Origin: Candidatus Ozemibacter sibiricus
Lineage (GTDB): Bacteria; Muiribacteriota; Ozemobacteria; Ozemobacterales; Ozemobacteraceae
Length of the DNA stretch: 44,644 nt
Direction: 5' to 3'
Assembly: GCA_003327425.1 (NCBI GenBank)
Contig: QOQW01000034.1
Span: 1-44,644, forward strand
Position numbers and translations under genes: made by a program. Numbering within the stretch: the first letter of the stretch is position 1; each line of letters begins with the position of its first letter. Positions 1-44,644 of this stretch are shown in pieces. The notes beneath the pieces were generated by a model. It was not told the origin of the DNA. It ran no database searches and saw only the letters and a program-made list of their open reading frames with translations.

Positions 1-138
1 TGATCGGCTTCGGCAAAAGCTTCAAGGCACATAGAATGGCCAAAGGATGAATTGATGAGGCATTCCGGACTTCGTTCTTGGAAATTAGCACTGGGTGATG
101 GTTTCATGAGTTGACCGATAATTGCTGCCGTTAAGCGG

Positions 139-173
139 TTGCCCTTGCTTCCTGCGAAGAGGTACTATAGAAT
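139..173 (+). promoter_or_regulatory. Candidate promoter of the pilin gene
   Basis: TTGCTT (145-150) lies 17 bases before TAGAAT (168-173). An overlapping alternative is TTGCCC (139-144), 18 bases before TACTAT (163-168). Either would start transcription just before the GAGG ribosome site at 181-184, giving a very short leader. Confidence 0.5.
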
Positions 174-189
174 AAAAGTAGAGGTACCT

Positions 190-549
190 ATGAAAACACC
201 TTCACGTGGCTTCACTTTGATCGAACTCATGATTGTCATCGCCATCATTGGCATCCTGGCTGCCACGGCGCTTCCCTACTTCGCCAAAATCAGGGAACGC
301 GCCCGCATGAACAAGTGCTACGAGAATTCCACCCTCCTGACCCGAATGTCAGAGTTGTATAACATCGAGCACAAGGAATACGCCAAGAACGTCGAAGACC
401 TCGCCGCAGGGATGGTCGGCCAACGGCTTCCTCTCTGCCCGACCCAAGGGGTTTATCGCTGGGTCAGCGGTACCGCGGAAGGCGTTCCTTACGGTCAGAA
501 AGTGGAATGCAGTATCCACGGGTGTGCGACCGCCACATTTGGTGGGTGA
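190..549 (+). CDS. Type IV pilin-like protein (prepilin)
   Basis: A 119-residue prepilin, probably a structural pilus or pseudopilus subunit that is cleaved and methylated by prepilin peptidase and assembled from the inner membrane. The leader is seven residues (MKTPSRG). Cleavage is expected before FTLIEL, with the conserved Glu at mature position 5, followed by a hydrophobic helix of about 20 residues. The globular part is short and has four cysteines, including a C-P-T-Q-G-x-Y segment and a terminal C-x-x-H-G segment, which probably form disulphides. The ATG at 190 is chosen because GAGG sits six bases upstream and it gives a normal leader; the same frame is open further upstream. The gene stands alone between its own promoter and a terminator, which suggests high independent expression as a major pilin. 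Whether it serves a pilus or a type II secretion system cannot be told. Confidence 0.9.
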   Translation: MKTPSRGFTLIELMIVIAIIGILAATALPYFAKIRERARMNKCYENSTLLTRMSELYNIEHKEYAKNVEDLAAGMVGQRLPLCPTQGVYRWVSGTAEGVPYGQKVECSIHGCATATFGG

Positions 550-572
550 CCCTACAACCTTTCAGCCCTTCT

Positions 573-603
573 ACCCCTGGGTCGTCGCCCAGGGGTTTCC
601 TGT
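573..603 (+). terminator. Rho-independent terminator after the pilin gene
   Basis: A 9-bp perfect stem, ACCCCTGGG (573-581) pairing with CCCAGGGGT (588-596), has a 6-base loop and is followed by a T-rich run. It lies 24 bases after the pilin stop codon. Confidence 0.8.
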
Positions 604-697
604 TCCTGAGGGGGGTTCTTCCCGCCTGGAGCGGCGCCGGCGCGTTCGCAAACGCAGAGGGCTGAGGGGCGTGGGCCGCCCCGCCGGCCCAAAGTCG

Positions 698-1375
698 CTA
701 ATTGGTGGCGGAGATGAGGGGTTCGAACCTGGTCAGGTGGGCATTGAGGGCGACATGCCCTTTGATGGTCTCGACTTCGCCACCATTCACCAGAATCCGG
801 ACCCGGGCTTTGCGATCGAGTTCGGTCAGCGTGTTGACCACCGAATAGACGGCCAGGGCTTCATCGAGAACCCCGCCGGGAGCATTTTCCAGGAATTCCC
901 GGGTGAAATCGACGTAGAAGACGCCTTGATGGAAAAACAAAGCCCGCAGTTGTGTCCCGCTGGGGATGCAGGTCCTGGCCTCGGGGGTGAAGGGGCCTCG
1001 CAGGAGTTCGCGGACCAGGCGTTCCCCTTGGCTGAGCAGGAGCTTTTCGGCCTGCACCTTGCGGACTTCGCGCACGAGTTTGGCCTCTCGTCGCGAGGGG
1101 AAGTACAAGGTAATCACCTGGCCTTCCATATCGGGGAGAACACCATCGCCTGAGGGGGCAACCAGGGGAACCGATTCTTTGGCGGCGAGCGGAGCCGAGG
1201 AACCATCGTCATTTCCCAAGGTGGTGCGTGGGCGGGCACCGCTGGAGGAAAGGCCTGGCAGGATCTTGTCGACGAACAGGAAATACCCCGAAATGATCAG
1301 CCCCAGCAGAATCAAGCCCATCAGGACGAACAGGAAGGTCTCCTGTTTCTGGCGGTTTTTCTTGGGAAGACTCAT
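698..1375 (-). CDS. GerM-domain (GerMN) membrane-anchored protein
   Basis: A 225-residue protein with a single N-terminal transmembrane segment (about residues 14-34), a low-complexity linker, and a GerMN domain from about residue 85 to the end. It begins with an ITLYFPS strand and has the family's internal GTQLRALFF, YVDFTREF and VRILVNGG segments. GerMN domains occur in sporulation GerM and in non-sporulation lipoproteins or anchored proteins, usually beside amidases; their biochemical role is not firmly known. The gene is last in the flagellar/wall run, 26 bases after the amidase gene. AAGGAG is seven bases before the ATG. A GC-rich hairpin without a T-run lies just downstream (about 673-690). 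A role in envelope or peptidoglycan maintenance together with the amidase is inferred from position. Confidence 0.8.
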   Translation of the reverse strand: MSLPKKNRQKQETFLFVLMGLILLGLIISGYFLFVDKILPGLSSSGARPRTTLGNDDGSSAPLAAKESVPLVAPSGDGVLPDMEGQVITLYFPSRREAKLVREVRKVQAEKLLLSQGERLVRELLRGPFTPEARTCIPSGTQLRALFFHQGVFYVDFTREFLENAPGGVLDEALAVYSVVNTLTELDRKARVRILVNGGEVETIKGHVALNAHLTRFEPLISATN

Positions 1376-1401
1376 CCGGATGCTCCTTGGCGGTCAGGCC
1401 C

Positions 1402-3018
1402 TCAGGGATTCAGGCGGATCCCGTTGAAGAAATCGACGATGCCGTTGGCGATGGCTTTGGCCGCGGCTTCCTGATAGCCCTTGCTGGCCAGCCGGGGGCC
1501 TTCCTGAGGGTGGCTCAGCATTCCCACTTCGACGACGATCCCCGGGTAGACCAGGAATTGCAGTGGCTGCAAGGGAAGTCCGAGGGCCCCTCGGTCTTTC
1601 GTTCCCAGGTGAGAGGTCAGACGATCGCGCACCTTCTGGCCGAGAAATCGGGCCAGATCGAAGCGGGTGGTCTGCGTCCATTCGGTGAACACCAACTGGG
1701 GGGACAGCTTGCCGCCGGTATCGACCTCGAGATTGACCCCCTTGGGGTCATACCAATAGCAGGCGGCTCCTTCTTGGTTCTCGTCGGCGCTGGCCCCGAC
1801 ATGCAAGGAAACGAACAGATCGCCGCCCGCTTTGTTGATGGCGGCCAGCCGTCGATCATTCGGAATATCGGTATCCCCTGAGCGCAGCAGGAACGCCGCG
1901 AATCCCATTTTCCGCAGGGTTCGCTGCAGTTCTTGCCCGATGGCCAGAGTGATCTCCTTTTCGCTCGGCAGGCCGGGCACCGACGCTCCTTTGTCGCTGC
2001 CCCCATGCGCCGGTTCGATGATGATCGCCCGCCCTTGGAAGATCGAGCGGCTGAGAGTGGCCAGGGGTACGTCGATCGCAATCTCCGGAACCGTCGGGGC
2101 AGGCTGTGCGGTCAGTTGCGTCGGCGCGGTGACCAGCGAGAGAACAGCGCTACCCGTGGCCGCTTTCGGCAGGTTCGGCGCTGCACTGGCCACGCGGGTG
2201 GTGGGCCCCGAGGCGATGGCCGCGGTCGGGCTGGCAGTGAGGGCGCCCGGTGGGGCGTAGAACGACAGGATCATCCGGAAGGGATTGCCGACGGTTTCGA
2301 TGGTCGGTGGCCGTGCTCCTTCCGGAAGATCGAAGTTCACCACGAGGCCTTGCCGATTGGGGCCGCTGTTGTAGGACACCCCTTTCAGGTCGCGCCCAAC
2401 CGGATTGGTGCGCTTGGTCGGAATCAGGTTCTGGCACCCGTTGATCCGGAGTTTGAATTTGCCGGGACCAGGGGTTTCGGTGGTGAAGGACACGTTCCCG
2501 TCGAACTCGAGCACGACGCGGGTATGGTCTTCGCGCACCGAATGCCGGGCGGTCACGAGGATGGCCCCGGCGGCAGGGTCAGGATTGGCCCCCGGGGTCA
2601 CGGCGGGCGGCCCGGGATCGATGATAGTGGCGGGAGGCGGCCCGGGCGGGGGCGGTGTGGCGATGGGCCCCGGGGGGGGCGGCGCCTGGTTGGACGTCAC
2701 CCCGAACACCTGGATGATCGAGCGGGCGGGCACCATGACCTGCCCGTCTTCGAGGCGAGGCGCCGAGGGCAGGGTGAATGGCTGGTTGTCGACCACGGCC
2801 TGGGTCTGATCGACCACCAGGCGCATCAGGCGGTGGCCCTTGGTCAGCACCAGCATCTTCTGCATCGGGAACCACTGATAGGCGATTCCCTGCGACTCGG
2901 CGAACTCTCGGGCATTGATGAAACCCCGTGTCCCCTCCTGGCCTCGGGCGGCTGGCAGGCCTCCCAGGGCGATCAGCAGGGCGGCGGCGAAGAGCAATCC
3001 CTTCCCGATCCTGTGCAT
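1402..3018 (-). CDS. N-acetylmuramoyl-L-alanine amidase with AMIN domain
   Basis: A 538-residue exported zinc amidase that should cut the bond between N-acetylmuramic acid and L-alanine in peptidoglycan. A signal peptide covers residues 1-26. A copper-amine-oxidase-N-like stalk domain spans about 30-115, a proline-rich linker 110-140, an AMIN targeting domain about 155-260, and an Amidase_3 domain about 328-535. Likely zinc ligands are His338 (in PAHGG), Glu353 and His406 (in SLHVGAS), and the catalytic Glu is Glu497 (in VVEVGMLSHP). The usual DPGHGG is EPAHGG here, which keeps the ligand His. The ATG at 3018 overlaps the smpB stop by one base (TGATG), so translation is probably coupled; a longer in-frame extension upstream overlaps smpB and is rejected. 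AMIN-type amidases act in cell separation. Confidence 0.93.
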   Translation of the reverse strand: MHRIGKGLLFAAALLIALGGLPAARGQEGTRGFINAREFAESQGIAYQWFPMQKMLVLTKGHRLMRLVVDQTQAVVDNQPFTLPSAPRLEDGQVMVPARSIIQVFGVTSNQAPPPPGPIATPPPPGPPPATIIDPGPPAVTPGANPDPAAGAILVTARHSVREDHTRVVLEFDGNVSFTTETPGPGKFKLRINGCQNLIPTKRTNPVGRDLKGVSYNSGPNRQGLVVNFDLPEGARPPTIETVGNPFRMILSFYAPPGALTASPTAAIASGPTTRVASAAPNLPKAATGSAVLSLVTAPTQLTAQPAPTVPEIAIDVPLATLSRSIFQGRAIIIEPAHGGSDKGASVPGLPSEKEITLAIGQELQRTLRKMGFAAFLLRSGDTDIPNDRRLAAINKAGGDLFVSLHVGASADENQEGAACYWYDPKGVNLEVDTGGKLSPQLVFTEWTQTTRFDLARFLGQKVRDRLTSHLGTKDRGALGLPLQPLQFLVYPGIVVEVGMLSHPQEGPRLASKGYQEAAAKAIANGIVDFFNGIRLNP

Positions 3019-3497
3019 CAGCGTCTCCCGCTCAATTCCCGGTCCATGTCGCGTTTGAGATCCTTTTTCGCGATGGCTTCCCGTTTGTCGTACTGGGCCT
3101 TGCCTTTGGCCAGGGCGATCTCGACCTTGACCCGGCCGGCCCGGAAATACAGGCGCAACGGTACCAGCGTCATGCCGCTGGTCTCGACCTTCTGCCCCAG
3201 TTTCACGATCTGGCGTTTGTGGGCCAGCAGTTTGCGTCGGCGCAGCGGCGGATGGTCGAGGCGATTGGAAAAGGGGTTCGAGCCGATGTGGGCGTCGACC
3301 AGCCACAACTGTCCGTCGACCACTTCGGCATAGGCATCTTTCAGGTTGACTTTCCCCTCGCGGAGTGGGCGCAGTTCGGAGCCGACCAGGGCGATGCCGA
3401 CCTCGAGCTTTTCCAGGATGTGATAGTCATGGAAAGCCTTGCGGTTGGCCGCGATCAGCTTGATGCCGTCTTCACCGGCGGCCGGCTTGGACTTCAA
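3018..3497 (-). CDS. smpB: SsrA-binding protein SmpB
   Basis: A 159-residue SmpB, the tmRNA partner that brings alanyl-tmRNA to stalled ribosomes for trans-translation. The start of the fold is clear (IKLIAANRKAFHDYHIL), followed by the conserved GSELRPLREGKVNLKDAY segment, the RRRKLLAHKRQI segment, and the lysine-rich C-terminal tail (YDKREAIAKKDLKRD) that enters the empty mRNA channel. Length is normal for the family. The start codon is TTG, supported by AAGGAG six bases upstream and lying inside the 3' end of the preceding TPR gene (26-base overlap). No tmRNA gene (ssrA) was recognised in the window. Confidence 0.96.
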   Translation of the reverse strand: MKSKPAAGEDGIKLIAANRKAFHDYHILEKLEVGIALVGSELRPLREGKVNLKDAYAEVVDGQLWLVDAHIGSNPFSNRLDHPPLRRRKLLAHKRQIVKLGQKVETSGMTLVPLRLYFRAGRVKVEIALAKGKAQYDKREAIAKKDLKRDMDRELSGRR

Positions 3498-4584
3498 CGA
3501 GGTCTCCTTCCTGCACGCCCCGATCGAATTCCCGTTGAATCAGGACCCAGCTCGAGCGGGACAGCACCTTCGTCACCAACAGTTCGCCGCTGGTCCGGTC
3601 GGGGGCCCGCCCCAACGGGCGGCCGGTGCGAGGGTCGGTGACGGGCTCGCCCGTCCGGAATGCGCGCAACCTCAGGGTATACTCATCGGCAAGCTTCAGC
3701 CCGTTTTCCAGGCCGAGATCGACGATCGCCTGGCCGCGTTGCACGCGAATCACGCGGCCGGCCGCGGCCGGTTCCTCGTGGGTGGCCAGCTCGATGGCAT
3801 CCAGGCGCTGTTGCAGGTCCGGATCGCCCGGAAACTGCTGGAGCAGCATGCGCAGCCCTCGCCGGGCGGGCAGACGGGCCCCCACCATCAGCAAGCGATC
3901 GATGGCCTCGAGGGCGGTTTCGCGAGGCAGCCCGGGCAGATGCAACAGGTCGCCATACTGGCGGGCCGCGGCCTGGAGGTCGCCCTGGTCCCATAAGAGG
4001 CGGGCCAGAAGTTTGACATACTCGGGATGCCCGGGATAGAGGTCGACGGCGGTCTTCAATTCGGCCAGGGCCCCGGCCCAATGCCCCTGTTCGAGCAGGC
4101 CTCGTCCTTTCCGCCAGGCTTCTTCGGCCCGCCGCTGCCGGTCGCGCGTCGCCACGATCTGGCGCTCGGCCGGGTATTCGTTGTCTTGGATCGAGAGGGC
4201 CAGGCGCCGTTGTCGGATCAGATTCTGGAGCCGGATGACCTCTTCCCAATGGAAGATCGATTCTTTCAACTGGCCCAGTTCGCGGTAGACCTTGCCCAGC
4301 CAGTAGTGGGCCTTCAACAGATTGGGTTCGTGCTGCAGCGCCTCTTGTAGGCGCCGCTCGGCGGCGCGTAGATTGCCCTCCCGATAGAGGCGGTAGCCGT
4401 CTTCGTAGGCGATCAGGGCGGAATCGAGGCGGCGTTCGGCCAGGTCGGCCTGCGGGAAGGAAGCAAGGGGAGCCCCGGAGAGTCGGGCTGCCAGGCCGGT
4501 GGGGCCCACCGGCAGGATCATGACGAGGAGCAGCCCGAAGGTGGCAGCGGCCTTCGTCGTCCTGGAGGGCGAGCGGTCGCGCAT
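3472..4584 (-). CDS. TPR-repeat exported protein with C-terminal beta domain
   Basis: About 370 residues. A basic N-terminus and hydrophobic segment (about residues 10-30) act as signal peptide or anchor. Two or three tetratricopeptide repeats follow (about 45-125: YEDGYRLYREGNLRAAERRL, then LLKAHYWLGKVYRELGQL), a second TPR-like region covers about 150-240, and a C-terminal beta-rich domain of about 85 residues resembles the small beta domain seen in FlgT-like and CsgG-associated proteins. The ATG at 4584 is preferred because GGAGG lies eight bases upstream; the ATG at 4599 sits over that GGAGG. The gene lies between an M23 peptidase and smpB in the flagellar/wall run. A scaffold role in envelope or flagellar ring assembly is plausible but unproven. 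Confidence 0.75.
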   Translation of the reverse strand: MRDRSPSRTTKAAATFGLLLVMILPVGPTGLAARLSGAPLASFPQADLAERRLDSALIAYEDGYRLYREGNLRAAERRLQEALQHEPNLLKAHYWLGKVYRELGQLKESIFHWEEVIRLQNLIRQRRLALSIQDNEYPAERQIVATRDRQRRAEEAWRKGRGLLEQGHWAGALAELKTAVDLYPGHPEYVKLLARLLWDQGDLQAAARQYGDLLHLPGLPRETALEAIDRLLMVGARLPARRGLRMLLQQFPGDPDLQQRLDAIELATHEEPAAAGRVIRVQRGQAIVDLGLENGLKLADEYTLRLRAFRTGEPVTDPRTGRPLGRAPDRTSGELLVTKVLSRSSWVLIQREFDRGVQEGDLVEVQAGRR

Positions 4585-4627
4585 CAGGTGGGCCTCCATG
4601 ACAGCCAGCCCGCCGGCCGTCGGGCGG

Positions 4628-5365
4628 TCAGCGCCCGCGGGCCGGCAGCAAGGTCAGCGGGTTGATCGAACGTCCGGCCCGCATGACGGAGAAATGAAGG
4701 TGCGGCCCGGTCGAACGACCGGTCGAGCCGACCAGACCGATGATCTGTCCCCGCCGGATCCGCTGACCGATCGCGCACCGGTACGCCGACAGGTGGCCGA
4801 AATACAGGGTCAGTCCAGACCCGGTGCGGATCTTGACCATCCGGCCCATGCCCCCGGCCCGCCCGACGGCCGTCACGACCCCGTCGGTCGGTGCCAGAAC
4901 CGGGGTGCCAGGCCGGGCCAGGATGTCGATGGCGGGGTGGAAGGCGCGTCGTCGGGTGATGGGGTGGTAGCGCATGCCATACCCGGAGGACACCCGGCCC
5001 TGGACCGGCCAGAGAAAGGGTGCGGAAGGCGCACGCGCCAGTGCGGGGGCTGGCCGGAAACGGTCTTCCGAACGGGAGGTACGGATGGCGACGATCCGGT
5101 AGGTGCGCACGGGTTCGATAGGAGCCCGCTTGACCCAGGTCAGAGGGGAACGCGCCAGCTCGTCGGCACGGTGAGCCAACTTTCTCACCAGGTTTGCCGT
5201 CGCCGCGGCGTGACGGGGTTCCAGGCAGACCGATCGAGTGAAATCGGCCGACAGGCTGTGCACGGCGGGGCGCGGGTCGGGGGCCATGCCCTGCAGCACG
5301 ACGACCGCGACGAGGGCCAGGAGGAATCGAAGGGAAGGACCCAGGGGCGAAGGGGGAGGGGTCAT
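4628..5365 (-). CDS. M23 family (LytM) metallopeptidase
   Basis: A 245-residue exported protein with an N-terminal hydrophobic signal or anchor (about residues 10-27) and a C-terminal LytM/M23 domain (about 118-240). The zinc site looks complete: His143 and Asp147 in the H-x-x-x-D segment (FHPAIDI), His222 and His224 in PHLHF, and His191 in FGHLSAY. This predicts active endopeptidase activity on peptidoglycan cross-bridges, unlike LytM-like regulators that lack these residues. The start overlaps the rho stop by four bases (ATGA), with no strong ribosome site, so translation is probably coupled to rho. The FlgJ-type protein nearby has no muramidase domain, so this enzyme is a candidate for opening the wall for the flagellar rod (inference). 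Confidence 0.92.
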   Translation of the reverse strand: MTPPPSPLGPSLRFLLALVAVVVLQGMAPDPRPAVHSLSADFTRSVCLEPRHAAATANLVRKLAHRADELARSPLTWVKRAPIEPVRTYRIVAIRTSRSEDRFRPAPALARAPSAPFLWPVQGRVSSGYGMRYHPITRRRAFHPAIDILARPGTPVLAPTDGVVTAVGRAGGMGRMVKIRTGSGLTLYFGHLSAYRCAIGQRIRRGQIIGLVGSTGRSTGPHLHFSVMRAGRSINPLTLLPARGR

Positions 5366-6651
5366 CCGGCCGTGTTCTTCCCGGCGGGTTTGTAGTTGGG
5401 GTTGATCATGGCCAGGAACTCGGCGTTGGTCTTGGTGGCGGAGATGCTCTTGACCAGCATTTCCACGACCTCCTGGGGGTTCTTCTCCTCGAAGGCGCGC
5501 CGCAAAATGATGACTTTGTTGAGGTCTTCGGGCGGCATCAGCAGCTCTTCCTTGCGGGTGCCCGACAGTTTGACGTCGATGCAGGGGAAGATGCGCTTGT
5601 TGAACAGTTTGCGGTCGAGGTGCAGTTCCATGTTGCCGGTGCCCTTGAATTCCTCGAAGATCACTTCATCCATCTTCGAGCCGGTATCGACCAGGGCGGT
5701 GGCGATGACGGTCAGACTGCCGCCGCCTTCGATCTTGCGGGCCGCGCCGAGGAACCGCTTGGGCTTGTGGAGGGCGAAGGGGTTGACGCCGCCGGTCAGG
5801 GTCTGGCCGGCCGAGGGCACCGAGATATTGTAGGCCCGGGCCAGGCGGGTGATCGAATCGAGCAGGATCACGACGTCGCGACCCAGCTCGACATGCCGTT
5901 TGGCCTTTTCGAGCAGCAGTTCGGACACCTTAATGTGGTGGCTGATATGCTCGTCGAAGGTCGAGGCGACCACTTCGGCATCGACCGATCGGCGCATGTC
6001 GGTGACCTCTTCGGGGCGCTCGTCGATGAGCAGGATCAGCATCAGCACCTCGGGATGGTTGGTGATGATGGCATTGGCGAGGTGCTTGAGGAGGGTGGTC
6101 TTGCCGGCCTTCGGCGGGGCGACGATCAGACCGCGTTGCCCCTTGCCGATCGGGCAGATCAAATCGAAGACGCGCACCGAAATGTCGTTGTCGGGCGTTT
6201 CGAGCCGGAACCGCTCGCGCGGGAAGATCGGAATGCCATTCTCGAAATTGGTCCGCTTGCTGAGGGCCTCCACCGGAAGATCGTTCACCGCTTCGATCTT
6301 GAGCAGGGAATGGTAGCTCTCGTCATCCTTGGGCAGCCGGACCTGGGCGATGACGGTGTCGCCGGTCATCAAGCCATACCGCTTGATCTGCGAAGGGGAC
6401 ACGTAGACATCATCATCGTTCTGGACATAGCTGCGGGTGCGCAGGAAGCCGTAGCCTTCCGGGGTGATCTCCAGCGTTCCTTCGGAGAGGGCGAGGCCCT
6501 GCTTGCTCAGATGATGTTGCAGGATGGCCCGGATCATCTGGCTCTTCTTCATCTTTTCGACCCCGGCGATGCCGAGTTCCTTGGCCATCGTCTTCAGGTT
6601 CTTGCTGGGCACTTCGCACAGCTGGAGATAAGACAGGGCTGATTCTTCCAC
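5362..6651 (-). CDS. rho: Transcription termination factor Rho
   Basis: A 429-residue Rho, the hexameric RNA helicase that ends transcription. The Rho_N helical domain spans about residues 5-50 and the OB-fold RNA-binding domain about 55-125 (EGYGFLR, DDVYVSPSQIKRYGL). The ATPase core has Walker A (APPKAGKTTLL, about 178-188), Walker B (VVILLDSITRLARAY, about 270-284) and the SAGQTLTGGV Q-loop. Length is close to E. coli Rho, without the large insertions seen in some phyla. The start codon is GTG with GGAG seven bases upstream. An 83-base gap separates it from the flgJ-type gene, so it may have its own promoter, but it is co-directional and its 3' end overlaps the M23 gene. Confidence 0.97.
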   Translation of the reverse strand: MEESALSYLQLCEVPSKNLKTMAKELGIAGVEKMKKSQMIRAILQHHLSKQGLALSEGTLEITPEGYGFLRTRSYVQNDDDVYVSPSQIKRYGLMTGDTVIAQVRLPKDDESYHSLLKIEAVNDLPVEALSKRTNFENGIPIFPRERFRLETPDNDISVRVFDLICPIGKGQRGLIVAPPKAGKTTLLKHLANAIITNHPEVLMLILLIDERPEEVTDMRRSVDAEVVASTFDEHISHHIKVSELLLEKAKRHVELGRDVVILLDSITRLARAYNISVPSAGQTLTGGVNPFALHKPKRFLGAARKIEGGGSLTVIATALVDTGSKMDEVIFEEFKGTGNMELHLDRKLFNKRIFPCIDVKLSGTRKEELLMPPEDLNKVIILRRAFEEKNPQEVVEMLVKSISATKTNAEFLAMINPNYKPAGKNTAG

Positions 6652-6734
6652 GGTTACGCTCCATCTGCGGGATCGGACCCGCGTTCCGAAAGTTCAGGTC
6701 AGATGATTGGTCAGGGTCTCGGGACCCCAGGCCC

Positions 6735-7082
6735 TCAGCGCCGCCGTGGCGGCGGCACGATGGCCTGGGACAGTTGCTTGAACAGGATGTTGCTGATGCC
6801 CAGAGAGTAGCTGCGCGACCGTTCCTGGTCGAGCATGTCGGTGAACACTTCTTCGGCGAACCCGCCATGGACCAGCCGCGTCTTGTTCACGGTCTTGCGC
6901 ATCTCTTTCATCAGCTGGAACACGAAGATCGATTCGAAATCTTTGCAGGCGGCATTCAGCTTGGCCAGCTCTTCTTTTTTTTCGGGAGGAAGCTGGTCGT
7001 ACCCGCGCACCAGCGAACGGGAGGCCGGGTCGAGGGCGTTGGGGCGGAGACTGGGCAGGCGCATCTGGTTGGCGAGCCTCAA
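6735..7082 (-). CDS. flgJ: FlgJ-type rod-binding protein (no muramidase domain)
   Basis: About 115 residues matching only the N-terminal rod-capping half of FlgJ. The core (LNAACKDFESIFVFQLMKEM, then a segment with GGFAEEVFTDMLDQE) is the conserved rod-binding domain. The C-terminal peptidoglycan hydrolase domain of enterobacterial FlgJ is absent, as in many other phyla; the M23 peptidase or amidase in the same run may supply the activity. The start is uncertain. TTG at 7082 overlaps the upstream TPR stop by four bases (TTGA) but has no clear ribosome site. ATG at 7064, six codons in, is the alternative. Confidence 0.88.
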   Translation of the reverse strand: MRLANQMRLPSLRPNALDPASRSLVRGYDQLPPEKKEELAKLNAACKDFESIFVFQLMKEMRKTVNKTRLVHGGFAEEVFTDMLDQERSRSYSLGISNILFKQLSQAIVPPPRRR

Positions 7083-7918
7083 TACAGAGATTTCTGGAGG
7101 GCCTGGTACCGCTCGTTGTGCGGATCGAGCTGGAGCGCCCGCTCGAGGTTGCTGCGGGCGGCGCGCCGGTCGCCGGCCGCCAGATAGGCTTCGGCCAGCG
7201 CGAAGAAGGCGTCGGCATCGCTGTAATACATGCCGAAGCTGTAGTGGTGATCGATGGCCTCGGTGTCATATTCGACGGCTTTGGTCAGGAACTCGATCGC
7301 CTTGTCATGCTGCTGCATGAAATAGTAGCTGCGACCGATGAAGTAGTGCCCTTCCGCATACCGGTCTTTGCGCTTGATCAGGTTCGAATAGTGCTCGATC
7401 ACCTTCTCGAACTGCTGGTGAGCTTCGGTGCGCTGCCCCAGGCGCAGGTAGGCCATGCCGAGCATGAAGCGCGCCATCAGATCGCCCGCATCTTTTACCA
7501 GGGCTCGCTTCAGGTTCTCGATCGCCTCGCCATACATCGACATCTCGAGGTAGACGAATCCGATCTTGCCGTAGATCTCGTAATGCTTCGGATCGATGCT
7601 CAGGGCCTTCTGCAGCTCGTAGAGAGCCTCGGAATAGCGACCGACCTGGGCGTAGGCGCAGCCGAGGTCGAAGTGCGAGTTCTCGATCTCCGGCTTGAGT
7701 TCGCAGGACCGCTTGAACATCTCGATCGCTTTCTTGACCTGCCCCTTTTTCATGTAGAAATCGCCCAGCTTGTTGAAGGCCTCGGCGAATTCGGGGTCGA
7801 GCGCGACCGCTTTCTCCATTTCGGCGATGGCCTCCGGCAGCTTGCCACGCAGGTCGAACGACAGACCTCGATCGAAATGCTGGTTCGCGAGATCCCGGTC
7901 CTCGAGAGAAACTGGCAT
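7079..7918 (-). CDS. TPR-repeat protein in the flagellar run
   Basis: A 279-residue protein made almost wholly of tetratricopeptide repeats (seven or eight, for example LANQHFDRGLSFDLRGKLPE and the copies after it at about 34-residue spacing). No signal peptide or membrane segment is seen from the chosen start, so it is probably a cytoplasmic protein-protein scaffold. The ATG at 7918 is chosen because AGGAGG lies 11 bases upstream; the open frame extends to 8014 but that part is low-complexity. It lies between flgI and the flgJ-type gene and shares stop/start bases with the latter, so a role in flagellar assembly or its control is suggested by context only. Confidence 0.85.
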   Translation of the reverse strand: MPVSLEDRDLANQHFDRGLSFDLRGKLPEAIAEMEKAVALDPEFAEAFNKLGDFYMKKGQVKKAIEMFKRSCELKPEIENSHFDLGCAYAQVGRYSEALYELQKALSIDPKHYEIYGKIGFVYLEMSMYGEAIENLKRALVKDAGDLMARFMLGMAYLRLGQRTEAHQQFEKVIEHYSNLIKRKDRYAEGHYFIGRSYYFMQQHDKAIEFLTKAVEYDTEAIDHHYSFGMYYSDADAFFALAEAYLAAGDRRAARSNLERALQLDPHNERYQALQKSLY

Positions 7919-8038
7919 CTGAAAATGATCCTCCTGGGACCAAGAGGGGGGAAATGGTTCGGGGGGTGGACCAAACATACCATACCCCGCCTGAAAGATC
8001 AAGCCTCGGGGCACGATTTTTCCGCCCCGGCCCGGTTC

Positions 8039-9148
8039 CTACATGAAGCGCAGCTCTCCGTGCAATGCTCCGGCCGCTTCGATGGCCTGGAAGATGGCGA
8101 TGATATCCTTGGGGGTAGCGCCCACGGCGTTCAGTGCCGCCACCAGATCGTCCACCGTGGTCTCGCCCTTGATCGCGATCAGGCTTCCTTTCGGGCCTTC
8201 CTGCCCGCGCGCCCCGCCGGTCATCGCGCCCGGGCGGCCATTCGCCCGTTGGCCGTCGACCTCGAGTCGGAGTCCGCCTTGGGAAATGACGACCCGGCCG
8301 ATGCGGACCCGGTTGCCGACGATGATCGTGCCCGTCCGTTCGTTGATGACCACGCGGTTGGGTTCGTCGATGGAGAGGGGCAATTCTTCGATCGTGGCGG
8401 CGAAGCTGACCGGATCGTCCCGGAAGCTCTGCGGGATCTTGACCTCGATGGTGCCGGGATTGATCAACCGCGCCCAGCCTTCGCCGAACTTGCGCTCGAT
8501 CGCCTCTTTGACGCGACGGGACAAGGCCGCATCCTTGCGCTGGAGGATCAAGTGGAAGGTGCCGCCCCGTCCGAAGGAATCGCCGACCTCGCGCTCCTGG
8601 ATGGCGCCACGGGGAATCCGCCCCACCGTCAGATGATTCTTCTGGGCTGCGGCCCCTCCCGCCGCCGCATTCCCCGCTTGGATGCCGCCGATCGAGACGT
8701 TGCCCTGGGCCACGGCGTAGACCTGGCCATCGCCCCCCTTCAAGAGGGTCGGCAGCAGCACCCCGCCCTGCAGGCTTTTGCAGTCGCCGATCGAACTGAC
8801 GACGACGTCGAAGCTCTCCCCCGCTTTTCCATACGGGGGCAGCATCCCGGTGACGATGACGGCCGCGCAGTTCTTGCTCTGCACCGAGGTCTTGTCGAGG
8901 TCCATGCCCATGTTCTGCAACATGCCGCGCACCATTTCCAGGCTCATCGGCGTCTTGTCGCCCGTTCCGTCGAGACCGGTCACCAGTCCGTAGCCGATGA
9001 CCTGGTATTCACGGCTGCTGGCCACCTGGGCGATGTCTTTCAAGCGCACCTGGGCCTGTCCTGCGGCCCCTTGGGGCCGCCCGAGGGACAATACCGCCAT
9101 CAGCAGCAGAACCATCACCCGTGCGGGGAAAGCCAGACGTTCGTTCAC
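8039..9148 (-). CDS. flgI: Flagellar P-ring protein FlgI
   Basis: A 369-residue FlgI, the periplasmic subunit that forms the P-ring bushing around the rod in the peptidoglycan layer. A signal peptide spans about residues 8-30. The mature part opens with the family pattern VRLKDIAQVASSREYQVIGY followed by GLVTGLDGTGD, and ends with a segment containing TTVDDLVAALNAVGATPKDI. Length equals the usual 365-370. The GTG at 9148 is preferred, with AAGGA eight bases upstream; the open frame runs about 70 codons further back through unlikely low-complexity sequence. The stop is TAG, which shows that TAG ends translation in this genome. With FlgH, it indicates an outer-membrane cell plan. Confidence 0.96.
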   Translation of the reverse strand: MNERLAFPARVMVLLLMAVLSLGRPQGAAGQAQVRLKDIAQVASSREYQVIGYGLVTGLDGTGDKTPMSLEMVRGMLQNMGMDLDKTSVQSKNCAAVIVTGMLPPYGKAGESFDVVVSSIGDCKSLQGGVLLPTLLKGGDGQVYAVAQGNVSIGGIQAGNAAAGGAAAQKNHLTVGRIPRGAIQEREVGDSFGRGGTFHLILQRKDAALSRRVKEAIERKFGEGWARLINPGTIEVKIPQSFRDDPVSFAATIEELPLSIDEPNRVVINERTGTIIVGNRVRIGRVVISQGGLRLEVDGQRANGRPGAMTGGARGQEGPKGSLIAIKGETTVDDLVAALNAVGATPKDIIAIFQAIEAAGALHGELRFM

Positions 9149-9496
9149 AGACCAGGTCCTTCCATCGGTCGTTGCGGGCAGATGCCTTCCTGGGTTAACC
9201 ATCGGCAGAATCTCCTGTCCCGCCAATCGCTTGTGCCATTGGCCTGGCGGGCCGCCAGCAAGCCGCCTCGTCGCCGCTGCAGCCAGGGCACCGGGTGCAG
9301 GGGGCCTGGGGCCATGGTCGAACGGGGCGCAGGGGCCCGGAAATGACCGCATCTCCATTGTTCCCGTGCCGAAGAGGCCCGGCCATTTCGGCGTTTGTTG
9401 GCATCGTCAGGCCGTTCAGGCGTCGTCAGACGCCCGAGCCGCAGGATTTCGCCTGCCGTCATCAGTGCGCAGCGCGGTTTCTGTCGAGGCGAACGG
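9149..9496. other. 348-base gap between flgI and flgH
   Basis: No convincing gene on either strand; the short open frames here have low-complexity, arginine- and proline-rich products. An imperfect hairpin (GCCGAA at 9368-9373 pairing with TTCGGC at 9387-9392) could act as an attenuator or processing site in the flagellar message. The gap is unusual in an otherwise overlapping gene run. Confidence 0.5.
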
Positions 9497-10150
9497 TCAG
9501 AACAGCCAGTTGGTGATCTGGGTCATCAAGCCCGGCTTCTGGGTGCTGCCGACCGCGCCTTTGCCGTCGTACTTGATCTCGGCTTCGGCCAGCAGCTTGG
9601 AATCGACGGTGTTGTTGGCGTCGACATCCTGGGGGCGGACGATGCCACGCACCTTGAAGTGCTGGGTCTCGCGGTTGACCCGCATGGCCCGACTGCCCTC
9701 GATCAGGAGGTTGCCATTGGGCAGCACCTCGAGCACGGTCGCGCTGACCGTCCCGGACAAACTGCCCGACCGCGTCGTGGTGCCGCTGCCCTGCCATTTG
9801 TTCTTGACTTCGTTCTTGCCGACGAAGCGATCGACCACCTTTTTGAAGAAGGGGATCTTCGGTGACGACTTGATCTCGACCTGGGAATCGTCGGCGGTAT
9901 CAGTGGTGGCCTGCTGTTTGGCGGTGGCCTGCTCGGCGATCTTGACGGTGATGATATCGCCCGGCTTGAATTCGCGCCCGCCCTGGGTCGAATAGAGATC
10001 GCGGCCTCCCAGCCACAAGGAGCCAGCCGCCGCAACGGATGGGGTGGCGACCAGCAGGAGGGCGATCACCGCACCGACCACCACGCTGACCACCGGTTCA
10101 CTCTTCCTGCGATGAATTTCATTCCTGCGATGAGTTTCAGTTGAGACCAT
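9497..10150 (-). CDS. flgH: Flagellar L-ring protein FlgH
   Basis: A 217-residue FlgH, the outer-membrane ring of the flagellar basal body. A hydrophobic signal segment (about residues 20-42) ends in VAAAG; the family's SLWLGGRDLYST start, the GDIITVKI segment, and the C-terminal segment beginning GIVRPQDVDANNTV are present. FlgH is usually a lipoprotein, but no lipobox cysteine is visible at the end of the signal segment, so this version seems to be cleaved by ordinary signal peptidase. The start overlaps the flgA stop by 14 bases, with AAGGTG upstream of the ATG. Confidence 0.94.
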   Translation of the reverse strand: MVSTETHRRNEIHRRKSEPVVSVVVGAVIALLLVATPSVAAAGSLWLGGRDLYSTQGGREFKPGDIITVKIAEQATAKQQATTDTADDSQVEIKSSPKIPFFKKVVDRFVGKNEVKNKWQGSGTTTRSGSLSGTVSATVLEVLPNGNLLIEGSRAMRVNRETQHFKVRGIVRPQDVDANNTVDSKLLAEAEIKYDGKGAVGSTQKPGLMTQITNWLF

Positions 10151-11375
10151 ATTCCACCTTCCCTTCGCCGGTGACGGTGCCGATGATCTGTCGATTGTTC
10201 TGCAGGTTGAGCAGTCGTATGGAAGCGCCGATGGCCCCGCCCTCGAGCGCTTTGGCGGGCACCTTGAGGCTGAGCCCGCCGCTTTGCACGAAGAATTCCA
10301 CCTGATCGCCCGGCTTGATCACCCAGGCGGCAGCGGCGGGGGCACGACCATTGCGGGGAGCGGTCGCGGCCGGGTTGGATGAGGGCGTGGTGGGCGCGTT
10401 CGCCGACTGGCAGGCTTCCAGGGAGACATCGCCCGCCCGCAGCAACGTGCCGGGGGACTTGTACGTGGTCAGACAGCGCCCCACCGCTTCTGCGAACCGG
10501 AGGAGCGGAGTGCCGGAGTCGGTCCGCTGGGTGACGGTCGCTTCTTCCAGGTCGGCGGCAGTCAGGGTCTCGCCGCGACGAGCCAGGCGTTTGAGGCGGG
10601 CGGCCTTGATCTGGCGGGCCACGTCGACCTGGACGATCTGGCGAACGACGCCGCCGTCGCATTGGGCCGTGATGGTGAACAAGCGAAGGCCCAGCCGATT
10701 CGACGACATGGGTTCGAGCTCGAACGATTGCAGGGGGCCAGGCAGCACGAAGCTGCGGGGCAGGCGGGACGCATCGATGGTCAGCTCGGCCGCTTCGCTA
10801 TCGGTCAGGCCCTGTCGGCAGATCTGATGGATCCGGTCCAGGACGTCCTGGACCGAGAGCAGGTCTCCTCGACGCCTGATCTGGACCCGATTCGGCAAGG
10901 CCAGCGACGCGGCCAGCGGTCCGAGGCAGCGTTCGAGGTCGCGGCGGTCCAGGGAGAGCTGCCCCAGCGGCTGGGGAATCTGCCCGAGCGTGATGCGGGC
11001 CAACGCCTGGCGCAGGTCGGCCGGGGCCGTCTCGGGAACCAGCACCGAGGCATCGACACGTCCGCCCTCGACCAGGATGGCCGGGCGGACGGGGATCAGG
11101 GGCCCGGCGGTGGTGGTCGGCTGCGGGCTGGTGGGCCGGGCGATGGCGGCCGACCAGGCGTTGGTCAGGGTGGCGGAGGGAGTGGCCACGGCTGGCTGGG
11201 ATCGACCGGCGGCGAGCGCCAGGACGCTCGCCAGGGCCAGCCGCCGCGCCCAGCGGAGCCAGCTCGGCGAACGAAGAACCAGGTCGGTCAGCCCGCGGTG
11301 TGGGGCGGCGACAGGGTGGGCGAACCTGCCTGAAGAGCGGTGGTGATCAGGATGCCAGGCTCGTTGCATCATCAT
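10137..11375 (-). CDS. flgA: Flagellar P-ring assembly chaperone FlgA
   Basis: A 412-residue FlgA, the periplasmic chaperone that assists P-ring (FlgI) assembly. A basic N-terminus and hydrophobic segment (about 43-62) make a signal peptide. The C-terminal half carries the SAF-type domain (LARRGETLTAADLEEATV, about residue 265 on) and the terminal beta domain (WVIKPGDQVEFFVQSGGLSL ... GTVTGEGKVEYGLN). It is longer than enterobacterial FlgA (about 220) because of an extra N-terminal region of weaker similarity. Three ATG codons stand in a row at the start, the first overlapping the flgG stop by four bases; TGAGGAG just upstream favours the second or third. Confidence 0.9.
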   Translation of the reverse strand: MMMQRAWHPDHHRSSGRFAHPVAAPHRGLTDLVLRSPSWLRWARRLALASVLALAAGRSQPAVATPSATLTNAWSAAIARPTSPQPTTTAGPLIPVRPAILVEGGRVDASVLVPETAPADLRQALARITLGQIPQPLGQLSLDRRDLERCLGPLAASLALPNRVQIRRRGDLLSVQDVLDRIHQICRQGLTDSEAAELTIDASRLPRSFVLPGPLQSFELEPMSSNRLGLRLFTITAQCDGGVVRQIVQVDVARQIKAARLKRLARRGETLTAADLEEATVTQRTDSGTPLLRFAEAVGRCLTTYKSPGTLLRAGDVSLEACQSANAPTTPSSNPAATAPRNGRAPAAAAWVIKPGDQVEFFVQSGGLSLKVPAKALEGGAIGASIRLLNLQNNRQIIGTVTGEGKVEYGLN

Positions 11376-12160
11376 CTCCTCAGGTTGTTGGCGATCTGGA
11401 GCATGGTGTCGGAGGTCTGGATGGTCTTGGAATTGGCTTCGTAGGCGCGCTGGGCGACGATCATGTTGACCATCTCCTCGACCACCTTGACGTTGGCCAT
11501 TTCGATGAATCCCTGCGCGAGTTCGCCGTGCTCCTGCTGGCCGGGGATATTGACCACCGGTTCGCCCGAACTTCCGGTCGGGATGAAGAGATTGCGGCCG
11601 ATCGCCTTGAGGCCGGCCGGGTTGATGAAGTTGGCGGTTTCGATCTGGCCGAGGACCTCGAGGTCGACCTGATTGGGCAGCTTGACCGCGAAGATGCCGG
11701 AGCTCGTGATGTTGATGCCGATGGCGTTCTGCGGAATGACGATGTTGGGGATGATCAGATACCCATCGGAAGTGACGACCTGCCCGGTGCTGCTGATCTT
11801 CCAGGCCCCGTCGCGCGTATAGGCGATGTCGCCATTGGGCAGCTGCACCTGGAAGAATCCCTTCCCCTCGATGACCACGTCGAGCGGGTGCTCGGTCTGC
11901 TGGAATTCGCCCTGGGAGAAGATCTTCTGCACCGCCACGGGGCGCACGCCGTGGCCGAGCTGGATGCCGACGGGGTAGGTGTTGCCCGTCGAGATCGGAC
12001 TGCCCGGCTCTTTCAACGTCTGGTACATGAGGTCCTGGAAGTCGACCCGGCTTTTCTTGTAGCCGGTCGTCGTCACATTGGCCAGGTTGTTGGAAATGAC
12101 GTCGATGTTCAGTTCCTGCCCCTTCATGCCGGTCGAGGCGGAATACAACGATCGCATCAT
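11372..12160 (-). CDS. flgG: Flagellar distal rod protein FlgG
   Basis: A 262-residue FlgG, forming the distal rod. The N-terminal rod motif (MMRSLYSASTGMKGQELNID with ISNNLANVTTTGYKKSR) and the C-terminal motif (VVEEMVNMIVAQRAYEANSK) are complete. Residues 60-100 hold the usual GIQLGHGVRP region, and GKGFFQVQLPNGDIAYTRDG is conserved. Length matches the normal 260-262. GAGGAGG lies nine bases before the tandem ATG start. It follows flgF by 37 bases. Confidence 0.97.
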   Translation of the reverse strand: MMRSLYSASTGMKGQELNIDVISNNLANVTTTGYKKSRVDFQDLMYQTLKEPGSPISTGNTYPVGIQLGHGVRPVAVQKIFSQGEFQQTEHPLDVVIEGKGFFQVQLPNGDIAYTRDGAWKISSTGQVVTSDGYLIIPNIVIPQNAIGINITSSGIFAVKLPNQVDLEVLGQIETANFINPAGLKAIGRNLFIPTGSSGEPVVNIPGQQEHGELAQGFIEMANVKVVEEMVNMIVAQRAYEANSKTIQTSDTMLQIANNLRR

Positions 12161-12197
12161 GGCTGGTGTCCTCCTCTAACAGGAATCCTTACCCGGC

Positions 12198-13040
12198 TCA
12201 GCGGCGGGTCGGGCCGACCGAGTTGACCACCCGGTCGAGCAGGGAATCATGGGCCTGGATCACCTTGGAATTGGCTTCATAGGCGCGGGAGACCTCGATC
12301 ATCTTGACCATCTCCTCGACCAGGCTGAAGTTGGGTTTTTCGACGTAGCCGGGTTTGACAAACCCTTCCGCCCTGGTCACCGCGCCATAGGCGCGCACGA
12401 AATGGTTCGAGTGCTCTTTGCGGAACGCCTTGCGGTCGGAAGCCTGGCCCCGCACGAGGCGGAATCGTGGTTGATCGTTGACGATCACCCGGCCGTCCTT
12501 GTCGATCAAGACCCGATCGAGGGGCTGGACCTGGACCCGCCCCATCTGCACGACCGGCTGGCCGTTCTCGTCGAGCAGGGTGCGTTCGTTCAGCTGCGGC
12601 GGCGGCTCAGGCTCGGCCAGCACGTAGTCGCCGTTCATGTTCATCAGATAGCCGTCTTGATTGATGGTGAAGATGCCGTCGCGGGTGAAGCGGATGCCTT
12701 CCGGCGTCTCGATCAGGAAGAAGGCCTTGTTGTTCTCGAGCGCGCAGTCGAGGTCGTTGTCGGTGAACTCCATCTTGCCGGCGGCGAAATCGGTATAGGA
12801 TTCGTCGAGGATGACGCCGGTCCCGAGCTTGCCGATCTTGGGGAATTTGTAGAACGGCCGCGGGGGATAGAGCTGACCGTCGTTGACCTTGCGCAGGGTC
12901 ATGGTGGGCAGTTCCTTGAAGATGCCCGAATCCCGCTTGAAGCCGGGGGTATCGACGTTGGCGAGATTGTTGGCGACCATGTCCTGGCGGATGATCTCGC
13001 ACAGCATCGAGGCCGAGCTGGTGTAGATGCCGCGGATCAT
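12198..13040 (-). CDS. flgF: Flagellar rod protein, FlgF/FlgG family
   Basis: A 280-residue paralogue of FlgG, probably the proximal rod protein FlgF by its place directly before flgG. It has the N-terminal rod motif (MIRGIYTSSASMLCEIIRQD with VANNLANVDTPGFKR) and the C-terminal LVEEMVKMIEVSRAYEANSK motif. The centre carries the family's FLIETPEGIRFTRDGIFTIN segment and an acidic/proline-rich insertion (EPEPPPQL). The ATG at 13040 has GGAGG nine bases upstream and overlaps the DUF501 stop by four bases (ATGA). Confidence 0.92.
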   Translation of the reverse strand: MIRGIYTSSASMLCEIIRQDMVANNLANVDTPGFKRDSGIFKELPTMTLRKVNDGQLYPPRPFYKFPKIGKLGTGVILDESYTDFAAGKMEFTDNDLDCALENNKAFFLIETPEGIRFTRDGIFTINQDGYLMNMNGDYVLAEPEPPPQLNERTLLDENGQPVVQMGRVQVQPLDRVLIDKDGRVIVNDQPRFRLVRGQASDRKAFRKEHSNHFVRAYGAVTRAEGFVKPGYVEKPNFSLVEEMVKMIEVSRAYEANSKVIQAHDSLLDRVVNSVGPTRR

Positions 13041-13627
13041 GGCCGTGCACCTCCGGCGGGGCGGGTCGGGGCGGCGAGGGCGGCCGGCGAGAGGCAGGGC
13101 CGCTCGGGGCGGCAGAGGCCGATCCGTTCGAGGATGGCGCGGCCGATGGGGTTGCGCCCCCCGGCCAGGGCGTGCGCCACGTGCGCATGCAGGCATTTGA
13201 CGCCGAACAGATCGCGGCTGCCCGCGATGTTGGCCTCGTTCAGGACCGTCTCGAGGTCGGGCGGCAGCGGGCCGCCGATCAGGCGGCGGGCCTCGCTCAG
13301 CCGGAAGGCGATCAGCTCGCGCTGTCCGGCCAGGTATTCCTCCCGGAACGGGGGATCGTCACGCAGGCGTTGGGTGAACATCTTGCTCCCTCCCTCCTGT
13401 TCGAGTCTGGCCACCGCCTTCTTCAGGCGTGGACAGACCAGCCAGTAGATGGTCGGAAAGGGCTTCCATCGCTTGTCTTCCCGAAACACCGGATCGGCCT
13501 GCAGAACCTGCGGCGTCCCTCCTGGACACCGGGTCGCCACCACGTACGGCAAGCGGGGTGGCCGGCCCAGCAGGCGCCGGACCAGTTCCTCGTCCGTTCC
13601 CGTGAAAGCGACTGTGGCAGGGGACAA
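13037..13627 (-). CDS. DUF501-family protein
   Basis: A 196-residue protein of the DUF501 family, whose function is not established. The family core is visible: an RCPGG segment near the N-terminus, PFPTIYWLVCPRL in the middle and KCLHAHVAHALAGGRNPIG near the end, with conserved cysteine and histidine residues that could bind a metal. DUF501 genes are often found near ppx/gppA or eno in other bacteria; here the gene opens the flagellar run. The start is TTG at 13627 with AGGAGG four bases upstream, and the gene overlaps flgF by four bases. No signal peptide is seen, so it is likely cytoplasmic. Confidence 0.85.
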   Translation of the reverse strand: MSPATVAFTGTDEELVRRLLGRPPRLPYVVATRCPGGTPQVLQADPVFREDKRWKPFPTIYWLVCPRLKKAVARLEQEGGSKMFTQRLRDDPPFREEYLAGQRELIAFRLSEARRLIGGPLPPDLETVLNEANIAGSRDLFGVKCLHAHVAHALAGGRNPIGRAILERIGLCRPERPCLSPAALAAPTRPAGGARP

Positions 13628-13824
13628 TTTGCCTCCTATCTAGTCAAGGTATCGGCATCTCCTGGCGCGTACCGAAGAGGGGAACGGCGGCATGGTCAGC
13701 CCCGGTGCCAGTCGCTTCTTCGGCGATGGCCCGCCGTGTCTGGGAGCGAAGCGGCGCTCCGACCGGTCGGGACGGTCGTCGCGAGCGATGGCCGACCGTG
13801 CCTGTTTTTGGTGAGAGTCGAGCA

Positions 13825-13853
13825 TTGCAGGGGTGGAGATGGGCTTGTATGAT
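13825..13853 (+). promoter_or_regulatory. Candidate promoter of aroC
   Basis: TTGCAG (13825-13830) and TATGAT (13848-13853) are separated by 17 bases, with a TTG just before the -10 box. The ribosome site GGAGG and the ATG of aroC follow about 20-30 bases later. Confidence 0.65.
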
Positions 13854-13883
13854 GGGAAGAACTCGGTCTGCGGAGGAACGGCC

Positions 13884-15062
13884 ATGCTGAAGGTCTTGAC
13901 GGCGGGAGAATCGCACGGGAAAGCGCTCGTCGGCATTCTGGAAGGCATGCCGGCCGGGGTGCCTCTGGTTCCCGAAGATTTCATCGGCCTGATGGAACGC
14001 CGCCAGTCGGGCTACGGACGAGGCCCCCGCCGGCTGCTCGAGCCCGATCGGGTGGAGATCCTGTCCGGGGTCTGGCGGGGTCTGACCATCGGCAGTCCGA
14101 TCGCCCTGCTGATCTGGAATCGCGACCATCGGTTCGCGGTGCTCGAGCCGCCGCCGCTCGAGGCCGAGGAGCCGACCGAAGCGCCGTTGACCGTCCCGCT
14201 GCCCGGGCATGCCGATCTGGCCGGCGCCTTGAAATACGGCTTCGACGATGTCCGGCCGGTCCGCGAGCGCGCCTCGGCCCGCGAGACCGCGATCCGCGCG
14301 GCGTTGTCGGTGCCGGCCCGCCGTCTGCTGCAGGAACTGGGGGTGGAAGGGGTGGGCTTCGTCGTCGCGGTGGGAGGCCAGGCGGCGCGGGTGCCCGCGC
14401 GGGCCACCGTGGCTTCGATCCGGGCCAGTCTCGATCGCCAGGCGCGCTGGTTCCTTACCCCCGATGCCAGGATCGTCCCGGTCTGGAAGCGGCTGATCGA
14501 TCAGGCTCGCCGCGACGGCGATTCCCTGGGCGGGGTCGTCGAGGTGTGGGTGGAAGGCCTGCCGCCGGGGCTGGGCAGCCATGTCGATCCGGCGCGTCGC
14601 CTCGATACCCGGCTGGCGGCTGCGCTGATGGGCATCCAGGCGGTGCGCGCCGTCGAGATCGGAGAAGGCATCCGGCAGAGCAGCCTGCCCGGCCGCCAGG
14701 CGCTCGATCCGATCGAGTTCTCGGCGAAGCGTGGCTGGCACCGGCCGTCCAATCGGGCCGGCGGCATCGAGGGGGGGATGACCACGGGGGAACGTCTGGT
14801 GGTTCGAGCGTTCATGAAGCCGGTGCCCGGTCCTTGTCGCCTGCCCTCGGTCGATCTGCGCACCGGGCGGCCGGCCGTGCCGGCGTTCTATCGATCCGAT
14901 ACGTGTGCGGTCGATGCTCTGGCCGGCGTGGCCGAATCGGTGGTCATCCTCGAGCTGGCGTCAGCCCTCCTCGAGAAATTCGGGGGCGACACCCTCGAAG
15001 AGCTGGCCGTCGCCCTCGAAGCCTACCGCCGTCGGGTGGCGAAGTTCGCCGGTTCCGCCTGA
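13884..15062 (+). CDS. aroC: Chorismate synthase
   Basis: A 392-residue chorismate synthase, which converts 5-enolpyruvylshikimate-3-phosphate to chorismate using reduced FMN, the last shared step of aromatic synthesis. The N-terminal signature MLKVLTAGESHG, the segment MERRQSGYGRGPRR, and HADLAGALKYGFDDVRPVRE followed by RASARETAIRAA (phosphate and FMN site) are all present, as is a C-terminal segment with GRPAVPAFYRSDTCAVDALA. Length and motif order are normal. GGAGG lies seven bases before the ATG; a slightly longer frame upstream lacks a ribosome site. The gene is alone, with its own promoter, convergent with the cupin gene. Confidence 0.97.
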   Translation: MLKVLTAGESHGKALVGILEGMPAGVPLVPEDFIGLMERRQSGYGRGPRRLLEPDRVEILSGVWRGLTIGSPIALLIWNRDHRFAVLEPPPLEAEEPTEAPLTVPLPGHADLAGALKYGFDDVRPVRERASARETAIRAALSVPARRLLQELGVEGVGFVVAVGGQAARVPARATVASIRASLDRQARWFLTPDARIVPVWKRLIDQARRDGDSLGGVVEVWVEGLPPGLGSHVDPARRLDTRLAAALMGIQAVRAVEIGEGIRQSSLPGRQALDPIEFSAKRGWHRPSNRAGGIEGGMTTGERLVVRAFMKPVPGPCRLPSVDLRTGRPAVPAFYRSDTCAVDALAGVAESVVILELASALLEKFGGDTLEELAVALEAYRRRVAKFAGSA

Positions 15063-15106
15063 CGTCCCCGCTGGCTGGCGGCAGCCGGAGGTCGTTGGTA
15101 TGGCGT

Positions 15107-15271
15107 TAGAATAGCCCCTAGCCGGGGAGGCGGTCCGGCGCGCCGCCTGCGCGGGGGGCGCCAGGAGGGCCCGTGGGTGAGGCAAGCGGGCTGGGCGCCA
15201 CGACGCCGAGCTGGCGCCCAGCCCATCGGCATCCCGGTTCGAAATGGGGCGCCGCTCGCTTGGGGGCGCCC
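15107..15271. repeat. Hairpin-rich region between aroC and the cupin gene
   Basis: Several inverted repeats in about 165 bases: AGGCGG ... CCGCCT (about 15128-15149); a perfect 13-bp stem GGGCTGGGCGCCA (15188-15200) with TGGCGCCCAGCCC (15212-15224); and GGGCGCC (15247-15253) with GGCGCCC (15265-15271). The last two share the GGGCGCC arm. No T-runs follow, so they are not textbook terminators, but they lie between converging genes and may block transcription both ways. A TAGAAT box at 15107-15112 could also start a short structured RNA. Confidence 0.5.
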
Positions 15272-15285
15272 AGCACCGCTCGTGC

Positions 15286-15552
15286 TCAGCCGAACCGGTA
15301 GTGTTTGCGGACCGCCTCGTGAACGGTCCAGCGGCAGGACAGGCCTTTGGGGAAGGTGACCAGATCGCCTTTGCCGAAGGTCACTTCCTGGTCGGCGGTC
15401 TTGACGGTGACCCGGCCGGCCAGGAAATAGCACATCTCGCGATCGGAATACGACCAGTCGAACGTGCTGGGGTCGCAGGTCCAGATGTCCCAGGTGTCGA
15501 CTCCCAGGCGTTTGAGTTCGTCGGGCGTAGGTTTTTTCACCTCGATGACCAT
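15286..15552 (-). CDS. Small cupin-domain protein
   Basis: An 88-residue single-domain cupin of the Cupin_3 (DUF861) type. The fold-defining segments are visible: an EMCYFLAGRVTV strand pair, GKGDLVTFPKG, and a short C-terminal strand ending KHYRFG. The usual metal-binding histidines of the first cupin motif are largely missing (the segment reads SYSDREMCYFLAG), so metal binding is doubtful and the ligand cannot be named. AAGGAGG lies five to six bases before the ATG. A candidate promoter is TTGCCC (15637-15642) 18 bases from TAGGAT (15613-15618). Probably a free-standing cytosolic protein. Confidence 0.85.
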   Translation of the reverse strand: MVIEVKKPTPDELKRLGVDTWDIWTCDPSTFDWSYSDREMCYFLAGRVTVKTADQEVTFGKGDLVTFPKGLSCRWTVHEAVRKHYRFG

Positions 15553-15682
15553 GCCGTTCCTCCTTGTGAGCGTTCTTGTCAGCGGGCGGGATGGCCTGCC
15601 TCCGACTCCTGCATCCTACAAGAATCAGGAAGACCCGGGCAAGCCGGGAGGAAGGGAGCGGCAAACCAGGACAAGAAAGCCG

Positions 15683-15714
15683 GAAAAGAAAAACCCCGGC
15701 CGTGAGGCCGGGGT
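15683..15714 (-). terminator. Rho-independent terminator after pilQ
   Basis: On the minus strand, a 9-bp stem ACCCCGGCC/GGCCGGGGT with a 4-base loop (15693-15714) is followed by TTTTTCTTTTCC (15683-15692 region). It lies 20 bases past the pilQ stop and ends the pilus gene cluster. Confidence 0.9.
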
Positions 15715-15734
15715 CGAGATCGGAGGGTGGGTGG

Positions 15735-17120
15735 TCAGAACGAGGAATCGAAGGCGTTGTCGAACGCGTCGCCGGGCGTGCCGGCCGGCGGCTGCGCCGG
15801 CTGTTGGGGGGTGGAGGGCGGAGCGATCGATTCGCCGCCGGAGGGGGTCAGGGTGGTGGGGGCGGCTGATTCGATGCTCTGAGCGATGATGTGCGGGGTG
15901 ATGAGGATGATCAATTCCTGCGAGGAGCCGGTCTTGCCGGTGAAGTTGAAGAGGGATTTGATGATCGGGATGTTCCCCAGCAGGGGGATCTTATTGCGTT
16001 CCTTGGTCTCGTTGTCGCGGATCAAGCCGCCGATCAGGATCTCTTCGCCGTCCCGGACACGGATGGTGGTCTTGGCGGAGCGGGTGCCGATGACCGGATA
16101 CATGCCGTTGTTCGACCAGCTTTCCACGAAGGAGACTTCGGGTTCGGCATCGACGGTGATGTAGCCGTCGTCGTTGATGCGGGGGGTGATCTTCAGCTTG
16201 ATACCGGTGTCCTTTTCTTTGGGGGGTTGGTCGGCGCCACCGGGGTAGATGACCTTGGTGCCCACCACGATGTTGGCTTCCTGGCCATTCACCGCAGAGA
16301 TCTTGGGATTGCTCAGCACCTTGCTCTCGTTATGGGTCTCGAGGATGGCCAGGGTGGTTCGGAAGATCATATTGTCCCGATAGAAATCGCCCAGGCCGAA
16401 CAGAGCGCCCTGGGGGCGAGCGAATCCCTGTTGGTAGAGCGAAGAGTCAGGATTGTTCGCGAAGTATTCCTTGGTGCGGAAGACGGGAGCGCCGTTGAGG
16501 TCGGCCACGGTGTCCTCCAGACCGGCCTGCCATTTGAACCCGAGGTTCTTGGTGGCATTGGTGGTGACTTCGACGATCTTCGATTCGATCATGACCTGAT
16601 GGACGGGGGTGTCGATGGTCTCGATCAGTTTCTTCACCTCGTCCAGGATGTCCTTGCCGCCGGAGACGATGACCGCATTGATGCGGTCGTCGGTGGCGAC
16701 CTTGACGTCCTTCTTGATGGTCTGAGCGATGATCTTGCTGACGTCGGCGGCCTTGGCATACTGCAGCCGCTTGGTGATGGTCAGGCCCTTCTCGAAGGCC
16801 TCGATCAGCTTCTTCTCATCCGCCAGGATCCAGGTGTTGCCGATCTTGCGGACGGCGAACCCGTTGGTCTTGGCGATCAGGTTCATCGCTTCTTCGTAAT
16901 AGACGTCGTTCAGGCGCACGGTGACGTTGCCGCGGACGCTCTTCTCGGCGATGATGTTGGTGCCGGACTTCTGCGCGATGATCTTGATGATCTCACGGAT
17001 ATCCGTGTCGCGGAAATCGAGCGAGATATTGTCCTCGGCCACCGCCGAGGATGCCAGCAGCAGGACCCAGGCTGCCAGCACCAGGAAGAGAGTCTGTTTG
17101 GGGATGCCCGTGGAACTCAT
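15735..17120 (-). CDS. pilQ: Type IV pilus secretin PilQ
   Basis: A 461-residue secretin that should form the outer-membrane pore for the pilus. A signal peptide (1-28) is followed by an N0/STN-like domain (about 30-100: ISLDFRDTDIREIIKIIAQK), a secretin_N (N1) domain (about 110-175: RLQYAKAADVSKIIAQTI, INAVIVSGG) and the secretin barrel (about 180-430) with the VLSNPKISAVNGQEANIVVG segment and the ILIGGLIRDNETKERNKIPL ... LGNIPIIKSLF end. It is short for a PilQ: the AMIN domains of proteobacterial PilQ are absent. The C-terminus is a proline- and threonine-rich tail. The start overlaps the preceding pilP-like stop by four bases, and a terminator follows. Confidence 0.94.
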   Translation of the reverse strand: MSSTGIPKQTLFLVLAAWVLLLASSAVAEDNISLDFRDTDIREIIKIIAQKSGTNIIAEKSVRGNVTVRLNDVYYEEAMNLIAKTNGFAVRKIGNTWILADEKKLIEAFEKGLTITKRLQYAKAADVSKIIAQTIKKDVKVATDDRINAVIVSGGKDILDEVKKLIETIDTPVHQVMIESKIVEVTTNATKNLGFKWQAGLEDTVADLNGAPVFRTKEYFANNPDSSLYQQGFARPQGALFGLGDFYRDNMIFRTTLAILETHNESKVLSNPKISAVNGQEANIVVGTKVIYPGGADQPPKEKDTGIKLKITPRINDDGYITVDAEPEVSFVESWSNNGMYPVIGTRSAKTTIRVRDGEEILIGGLIRDNETKERNKIPLLGNIPIIKSLFNFTGKTGSSQELIILITPHIIAQSIESAAPTTLTPSGGESIAPPSTPQQPAQPPAGTPGDAFDNAFDSSF

Positions 17121-17680
17121 TCTTTTCCACCTCCGATCGGAAATGTCCGACGCATTTGTTCCCTGAAAGAATAGATGACAAGTCGATCAGCTAGTACATC
17201 GACAACTTTGAACTTTCCGTCCACCGTCATTTCTTTATGCACGACATATGGTTTGTTCTCGAAGATGATCATGGCCAGCCGTTCCGCATCATTGCCGCAG
17301 ATGCCCGAGACGGTCAGCACCAGCGGAGGGATGGGTTTGGGCTCGGAGGCCTGGGGAGGAGGAGGCTGGATGCGGATCGTTTTCTCTTCTTTCTTGGGTT
17401 CAGGCTTCTTGACCAGGGGTTTGAACGGGTCTTTCGCCTCGTTGGGAGGAGAGAAGCGATGGCGGTCGGCCAGGGCCTGGACCTGCGTCGGTTCTTCTTC
17501 CTGATCGGGAGGGACCACGGGAGGTTGGGGCAGGGGGAAGGAGGCGGTCATTTCCTCCTCGGAAGGTGGTTCTTCCTGAGCCAGACCGGGGCTGCCCATG
17601 CCCAGAAGCCCGATCAGAACGATGGGTGTGGCCAGGGCCAGACGCGAAATCCGGGACCAGGTTGCGGGAAGACGGGTCAT
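17117..17680 (-). CDS. pilP: PilP-like pilus assembly protein (copy 2)
   Basis: A 187-residue exported protein with a hydrophobic N-terminus (about 15-35), an acidic/proline-rich linker, an NEAKDPFKPLV motif typical of PilP-like proteins, a second proline-rich linker, and a C-terminal beta domain (VSGICGNDAERLAMIIFENK to the end). PilP links the inner-membrane PilMNO complex to the secretin PilQ. It is closely related to the gene just upstream; both end in MRRTFPIGGGKE. The pilQ start overlaps its stop. No lipobox was found. Confidence 0.85.
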   Translation of the reverse strand: MTRLPATWSRISRLALATPIVLIGLLGMGSPGLAQEEPPSEEEMTASFPLPQPPVVPPDQEEEPTQVQALADRHRFSPPNEAKDPFKPLVKKPEPKKEEKTIRIQPPPPQASEPKPIPPLVLTVSGICGNDAERLAMIIFENKPYVVHKEMTVDGKFKVVDVLADRLVIYSFREQMRRTFPIGGGKE

Positions 17681-17714
17681 GGCAGCCCCCTTTTCCGGCT
17701 CGGTGGCCGGGCGT

Positions 17715-18371
17715 TTATTCCTTGCCGCCCCCGATGGGGAAGGTGCGGCGCATCTGTTCCTTGTTCGAGTAGATGACCAGGCGGTCGGGCAGGATGTCGA
17801 CGACTTTGAACTTCCCGTCGACGACCATGTCCTTGGAAACGACGTAGGGCTTGTTTTCGAACATGATCATGGCCAGGCGTTCGTTGTCGTTGCCGCAGAT
17901 GCCAGAGACGAACAGCTGGATGGGCTTGGGGGGCGGCGGCGGGGGAGGCGCGGCCGGACCGGCAGGTTTGGGCGCCGGGGCGGGAGCGGGCGGCAGGACC
18001 ACCTTCTTGACGACCAAGGGTTTGAAGGGGTCTTTCGCCTCATTACCGGGCGAGAATTTGAATTTTCCGGCCAGGATTTCGACCTGTTCTGGTTCTTCGA
18101 GGTTGGCGGCCGGCGGAGAAGCTTCGTCGCTCCCGCCGCTGCCTGGATCTTCAGCATTTCCCGTGGTTTCCGTAGGCGATTCGGCAGGAGTGGTGGCGGT
18201 TTCCGCCGGGTCGGCGGGGGTCGCCCCCGGGTCGCTCGGGGTTGCCGATGCGCCGGAGTCGGCGGGCATGGAAAACTCGTCGGCTTCCTGGGCGGCCACG
18301 GGGTGGCCAGCGGGTGCCAGAAGCAGGAGGGCGGCGAGCCCCCAGATCGATATGAACCGTAGCGTCCTCAT
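17715..18371 (-). CDS. pilP: PilP-like pilus assembly protein (copy 1)
   Basis: A 218-residue paralogue of the next gene. It has a signal peptide (1-27), a low-complexity Ala/Pro/Thr/Glu region (about 30-90), NEAKDPFKPLVVKK, a run of prolines, and a C-terminal domain (about 150-218) nearly identical to its neighbour's, including GICGND, RLAMI-FENKPYVV and the shared last 12 residues. AAGGAGG precedes the ATG. The divergent linkers with a conserved beta domain suggest tandem duplication followed by linker drift. Both copies probably touch PilQ; they may form a hetero-oligomer or serve different pilus states (inference). Confidence 0.85.
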   Translation of the reverse strand: MRTLRFISIWGLAALLLLAPAGHPVAAQEADEFSMPADSGASATPSDPGATPADPAETATTPAESPTETTGNAEDPGSGGSDEASPPAANLEEPEQVEILAGKFKFSPGNEAKDPFKPLVVKKVVLPPAPAPAPKPAGPAAPPPPPPPKPIQLFVSGICGNDNERLAMIMFENKPYVVSKDMVVDGKFKVVDILPDRLVIYSNKEQMRRTFPIGGGKE

Positions 18372-18528
18372 GGTGTTTTCCTCCTTGCGCGCAAACGGTC
18401 GGCAGCATGAGCCTGCCGTGAGCAGCTCCGGTGGGTGCGGAGCCTCCTCAACGGTGACAACGGGTGCAGGTGGCAGTGGATTGGGAGCAGATGAGCCGGT
18501 GGGAGGGGAACCGCCGCGGACCGCGGCC

Positions 18529-19089
18529 TCAGTACCCGCCGCCCATGATGTAGACTTTGGCGTTCAGGGTGACGGTCAGCAGTGGGCTTTTCGACTTGGG
18601 ATCGGTTTCGGCCGACACCGAGATCGTGATCGATCCTGCCGCCAGGTTGATGATCTTGCGCTTCTCGCAGATGATCAGGAAGTTGCCAATGTCCTGGAAG
18701 GTGCCCAGCAGGCCGATTTCGACCGGCAGTTCCGACCACTGCTCGGCGCGCACCAGCGGCGAGATGCGGATATCCTGGAATTTGACGTTGAATTTGTTGG
18801 CGATGGCTTCGACGGAATCCAGGAGTTTGGGCACGACCGTATTCATCTGGTTGGATTCCATCTGCAGCTTGTTCTTCTCGGTGGTCAGCTTGGCGATGGC
18901 CTCGTTGATGCGGGCGATCTCGTCGGCGACGTTGCGGATTTCGTCTTTCTTGGCCTCGAGGCCTTTGATGTCCTGTTGGAGGCGGCCCCGCTCCTCTTCG
19001 GCGGGCTGCAGGTAGTAGATCCAGAAGACGCCGCCGGCCCCCGCCGCGGCCAGAACGATGATCAGGATGACAACGGCAAAGTTGTTCAT
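18529..19089 (-). CDS. pilO: Type IV pilus inner-membrane protein PilO
   Basis: A 186-residue bitopic inner-membrane protein: a transmembrane segment at residues 4-26, a periplasmic coiled coil (about 30-95), and a C-terminal ferredoxin-like domain (about 100-186) with the characteristic FQDIGNFLIICEKRKIINL region of PilO. With PilN it forms the heterodimer that connects cytoplasmic PilM to PilP and PilQ. It starts nine bases after the pilN stop, and 157 bases without a gene separate it from the first pilP-like gene. Confidence 0.9.
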   Translation of the reverse strand: MNNFAVVILIIVLAAAGAGGVFWIYYLQPAEEERGRLQQDIKGLEAKKDEIRNVADEIARINEAIAKLTTEKNKLQMESNQMNTVVPKLLDSVEAIANKFNVKFQDIRISPLVRAEQWSELPVEIGLLGTFQDIGNFLIICEKRKIINLAAGSITISVSAETDPKSKSPLLTVTLNAKVYIMGGGY

Positions 19090-19098
19090 GGTGGCCCC

Positions 19099-19689
19099 CT
19101 ATCTCGAACCGATGTCGCGCTTGATCCGGCAGGTGATATCGAACCGCCAGACGGGCACTTTCTCGTAGGTGTTCTTGTTGGCGTTGCTCAGGAACACCTC
19201 CTCGAAATAGGAATGCCCCTGGAGCTGCTTGATGAAGTTCTGGATGCCGCGGGTCAACTGGCCCGTGCTCTTCTTCCCTTCTTCTTCGCAAGCGTAGCCC
19301 GTGACCTGGACGCGGCGGTCGGAATCGATGCGCAGGTTGGTGATCCAGACGGTCTTTTCCGGAACCACCGTGGTCAACGCGCTGAACACCTCGGACCACT
19401 GCAGCAGATTGGCGCCTGACAACTGCTTGAGCTGCTCGATCTGCTGCTCGAGATTCCGTTTGTCCTGTTCGAGACGATCGCGCTGGTCGAGCTTGTCCTT
19501 GTCGCGGCGGACCTCGGCTTCCAGTTCCTCTTTCTGCTTCTTCAGGTCATCATTGTAGGTTTCGACCCAGATGGTGAGGAAGTAGAACGCGACCAGGATG
19601 CCCGCCAGGGCGATGACCAGGAAGATGGCCGCGAACGGGATCTGGATCGGCTTGCGCCGTTTGACGGTGATGAGATTGATTTTGATCAT
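19099..19689 (-). CDS. pilN: Type IV pilus inner-membrane protein PilN
   Basis: A 196-residue PilN. The short cytoplasmic N-terminus, MIKINLITVKRRK, matches the conserved INLLP-type peptide that docks into PilM, with the motif altered to INLITVKRR. A transmembrane helix spans about residues 18-42, a coiled coil about 45-90, and a periplasmic ferredoxin-like domain the rest (LTTVVPEKTVWITNLRIDSD onwards). GGAG precedes the ATG and only three bases separate it from pilM. Confidence 0.92.
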   Translation of the reverse strand: MIKINLITVKRRKPIQIPFAAIFLVIALAGILVAFYFLTIWVETYNDDLKKQKEELEAEVRRDKDKLDQRDRLEQDKRNLEQQIEQLKQLSGANLLQWSEVFSALTTVVPEKTVWITNLRIDSDRRVQVTGYACEEEGKKSTGQLTRGIQNFIKQLQGHSYFEEVFLSNANKNTYEKVPVWRFDITCRIKRDIGSR

Positions 19690-19692
19690 GGC

Positions 19693-20781
19693 TTACTCCT
19701 GCACCCCCCTTAGAGCCAGGCCGATCGCCACGGTGAACTGCTGGAGATTGTTGTAGAGCATATCGGTGTCGGGCACGGTCACGTTGATGCCCTCCAGCGG
19801 ATTGCCCATGTAGACATCGACGCCCAGCTCGTTGCTCAGGTAGGTGTTGAAACTCTTCAGGTTCGCCCCGCCCCCCGACAGGATGATCTTGTGGATCAGG
19901 GGTTCGCGGGACTGGGCCTTGAAATAGTCGAAGGAACGCCGGATTTCCGACGCCAGCTCCTCGACCGTGTTCTTCACCACGTCGGCGATCTCGTTGCCGC
20001 CGGTATCCCCGATGGCGACCTCGGCCTCCTGGAGCTTGATGCTCTCGGCCTGGTCGAATTCCTGTTTCATGACGTTCATGATCATCTGGGTGATGTTGTT
20101 GCCCGCAATGGGGATGTTGCGGGTGAACATCAGGATGCCCGATTTGAGGACCGAGATGTTGGTGGTGCGGGCCCCGGTATCGATGATGGCGACGACCTCC
20201 CCGCCCTCCTGGGTGCCGGCCGTCTGCATGATCGAGTTCTCGAGGGCATTGATGGCCGCGATGGTGTCGACATCGATCACCTCGGGGATGATCCCTCCTC
20301 CTTTGAGGACCTCGGTGTAGCTGTTGACCAGCTCTTTCTGGGCCACGACCAGGAGGATCGAGTATTTGCCCCCGCCTTCTTCTTCGGTGATTTCGTTGAG
20401 GACCGCGTGGGTGATGCTCACTTCATCGATGGCATAGGGAACATACTGTTCGGCCTCGATGCGGACCGTCTGTTCGAGTTCTTCAGGGGTCATCACCGGC
20501 AGCTTGGTGAAGCGCATGATGACGTTCTGGCCCGAGATCGAGGCGAAACTCCGCTCGGGGCGGATCTTGGCATTCTTCAGCATCTCCTTGATCACCGCCG
20601 AGACGGTCTGGGGATCTTTGATGTTCCCTTCCTCGACGGCGGAATGCGGCAAGGGGGCCATGGCGTAATTGATCAGCTCAGGCCCGGTGGGGGTTTTCTT
20701 GAGCTGAACCGCCTTGACCGAGGAGGTGCCGATATCGATCCCCAATGAGGTATTACTGCTCCCGAAGGTAAACAACCCCAT
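19693..20781 (-). CDS. pilM: Type IV pilus actin-like protein PilM
   Basis: A 362-residue cytoplasmic actin-fold ATPase of the PilM/FtsA family. Visible nucleotide-binding segments are phosphate 1 (LGIDIGTSSVKAVQL, about 13-27), phosphate 2 (VVAIIDTGARTTNISVL) and the adenosine motif (IILSGGGANLKSF). PilM binds the N-terminal peptide of PilN and transmits motor state across the membrane. It is first in the cluster, with AAGGAG seven bases before the ATG. Motor ATPases (PilB, PilT) and PilC are not in the window. Confidence 0.96.
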   Translation of the reverse strand: MGLFTFGSSNTSLGIDIGTSSVKAVQLKKTPTGPELINYAMAPLPHSAVEEGNIKDPQTVSAVIKEMLKNAKIRPERSFASISGQNVIMRFTKLPVMTPEELEQTVRIEAEQYVPYAIDEVSITHAVLNEITEEEGGGKYSILLVVAQKELVNSYTEVLKGGGIIPEVIDVDTIAAINALENSIMQTAGTQEGGEVVAIIDTGARTTNISVLKSGILMFTRNIPIAGNNITQMIMNVMKQEFDQAESIKLQEAEVAIGDTGGNEIADVVKNTVEELASEIRRSFDYFKAQSREPLIHKIILSGGGANLKSFNTYLSNELGVDVYMGNPLEGINVTVPDTDMLYNNLQQFTVAIGLALRGVQE

Positions 20782-20915
20782 ACGATCACTCCTTGACGTG
20801 CGGAGCGCGGCAAGATCACCGCGCCTGGGCAGGATAGAAGGCTTCAGTTACCTATCGACAGATCTGACCGGTTTTCTGAGGGGGGCGGGCAGGGATGGGT
20901 GGATGTCGGCGGCTA

Positions 20916-22586
20916 TCAGTATTGCAACCTCCGGAGGGCGACATTGGAATAATAGAACGCCAGAATCTGGCGGTATGACCATTGCCGCCGGCCCAGCTCG
21001 ACCGCGCCCGCCTGGCACAAGCCAACCTGGTGACCATACCCGCGCCCGAGGAGCGGGATGATCGGATCCCCGGACTCCCTATCCAAGACTAAATCCTGGG
21101 TTCCGGAAGCGTCAAGGGGTGGAGGAAGAGGTTCGCCGCGCGATGGCGTGGCCGGGCTGGCCAACGGACCAGAACGCGATGCCGCATCGGTGGCCGGCTG
21201 CTCGGGGGCGGCGGCCGCCAAGGCCAGGACCATCCAGCCGCCGGGGGGCCGTCGGGCCCGGACCAGCCCGGCCCCGCTCTGGACCACCAATGCCGTCGGG
21301 GTTGGCTCAGGGAGGGTGGTCAGCCGAGGTCGCGGGAGGGCGTAGCCCTGAGAGGGGGAGCGGAGTTCGGTTCCTGGTTGGGGGTGGGAGCCGGAAGGCG
21401 GAGAGAGCTTCGACGGGGCCGCATGGGAGGCGTGGCTTCTCGCCGGGGTGGCGGCCGCGAGGGGCTGGCGAGCAGGGGCCGGGCGGGCCGTGGGCGTGGC
21501 TCTGGCCAGCTGGAAGGTCGTGCTGGGGAGGTCGAACCAGCGGCGGAAGGTGGTTCCCTTGATGGGAATCGGCCCGCGATCGGTGAAGAAGGTCAGCCGG
21601 TCGACCCGGTCGAGCGGGGCGGGGCTGTCCAGCTGAACGCGCCAGAGTCGGGAAGCGGCATATCCCTCTTCGCGCAAGCGGGCCAGGATGGCGCTGGCTC
21701 GGATCTCTCTTCGCCAGCGATAGTTGGTGCCGGCCTTGCAGAACGGGCATTTGACCCGCCGCAGGTAGGAGGTGGGCGAGCCGCCGAACACCTTCTCGTT
21801 GTCGGAGGTCATCCCGCCGCAGGTGGCGTGATAGAGCGTCGAGATGGGCACCCCGTCGCTGATCATGATGATGCCGCGGGTGTCGCGCACGGCACCGTCG
21901 ATGACCGGGCGTTCGGCTTTGACCCCGCCATAGGCCTGGCAGTGCTCGCGCGCGCAGAGGTCGAAGCCGTCCTTGCCGTGCTTGCCTCGATTGGCGACGG
22001 CATAGGTGCGGGCGATGACGGCCTGGGCGCGCAGGGTCTCGAGCGGGGACAGGGAACTGATCTCGGCCCCGACCACGCCGCGGAGGTAGTCCTCGATGCC
22101 GACCTCGTTGATCACGGCAATGCCGGCCGGCATGACCCGCAGCTCCACGGCTCCGCGATACGGTCGGCCATCGATCTCGAACACCCTGCCTCGCGGCTCG
22201 AATCGCAACGTCTTGCCGAGATAGGGCGGTCGGGTTGGAGGCCGGCGCTTGTCCGGGCGGCGCCGGGGCGATGAGGCCGGTGGATTCGGGGTCGGCGCTT
22301 GGGTTTCAAGGGTCATGACCTCTCCCGGTCGCAAGGCTCGCCACCGGCGGCCGTTGTCCTCGGCCAGTTGTCCTCCGTGCGGAGCAGACAGGCGCACTCG
22401 GGGGAGGCCTTGCCCCAAACCGATGCGCAGAACGATTTCTTTCGCCCAGGTTGGGTTCCCTCCGGCGGTTTCAAGCAGGTTGAGGCAGGTCAACGCAAGG
22501 AGGGCGAGGGTGAGGGCGGGAGGCCCGGCCGGGCGATGCGGCCGGGAACGGCCATTCGGCCAAGGGGGGAAGGCTAAGGCGGTCAT
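20916..22586 (-). CDS. SpoIID/LytB-type peptidoglycan lytic transglycosylase with a long insertion
   Basis: A 556-residue exported SpoIID-family protein, predicted to act as a lytic transglycosylase on glycan strands lacking stem peptides. A signal segment covers about residues 22-46. The SpoIID domain starts near residue 125 with IEDYLRGVVGAEISSLSPLE (likely catalytic Glu175), RAQAVIARTYA, then cysteine and histidine residues (C211, C216, H253, C256, C280, C283) that may bind zinc. The final motif GRGYGHQVGLCQAGA (from residue 514) and the YRQILAFYYSNV end are intact. Between STTF (about 347) and that motif lies about 150 residues of proline/alanine-rich sequence where the family normally has only a few residues. 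The start overlaps the queH stop (ATGA). It acts on the wall, not necessarily in sporulation. Confidence 0.9.
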   Translation of the reverse strand: MTALAFPPWPNGRSRPHRPAGPPALTLALLALTCLNLLETAGGNPTWAKEIVLRIGLGQGLPRVRLSAPHGGQLAEDNGRRWRALRPGEVMTLETQAPTPNPPASSPRRRPDKRRPPTRPPYLGKTLRFEPRGRVFEIDGRPYRGAVELRVMPAGIAVINEVGIEDYLRGVVGAEISSLSPLETLRAQAVIARTYAVANRGKHGKDGFDLCAREHCQAYGGVKAERPVIDGAVRDTRGIIMISDGVPISTLYHATCGGMTSDNEKVFGGSPTSYLRRVKCPFCKAGTNYRWRREIRASAILARLREEGYAASRLWRVQLDSPAPLDRVDRLTFFTDRGPIPIKGTTFRRWFDLPSTTFQLARATPTARPAPARQPLAAATPARSHASHAAPSKLSPPSGSHPQPGTELRSPSQGYALPRPRLTTLPEPTPTALVVQSGAGLVRARRPPGGWMVLALAAAAPEQPATDAASRSGPLASPATPSRGEPLPPPLDASGTQDLVLDRESGDPIIPLLGRGYGHQVGLCQAGAVELGRRQWSYRQILAFYYSNVALRRLQY

Positions 22587-23149
22587 GCGGGGGAGGGGCG
22601 AGGGGGACGGGCGGTGAAGCGTTCCTCTTCGCTGAAGAGGCAGCCGCAGTATTTCTGTTTGTACAAGCCTTCGCGACGGGCGACGGCATAGGTTTCGCGG
22701 AAGGCGGGGCGCAGATCCTGGGCCAGGAAGGGGACGCCAGCGGCGGCGGAGACCTCCTGCCCGATCTGGACCAGGAGGGAATGATCCTGGTAGGGGCTGA
22801 TCAACAGCGTCGTGGAGAAGGCGGCGAAATGTTCCTGGCGAGCGCGGGCCGCGGTGGCGGTTAAGCGCAGTCGGAAACAGGCCGCGCAGCGGGACGCCCG
22901 GTCAGGGTTGGGACCGACCACGGCCAGGAACCGGCGCAAGCCATAGGTGGCATCGCCGATCAGTGGAGTCAGCCCAAGAGCGGTGGTGAGTCGTTGGAAG
23001 GACTCGAACCGCTGGAAATACTCCTGATACCCATGGATATTGGGGTTTTCCCAGAAAGGAACGAATTCTTCCTGGGTGTGGGTGGCCCGCAAGGTAGGCA
23101 GGGCCCCTCCCAGGCAGGGCCCGCAACAGGCATGGACCAAAATCGCCAT
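22583..23149 (-). CDS. queH: Epoxyqueuosine reductase QueH
   Basis: A 188-residue QueH (formerly DUF208), the iron-sulphur enzyme that reduces epoxyqueuosine to queuosine in tRNA, an alternative to QueG. The N-terminal CCGPC (residues 8-12), the RCAACFRLRL segment, the FSTTLLISPYQDH segment, and the C-terminal GLYKQKYCGCLFSEEE are all diagnostic and hold the cluster cysteines. Length is normal. The ATG at 23149 is chosen because AGGCGG is five bases upstream; a GTG two codons earlier is possible. It is co-transcribed with the SpoIID gene, which shares its stop codon region; no functional link is obvious. Confidence 0.94.
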   Translation of the reverse strand: MAILVHACCGPCLGGALPTLRATHTQEEFVPFWENPNIHGYQEYFQRFESFQRLTTALGLTPLIGDATYGLRRFLAVVGPNPDRASRCAACFRLRLTATAARARQEHFAAFSTTLLISPYQDHSLLVQIGQEVSAAAGVPFLAQDLRPAFRETYAVARREGLYKQKYCGCLFSEEERFTARPPRPSPA

Positions 23150-23179
23150 GAACACCGCCTGACCGCAGATCTTGGCGCC

Positions 23180-23188
23180 ATCATACCA
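23180..23188 (-). promoter_or_regulatory. Extended -10 promoter of queH
   Basis: On the minus strand TGG-TATGAT (TATGAT at 23180-23185) is an extended -10 element about 30 bases before the queH ATG; no good -35 box is visible. It sits directly downstream of the terminator of the preceding operon. Confidence 0.55.
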
Positions 23189-23202
23189 TGGAACGGCGGG
23201 CA

Positions 23203-23234
23203 GGAAAAAGGCCCGCCTCGCGACGAGGCGGGCC
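23203..23234 (-). terminator. Rho-independent terminator of the giant-protein operon
   Basis: A stem of 10-11 bp (GCCCGCCTCG at 23211-23220 with CGAGGCGGGC at 23224-23233) has a 3-base loop and, on the minus strand, CTTTTTCC after it. It lies 40 bases past the stop at 23274. Confidence 0.88.
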
Positions 23235-23273
23235 AGGGGAAGACGATGTGACGAGCGTTCGCAACGTGCTGCC

Positions 23274-24083
23274 TCAGGGAGTCTGCCTCAGGCTCTTATC
23301 GAGGGTGCGCACCGTCATACGGGTTTCGAACAGTGGCAGGGTAGTCAGGACCGTTCGAGTATTCGGGGCGGGAGAAGGAACAGCCGGATAGAGAGCCCGT
23401 TTGGTCGTGGTCCAGCCGTTGGGGTTGTTGGTGGCGGGATCTACCAGATAGGTCCAGTCGAGGGCGTTGTCGCTCGCTTCCATGGTTACGGGGAAGGCCA
23501 TGGGGAACCTTCCTTTGATCCCCCGGAACAGGCCGAGCGTGGCGCTCGGTGTCGCGGTGACAGGGGGCCACTGGAAGGAGGATTTCGCTGTCACGGTATC
23601 GGTCTCTTCGTCGGGGCGGATGATCTTGATGGTCACCGTATTGGTGGCGAGCCCAGCGTTGTCGGAAACTCCGGACCAGAACTCGAATTCGACGTTCTCT
23701 TCGAAATAGTTGGGGGTGATGCCGGCCTCGATCTGCGTTTTGAGCGGAACGTCAGCGAACGGTCCCACGATGTCGCTGTTGAGCGATTTGAGCATGTACA
23801 ACGGAGGAATGGTGCCGGGCACGCGGCCGGTATCGTCGGCTTTCCAGATGGGGTCGCGATTGACGAATTGCGGATCGAGGGAGATGGCGATATTCTTGAG
23901 GTCCTTGCCATCGGTGGGGAAGAACTGCGGGGCGGTGCGTTGATTGGGGAACCCGCGTTCCGAATCAGGAATATTTTTCAGATCGCGGATGGTGAACCAG
24001 GGATAGGGCGGGATATTGTCGCGAATGTTGAGCACGAGGTTCAGCGGTTGCACGTCAGAGACATTCCCCGAGCTGTCGCACAT
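23274..24083 (-). CDS. C-terminal part of the giant secreted protein, after an in-frame TAG
   Basis: A 269-residue frame in exactly the same phase as the 1,241-residue gene upstream, separated only by one TAG (24090-24092) and two codons. It starts in mid-domain: CDSSGNVSDVQPL and IRDNIPPYPWF look like an Ig- or cadherin-like repeat, and GVSDNAGLATNTVTIKI is a second one. No signal peptide is present, so as a separate product it could not be exported normally. Its ATG has only a weak AGG five bases upstream, overlapping the stop, so reinitiation is possible but likely poor. The likeliest readings are a recent nonsense mutation or sequencing error in one 1,513-codon gene; readthrough is the third. 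No frameshift or other decay is seen beyond the stop. Confidence 0.75.
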   Translation of the reverse strand: MCDSSGNVSDVQPLNLVLNIRDNIPPYPWFTIRDLKNIPDSERGFPNQRTAPQFFPTDGKDLKNIAISLDPQFVNRDPIWKADDTGRVPGTIPPLYMLKSLNSDIVGPFADVPLKTQIEAGITPNYFEENVEFEFWSGVSDNAGLATNTVTIKIIRPDEETDTVTAKSSFQWPPVTATPSATLGLFRGIKGRFPMAFPVTMEASDNALDWTYLVDPATNNPNGWTTTKRALYPAVPSPAPNTRTVLTTLPLFETRMTVRTLDKSLRQTP

Positions 24084-24089
24084 CTGAAC

Positions 24090-27000
24090 CTAGAATGGCA
24101 GGGGGGCATAGCCTGGAGTGTTGTTGGCATAGTTCAGAGGAACGTTCCGCGTCTGCCCTGGACCGAAGAAGAGCTTATCGATGGGGATGGTGAATTGCAT
24201 GAAGGAGTCGGCCGTGTCTTCGTAGGTGGCGAAGGCGCCCCGCGGGGTGTTGAGGGCCATGAACGAGAGGAAGGTGTCGGGGTTGGCCCCGCGGCCGTAG
24301 GTATTGTAGTCTTCGAACCCTGTCGTAGCGGGGACCAGGTTGACGGCATGGTTGCCGGGCTGGTTGGTGGAATAGGAAAGATTAGTCCAGCGGCGGGCCC
24401 GCGAGAAGACCGGCTTCAGGTTGTAGCGGGAATCCTTGGGGTGATCGCGGAGAATGGTCGCATTGTAGGCGGCGTTCGCCTCTGACTGGGCGATGGACAG
24501 GCCTTCTCTGTTCGAGTTTTCCCAGGGGTTGTTGTCGCGGACGACGAATTTGATGGCGCCGGGGTTGGCTCGCCCCGCCGGTCCGATGCCTTCGGCCAGC
24601 GGTTCGCCGGTGAAGGCGAACAGGTTGCGAGGCATGGTGAATTCCTGGTCGAGGGTGGGAGCCGAGTTGTCGATCGCCAGGATCTTGGTGCTGGCGGTGA
24701 TGGTGATGGGCCGGTCATACCAGCGAGAGCCGACGAAATACTCGATCTTGGTGCCGTCGGCCAGGATCTTGGTGCGCTTGGTGTACATCAGATACTGGGC
24801 GACCCGTTTGGCGGTGATGACCAGCGTGTAGTACTCGGGGTCGGAAGGCAGATCGATGACGCCGAAACTGTAGGTCGCCACCGTCGACTGGACGGTGTTC
24901 TGGCCGAAAATCATGCGTTTCTGTTCGGTGCCATTGGGGTATTTCGCGATGATATACCCTTCGAACGTGGCGGAATCGTTCTTCCAGCGCAGATCGCCCT
25001 TCAGATTGCGGAAGACGTAGTTGGGATCGGAGTTGACGAAGTAGGGACTGTTCGGGTCGAGCAATTGCTTGGCGACGTAGTTGAAGCCAGGGGTGGGATA
25101 GCCGGCAGTCGGGTTGGGATTGGGGTATTGATCGATGGGGAAGAAGATATTGGCTTGCGAGGCGATGGCCATGCGCCATCCATATTCGCGGCCGGCCAGG
25201 ATGCCGTGGTATCCCTCGGCATCGTGGTTGCACCAATAGGCGTCGTCGTTGGCTTTGGATTTGTTGTCGCAGCGTTCGATCGGGGCCAGTTCGACCGGGG
25301 CGGTGGGAATGACATCTTTGAAGGCCACGCAGATGGGAATGGCCGCCCAGGTATCATCGGGGATGATCTCATCCAGGTAGGCGGACATCGTGGCCTGATT
25401 CATGAACTTGAACCGAGGATCGTTGAGGATTTTGGAGATCTGGGCCTGTTTGCCGACCGAGAGGGCCTTGGTGCCATATTTGGCGTATTTGAACCGGTCG
25501 GCATACATGGTGCCGAAGGGCATTTCGTCGAAATTGAACCAGTCGTACGTAGCCTGACAGGTCAGGATGTACTTTCCGCCCACCGGTGAATAGAACAAAT
25601 AGGAATGGTCCATGTCAGTGGGGTTGGGATAGGTTGGTGGAGGCGTCTCGGGATCGGGAGTGGGGGTGGCGATGCTTTCCTTTTCTTTGACGCTGGGGTC
25701 GAGGTTCAGATAACTGACCTGCCAGAGCCGCCACCGATAGAAGATCCTGCCAGGGTCGGACGGGTTGGAGGAGGAGTTGGGGTTGGTGATGGTGGTGACA
25801 AATCCGCCTGTGAAGCCATCGCCATCCCAGTCTGGTTGTTCGAGAGGGTTCTGTTGAACGGGTGAGAGTGGGTAGTTTTCAACCATGAACCAGTAGTCGG
25901 TGGATGGTTCGAGTTCAGTATTCTCTGGGAGAAGGCCAGCACCTTGGTTGGTGCTGAGTTCTTCTGGCTTTTCCTTCGGGGGGTCTTTGTAGGGGCCGAT
26001 GAGGTCGAGGTGCGACACGTACCCAGGGAACGCCAGGGGTTTGGGGGGCGTGGGGATGTTGATGGCCGCCAGTTGGGTGAGATTGGGAGGACTGAGATTG
26101 TCGACATACTGCGGGCCTGCCACGGTCCAGCCGAGCCACACGCCACCCGTGGCGATCAGGTTCGCTCCGAAATTGGTGAATGGCGCCTTGGACAGGACCG
26201 GCCAGGCGGCCCCTGGCATACGGAAGGAGCGGGCGAAATACTTGTAGCCGATGGCTTTTTCCCCGACCGGGCGAGTCTTGCCGTCGGTGATGCGACGTTC
26301 GAACACGGTCTTGGTGAATTTCTGGGCGAAGATGGCCCGGCCGAACACGACGCTGGGGTAGATGCTATCGCCGATGACGTCGATCACGTCGGTGTCGGGA
26401 TTGAAGACGGTGCGGGGATCGGCGGGGGAGGGCTCGCGGACGGTCTTGGCGAAATACAGGCTGCCGAACCCGTCGGCTTTGATGTCATCGATGTCGCTGC
26501 CCAGGTCGAGAGTTTCGAAATCGAGGCTGGAGATCGGCGGCGATTGGTTTTCTTTGCGGATGAATTTGTAGACCAGGCCCTGGGTCTTGTCGTAGGCGAA
26601 CACGATGCCGCCCTGCTGGTTCCATTGGTTGGAAACGGTGACAGCTTCGATGCTGAACCCCGGCGGGGGGTCTTTGGCGGTGCACTGCTTGTACCACTCG
26701 CCGATGACGCGGGAGCCGAGGCAGTAGACGAAATCGGTCGTTCTATCGCGAAGGGAAACGCCCAGCCAGCGCGTACCCTTGGCGGTCGGGCTGGCGACGT
26801 CGGCCGGATAGCCGATCAGGGGATTGCCGGGGGTGGGGATATAATTGGCGGGCAGACCGGCGCCGACCGCCAGGGTGATGGTATAGAAGCTGGAATCTTC
26901 TTCGCGGGAATAGAAATAGGTGCGGGACGGGCTGCCGCCCACGGGGGGCATGAACGCCAGACTGGTGAACATCGGTTTGGCATCGCCCGAGCCGCTGCCG

Positions 27001-27815
27001 CTGGCCCCTCCGCATCCGTCGAGGCAGCCATTGAGGATCTTGCGGGTCCATTTCACGTCGTAGCTGGTGCCGACCGTGTTGGTTTCTTGCGGCCCCACCA
27101 TGCCGTCTTTCCAGATGTTGAGCTTCCATTCGTGGGAGCGCCCTTCCATGGAATCCTTGAAGACCTTGTAGGAGACAGGGAATTTGCCGACGGCGCTGAC
27201 CGTCTGCCAGGAGGAATACCAGGCCCCATTCGGGATGGAATACCAGTTGCGACCGGGGAAGACGGGGTCCTGGACGCCATTGATGATGGGGAGCGGATTG
27301 CCTGCGGGAGGGGGGATAGGCGTGCCAGGGCCGCCCGAGGTGAAATAGGGCCAGGTGCCGGAGTGGGCCCGGATGGCGCGGCCGGCTGGGCCGGTACGAT
27401 ACACGGGTTTGGTGGTTTCCCCCGTTCCGCGATGGTCGTAGTGGATGTAGGCGTGGTAGCCCCAGTCGGCCTGGTTGGCGGTGACGCCATCATCCAGGAC
27501 CTGCCGGGGAATGTTCACATTGAGCAGGGTATAGGTTTTGCCGACTTTCTCGGAAAAGGTATAGACGGTGCGGTAGAGGTCGACCGCGATGCCGGCGCTC
27601 GAGCCAGGATTGTAGAGGTAGCCCAGTTTCAGCCCTTCCCCGGCAGGATCGCTGAGGCGATAGACCCCTTTGTAGAGGCCGTCGCCGAGCAGCAGATAGA
27701 CCTCGCCGTTGCGGTTGTATTCGAGCGCGAGGCCGAGCAGCTGCGGGGCGATGCCGAGGAAGCACCCCAGGGCGACGAGAGGGAAGAGCCATCGGATCTG
27801 GCGTGTCGTCATCAT
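24090..27815 (-). CDS. Giant secreted protein in a minor-pilin operon, PilY1-like by position
   Basis: A 1,241-residue exported protein with a signal peptide (about 1-30) and no other clear membrane segment. I do not recognise a named family over its length. The first half has repeated beta segments such as VYLLLGDGLYKGVYRLS, GIAVDLYRTVYTF and a DDIKADGFGSLYFAKTV stretch, compatible with a beta-propeller. A calcium-loop-like PDWDGDGFTGGF lies near residue 650. The last third has Ig-like strands (ITASTKILAIDNSAPTL, KFVVRDNNPW). Cysteines are few and often paired (CLDGCGG). GAGGAGG precedes the tandem ATG. It follows three prepilin genes and a Skp-like gene, the place PilY1 holds in minor-pilin operons, so a pilus-tip adhesin or surface cargo is my best inference. 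The frame probably once continued past the TAG to 23274. Confidence 0.8.
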   Translation of the reverse strand: MMTTRQIRWLFPLVALGCFLGIAPQLLGLALEYNRNGEVYLLLGDGLYKGVYRLSDPAGEGLKLGYLYNPGSSAGIAVDLYRTVYTFSEKVGKTYTLLNVNIPRQVLDDGVTANQADWGYHAYIHYDHRGTGETTKPVYRTGPAGRAIRAHSGTWPYFTSGGPGTPIPPPAGNPLPIINGVQDPVFPGRNWYSIPNGAWYSSWQTVSAVGKFPVSYKVFKDSMEGRSHEWKLNIWKDGMVGPQETNTVGTSYDVKWTRKILNGCLDGCGGASGSGSGDAKPMFTSLAFMPPVGGSPSRTYFYSREEDSSFYTITLAVGAGLPANYIPTPGNPLIGYPADVASPTAKGTRWLGVSLRDRTTDFVYCLGSRVIGEWYKQCTAKDPPPGFSIEAVTVSNQWNQQGGIVFAYDKTQGLVYKFIRKENQSPPISSLDFETLDLGSDIDDIKADGFGSLYFAKTVREPSPADPRTVFNPDTDVIDVIGDSIYPSVVFGRAIFAQKFTKTVFERRITDGKTRPVGEKAIGYKYFARSFRMPGAAWPVLSKAPFTNFGANLIATGGVWLGWTVAGPQYVDNLSPPNLTQLAAINIPTPPKPLAFPGYVSHLDLIGPYKDPPKEKPEELSTNQGAGLLPENTELEPSTDYWFMVENYPLSPVQQNPLEQPDWDGDGFTGGFVTTITNPNSSSNPSDPGRIFYRWRLWQVSYLNLDPSVKEKESIATPTPDPETPPPTYPNPTDMDHSYLFYSPVGGKYILTCQATYDWFNFDEMPFGTMYADRFKYAKYGTKALSVGKQAQISKILNDPRFKFMNQATMSAYLDEIIPDDTWAAIPICVAFKDVIPTAPVELAPIERCDNKSKANDDAYWCNHDAEGYHGILAGREYGWRMAIASQANIFFPIDQYPNPNPTAGYPTPGFNYVAKQLLDPNSPYFVNSDPNYVFRNLKGDLRWKNDSATFEGYIIAKYPNGTEQKRMIFGQNTVQSTVATYSFGVIDLPSDPEYYTLVITAKRVAQYLMYTKRTKILADGTKIEYFVGSRWYDRPITITASTKILAIDNSAPTLDQEFTMPRNLFAFTGEPLAEGIGPAGRANPGAIKFVVRDNNPWENSNREGLSIAQSEANAAYNATILRDHPKDSRYNLKPVFSRARRWTNLSYSTNQPGNHAVNLVPATTGFEDYNTYGRGANPDTFLSFMALNTPRGAFATYEDTADSFMQFTIPIDKLFFGPGQTRNVPLNYANNTPGYAPLPF

Positions 27816-27846
27816 ACCCTACCTCCTCTTGATGCCGGATGGACGG

Positions 27847-28842
27847 TCAATTGGCCGCGTGGATGGCCTCCAGGATGATGCCTTGGATGCGGGCCTCGAT
27901 CTTGTACTGGTCGAGAATGGCTTTCATCACTTCGGCGGTGAGGTCGATCCCGCCGGTGACGACGAAGGACTGCTGGAGCATCGGCTGGAACGGGTGCAGG
28001 ATGGTGGCGCGATGGCGGTACCACCCCTCGGCCCGGCTCTTCTGCAGGTCGTAGAATCCGGTGATGGCGGGGGGATCGTTTTCGAGACCGGCGGGCGGTT
28101 TCTGGGCGAGCACCTCGCCGTATTCGAAGGCCGACGACAGATCGGGAGGGCGGTTCGACTCGGGAGGGAAGGCGAGGCGGCTCAGTCCGGAGTCGAGCAC
28201 GGCAGCCACGCCTCGATTGGCCGCCACCTGCTGGGTGAGGCGCTGGACCTCGGCGAAGATGGCGGCGAACCGCTGTTGGGTTTCTTCGGGCGAGGTGTAC
28301 CGGGAAGGCAGGCTGGCCCCCAACTCTTTGTTGATGGCTTCCTGAAGTTGCGAAGCCTGGATCTGGAGCGCCCGCATCTGGCTGGTGAAGCGAACCGACA
28401 GACTGTTCATGCGGATGTTGTGGCGATGGGTCTCGAGGTGGGCAGCGCCAGTGGCCAACCCTGGCAGCTTAGCATCGAAGGCGGCCTGGGCTTCTCGGGT
28501 CTCGGCATCGAATTGGGCACGCAATTCGTTCATCCGGGTGTCGAGGCCCTGCAATTTCTCTTCCAGTTCTTTGATGCGGGCTTTGTTCACTTCCTGGCGC
28601 CGGGGCGGCTCGGTCGGAAGGGCCGCAGGGGTTTTGAGGAAGGCCCGATTGAAGGGGTCGTAGGTCGCCATGGCGGGATGGAAGACCAGCAGGGTCAGCA
28701 GGTCGACGGTGCCGATCACCGGGGGCGCGACCTTGGCAGGGGCGGGGGCCGGGGCGGCGGACCCCGTCGCAGACGCGGCGAGCAGCAACAGCGGCAGCAG
28801 CGAGACAACCAGGCGAGGGTGCGACCGAGCGGGGCGGGGCAT
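27847..28842 (-). CDS. Skp/OmpH-like periplasmic protein (copy A)
   Basis: A 331-residue exported protein: signal peptide (about 8-30), an Ala/Pro linker, then a Skp/OmpH-like pattern. A first strand (PVIGTVDLLTLLVFHPAMAT) is followed by a long coiled coil (about 85-215), a segment with AEVQRLTQQVAANRGVAAVL, and a closing strand-helix VVTGGIDLTAEVMKAILDQY. Skp is a trimeric chaperone that holds unfolded outer-membrane proteins. This one is twice the usual length. Similar genes lie at 30980-31975 and 31986-32828. ATG at 28842 is chosen because AGGAGG is six bases upstream; the frame also opens at 28860, overlapping the prepilin gene. A dedicated chaperone for the giant protein encoded next is inferred. 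Confidence 0.75.
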   Translation of the reverse strand: MPRPARSHPRLVVSLLPLLLLAASATGSAAPAPAPAKVAPPVIGTVDLLTLLVFHPAMATYDPFNRAFLKTPAALPTEPPRRQEVNKARIKELEEKLQGLDTRMNELRAQFDAETREAQAAFDAKLPGLATGAAHLETHRHNIRMNSLSVRFTSQMRALQIQASQLQEAINKELGASLPSRYTSPEETQQRFAAIFAEVQRLTQQVAANRGVAAVLDSGLSRLAFPPESNRPPDLSSAFEYGEVLAQKPPAGLENDPPAITGFYDLQKSRAEGWYRHRATILHPFQPMLQQSFVVTGGIDLTAEVMKAILDQYKIEARIQGIILEAIHAAN

Positions 28843-28856
28843 GGAGTTCCTCCTGA

Positions 28857-29351
28857 TCATTTGATCACCTCGCGTTTGACGGAGATGATCTTGACAACGG
28901 TCTTGTCGATATTTTTGCCGGTTTGATTGTTGACATAGGAGACGTTGGCCTCGATGCGCAGGGCTTCCTGGTTCCAGCGCGAATCGGTGAGCAGAGCCAT
29001 GCTGGCAATGGCCACAGAGATCTTTTGATTGGTGAAGGTGGAGCTGGCCAGGTCAAAATCGACCATGCGCAAATTCGGGTCATTGATGGCAAATTCTTTG
29101 AGATACTGGGGATGGCCGAGTTCATGGGCGCGCCAGGCGGCATAGAATTCCCCAGGGTAGAGCTGGAATTTGAGGATGGCCTTGTCGATCAAGCCCTGGG
29201 CCAGGAGGTCGTATTTGGCAGCCTCTTCGAGCTGCAGGGTCTGAGGTTTGCTGATGCGCAGCATCCCGCTGTAGGTGATGGCCATCTGCAGCAGAAGCAC
29301 CGAAAAGATCAGGGCCATGATCAACGCGGTTCCTCGTTTGTTCATGTTCAT
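28857..29351 (-). CDS. PilX-like minor pilin protein
   Basis: A 164-residue protein with a short basic N-terminus, MNMNKRGTALIMALIFSVLL, and a hydrophobic helix through about residue 30, then a mixed domain. The lack of the FTLIE cleavage motif but presence of an RG-x-A-L-I-M-A-L start resembles PilX and GspK-type minor pseudopilins. It is third in the PilW-PilV-PilX order. The ATG at 29351, two bases after the previous stop, is preceded by GGTGGA; a second ATG two codons later is possible. The frame further upstream overlaps the PilV-like gene and is rejected. The product is likely a tip-complex subunit. Confidence 0.8.
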   Translation of the reverse strand: MNMNKRGTALIMALIFSVLLLQMAITYSGMLRISKPQTLQLEEAAKYDLLAQGLIDKAILKFQLYPGEFYAAWRAHELGHPQYLKEFAINDPNLRMVDFDLASSTFTNQKISVAIASMALLTDSRWNQEALRIEANVSYVNNQTGKNIDKTVVKIISVKREVIK

Positions 29352-29353
29352 GG

Positions 29354-29956
29354 TCAGTCCACCAAGCGCGCCTTGAAGGAGGCCAGACTGTAGAACCGGG
29401 GACCTCGGCGGGAATCGTTCCAACGGATGATGATCAGGTAGCGATGGTAGTGGTTGGTCAGTTCGCTCTTGGGCAGTTCGAGTGGGGGGTCTGCCCACCC
29501 CCAGCGGGTTGGGTCATTGGAATCGGAGGCCTTCAGGGGGGGGGAATAGACGGGAACCCTGAATTTCACCGGCAGATCGGTGATCTGGAGTTCGGCCGTA
29601 CAGGTCAGCCGCTTCTCGGACAACGGGCCCAGCCTCAGCGTGAGGTTTCCGCTCGGGCTTTTATAGGAGAAGGGGGTCGCGCCGCCCAAGGTCCAGGTGG
29701 GGCCGGAGCCGCCCGCTTGCGCGGGAAGCTCGTTGAAAGGGAATTGGAGGGCGGTGTTGAGGAGGGTCTGGGCGAGATGGACGGCGGTGATGACCTCTTC
29801 GTCTTTCTGGGTGCCTTCGATCGACGTGCCCATGACTCCGATGATGGGCAGGAAGGCCAGCGCCAGGAGGAACAAGGCCAGAACGATTTCGGTCAGGCTG
29901 AACCCCCCGGGGCTCCGGGTAATCGGTCTGGAATGGGATCTGAAGACAACGTCCAC
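29354..29956 (-). CDS. PilV-like minor prepilin
   Basis: About 200 residues. An 18-residue leader ends in SPGG, followed by FSLTEIVLALFLLALAFLPI: a prepilin peptidase site with Glu at mature position 5 and a membrane helix. The rest is a beta-rich globular domain with DLPVKFRVPVYSPPL and a YLIIIRWNDSRRGPRFYSLA end. GTG at 29956 is preferred: it begins one base after the stop of the PilW-like gene (TGAGGTG) and has GGAG nine bases upstream. Longer frames back to 30019 would give an unusually long leader. Minor pilins of this kind prime pilus assembly and carry the tip protein. Confidence 0.82.
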   Translation of the reverse strand: MDVVFRSHSRPITRSPGGFSLTEIVLALFLLALAFLPIIGVMGTSIEGTQKDEEVITAVHLAQTLLNTALQFPFNELPAQAGGSGPTWTLGGATPFSYKSPSGNLTLRLGPLSEKRLTCTAELQITDLPVKFRVPVYSPPLKASDSNDPTRWGWADPPLELPKSELTNHYHRYLIIIRWNDSRRGPRFYSLASFKARLVD

Positions 29957-29957
29957 C

Positions 29958-30758
29958 TCAAAAATCTCCGAGGTTGGGGTAGGAATGGATCGGGACATCG
30001 GGGGAAATCCGGGCTTCAACGGTCTGGTTGAAAATGGTCGGGGGATGATCAGGATTGCGGAAGGCGACGGTCAGACCAAGGGTTTTGCCTCCTGGTTCGA
30101 GCCCGGTTCCTGAGGCGGTAGCCCAGGAAATGGTGATCGATGCCACGTCAGAAAGTTCGATCTGGAATTCTTCAGGACCGAGTTGATAGTCGGCGGGAAG
30201 GGCGGAAAAGCCTGCCGGGGTGAGGGACCCGAAATCGGGAGGAAAATTGACGGTGGTGGTCATGCTGGCCGAAGGGAGCGTCGTGGCGTGGAGCTGGAGT
30301 TCGCCCGTGCCCTGCCGGCGAGGGACAAGCCACAGCACGTGCGGCAATCGCAAGCCTTTGGGGCCGTTGATCTTGGGATGGGTGAGATCGGGCTTGCAAA
30401 CGGTGAATGCCATCACCTTCTCGGGTCTGGCGGCAGGGGTGAAGGAAACCCCGCTCTGAAGGGTATGGATCGGAGCAGCAACGGTGACGACCTGTTTGGA
30501 GGACTCCTGGTCAGGATCGATGCGAGTCAAGTTGGTGGCTTGTTCGAGGCGGCTTTTCAAAACCGCGAGGAACCGCTCTGCTTCTTTTTGTTTGTTGAGT
30601 TTCCAGCTTCCTGAGAGGAACATATTGGCCCCTGAACGGTACAGCAAGAATACCCCGCCCAAGAATAGCGAAAAGAGACCGGAAGCGACCAAAAGCTCAA
30701 TCAAGGTGAATCCTCGCGGACGAGCACTCCATCGGAAAAAGAGACCGAAGCGTTCCAT
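29958..30758 (-). CDS. PilW-like minor prepilin
   Basis: A 266-residue prepilin. A 16-residue leader with basic residues ends in RPRG; cleavage is expected before FTLIELLVASGLFSLFLGGV, with the conserved Glu. The helix continues into a coiled segment (SWKLNKQKEAERFLAVLKSR) and a large beta domain. The size and place at the head of the operon match PilW. There is no Shine-Dalgarno site. Instead, a TGC-TATAAT promoter stands six bases before the ATG, which would make the message leaderless. Confidence 0.85.
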   Translation of the reverse strand: MERFGLFFRWSARPRGFTLIELLVASGLFSLFLGGVFLLYRSGANMFLSGSWKLNKQKEAERFLAVLKSRLEQATNLTRIDPDQESSKQVVTVAAPIHTLQSGVSFTPAARPEKVMAFTVCKPDLTHPKINGPKGLRLPHVLWLVPRRQGTGELQLHATTLPSASMTTTVNFPPDFGSLTPAGFSALPADYQLGPEEFQIELSDVASITISWATASGTGLEPGGKTLGLTVAFRNPDHPPTIFNQTVEARISPDVPIHSYPNLGDF

Positions 30759-30764
30759 GTACTG

Positions 30765-30773
30765 ATTATAGCA
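30765..30773 (-). promoter_or_regulatory. Extended -10 promoter giving a leaderless start
   Basis: TGC-TATAAT on the minus strand (TATAAT at 30765-30770), then six bases, then the ATG at 30758. Normal spacing puts the first transcribed base at or next to the A of ATG. No -35 box is obvious. Confidence 0.65.
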
Positions 30774-30979
30774 AATTCCTGGCCATCAGAGGAAGAGATA
30801 TAGAATGAGTGGTTTCCTCAGGGAAGGTTCAGGAGTAAGGCGAACTCCCGTGCCTCCTCAGTGTTAAAAAAATTGTCTGAAACCAGGAGCTGGCGAAAAA
30901 AGTTTTTCCCAATTCAGGCGGGCTTCGCGAGGTCGGTTCAACGGCCTGCTGGAGCGCGAGCAAGGTACACTGCAGGGCC

Positions 30980-31975
30980 TCATGGCTCGCCTCGTCGCAG
31001 GAAGCGGGGATCGCGCTCGCTCAGCGCCCTGAGCAGGGTGGATAGGACATCGGGGGGGAGATTGTATTTCTGGAAAAGGCGTGTGATGACTTCGAACGTG
31101 AGATCCTGTCCGCCCTGGATCACCATGGGGTGGGGGCGGATTTCCCGTACAACGGGGTAGGCGGGATGGCGGGTCAGGTCGAGCCACCGTGCCAGCCGCT
31201 GGGAGGGTGGGGTGACGGTCGGATCGGTGGAGGCAGGGTGGCTGGCCAGAAAGGCGTAGTACAGGTCTACGGTGGGAAAGTCGGCTCCATGGCCGATCAG
31301 AGGCGCCGCCGTCGGGGGTGGAGGGGAGGCGAGGGGGAGGCTGCGATTGAGAACCGCGGCGAGGCGCAGTTCGGCTGCCACGCTGGCGATGATCGCGAGC
31401 ACCTCGGTTTCGATCTCGGCGAGAATGGCTCGCGTCTCGGCGGGGGAGGTCAGGTCGGGATGGTCGCGCCGGAATTCGAGGTCCTGGCGTTGGCGCTGGA
31501 GAGCTTCGAGCGTTGCGGTCAAGGAAGCAAGTCGGTGATCGCCGCGACCGGGAGGGTGAGCGTCGGATGCTCGCAGGAGTTCCACCCGCTGTTCTTCAAG
31601 GATGGCGGCCTGGGAGGCGAGGGTGGCAAGAGCGGCCGTCAAGGTGGCGGGGGGGGAGCCGACCTCGGCCTGTAGAGCCATCAGACGCCTTTGCCATTCC
31701 TCCGGGCGGAGGCCGAGCGGCAAGCGGTAGAAGCCCAGACGTTCGCCGTCGAACAGGGCGAGACGGGGATGGACCAGGATGACGGTGACCAGGTCGACCA
31801 CTCCGATCTGGAGATGGGGCGCCTGGCTGGCCGAGGTGGGCGGGGGCTCGGCGGGTGCGGGGGACGCGGCGGGTGGGGATCCGGCCTGGAGGGCCGACCC
31901 GATGGCCAGCGTCGTCAGAAGAAGCAGGGCGAGCAGCGACGGCCGAGAGCGGGAGGGGAGGGTCGGGGCGCGCAT
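30980..31975 (-). CDS. Skp/OmpH-like periplasmic protein (copy B)
   Basis: A 331-residue exported protein, the same length as copy A. It has a signal peptide (about 12-31), a Pro/Ala linker, the IGVVDLVTVILVHPRLALFD start, a heptad-rich helical region (about 85-220) with DLTSPAETRAILAEIETEVL followed by VAAELRLAAVLNRSLPLA, and the closing VIQGGQDLTFEVITRLFQKY. The end matches the D-x-T-x-x-V strand-helix of Skp/OmpH. GAGG lies eight bases before the ATG; the open frame continues upstream only through the previous gene. It follows copy C by ten bases. There is no recognisable terminator with a T-run after it. Confidence 0.72.
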   Translation of the reverse strand: MRAPTLPSRSRPSLLALLLLTTLAIGSALQAGSPPAASPAPAEPPPTSASQAPHLQIGVVDLVTVILVHPRLALFDGERLGFYRLPLGLRPEEWQRRLMALQAEVGSPPATLTAALATLASQAAILEEQRVELLRASDAHPPGRGDHRLASLTATLEALQRQRQDLEFRRDHPDLTSPAETRAILAEIETEVLAIIASVAAELRLAAVLNRSLPLASPPPPTAAPLIGHGADFPTVDLYYAFLASHPASTDPTVTPPSQRLARWLDLTRHPAYPVVREIRPHPMVIQGGQDLTFEVITRLFQKYNLPPDVLSTLLRALSERDPRFLRRGEP

Positions 31976-31985
31976 GGGGAAAACC

Positions 31986-32828
31986 TCAGCGGGGGGGTAG
32001 GGGGAACAGGATCGGTTCCCGCAGCAGGGGGAACAGAGGGCGCAGGGTCGTGGCCTGGCTGGCATAGGCGGAGAGCCAGCAAGGATCGCCGGTGGCCAGG
32101 AACCACCACCAGGAATTGCCGCGCCAGATCTCGGGATCGGGAGGCGTGGACGGGGCAATCCCGGGCAGAAGATTCAGGAAAATGGGGAGAGAGGGCAGGT
32201 TAGGCCTGGCCGTGGGATCGGATCGGAAGTCGGGGTGTGATGGTGAGCTGACCGAGGGGGATGCCATCGCTCCTGCAGGGGCAGGCCAGGAGTCTGCAAG
32301 GATCTGGCGGATCTGCGGCAGGATGCTGGCGGGATCGGTCCGTCCGCCGTGCTCGAGGCGGGCCTGCCAGGCGGCTTCTTCGGCCGCCAGCGCCGCCTCT
32401 GCGGGCGCGGCGCTCTGCAGCTGGGTCCAGAACGCCTCTTCGGCAGCGGAGGCGAGGTCGTCGGACGCGGCGCCGAGGGCGCGGCTGATCAGGTCGCGGG
32501 TCTGACGCTCCCGCTGGTGGCGGGCGGCGCGGAGGCGGGCGAGGGTGGCGGCGATGGAGGCGGGGTCGACGAACGCGCTGGGGGTGCCGGCGAACCGTCG
32601 GGTGGCTGGATCGAAGCGGCCGGTCAAGGGATGGGAGGCGATGCGGGACAGGAGGTCGAACCGCTGGAACAGCGGGGGCTGCCCGGACACACGGGCCGGG
32701 CCGGCCGCGAGAAGAACGAGCAGGGCGATCGCCAGGCGGATCGTGTGGCTGAACGGTCGTTCGACGTGAGGTGAAGCGGGCGTCGCGAAAGAACGGGGCC
32801 GGGCCGCCGGGTGAGAGGCACTCGTCAT
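31986..32828 (-). CDS. Skp/OmpH-related exported protein (copy C, divergent)
   Basis: A 280-residue exported protein. After a signal segment (about 28-48) it has QRFDLLSRIASHPLTGRFDP, plainly related to the D-L ... H-P ... F-D start of copies A and B, then an alanine-rich helical region with heptads (about 75-165). The conserved closing D-L-T segment of A and B is not seen; the last 90 residues are proline- and tryptophan-rich (EIWRGNSWWWFLATGDPCWL). It may have changed role. The ATG overlaps the previous stop by four bases (ATGA). Confidence 0.65.
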   Translation of the reverse strand: MTSASHPAARPRSFATPASPHVERPFSHTIRLAIALLVLLAAGPARVSGQPPLFQRFDLLSRIASHPLTGRFDPATRRFAGTPSAFVDPASIAATLARLRAARHQRERQTRDLISRALGAASDDLASAAEEAFWTQLQSAAPAEAALAAEEAAWQARLEHGGRTDPASILPQIRQILADSWPAPAGAMASPSVSSPSHPDFRSDPTARPNLPSLPIFLNLLPGIAPSTPPDPEIWRGNSWWWFLATGDPCWLSAYASQATTLRPLFPLLREPILFPLPPR

Positions 32829-33685
32829 GGGGTGGGATCCGGCAGCGGAGGGATATCGTCGGATTGCGGCACCTGGGGAATGACCCGGCGCGGGGCGAGG
32901 CATTCGCGAGCCAGGAGGTTCTCTACCAAGGTCGGGTTTTCGAACAGGCCCAAAGGGTGGCCGTGCACAGGGAAAACCGTGAGGGCGATGATGTGACCAG
33001 GCAGGGGAACCAGGTGAAAGGTGCACGACACCCAGGTCAGTGAGGGGAATTCGCTGGCCCAGGGGAGGTCGGTGGCCGGCAGGATGGCTCGGGTGCGGGC
33101 TTCCTGGGCGAGAACGAGGAGGAAGCAATTGCCGCGGGAGTTCCGGTCGCGGTAGAGCACGAAGCGGAATCGGATCTGGTCGAGCCGCAGCAGGAGGGGG
33201 GCCGGGCGTGGCATCTGCAACGTGCGAGCGGTGGCCAGCAACGACCCGGCGGGGTCGAGCAGGCGGAGGGGCCAGGCGGGATGGAGCAGGCGGCCGAGCA
33301 GGAAGGCGAGCCAGGGCCGGGCGTCAGGCGTGGGCGCCAGCAGGTGGAGGCCCGAGGTGGCCGAGGCCAGGCCTTCCGAGGCGAAGCGGTCGACCTCCGC
33401 TGTCAGGATCAGAGGAGCGGCGAGCGGGATGGTCACGCTCAGGGCTGGTTCCCAGGCGTGCTCGGCCAGGGTGCAGGAAAAGGCGGGGGGCGGCGGAACG
33501 ACCGCCAGCCGCAGAAAGAAGGAAAGGAAGAGCGGCCATCGGAAGAGAAGGCGCAGAACCCCGGCCGGGGGCGAGGCTCGCGGCGCATGGCGGCGCGGAA
33601 CCGATGGCGGGCGTGCGCCGCCGGGAGGTTGAGGCGCTTTGGGAAGGACCGGCGTGGCAGGAAAAATGCTCCAGGCGGTGATCAT
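32825..33685 (-). CDS. Hypothetical exported or membrane protein
   Basis: A 286-residue protein I do not recognise. A proline/arginine-rich N-terminus (1-40) leads to one hydrophobic segment (about 42-65: VLRLLFRWPLFLSFFLRLAV), then a beta-rich part with many leucines (PLLLRLDQIRFRFVLYRDRN; WVSCTFHLVPLPGHIIALTV) and a proline-rich tail. Two cysteines follow the hydrophobic segment early on. It is translationally coupled on both sides: its ATG overlaps the miaB stop and its stop overlaps copy C. Co-expression with the Skp-like genes suggests an envelope role. Confidence 0.6.
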   Translation of the reverse strand: MITAWSIFPATPVLPKAPQPPGGARPPSVPRRHAPRASPPAGVLRLLFRWPLFLSFFLRLAVVPPPPAFSCTLAEHAWEPALSVTIPLAAPLILTAEVDRFASEGLASATSGLHLLAPTPDARPWLAFLLGRLLHPAWPLRLLDPAGSLLATARTLQMPRPAPLLLRLDQIRFRFVLYRDRNSRGNCFLLVLAQEARTRAILPATDLPWASEFPSLTWVSCTFHLVPLPGHIIALTVFPVHGHPLGLFENPTLVENLLARECLAPRRVIPQVPQSDDIPPLPDPTP

Positions 33686-34998
33686 GCCGGTGGAACCAGG
33701 GTGCCTGAGAGCGTCCAGGCGCGGGCGCGATCGATGCGCACGGGATGGATGGTGCCGATCAGGGTGGGAGGGGCGGCGCAATCGACGGCCCGGCCGGTGC
33801 GGGTTTTCCCGAGGAGATGGCCGGGGGTGCGCTCGGAATGGCCCTCGAACAGCACCGGCAGGGTGCGGCCGACCAGTTTCTGGCTCTCTTCCCAGGAGAT
33901 GCGGTTCTGGAGTTCGATCAAACGGGCCAGGCGGTGCTTGCGTTCTTCCTCCGGCAGCAAGCCCGGCAGAGAAGCCGCCCGGGTACCGGGCCGCGGGGAG
34001 AAGTAATACATATAGGCCGATTCGAACCGGACTTCACGAACGAGGGCCAGGGTTTCTTCGAATTCGGCCTCCGTTTCAGAGGGGAAGCCGCAGATGAGAT
34101 CGGTCGTCACGCAGGCCCCAGGGATGGCCGCCCGCACGCGGCGGACGAGGTCGAGGTAGCGGTCGCGGGTGTATCCCCGGTTCATGAGGGCGAGGATGCG
34201 GTCGGAGCCGGCCTGGACCGGCAGATGGAACTGCTCGCAGACCTTGTCGAGGCGGGCGAGACGGTCGACCGCGGCAGGGGTGAAATCGCGCGGGTGCGAG
34301 GTCAGGAAGCGGATCCAGCGCAGGCCGGGCACCCCCTGAAGGCGTTCGAGCAGGGCGACGAACCCTTCGGTCAGGCCGAGGTCGCGGCCGTAGGCGTTGA
34401 CGTTCTGCCCGAGGAGGGTGATCTCGATGACGCCGCGGGCGACCAGGTCGGCGACGAAGGAGATGACCTCGTCCGGGGGGCGCGAGACCTCGGGCCCCCG
34501 CACGGTGGGGACGATACAATAGGAACAGAAGTTGGTGCACCCGCGAATGATGTTGACGAACGCCGAGAAGGGGCGGTCGAGGATGATGCCATCGGCCTCT
34601 TCGCCGGTGAACCCGCCGCGGGTCGCGAATTCCCCGGTCGCACGGCCGCGCCGGGCCTGCGCGAGCAGGTCGGGCAGGCTTTCGATGTCATTGGGCCCGA
34701 AGACGAGATCGACGAGGGGAAGCAGGGAAAAGAGGGTCGCCTGGTGGTTCTGGGCCATGCAGCCGGCGATCCCTATCAGCAGGCCGGGGTTCCGGCGCTT
34801 GAGGTCGGTCAGCGCCTGGACGCGGCTGAGCAGCCGCTGTTCGGCGTGCTGGCGGACACAGCAGGTGTTGAACAGGATGAGGTCGGCTTCTTCCTCGGCC
34901 TGGGTTTCTTCGAACCCCAGGCGAGCGAGGATGCCGCGCAGCCGCTGGGCATCGGCCAGATTCATCTGGCACCCGAACGTGGTGAGCAGGTACCGCAT
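33682..34998 (-). CDS. miaB: tRNA-2-methylthio-N6-dimethylallyladenosine synthase MiaB
   Basis: A 438-residue radical-SAM methylthiotransferase that adds the 2-methylthio group to i6A37 of tRNA. It has the N-terminal UPF0004 domain with three cluster cysteines (FGCQMN; LFNTCCVRQHAEQRLL; GCMAQNH), the radical-SAM C-x3-C-x2-C in RGCTNFCSYCIVPTVRG, the SHPRDF segment, and a C-terminal TRAM domain. The NTCCVR and RGPEVSR signatures favour MiaB over MtaB or RimO. The ATG at 34998 is chosen by family alignment. It has no Shine-Dalgarno site but a TGC-TACACT box six bases upstream, so the message may be leaderless. It heads the run into the Skp-like genes. Confidence 0.94.
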   Translation of the reverse strand: MRYLLTTFGCQMNLADAQRLRGILARLGFEETQAEEEADLILFNTCCVRQHAEQRLLSRVQALTDLKRRNPGLLIGIAGCMAQNHQATLFSLLPLVDLVFGPNDIESLPDLLAQARRGRATGEFATRGGFTGEEADGIILDRPFSAFVNIIRGCTNFCSYCIVPTVRGPEVSRPPDEVISFVADLVARGVIEITLLGQNVNAYGRDLGLTEGFVALLERLQGVPGLRWIRFLTSHPRDFTPAAVDRLARLDKVCEQFHLPVQAGSDRILALMNRGYTRDRYLDLVRRVRAAIPGACVTTDLICGFPSETEAEFEETLALVREVRFESAYMYYFSPRPGTRAASLPGLLPEEERKHRLARLIELQNRISWEESQKLVGRTLPVLFEGHSERTPGHLLGKTRTGRAVDCAAPPTLIGTIHPVRIDRARAWTLSGTLVPPA

Positions 34999-35004
34999 AC
35001 CCGG

Positions 35005-35013
35005 AGTGTAGCA
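35005..35013 (-). promoter_or_regulatory. Extended -10 promoter of miaB, leaderless geometry
   Basis: TGC-TACACT on the minus strand (TACACT at 35005-35010), six bases, then the ATG at 34998. The layout is the same as upstream of the PilW-like gene. Confidence 0.5.
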
Positions 35014-35240
35014 TGAGCGGGGCGGGCGAGGCGATGCTCGGCTTCGGGCCTCAGCCGAAAGCCAACCCCAAAAATCAGTCCGACCGGGAAGCGGTTCTCG
35101 TTCTCTTGAGGGCTGCCGCCAGGTGCGACCGGCCCCTGAACCCCTTGCCCTGGCCCAGCCGAAGGCGAGGCGTTTGGCCGGCTGGTCGGCCTCGGCGCGG
35201 GTGGTCGACCGGCGGCCCCTGCGCCCACCGAGCAACCTTC

Positions 35241-35312
35241 AGCCAGGTCTTCAGTCAGGTCTTCCGCCTGCTCTTCCGCCTGGCCTTCTGCCTGGCCTTC
35301 TGCCTGGCCTTC
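35241..35312. repeat. 12-bp tandem repeat, six copies
   Basis: Six consecutive 12-mers fit the pattern n-G-C-C-T-G-G-Y-C-T-T-C. The last three are almost identical (cgcctggccttc, then tgcctggccttc twice); the first three have drifted. It lies in a non-coding gap; the unit is a multiple of three, so frames through it stay open (for example KARQ repeats on the minus strand). Confidence 0.85.
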
Positions 35313-35417
35313 GGCCGGCGTGTCTCGGCCGCTCGAATCGGCCTCAAATCAGCGGCCGGTCGGGTTCTCTGCCGAAGCCCCGACCGGAGGAACGCGCTGC
35401 CGGGAATGACGGGCGAG

Positions 35418-35588
35418 TCAGCTCCCCGAGGCGATGTAGGTAAATCCTTCGAGGGCGCCCGGCCCGACGGTGTACATGGAATGGGTCTTGGCGACATCGT
35501 TGTCGTCGGCTCCGCAGCCGATGGTGAAGGCGGGCAGCAGCAGCAGGGCCAGGGTGACGATCATCCAGGAAAGGCGGCGTGCGAACAT
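35418..35588 (-). CDS. Small lipoprotein
   Basis: A 56-residue predicted lipoprotein. The N-terminus MFARRLSWMIVTLALLLLPA is a typical signal, followed by FTIG and Cys (residue 26) as a lipobox. The mature part is only about 31 residues (GADDNDVAKTHSMYTVGPGA and on). GGAGG is ten bases before the ATG. The open frame extends upstream to 35789, but that part overlaps the fhs promoter and is rejected. Function unknown; divergent from fhs. Confidence 0.7.
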   Translation of the reverse strand: MFARRLSWMIVTLALLLLPAFTIGCGADDNDVAKTHSMYTVGPGALEGFTYIASGS

Positions 35589-35702
35589 GCCTGTGCATCC
35601 TCCAGTCGTAAGAAATCGATCCTCCACCCTGTCGGCAAGGTGACCGGTTTTTTTTACCACCCGAGTCGCCTCGCTCGACAGAAACGAGGGGCGTCGCCGG
35701 AG

Positions 35703-35731
35703 TTGACCCCTGGGGGAATGGCCTCTATACT
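35703..35731 (+). promoter_or_regulatory. Promoter of fhs
   Basis: TTGACC (35703-35708), 17 bases, TATACT (35726-35731): a near-consensus housekeeping promoter. The ribosome site GGAGG lies about 30 bases downstream. Confidence 0.8.
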
Positions 35732-35776
35732 GGCCGTAAATTGCCATTTCCCAAGCCCGAATCGGAGGTTGACCTC

Positions 35777-37456
35777 GTGACTGCTGCAACGTCTCCGTCC
35801 CCCGCCGCTGGCGGCTGCGCCCCTCGAACCATGGCCGAATTGATGGCCGATCTCGGATTGCAGGCCGACGAAGTCGAAGCGTTCGGCCCCCTCAAGGCCA
35901 AGGTGTCATTGGCCGCGCTGCGGCGGGTCGAGAGCCGGCCGATGGGCAAGCTCATCCTGGTCTCAGCCATGACCCCGACGCCGGCCGGCGAAGGCAAGAC
36001 GACGACGACGATCGGCCTGGCCGATGCCTTCCGGAAACTGGGGCGCAAGGCGATCGTCTGTCTGCGCGAGCCCTCGATGGGCCCGGTGTTCGGGGTGAAG
36101 GGAGGGGCGACCGGGGGCGGTCAGGCCCGGGTGATTCCGGCCGATGACATCAACCTCCATTTCACTGGCGACATCCATGCCGTGACCTCGGCCCACAATC
36201 TGTTGGCCGCCTTGGTATCCAATCATATCTTCCATGGGAATGAGCTGCGGCTCGACCCGCGCCGGCGCTCGTTCCGGCGGGTGCTCGACATGAACGAGCG
36301 GGCCTTGCGGTACGTGGTGGCCGGGCTGGGGGGCCCGACCAACGGTATTCCCTACGAGACCGGGTTCGATATCACGGCCAGCTCGGAAGTGATGGCCATC
36401 CTGTGCCTGTCGCGTTCGGTGAGCGAGTTGAAGGAACGCCTGGGCAACATGCTGATCGGCTTCAACATGGACGGCGAACCGGTCTATGCGCGGCAATTCA
36501 AGGCCCACGGCGCGATGGCCGCCCTGTTGAAAGATGCGATCAAGCCCAATCTGGTGCAGACCCTGTGCGGAACGCCCGCCTTCATCCATGGCGGACCGTT
36601 CGCCAACATCGCCCATGGGTGCAACAGCCTGGTGGCGACCCAGCTGGCGCTGCACCTGGGCGAGATCGTCTGCACCGAAGCCGGGTTCGGAACCGATCTG
36701 GGAGCCGAGAAGTTCTTCGACATCAAGTGCCGGGTCGGCAACCTGCGCCCCGACGCGGCGGTGATCGTGAGCACGATCCGGGCCTTGAAGCTGCACGGCG
36801 GGGTGGCGCTGGCCGACCTCCACCAGGAGCGGATGCCCGAGTTGATGGCGGGTTTCGAGAACCTGGCCAAGCACATCGAAAACATCGGGCTGTTCGGGGT
36901 GCCGGTGGTGGTCGCGATCAATCGGTTCGCGGGCGATCGCGACAGCGAGATCGCGTGGGTGCGGGAAGCCGTGGCGCGGCTCGGGGTGCCGGTCGAGGTG
37001 TCCGATGTCTACGCCCGCGGTCCCGATGGGGGGCTCGATCTGGCCCGTCGGCTCGAAGCGGTCATGGCCACCGAGCCGTCCCGCTTCAGCTGTCTGTATC
37101 CGCTGGAAATGCCGCTGCATGAAAAATTGAATGTGGTCGCCCGCTGCTGCTACGGGGCCAGCGAGGTGACCCTGCTGAAGCCGGCGAGCGAGGGGCTGGC
37201 CCTCTTCGAGAAGCTGGGCTATCGCAAGGTGCCGGTCTGCATCGCCAAAACCCAATCGTCGCTGAGCGATGTGCCGGGAGTGGTGGGGCGGCCGACCGGG
37301 TTCAAGATCACGGTGCGACAGGTCCGATTGTCGTCGGGGGCGGGGTTCGTGGTGGCCATCGCGGGCGAGATCATGACCATGCCCGGTCTGCCGAAGAATC
37401 CCTCGGCCGAGAAGATCGACGTCACCGAAGACGGCACCATCATCGGCTTGTCGTGA
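35777..37456 (+). CDS. fhs: Formate-tetrahydrofolate ligase
   Basis: A 559-residue ligase that joins formate to tetrahydrofolate using ATP, giving 10-formyl-THF for purine synthesis or one-carbon (Wood-Ljungdahl methyl-branch type) metabolism. Diagnostic segments: the P-loop in TPAGEGKTTTTIGLAD, REPSMGPVFGVKGGATGGG, the NLHFTGDIHAVTSAHNLLAA site, TASSEVMAILCLSRSV, and GEIMTMPGLPKNPSAEKIDV near the end. Length is the family norm (about 557). GTG at 35777 is chosen because GGAGG lies eight bases upstream; the frame runs back 12 codons. It is a single-gene unit. No other folate or acetyl-CoA pathway genes are nearby. Confidence 0.97.
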   Translation: MTAATSPSPAAGGCAPRTMAELMADLGLQADEVEAFGPLKAKVSLAALRRVESRPMGKLILVSAMTPTPAGEGKTTTTIGLADAFRKLGRKAIVCLREPSMGPVFGVKGGATGGGQARVIPADDINLHFTGDIHAVTSAHNLLAALVSNHIFHGNELRLDPRRRSFRRVLDMNERALRYVVAGLGGPTNGIPYETGFDITASSEVMAILCLSRSVSELKERLGNMLIGFNMDGEPVYARQFKAHGAMAALLKDAIKPNLVQTLCGTPAFIHGGPFANIAHGCNSLVATQLALHLGEIVCTEAGFGTDLGAEKFFDIKCRVGNLRPDAAVIVSTIRALKLHGGVALADLHQERMPELMAGFENLAKHIENIGLFGVPVVVAINRFAGDRDSEIAWVREAVARLGVPVEVSDVYARGPDGGLDLARRLEAVMATEPSRFSCLYPLEMPLHEKLNVVARCCYGASEVTLLKPASEGLALFEKLGYRKVPVCIAKTQSSLSDVPGVVGRPTGFKITVRQVRLSSGAGFVVAIAGEIMTMPGLPKNPSAEKIDVTEDGTIIGLS

Positions 37457-37595
37457 GGCCCTCACCGGCCTAGAATCCCTGACAGGGAGCGGCGCCCTGG
37501 GGGTGGAACCGCTTGCGCGTGGGGAACCAGGGAACAGGCTGGACGGGCCTTCCCTACACGGTTGCGGCCGTCCGCCGTTTCCTGAGCCGAGGGCT
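37448..37595 (+). ncRNA. Possible small RNA downstream of fhs
   Basis: TTGTCG (37448-37453) and TAGAAT (37471-37476) are exactly 17 bases apart at the fhs stop codon, pointing into a gene-free gap. The sequence after it can fold: CCCT-gac-AGGG at 37477-37487, then GGGA-ac-AGGC with GCCT-TCCC around 37540-37565. It matches no RNA family I recognise (not 6S, SRP, RNase P or tmRNA), and no T-run terminator is seen before the convergent HEAT gene. Low confidence. Confidence 0.25.
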
Positions 37596-40500
37596 TCAGT
37601 ACAGACGCAAGAGAAGGGCTTCGATGCGGCCGGGGGCCATGGTCTGGATGAGCATCCGACCGCGGAGGAGGTCGCCGCTTTTGAAGGGACGAGGGGGAGC
37701 CCCGACGAACTGCAGGTGGACCCGCTCGCCGCCGTTGGCCAGACGGATCCAGAGCGCGTCGCCATCGACGGTTTCGACTTCGGCTTCGATGTCACGGACC
37801 TGGCCAGGTTCGAGGGGCAGCCTGGCCAGAGGATCGGGGGTCGGGGCGCCAAGGATGGGGGTGGGGCTCGCGGCAGGCGGAGGGGGCGGCTCTGGCTCTC
37901 GGAAGAGAAAGAATCCGAGGCTGAGCGCAGCGGCGATCAGGGCGCCGCCGGTGGCCAGGGCGCGGGCGTGCGGGGCCAGGGCCCGCGGCAGAGACTCGAG
38001 GAAGGCTTCGAGCGCAGCGCCCCAGAAAGCGGAAGAGGCCGGGCCCGGCTGCGGTGAGGGGCCGGGGCGGCCGGAGGGAGAGGCGCCCGCCTGGCCGGCA
38101 GGAGGCAGAGCCGAGGGGGCGGCGGCCGGGGGAGGGGATGGCGGTCGTCGCAAGGCCTGGATTCGCGAGAACGCATAGGGGGGCGGGGCGGTGGCGCGCC
38201 GGGCGGCGGCGGCCTCCTGCAGGGTGGCCAGAAGATCGGCGGCGGCTTCGGGGTCGGCGGTGGGGCCGACGATGGTGCGAGCGGCTTCCCGCAGGAACTC
38301 GTCGCGAATGGGGTCGAGCGGCGCTTCGCCGGCGAGTTGAACGAGGTCGGCGAGCAGGGGCCGGTCGAGGTGGGGGCGCAGGAGGGCAAGGACGCGGGTC
38401 AGCAGGTCGGGATGGGTTTCGCGTTCCCAGACTCCGAGCAGGAGGGCGCGGATCTCGGGAAAGGCGAACCAGCCAGCGGCGTTCAGGCCGGTGGCCCGTT
38501 GGTGGGGATGCCCTGAGCCGAGCATCTGTTCGACCCACAGGAGGGCCTGGCGTTTATCGACCGCCAGCAGGGCGCGCACGGCGGCTTCGGCGACCTGCGG
38601 GTCGGCGTGGGAGAGGAACCGGGGGAGGAGGCTGGCGATGCCCTCGGGGGGGAGGCGGGCGAAGACGCGCAGTACGGCGGCGAGGAGCGGGGGATGGTGG
38701 CTTTTCAACAGCCGGCGGAGGTCGCTCGCCTGCTCACGGGTGGCGCAGCGCCCATAAGCTTCGACGATCGGTTCCCGTTCCGCGTCGGGCAGGGTGTCGA
38801 GCCACAAGCGAAGGCGGGGCAAGGCCGCCGGGAAGGTGAGTGGGGTCAAGGCGTTGATCCACTGGGCACGGGCGGCGGGGGAGCCGTCGGGATCAGGCGC
38901 CTCTGGCGGAAGGGCGAGGGGGGAGGCGGCAGGGGGGAGCGGGCCCGACCGATCGGCAGCGGTGTTGGGTGGCTCACTCGCAGGAGGACCGCCTGGAACG
39001 GTGGTGGGAGGCTGTGGCGAGGGGTGGGGCCCGGGGGTGCCGGTGGTGGGAAGAGTCGGCGCGGCAGTCGCCGGGGGGGGCGAAAAAGGCTGGGCGGGGC
39101 CGGCCGATCGTTCGGCGACGTCGCCGTCGACCGTGGGGCTGGATTGGAGATGCGCCAGGAGGGTGCGCAAGGCGGCGGCCACGGCGGGATCTTCTTCGCC
39201 AGCGGCCTGCGCTCGAATGAGTTCGAGCAGACCGGGAAGCCCTTCCTCGGCCAGGGCGGCGGCCAGGCGGACGCCGGCCAGCCGGGCTTCGGGCGTCGAG
39301 GCGGTGAGGGCGGCCCGGCAGTGCTCGAGATCGCGGGCCTGCCGGCGGGCTTTGACCGTGACCGTCAGGCGCTCGAGCTGCTCGGCAGGGCTGTCGGGAA
39401 CGAGGCCAGCTGCAGCGAGGGCGGTCAGCACCCCCGACAGGATGCCGGACAGTTGGCGGCGTCGCTCGGGCCCGCTGGTGGCGAGGAGTTCCGCGAGATG
39501 AACGGGAACTTCGGGATCGGGATTGATCTGGAACAGTCGGCCGGCCTTCGCGACCAGCGCCGGATCGCTTTCGAGGCCCAGGAAGCGCAGCAACAAGGGT
39601 TTGACGGCCGGGAAGGGCAACAGCAGCGCCTGGTCGAGGGCGGCCGCCCGCTCGGCCGGATCCTCGGCGGCCAGGGTGGCGGCCAGGTGAGCCAGGGCTT
39701 CGGGGCGGTCCCATTTGTCCAAAAGGCGGATGGCGCGCAAGCGGATGGCGCGGTGGGCATGGACGAGGAAGAAGGGCAGGAGCGGTTTGAGATCTTCGGG
39801 GTTGAGAGCTTCCAGGGCTTCGATGGCGGCGAGGACGATCCGGGGATCGTCGTGATGGCAGAAGGCTTCGACGGTCGGACCATCCGCCGGCGAGCCGGCG
39901 CGGCGGACGAAGGCCAGGACGAAGGGCAGGAGCGGAGTGGGCAGGCAGTTCCAGCCGGCCTCGCGCAGGAGATCCATGGCCAGGGTCCGGTCGCGGCGGG
40001 GCATCTGTTCGAGGGCCAGCGCCAGGTCGAGCGCCCGCTGGACCGGCGAGGCCAGGGCGGTTTCAAGGGTGGCCAGGGGCGTCGCGGGCGGGGCGGGGCG
40101 GGAGGCGGCGGCCGCCCAGCGGGCGCAAGTCAGTTCGAGATGGAAGCGGCTGATCGGCTCGGTTTCGAGCGCCAGCCAATGGCGGGCCTCCGCGAGGCGG
40201 GCCGGGGTGGCGGGTTCGGTGCCCAGGCGGGCGAGCATCTGGAAGCGGGTGACGGGATCGGCGTCGGCCCAGTTCGCCAGATCTCCCGAACCGTCGGTCG
40301 GCGGGAGGGGCGGAGAGGTGGGGCCAGCCAAGGCAGAGGGCGGGGGAAGCGGCTCGGTGGAGGCGTCGGTCGGCGGCTCGATCGGGCGGGTCTTGACGAC
40401 CTCGCGGAGGTCATAATCGGCGCGCGGAGCAGATGGGGAAGGTGGCGGCCGGGCGAGCGGATCGAGCTGGGCCAGGACGGCCGCGGGTGACGCAAAGCGA

Positions 40501-42326
40501 GCGGGATGGGCGGTGGCCAGCGTGGCGGCGGCCTGCTGGAGGAAGGCGGCGACCGGCGCGGGGCGGCAATCGGACGGCCAATGGGCGGCCAGGGTGCGGA
40601 ACAGCTCTTCGTCCATCCAGGACAGGAGAAGGTCGGCCAGGCCCTGGAACACGTCGGAGGCGCTCTCGCGGGTGAAGGCCTGGACGACGATCTCCTGCAC
40701 GGCCGGTCGGTCGAGGGTGGCGGCGGCCTGGATGCCGGCCAGGCGGCGGGCAGGTTGGACGGAAAACAGCAACTGGCGGATGGCCTCCAGGGCGGCCGAC
40801 TTGCGCAGGGGAGCCAGGGCTTTGACGAACAGGGGCTGGACTTCGAGCGGTGCGGTCGGCAGGCGCTCGATGAGCAGCGTTGGCAGGTCGTCGGGGGCGA
40901 GCGCGGTCAGCCCTTCGAGTGCGGCGCCCACCAGCACGGGGTCGGGGCTGGTCAGGCCTTCTCGGCACAGCTCGAGCGCGGCGGGGCCGGCTCGCGCCAC
41001 CAGCATCCGGAGGACGCCGGGACGGGCGGCGGGCGGGGCGCGGCGGAAGTCCCGCCACAGGCGGTCGCGAAGGGCGATCGCTGGATCGGGGACCGGCCGT
41101 TCGTGCGGGGAAGTCGGACCTTCGTCAGGGGGGCCGGCGACCGGCGGGTTCTCTGGCGCAGGCTCGGTGGCGGTGGCCTCGGCAAGCAACGCGGCGATGG
41201 TGGCCTGCAGGGTCGGGGCGGGTTCGCGGGCGGCGTGGGCCTGCAGCGCCGCCCGGGCCGGCTGATGCCCGGCCCGGCTGAGGTCGGCCAGTCGGGCCAC
41301 GCCGGCGCGTCGCGTCGCTTCGTCGGGCGAGCCGAGCAGGCGCGTGGCTTCCCCCAGCCAGCGGGCGGCCTGCCGGTCACGGTAGAGCGCGATCAGATCG
41401 GCGCGCCATTCCTCGGCTGTCCGTGTCGACAAGCCAGCCTTGATCAGGAACTCGACCACCCCCTGCAAGATGATTTTCAGCTCGCGCTGCTTGTCGCCGC
41501 GGGAGGTGGCCAGCAGGTCGATGAGCCGCTCGGGCAGTTCGGGCGCCGGGTTGATGATGAACAGACGGCCCGCTTTGCGGATCAGGGCGGGGTCCTCTTC
41601 CAGGCTGAGGAAGCGGAGCAGGATCTGGACGATCTGGGGGAAGGGGAAGAAATAGGCATGGAAAAGGGCGGCTTCGCGGTCGCCCGGATCTTCGGAAAAG
41701 AGGAGGGCTTCGAAATGCCGTTGCGCCTGCGGCGGGTCGATCCGGAAGAGGAGGCGGATGGCGACCGATTTGATGCCAGGAGAGGGGTGGCGCAGCAAGG
41801 GGGTGATCAGATTGCCCAGGTGCGCAGGGTCGAGTCGCTCGAGGGCTTCGACGGCCGCCAGGATGACGCGGGGGCTGGGGTGGCGGGTGAGGGCTTCGAG
41901 GGCCGGAACGTCCTCGCGGGAGCCATGCTGGCGGAAGAGACGAAGGACGAAGGGGAGGATCCGGTCGGGGAAGGACCCCAGCCCTCGCTCGCGCACCAAC
42001 GGCATGACCAGGGGCAGTTCGTCCGCGGGGGTGCGTCGCAGCAGCAGTCCGACCTGGAGCCAATCGGGATCAGGGGTGGCCAGCAGGGTGGTCAGGGCAG
42101 CGAGAGAGGTGCCCGGGGCGGGAGGGGGACTGGCCGTATCGCCGAACTGGATGAGGAGGTCGAGATGGAAGCGGGTGGCGGGATCGGTTTCGGTGGCTGT
42201 CCGCTGGCGCAGCGCGGCGGCCAGCTCGGGGGTCCAGGTCAGGGTTTCGAGCCGGGACAGGACGGAGAAGCGCACTCCTGCATCGGGAGAGCGGAGGTCC
42301 TCGAGAAGGGAGGCGAGCAGGTCCAC
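37596..42326 (-). CDS. Giant HEAT-repeat protein with C-terminal membrane anchor
   Basis: About 1,576 residues of helical HEAT-type repeats with Pro/Ala-rich linkers. The N-terminal part (about 1-400) and a later part (about 690-1070) are homologous: compare VILAAVEALERLDPAHL with IVLAAIEALEALNPEDL, and LIRKAGRLFIINPAPELP with LVAKAGRLFQINPDPEVP. A second module (about 420-600 and about 1170-1390) may also be repeated. A transmembrane helix at about 1456-1476 (ALIAAALSLGFFLF) precedes a proline linker and a small C-terminal beta domain (about 1500-1576). With no signal peptide, the HEAT part should be cytoplasmic and the tail outside. GTG at 42326 is chosen from the promoter and repeat start; the frame extends upstream but overlaps a divergent gene. 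Probably a scaffold; partner unknown. Confidence 0.82.
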   Translation of the reverse strand: MDLLASLLEDLRSPDAGVRFSVLSRLETLTWTPELAAALRQRTATETDPATRFHLDLLIQFGDTASPPPAPGTSLAALTTLLATPDPDWLQVGLLLRRTPADELPLVMPLVRERGLGSFPDRILPFVLRLFRQHGSREDVPALEALTRHPSPRVILAAVEALERLDPAHLGNLITPLLRHPSPGIKSVAIRLLFRIDPPQAQRHFEALLFSEDPGDREAALFHAYFFPFPQIVQILLRFLSLEEDPALIRKAGRLFIINPAPELPERLIDLLATSRGDKQRELKIILQGVVEFLIKAGLSTRTAEEWRADLIALYRDRQAARWLGEATRLLGSPDEATRRAGVARLADLSRAGHQPARAALQAHAAREPAPTLQATIAALLAEATATEPAPENPPVAGPPDEGPTSPHERPVPDPAIALRDRLWRDFRRAPPAARPGVLRMLVARAGPAALELCREGLTSPDPVLVGAALEGLTALAPDDLPTLLIERLPTAPLEVQPLFVKALAPLRKSAALEAIRQLLFSVQPARRLAGIQAAATLDRPAVQEIVVQAFTRESASDVFQGLADLLLSWMDEELFRTLAAHWPSDCRPAPVAAFLQQAAATLATAHPARFASPAAVLAQLDPLARPPPSPSAPRADYDLREVVKTRPIEPPTDASTEPLPPPSALAGPTSPPLPPTDGSGDLANWADADPVTRFQMLARLGTEPATPARLAEARHWLALETEPISRFHLELTCARWAAAASRPAPPATPLATLETALASPVQRALDLALALEQMPRRDRTLAMDLLREAGWNCLPTPLLPFVLAFVRRAGSPADGPTVEAFCHHDDPRIVLAAIEALEALNPEDLKPLLPFFLVHAHRAIRLRAIRLLDKWDRPEALAHLAATLAAEDPAERAAALDQALLLPFPAVKPLLLRFLGLESDPALVAKAGRLFQINPDPEVPVHLAELLATSGPERRRQLSGILSGVLTALAAAGLVPDSPAEQLERLTVTVKARRQARDLEHCRAALTASTPEARLAGVRLAAALAEEGLPGLLELIRAQAAGEEDPAVAAALRTLLAHLQSSPTVDGDVAERSAGPAQPFSPPPATAAPTLPTTGTPGPHPSPQPPTTVPGGPPASEPPNTAADRSGPLPPAASPLALPPEAPDPDGSPAARAQWINALTPLTFPAALPRLRLWLDTLPDAEREPIVEAYGRCATREQASDLRRLLKSHHPPLLAAVLRVFARLPPEGIASLLPRFLSHADPQVAEAAVRALLAVDKRQALLWVEQMLGSGHPHQRATGLNAAGWFAFPEIRALLLGVWERETHPDLLTRVLALLRPHLDRPLLADLVQLAGEAPLDPIRDEFLREAARTIVGPTADPEAAADLLATLQEAAAARRATAPPPYAFSRIQALRRPPSPPPAAAPSALPPAGQAGASPSGRPGPSPQPGPASSAFWGAALEAFLESLPRALAPHARALATGGALIAAALSLGFFLFREPEPPPPPAASPTPILGAPTPDPLARLPLEPGQVRDIEAEVETVDGDALWIRLANGGERVHLQFVGAPPRPFKSGDLLRGRMLIQTMAPGRIEALLLRLY

Positions 42327-42356
42327 GGTACCACCCGGTGGCCGGTTGCCAGAGGC

Positions 42357-42385
42357 AGCATACCGAGGGGCCGCGGTGGCGTCAA
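42357..42385 (-). promoter_or_regulatory. Promoter of the HEAT-repeat gene
   Basis: On the minus strand TTGACG (42380-42385), 17 bases, TATGCT (42357-42362). The predicted message starts about 20 bases before the GTG at 42326, which supports that start. Confidence 0.7.
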
Positions 42386-42507
42386 TGGGAGCGCGGTAAC
42401 CAGGGTCAAGCGAGTTCGAGGCGCCGCTCAGGAAAGGCCGGCCTTCTGTCGAAAGAGGAAAGCAGAACTGAACCGAAATCCTCGGGAGAGAGGATCGATT
42501 CCAAGTC

Positions 42508-43287
42508 ATGGATGCTTCGTGGAAGGGCCCCGGCCGCCGGCGAGGCCGGGTTCGTCTGTCTCCCTGGACTTCCAGCCTGATCCTGAGCATGGCGGTGCTG
42601 CGCTGGGCCACCCTGGCGCCAGCTGGCGACCTGCCGCCGCCCGGGCCGCGACGAGCGGTGCCGGCGACGGAGGCGCCATCTGTCTCGCCTCGAAGGGCAG
42701 GGGAAGCGCTTTTCCCGAATGCAGGAACCATGGGGCTGGAATACCTGCGATTGCCCCAGACGGTAGCCGAGGGTGGCGGAGCGACGATCGTGGCGATGAG
42801 CGGCCGCGTGGAGCATGCGCAGCACGAGGGGCTGGGTGTGAGCGATGCCCGCCTGTTCTTGGCGCGGCAGATCGGGGTGGTGCCGGGGGGCCAGGGGCGG
42901 GATGTCGTGCATGGCGAAGGCTTCGTGGCGGCGGCCATTTCGGCGCCGGACGGGGCCTTCGCGCTGGCGGCCCCGCCGGGGACCTACGAGCTGCTGGTGT
43001 GGCGGCGGGATTTCCGGCCGCGCGTGGTGCAGGTGGGCCTGCCTGGCCGGGTGCCGCTGGTGGTGCGGTTGCGCCCGGCACCGGAACAGGCCCATGTCGG
43101 ATGGACCTGGCGAACGGCGCCGTCGCCGGTGGAGGCCGCTCCGGCCCAGGTGGCCGGTTCCCGATCGGCGTCCGGGTCGACGGTCGCTCGACCTGGCCGG
43201 CGCCGCGCCACTCCTGCCGCGACCAGGTCCGGGCCCCACGTGGCCAAACGACCGCCGCAGGACGCGGGGGCCGGGAGCGGCCGATGA
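42508..43287 (+). CDS. Secreted protein with carboxypeptidase-regulatory-like domain
   Basis: A 259-residue exported protein: a basic N-terminus and hydrophobic signal (about 18-42), a linker, then a beta-sandwich domain (about 75-190) resembling carboxypeptidase-regulatory-like (CarboxypepD_reg) and plastocyanin-neighbour domains. Visible parts are a GRVEHAQHEGLGVSDARLFL strand pair, ISAPDGAFALAAPPGTYELL and the closing RVVQVGLPGRVPLVVRL. The C-terminal 65 residues are Arg/Pro/Ala-rich and look disordered. It is divergent from the HEAT-repeat gene across a 181-base gap. No clear ribosome site is seen before the ATG at 42508, so the start is uncertain. Ligand unknown. Confidence 0.7.
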   Translation: MDASWKGPGRRRGRVRLSPWTSSLILSMAVLRWATLAPAGDLPPPGPRRAVPATEAPSVSPRRAGEALFPNAGTMGLEYLRLPQTVAEGGGATIVAMSGRVEHAQHEGLGVSDARLFLARQIGVVPGGQGRDVVHGEGFVAAAISAPDGAFALAAPPGTYELLVWRRDFRPRVVQVGLPGRVPLVVRLRPAPEQAHVGWTWRTAPSPVEAAPAQVAGSRSASGSTVARPGRRRATPAATRSGPHVAKRPPQDAGAGSGR

Positions 43288-43311
43288 CTCGGCAGAGGTC
43301 GCCGGGAGGGA

Positions 43312-43341
43312 TTGTCGGAACCACTCCCTTTCCTGTACAAT
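43312..43341 (+). promoter_or_regulatory. Promoter of the zinc-ribbon gene
   Basis: TTGTCG (43312-43317), 18 bases, TACAAT (43336-43341), with a TG one base before the -10 box. A stem-loop with arms GGCAGC and GCTGCC (about 43347-43374) lies in the roughly 105-base leader. Confidence 0.65.
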
Positions 43342-43453
43342 GCCCCGGCAGCACCCCGGTGGGGAGGGGCTGCCTCAACGAAGGAGGGCCCTGTGCCGAT
43401 GGAGCGGGGGGCCATCTTTCAATCGCGCCAAGTGAGAGAGCAAGGAGAATGTC

Positions 43454-44017
43454 ATGGCGAGTTCGACCCTGATCAAGAGTCTCGAAGATCTGTCCCAGAC
43501 CTCGGGGGAATCGGTCGGTTTCCAGTTCCGCATGAAATGCGGATCCTGCCCCAAGGTCGTCTTCACTTCAGAATTCGTGCCCTTCTCCCAGGGCAGCGGA
43601 ACGGCGGGCCTCACGAAATTCTTCAAGAAGGAGCCGGCGGCCCCGCCTCCCACCCAGAATCCGGCCTGGAAAGCCGAACACGACCAGGTGGCCGAAGCCT
43701 TCGCCAATGCCATCGAAGATCGATTCACCTGGTGCCCCAAATGCGAGAAGTTCGTCTGCGAGAAATGCTGGAACGCGGTGCGCGACATGTGCCTGAGCTG
43801 CTGCGCCCGCTATGCCCAGTCGGCCTACGATGATCCCTACATGATGCGGCCGAAAGAGGCCCAGAAGTGCACCAAGTGCGGCGCCGATGTCTCGGGGGCC
43901 AAATTCTGTCCGAAGTGCGGTTCGAAGGTCATCCCCAAGGGAATCTGCCCGGGGTGCTCGCACAAAGTGCCCGAAGATGCCCTGTTCTGCCCCGAGTGCG
44001 GGCAGAAGCTCAAATAG
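43454..44017 (+). CDS. Multi-zinc-ribbon protein
   Basis: A 187-residue cytoplasmic protein with many C-x-x-C pairs: MKCGSC near residue 30, WCPKCEKFVCEKC and MCLSCC in the middle (about 95-120), then four closely spaced pairs (CTKCG, FCPKCG, ICPGCS, FCPECG) forming two C-terminal zinc ribbons of the DZANK type. Residues 50-80 form a Pro/Ala linker. AAGGAG is six bases before the ATG. The stop is TAG. Such proteins usually mediate protein or nucleic-acid contacts; no specific function can be given. It is not clearly in an operon with the next gene, which has its own promoter. Confidence 0.85.
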   Translation: MASSTLIKSLEDLSQTSGESVGFQFRMKCGSCPKVVFTSEFVPFSQGSGTAGLTKFFKKEPAAPPPTQNPAWKAEHDQVAEAFANAIEDRFTWCPKCEKFVCEKCWNAVRDMCLSCCARYAQSAYDDPYMMRPKEAQKCTKCGADVSGAKFCPKCGSKVIPKGICPGCSHKVPEDALFCPECGQKLK

Positions 44018-44097
44018 CCGGTCGTTCCCGCGCCTCTGTCGCCGGGCCCTGCGCGCTGCCGCCAGGGCCCGGTTCCATTCGGGCCTGACGTCGGGCG

Positions 44098-44106
44098 TGC
44101 TATAAT
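44098..44106 (+). promoter_or_regulatory. Extended -10 promoter of the SPFH-like gene
   Basis: TGC-TATAAT at 44098-44106 is a perfect extended -10 element without an obvious -35 box, about 50 bases before the start codon. Confidence 0.6.
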
Positions 44107-44158
44107 GGCCGCGGCCGGCCGGGTGGCATGGCCAATCTGGCACTCGAGGAGGATGATC

Positions 44159-44527
44159 GTGAAGCTCGTCCCATGTCCCAGATGCTTGACGTTCGCCAGG
44201 GGCCGGCGTGGTCAGGCGCTGGCCGTCGGTCTCGGCCTGGTCGCGCTGATCTCTCTGTTCATGGCGTGGCAGATCTGGCAGTGGTTCTTCTGCCGCATCG
44301 AGATCGAACCCGGCATGTTCGGGATCTTGACCGCCAAGATGGGCAAGGACCTGCCTCCGGGCGAGATCATCGCTCCTGACGAGAGTTACAAGGGCATCCA
44401 GTACCAGGTGCTGCCCGAGGGTCGTCACTTCTACGATCCGATTTTCTGGGATTGGGAGATCCTGCCCATGCTCGAGATCCCCAACAAGCATCTCGGCGTG
44501 AAAATCTGCTTCTATGGGACACTCTAG
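44159..44527 (+). CDS. Short membrane protein resembling the N-terminus of an SPFH/stomatin-like protein
   Basis: A 122-residue frame: a short cysteine-containing N-terminus, a transmembrane segment (about 18-42: LAVGLGLVALISLFMAWQIW), then a repeated beta pattern EPGMFGILTAKMGKDLPPGE ... YKGIQYQVLPEGRHF ... IPNKHLGVKICFYG. This resembles the opening of SPFH-domain proteins, where the unit normally recurs before the long SPFH core. The frame stops at TAG after only 122 codons, soon after a second unit begins, so the gene is probably truncated, frameshifted or misassembled. GTG at 44159 is preferred because GAGGAGG lies six bases upstream. The other two frames after the break do not restore an SPFH sequence. 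Confidence 0.6.
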   Translation: MKLVPCPRCLTFARGRRGQALAVGLGLVALISLFMAWQIWQWFFCRIEIEPGMFGILTAKMGKDLPPGEIIAPDESYKGIQYQVLPEGRHFYDPIFWDWEILPMLEIPNKHLGVKICFYGTL

Positions 44528-44557
44528 CAACCCTACAGATGAAAAAGGCTGCGGGTG

Positions 44558-44644
44558 ATGGACCGTGCCCGGCCAACGACCTGTCTTCGCCAACGCTTTG
44601 CCCTCGACCTCCTGGGGAAAGCCCACCTGGCCACGATGTTCGAG
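44558..44644 (+). CDS. Possible start of a gene running off the window
   Basis: An ATG at 44558 opens a frame with no stop through the last base (29 codons, containing RFALDLLGKAHLATMFE) and mostly G/C third positions, as in the real genes nearby. AAGG lies nine bases upstream. An overlapping frame from 44539 is also open but looks less coding-like. No family can be assigned. Confidence 0.3.
   Translation, partial: MDRARPTTCLRQRFALDLLGKAHLATMFE

Follow-up and report, generated by a model that had tools for sequence, protein, structure and literature searches.

Type IVa pili typically carry PilY1 as their large tip protein. In Myxococcus xanthus, multiple clusters of genes for minor pilins and PilY1 are present (PMC7541494), and in cluster 1 the gene tfcP, encoding a periplasmic stabiliser of PilY1.1, lies directly 5' of pilY1.1 in the minor-pilin operon (PMC8833165; PMC13190605). 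For PilY1.3, an analogy to the substrates of T2SS has been put forward (PMC7541494). In the T9SS of Flavobacterium johnsoniae, SkpA is needed for the export of the SprB adhesin (PMC10994853). In our literature search we found no work linking Skp with PilY1 or minor pilins, and no experimental work on the phylum Riflebacteria, from a member of which (Candidatus Ozemobacteraceae) the DNA studied here comes. The window, i.e., the whole stretch of DNA analysed, is 44,644 nucleotides long.

Gene order and content of the locus

The first-pass annotation had described PilW-, PilV- and PilX-like genes followed by a Skp-like gene, a gene for a giant secreted protein and a terminator, and the coordinates confirm this order on the minus strand. 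The five-gene order is real and recurrent, but the conserved set is larger, consisting in the window of eight genes, pilW-pilV-pilX-skp-giant and three more upstream, two of them Skp-like and the third termed orfD. The features are as follows.

32825..33685, minus strand: orfD, a secreted-protein gene opening the eight-gene order, with homologues at the equal position in loci L035, L036, L041, L045, L046, L050 and L053
31986..32828, minus strand: Skp-like protein 3 (short), its start codon overlapping the orfD stop
30980..31975, minus strand: Skp-like protein 2 (Skp-like profile A2, E 1e-19)
29958..30758, minus strand: PilW/GspJ-like minor pilin (PF07963 N_methyl, E 1.8e-06, and TIGR02532, both over cut-off)
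29354..29998, minus strand: PilV/GspI-like minor pilin (weak N_methyl; position conserved)
28857..29351, minus strand: PilX/GspK-like minor pilin (by N-terminus, conserved position and weak GspK matches among relatives)
27847..28860, minus strand: Skp-like protein 1, immediately 5' of the giant (PF03938, E 0.0011)
24090..27815, minus strand: giant secreted protein before an in-frame TAG, 1241 aa (family A1; signal-peptide-like N-terminus)
23274..24089, minus strand: giant frame continued past the TAG, 269-271 aa (by homology to intact giants)
23210..23234, minus strand: intrinsic terminator closing the unit (strong hairpin with an 11-pair stem and a T-run)

The PilV stop overlaps the PilX start, Skp-like 1 overlaps PilX, and an extended -10-like sequence, TGCTATAAT, lies immediately 5' of the PilW-like ATG. 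The cassette proteins have secretion-signal-like N-termini; orfD has no match in Pfam and NCBIfam. The genes for PilM and a PilQ-type secretin lie downstream of the cassette. The identical eight-gene order was found in L035, L036, L041, L045 and L050, and the survey of related genomes proposed at the outset shows the gene set recurring at many Riflebacteria loci, in more than one layout.

It is noted that the names PilW-, PilV- and PilX-like denote position and general type only, with none of the family-specific PilV, PilW and PilX models scoring over cut-off for the trio. The type III signal/N-methylation motif is over cut-off in the PilW-like protein and weak in the PilV-like one, whose matches to XpsI, ComGE, PilV and GspI are weak and all below cut-off; among relatives of the two proteins, 20 of 29 match N_methyl. 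In the PilX-like protein, RG is followed at the N-terminus by a hydrophobic segment and a Glu5-type motif is missing; the protein matches neither N_methyl nor any Pfam or NCBIfam pilin family over cut-off, with GspK weakly matched by 3 of its 26 relatives (best E 3.3e-4).

The Skp-like proteins

The window's Skp-like 1 is itself below the PF03938 cut-off, and its assignment, weak when taken alone, is secured only through its relatives and profiles, which support the Skp-like gene that had been placed in the operon. PF03938 is matched (E<=0.01) by 7 of 30 relatives of Skp-like 1, the best at 3.1e-06, and the orthologues of Skp-like 2 in L041 and L045, together with a relative in L058, are over its cut-off. 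In hhalign against canonical Skp, the set A2 gives a probability of 96.5 (E 8e-10) and the Skp-like 2 orthologue set A4 one of 96.8, scores that are somewhat inflated by the aligned part being largely coiled coil. Skp-like 3, which on its own matches no Pfam or NCBIfam family, aligns with Skp-like 1 and 2 and has the common N-terminal pattern D-L...HP...D...F, but in that alignment lacks the C-terminal GGxDLT motif. The AF2 model of Skp-like 1 (pLDDT 70) has the Skp-type element order strand, helix, long helical hairpin, helix, strand. A foldseek search with this model gave no match at E<=0.001, the weak matches including the Skp chains 1sg2, 1u2m and 4kqt and the T9SS SkpA 8gl8, and a PDB profile search with A2 gave coiled-coil matches only.

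Canonical Skp is about 190 aa. The cassette proteins are enlarged to about 220-480 aa, with an insertion ahead of the DLT helix, and two or three different paralogues occur per giant. They diverge from the housekeeping Skp, which is a separate gene kept in nearly every genome.

The giant protein family and PilY1

The members of the giant family are secreted proteins of about 1400-1900 aa that are currently unannotated. Pfam, NCBIfam and the PDB contain nothing that matches the window giant, a Pfam search with 28 family members gave no match, and a PDB profile search with A1 gave nothing. A search of 40 Riflebacteria genomes for PF05567 turned up no PilY1, the positive control being the PilY1 of G053, with its vWA and propeller-type sequence, which was recovered; a plasmid search with this control protein returned six weak records. 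The hhalign comparison of A1 with the G053 PilY1 gave a probability of 0.5 percent. On these Pfam, PF05567 and hhalign results, membership of the giant in PilY1 is rejected and the original proposal that it comes from a different family is upheld. The structure prediction proposed along with it is a single-sequence AF2 model of the 758 N-terminal residues only, and at pLDDT 33 it is uninformative.

Distribution and layouts of the cassette

The giant profile has matches in 36 of the 40 Riflebacteria genomes, up to 10 per genome, and one marginal match among 342 other bacterial genomes. Of the 66 giant genes whose upstream neighbour is visible, 58 have a Skp-like gene immediately before them, a repetition which means that the adjacency is not due to chance, and 36 have two. 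Minor-pilin genes of PilV/W/X type share a close-spaced run with the giant, as in a PilY1-like context, in 49 of the 66.

Three layouts are seen, W-V-X-Skp-giant, V-X-W-Skp-Skp-giant and Skp-Skp-giant-V-X-W, and they fall mostly in separate, well-supported clades of the giant tree (FastTree on an HMM-based alignment), indicating that the genes have been re-clustered and not just left together. Since the pilins lie upstream or downstream of the giant according to clade and the Skp-like genes keep their place just upstream, the bond between Skp-like gene and giant is the tightest one. The divergence of the giants and that of the adjacent Skp-like proteins are correlated (r=0.89, 0/2000 permutations), which is also expected under plain co-inheritance.

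The first-pass annotation would have regarded homologues normally lying away from pilin genes as evidence against its proposal. This applies only in part: such giants exist as Skp-giant pairs without adjacent pilins in the families f4 (G026), f5 (G027, G031, G035) and f6 (G028) and in a few Ozemobacteraceae copies (such as L053, L058 and L039, the last from the window's genus), whereas the 49 loci above have the pilins alongside. Outside Ozemobacteraceae, Riflebacteria families mostly carry the pair without pilins, as judged with pilin profiles trained mainly on Ozemobacteraceae, which diverged trios elsewhere may escape. The pairs without adjacent pilins indicate that the Skp link is more basic than the pilin link.

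The in-frame TAG of the window giant

An in-frame TAG at 24092-24090 interrupts the giant gene of the window, the ORFs of 1241 aa and 269 aa being a single frame of about 1513 codons, and this split explains the gene size of 3.7-4.5 kb given at first. The closest relative is open at this position. The window copy yields a protein without the conserved C-terminal 271 residues, provided that the stop is no artefact of the assembly. TAG is the ordinary stop of 2 of the 31 window genes, and the search of the genome found no pyrrolysyl-tRNA synthetase (PylS) over cut-off; a reading of the TAG as pyrrolysine or in another sense was rejected on these grounds. Together with the TAG itself, the same two points are what would be expected if the window copy were a decaying pseudogene without present function. 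We regard this as improbable, however, as the frame after the TAG runs on unbroken up to its own stop and is under constraint when compared with the nearest relative (dN/dS 0.17), the other genes of the set around it keep open frames, and a consensus error of the MAG may account for the TAG. A TAG in common with the same-genus genome G001 was also considered and rejected, that of G001 being the natural end of its gene. Note also that the family-level finding is independent of the TAG in the window copy.

Proposed model and alternatives

In the best reading, the giant belongs to a new family and would serve as a tip protein in the manner of PilY1, with dedicated Skp-like partners maturing it; its likeness to PilY1 is one of proposed function, by analogy, and not of homology. 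For the wider proposal, that a multi-copy, Riflebacteria-specific cassette builds the tip of a type IV pilus (or pseudopilus) and replaces the minor-pilin/PilY1 cassette, we consider the chances about even. In the model, the PilW-, PilV- and PilX-like minor pilins would form a tip/priming complex, on which the giant would sit and with which it would be co-exported through the secretin, then to act as a tip effector or adhesin. Before it joins the complex, the giant would be folded or kept in the periplasm by one to three Skp-like proteins dedicated to it, and the several cassettes of a genome would give pili with differing tips. A more specific version, quite unlikely in our estimate, is that mixed Skp paralogues form a hetero-oligomeric periplasmic cage or clamp for one giant and dock it on the minor-pilin tip complex, in a Riflebacteria-specific and PilY1-independent manner.

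The Skp-like proteins might also be structural instead of folding helpers, a trimer (perhaps mixed) clamping or scaffolding the giant or the pilus machine. The SkpA of T9SS, which is homologous to Skp, extended at its C-terminus and a structural element of the translocon (PMC10994853), offers a precedent, and the enlargement of the cassette proteins by the insertion before the DLT helix and their number per giant are in line with it; among the labelled cassette genes, however, no extra conserved component of an outer-membrane channel was identified, and we consider this unlikely. The absence of adjacent pilins in f4, f5 and f6 indicates that the basic job of the giant may not require pilins. 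It could be argued, also from the Ozemobacteraceae copies lacking the trio, that Skp-giant forms a surface or envelope system of its own to which pilin proximity is secondary, as an association of Ozemobacteraceae. This seems improbable given that most Ozemobacteraceae copies of the giant have the trio with them, in the three layouts, and that the training of the pilin profiles may have led to trios being overlooked elsewhere. It is rather improbable, too, that a type II secretion-like pseudopilus with a GspI/J/K-like trio has the giant as its substrate and pushes it out as an exoprotein, either soluble or released from the surface. Models of GspI/XpsI, GspH/GspJ, ComG and GspK are among the best NCBIfam matches for the trio, all weak, the genome has many T2SSE-type ATPases, and the proposal made for PilY1.3 (PMC7541494) points the same way, but the adjoining pilM and PilQ-type secretin fit type IVa machinery and no GspC/L/M context is seen within the window.

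Comparison with known systems

The cassettes define a new phylum-wide family of secreted proteins, about 1400-1900 aa and currently without annotation, and provide concrete cases for how huge folded proteins may cross the periplasm to the pilus tip. The many giant/Skp cassettes in a phylum in which PilY1 is undetected suggest that unrelated proteins can fill the tip position. By comparison with Skp/OmpH (PF03938), the cassette Skp-like proteins have in common the signal peptide and, as predicted, the N-terminal strand and the long helical hairpin, and share with Riflebacterial Skp the VA..(K)G...VLDS segment and the C-terminal GGxD(L/I)T motif, whereas they are larger owing to an insertion, bear an HPxM signature, are mostly below the Pfam cut-off, and have their genes beside that of the giant and separate from the housekeeping copy.

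As in clusters 1-3 of M. xanthus (PMC7541494, PMC13190605), there are several unlinked cassettes per genome, with PilV/W/X-type pilins beside one very large secreted protein and an accessory gene in some; by contrast, the Riflebacterial giant cannot be recognised as PilY1, the place of TfcP is taken by Skp-like genes, and a FimU-like fourth pilin was not identified in the Riflebacterial set. The initial remark that a chaperone gene in a minor-pilin operon is unfamiliar needs qualifying, as tfcP adjoins pilY1.1 in M. xanthus (PMC8833165; PMC13190605). TfcP-PilY1.1 (PMC8833165) likewise has, within a minor-pilin operon, the gene of a periplasmic accessory protein directly 5' of that for the large tip protein, TfcP being, however, a noncanonical cytochrome c that acts via calcium binding, and the Riflebacterial partner being Skp-related. 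T9SS SkpA (PMC10994853) belongs to the SprA translocon, whereas no T9SS gene was seen within the Riflebacterial module; like the cassette proteins it is an enlarged Skp homologue with two Skp paralogues encoded together, and it supports the export of giant adhesins, a role that the cassette proteins may have as well. The Riflebacterial cassettes suggest that Skp can be taken on as the partner of one particular client.

Results

Gene cassette in the window

All the elements that the first-pass annotation had claimed, that is, PilW-, PilV- and PilX-like minor-pilin genes (the trio), a Skp-like gene, the gene of a large secreted protein (the giant) and a terminator, are found on the minus strand at 30758-23210 of the window, which is contig C38 of a 5.68 Mb genome. 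The five-gene order that it had described is repeated in related loci, while its extent has to be revised, as the conserved unit has three further genes upstream. The resulting eight-gene order (orfD, Skp-like 3, Skp-like 2, pilW, pilV, pilX, Skp-like 1, giant) is also present in loci L035, L036, L041, L045 and L050.

Features of the cassette
32825-33685, minus: orfD, a secreted-protein gene, upstream part of the conserved unit
31986-32828, minus: Skp-like 3, upstream part of the conserved unit
30980-31975, minus: Skp-like 2, upstream part of the conserved unit
29958-30758, minus: PilW-like minor pilin, N_methyl motif above the Pfam cut-off
29354-29998, minus: PilV-like minor pilin, weak N_methyl motif
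28857-29351, minus: PilX-like minor pilin, called from its N-terminus, its place in the unit and relatives that weakly match GspK
27847-28860, minus: Skp-like 1, directly upstream of the giant
from 27815, minus: giant, frame broken by TAG
23234-23210, minus: terminator (11-pair hairpin and T-run), 3' of the giant

The family model search with the PilX-like protein gave no match, and tRNA and Rfam family searches of the whole window found none. The start of Skp-like 3 overlaps the stop of orfD, and a small gap separates Skp-like 3 from Skp-like 2. Immediately upstream of pilW, a gap of 221 nt contains an extended -10-like TGCTATAAT, so that from this candidate promoter pilW to the giant could be a separate transcript.

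The surroundings are as follows. PilM and PilQ-type secretin genes, with matchless genes in the pilN-O-P positions between them, lie at 15735-20781, 2.5 kb downstream of the giant, with queH and a SpoIID-domain gene intervening. Near the pilus genes is a flagellar row at 8039-13196 (two FlgE/F/G-type rod genes, a FlgA-type chaperone gene, FlgH and FlgI). A HEAT-repeat protein of 1780 aa is encoded at 37596-42938; in certain other loci (L050, L066) a relative is found close to giants. The genome is very rich in pilins, with 72 N_methyl and 28 T2SSE-type ATPase matches above cut-off.

In the window's giant, ORFs of 1241 aa and 269 aa form a single reading frame split by TAG at 24092-24090. The nearest relative (L001) is open through this position and has the same end point, the family profile alignment runs across it, and dN/dS is 0.17 after the TAG, 0.08 before it and 0.17 for adjacent queH. 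Because, moreover, TAG is a normal stop in the window, ending 2 of 31 genes, and a PylS search of the genome gave none above cut-off, the split is either a recent truncation or an assembly error; copies with an intact frame are the rule.

Association of the giant with Skp-like and pilin genes

Regions around giants were examined in about 30 genomes, the genes being labelled by similarity-built profiles without use of position. The upstream side is visible for 66 giants; a Skp-like gene is the immediate same-strand upstream neighbour in 58 of them, two Skp-like genes lie upstream in 36, and minor-pilin genes are in the giant's run (gaps <400 nt) in 49; the exceptions include split and edge cases, and the 66 loci, being related by descent, are not independent trials. 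Because of this common ancestry, rearrangement is the better argument for association: the three layouts, W-V-X-Skp-giant, V-X-W-Skp-Skp-giant and Skp-Skp-giant-V-X-W, for the most part occupy different clades, which are well supported, and a Skp-like gene adjoins the giant in all three. Gene content, order, recurrence and relatedness are matters of observation. Divergence of the giant correlates with that of the adjacent Skp-like protein (Mantel r 0.89, 0/2000 permutations), as co-inheritance alone would also give. Giants normally lying away from pilin genes had been named beforehand as counting against a pilus role; the 49 loci speak otherwise, while the Skp-giant pairs of three other Riflebacteria families (f4, f5, f6) mostly have no adjacent pilins.

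In a genome of the same genus, miaB is directly followed by Skp-like 1 and the giant, with no orfD, other Skp-like genes or trio (L039, G001:C53). Skp-giant pairs of f5 (L125, L126; genomes G031, G035) have in their vicinity a protein of 618-626 aa whose N-terminus is of the prepilin type and which may be a large modular pilin.

The giant family and PilY1

Among named relatives, the one nearest to the giant is from a MAG of Candidatus Ozemobacteraceae, a family of the phylum Riflebacteria, and the window's genome is accordingly assigned to Riflebacteria. No family was matched in the Pfam search with the giant and 27 relatives or in the NCBIfam search with the window's giant, and a PDB search with the giant profile gave no match up to E 10. 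Of the 40 Riflebacteria genomes, 36 have matches to the profile, among them 17/17 of high quality; in 342 genomes outside there is one marginal match (E 4.3e-4, G083:C104:6972-7451). With weak, partial matches in f3, f4, f5 and f7, the family is secure in Ozemobacteraceae and f6, and its support elsewhere comes mainly from the Skp-like neighbours. Ozemobacteraceae giants, when full-length, have about 1350-1870 aa, those from outside this group up to about 2200 aa; N36-G37 (RNGE motif) and C264 are among the invariant residues.

The PF05567 search for PilY1, the usual pilus-tip adhesin, found none in the 40 Riflebacteria genomes. The same search detected, weakly, a PilY1-like protein in genome G053 and gave no positive in 14 named control genomes, so that absence of PilY1 from Riflebacteria is likely, with room for a very diverged one. 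That the giant belongs to another family, as proposed earlier, is borne out by its profile, which has no similarity to the G053 PilY1.

The cassette Skp-like proteins

A separate Skp, about 190 aa long and with a strong PF03938 score, is present in almost all genomes. Compared with it, the cassette proteins are longer, their first strand is followed by an HPxM signature, and their C-terminal GGxDLT corresponds to its GGxDIT. Alignment with canonical Skp by hhalign gave probabilities of 96.5 (Skp-like 1 set) and 96.8 (orthologues of Skp-like 2), the coiled coil giving part of the score. The PF03938 curated cut-off is exceeded by Skp-like 2 of L041 and L045 and by a cassette relative in L058, which is independent support for relatedness to Skp. 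The AF2 model of the window's Skp-like 1, aligned with its two window paralogues, has a pLDDT of 70, and its elements follow one another as in Skp; a foldseek search with it gave no significant match.

Discussion

The cassette is a real, recurrent variant of the minor-pilin/tip-protein cassette, with no description in the literature searched, and its parts, the giant excepted, are of known kinds. In cluster 1 of Myxococcus xanthus, the gene that directly precedes pilY1.1 codes for TfcP, which keeps PilY1.1 stable in the periplasm and does not itself enter the pilus (PMC8833165, PMC13190605). From the equal logic of the two systems we give about even odds to the giant being a tip protein with the Skp-like proteins as its dedicated holding or folding partners: the giant would be exported, held or folded by these chaperones, and located at the pilus tip, where it would act in adhesion. 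The main rival explanation is that the Skp-like proteins may be put to structural use, like Skp of the T9SS extended translocon (PMC10994853). The Riflebacterial cassettes follow the logic of M. xanthus cluster 1 with other parts, namely, the trio, the giant and its Skp-like partners.
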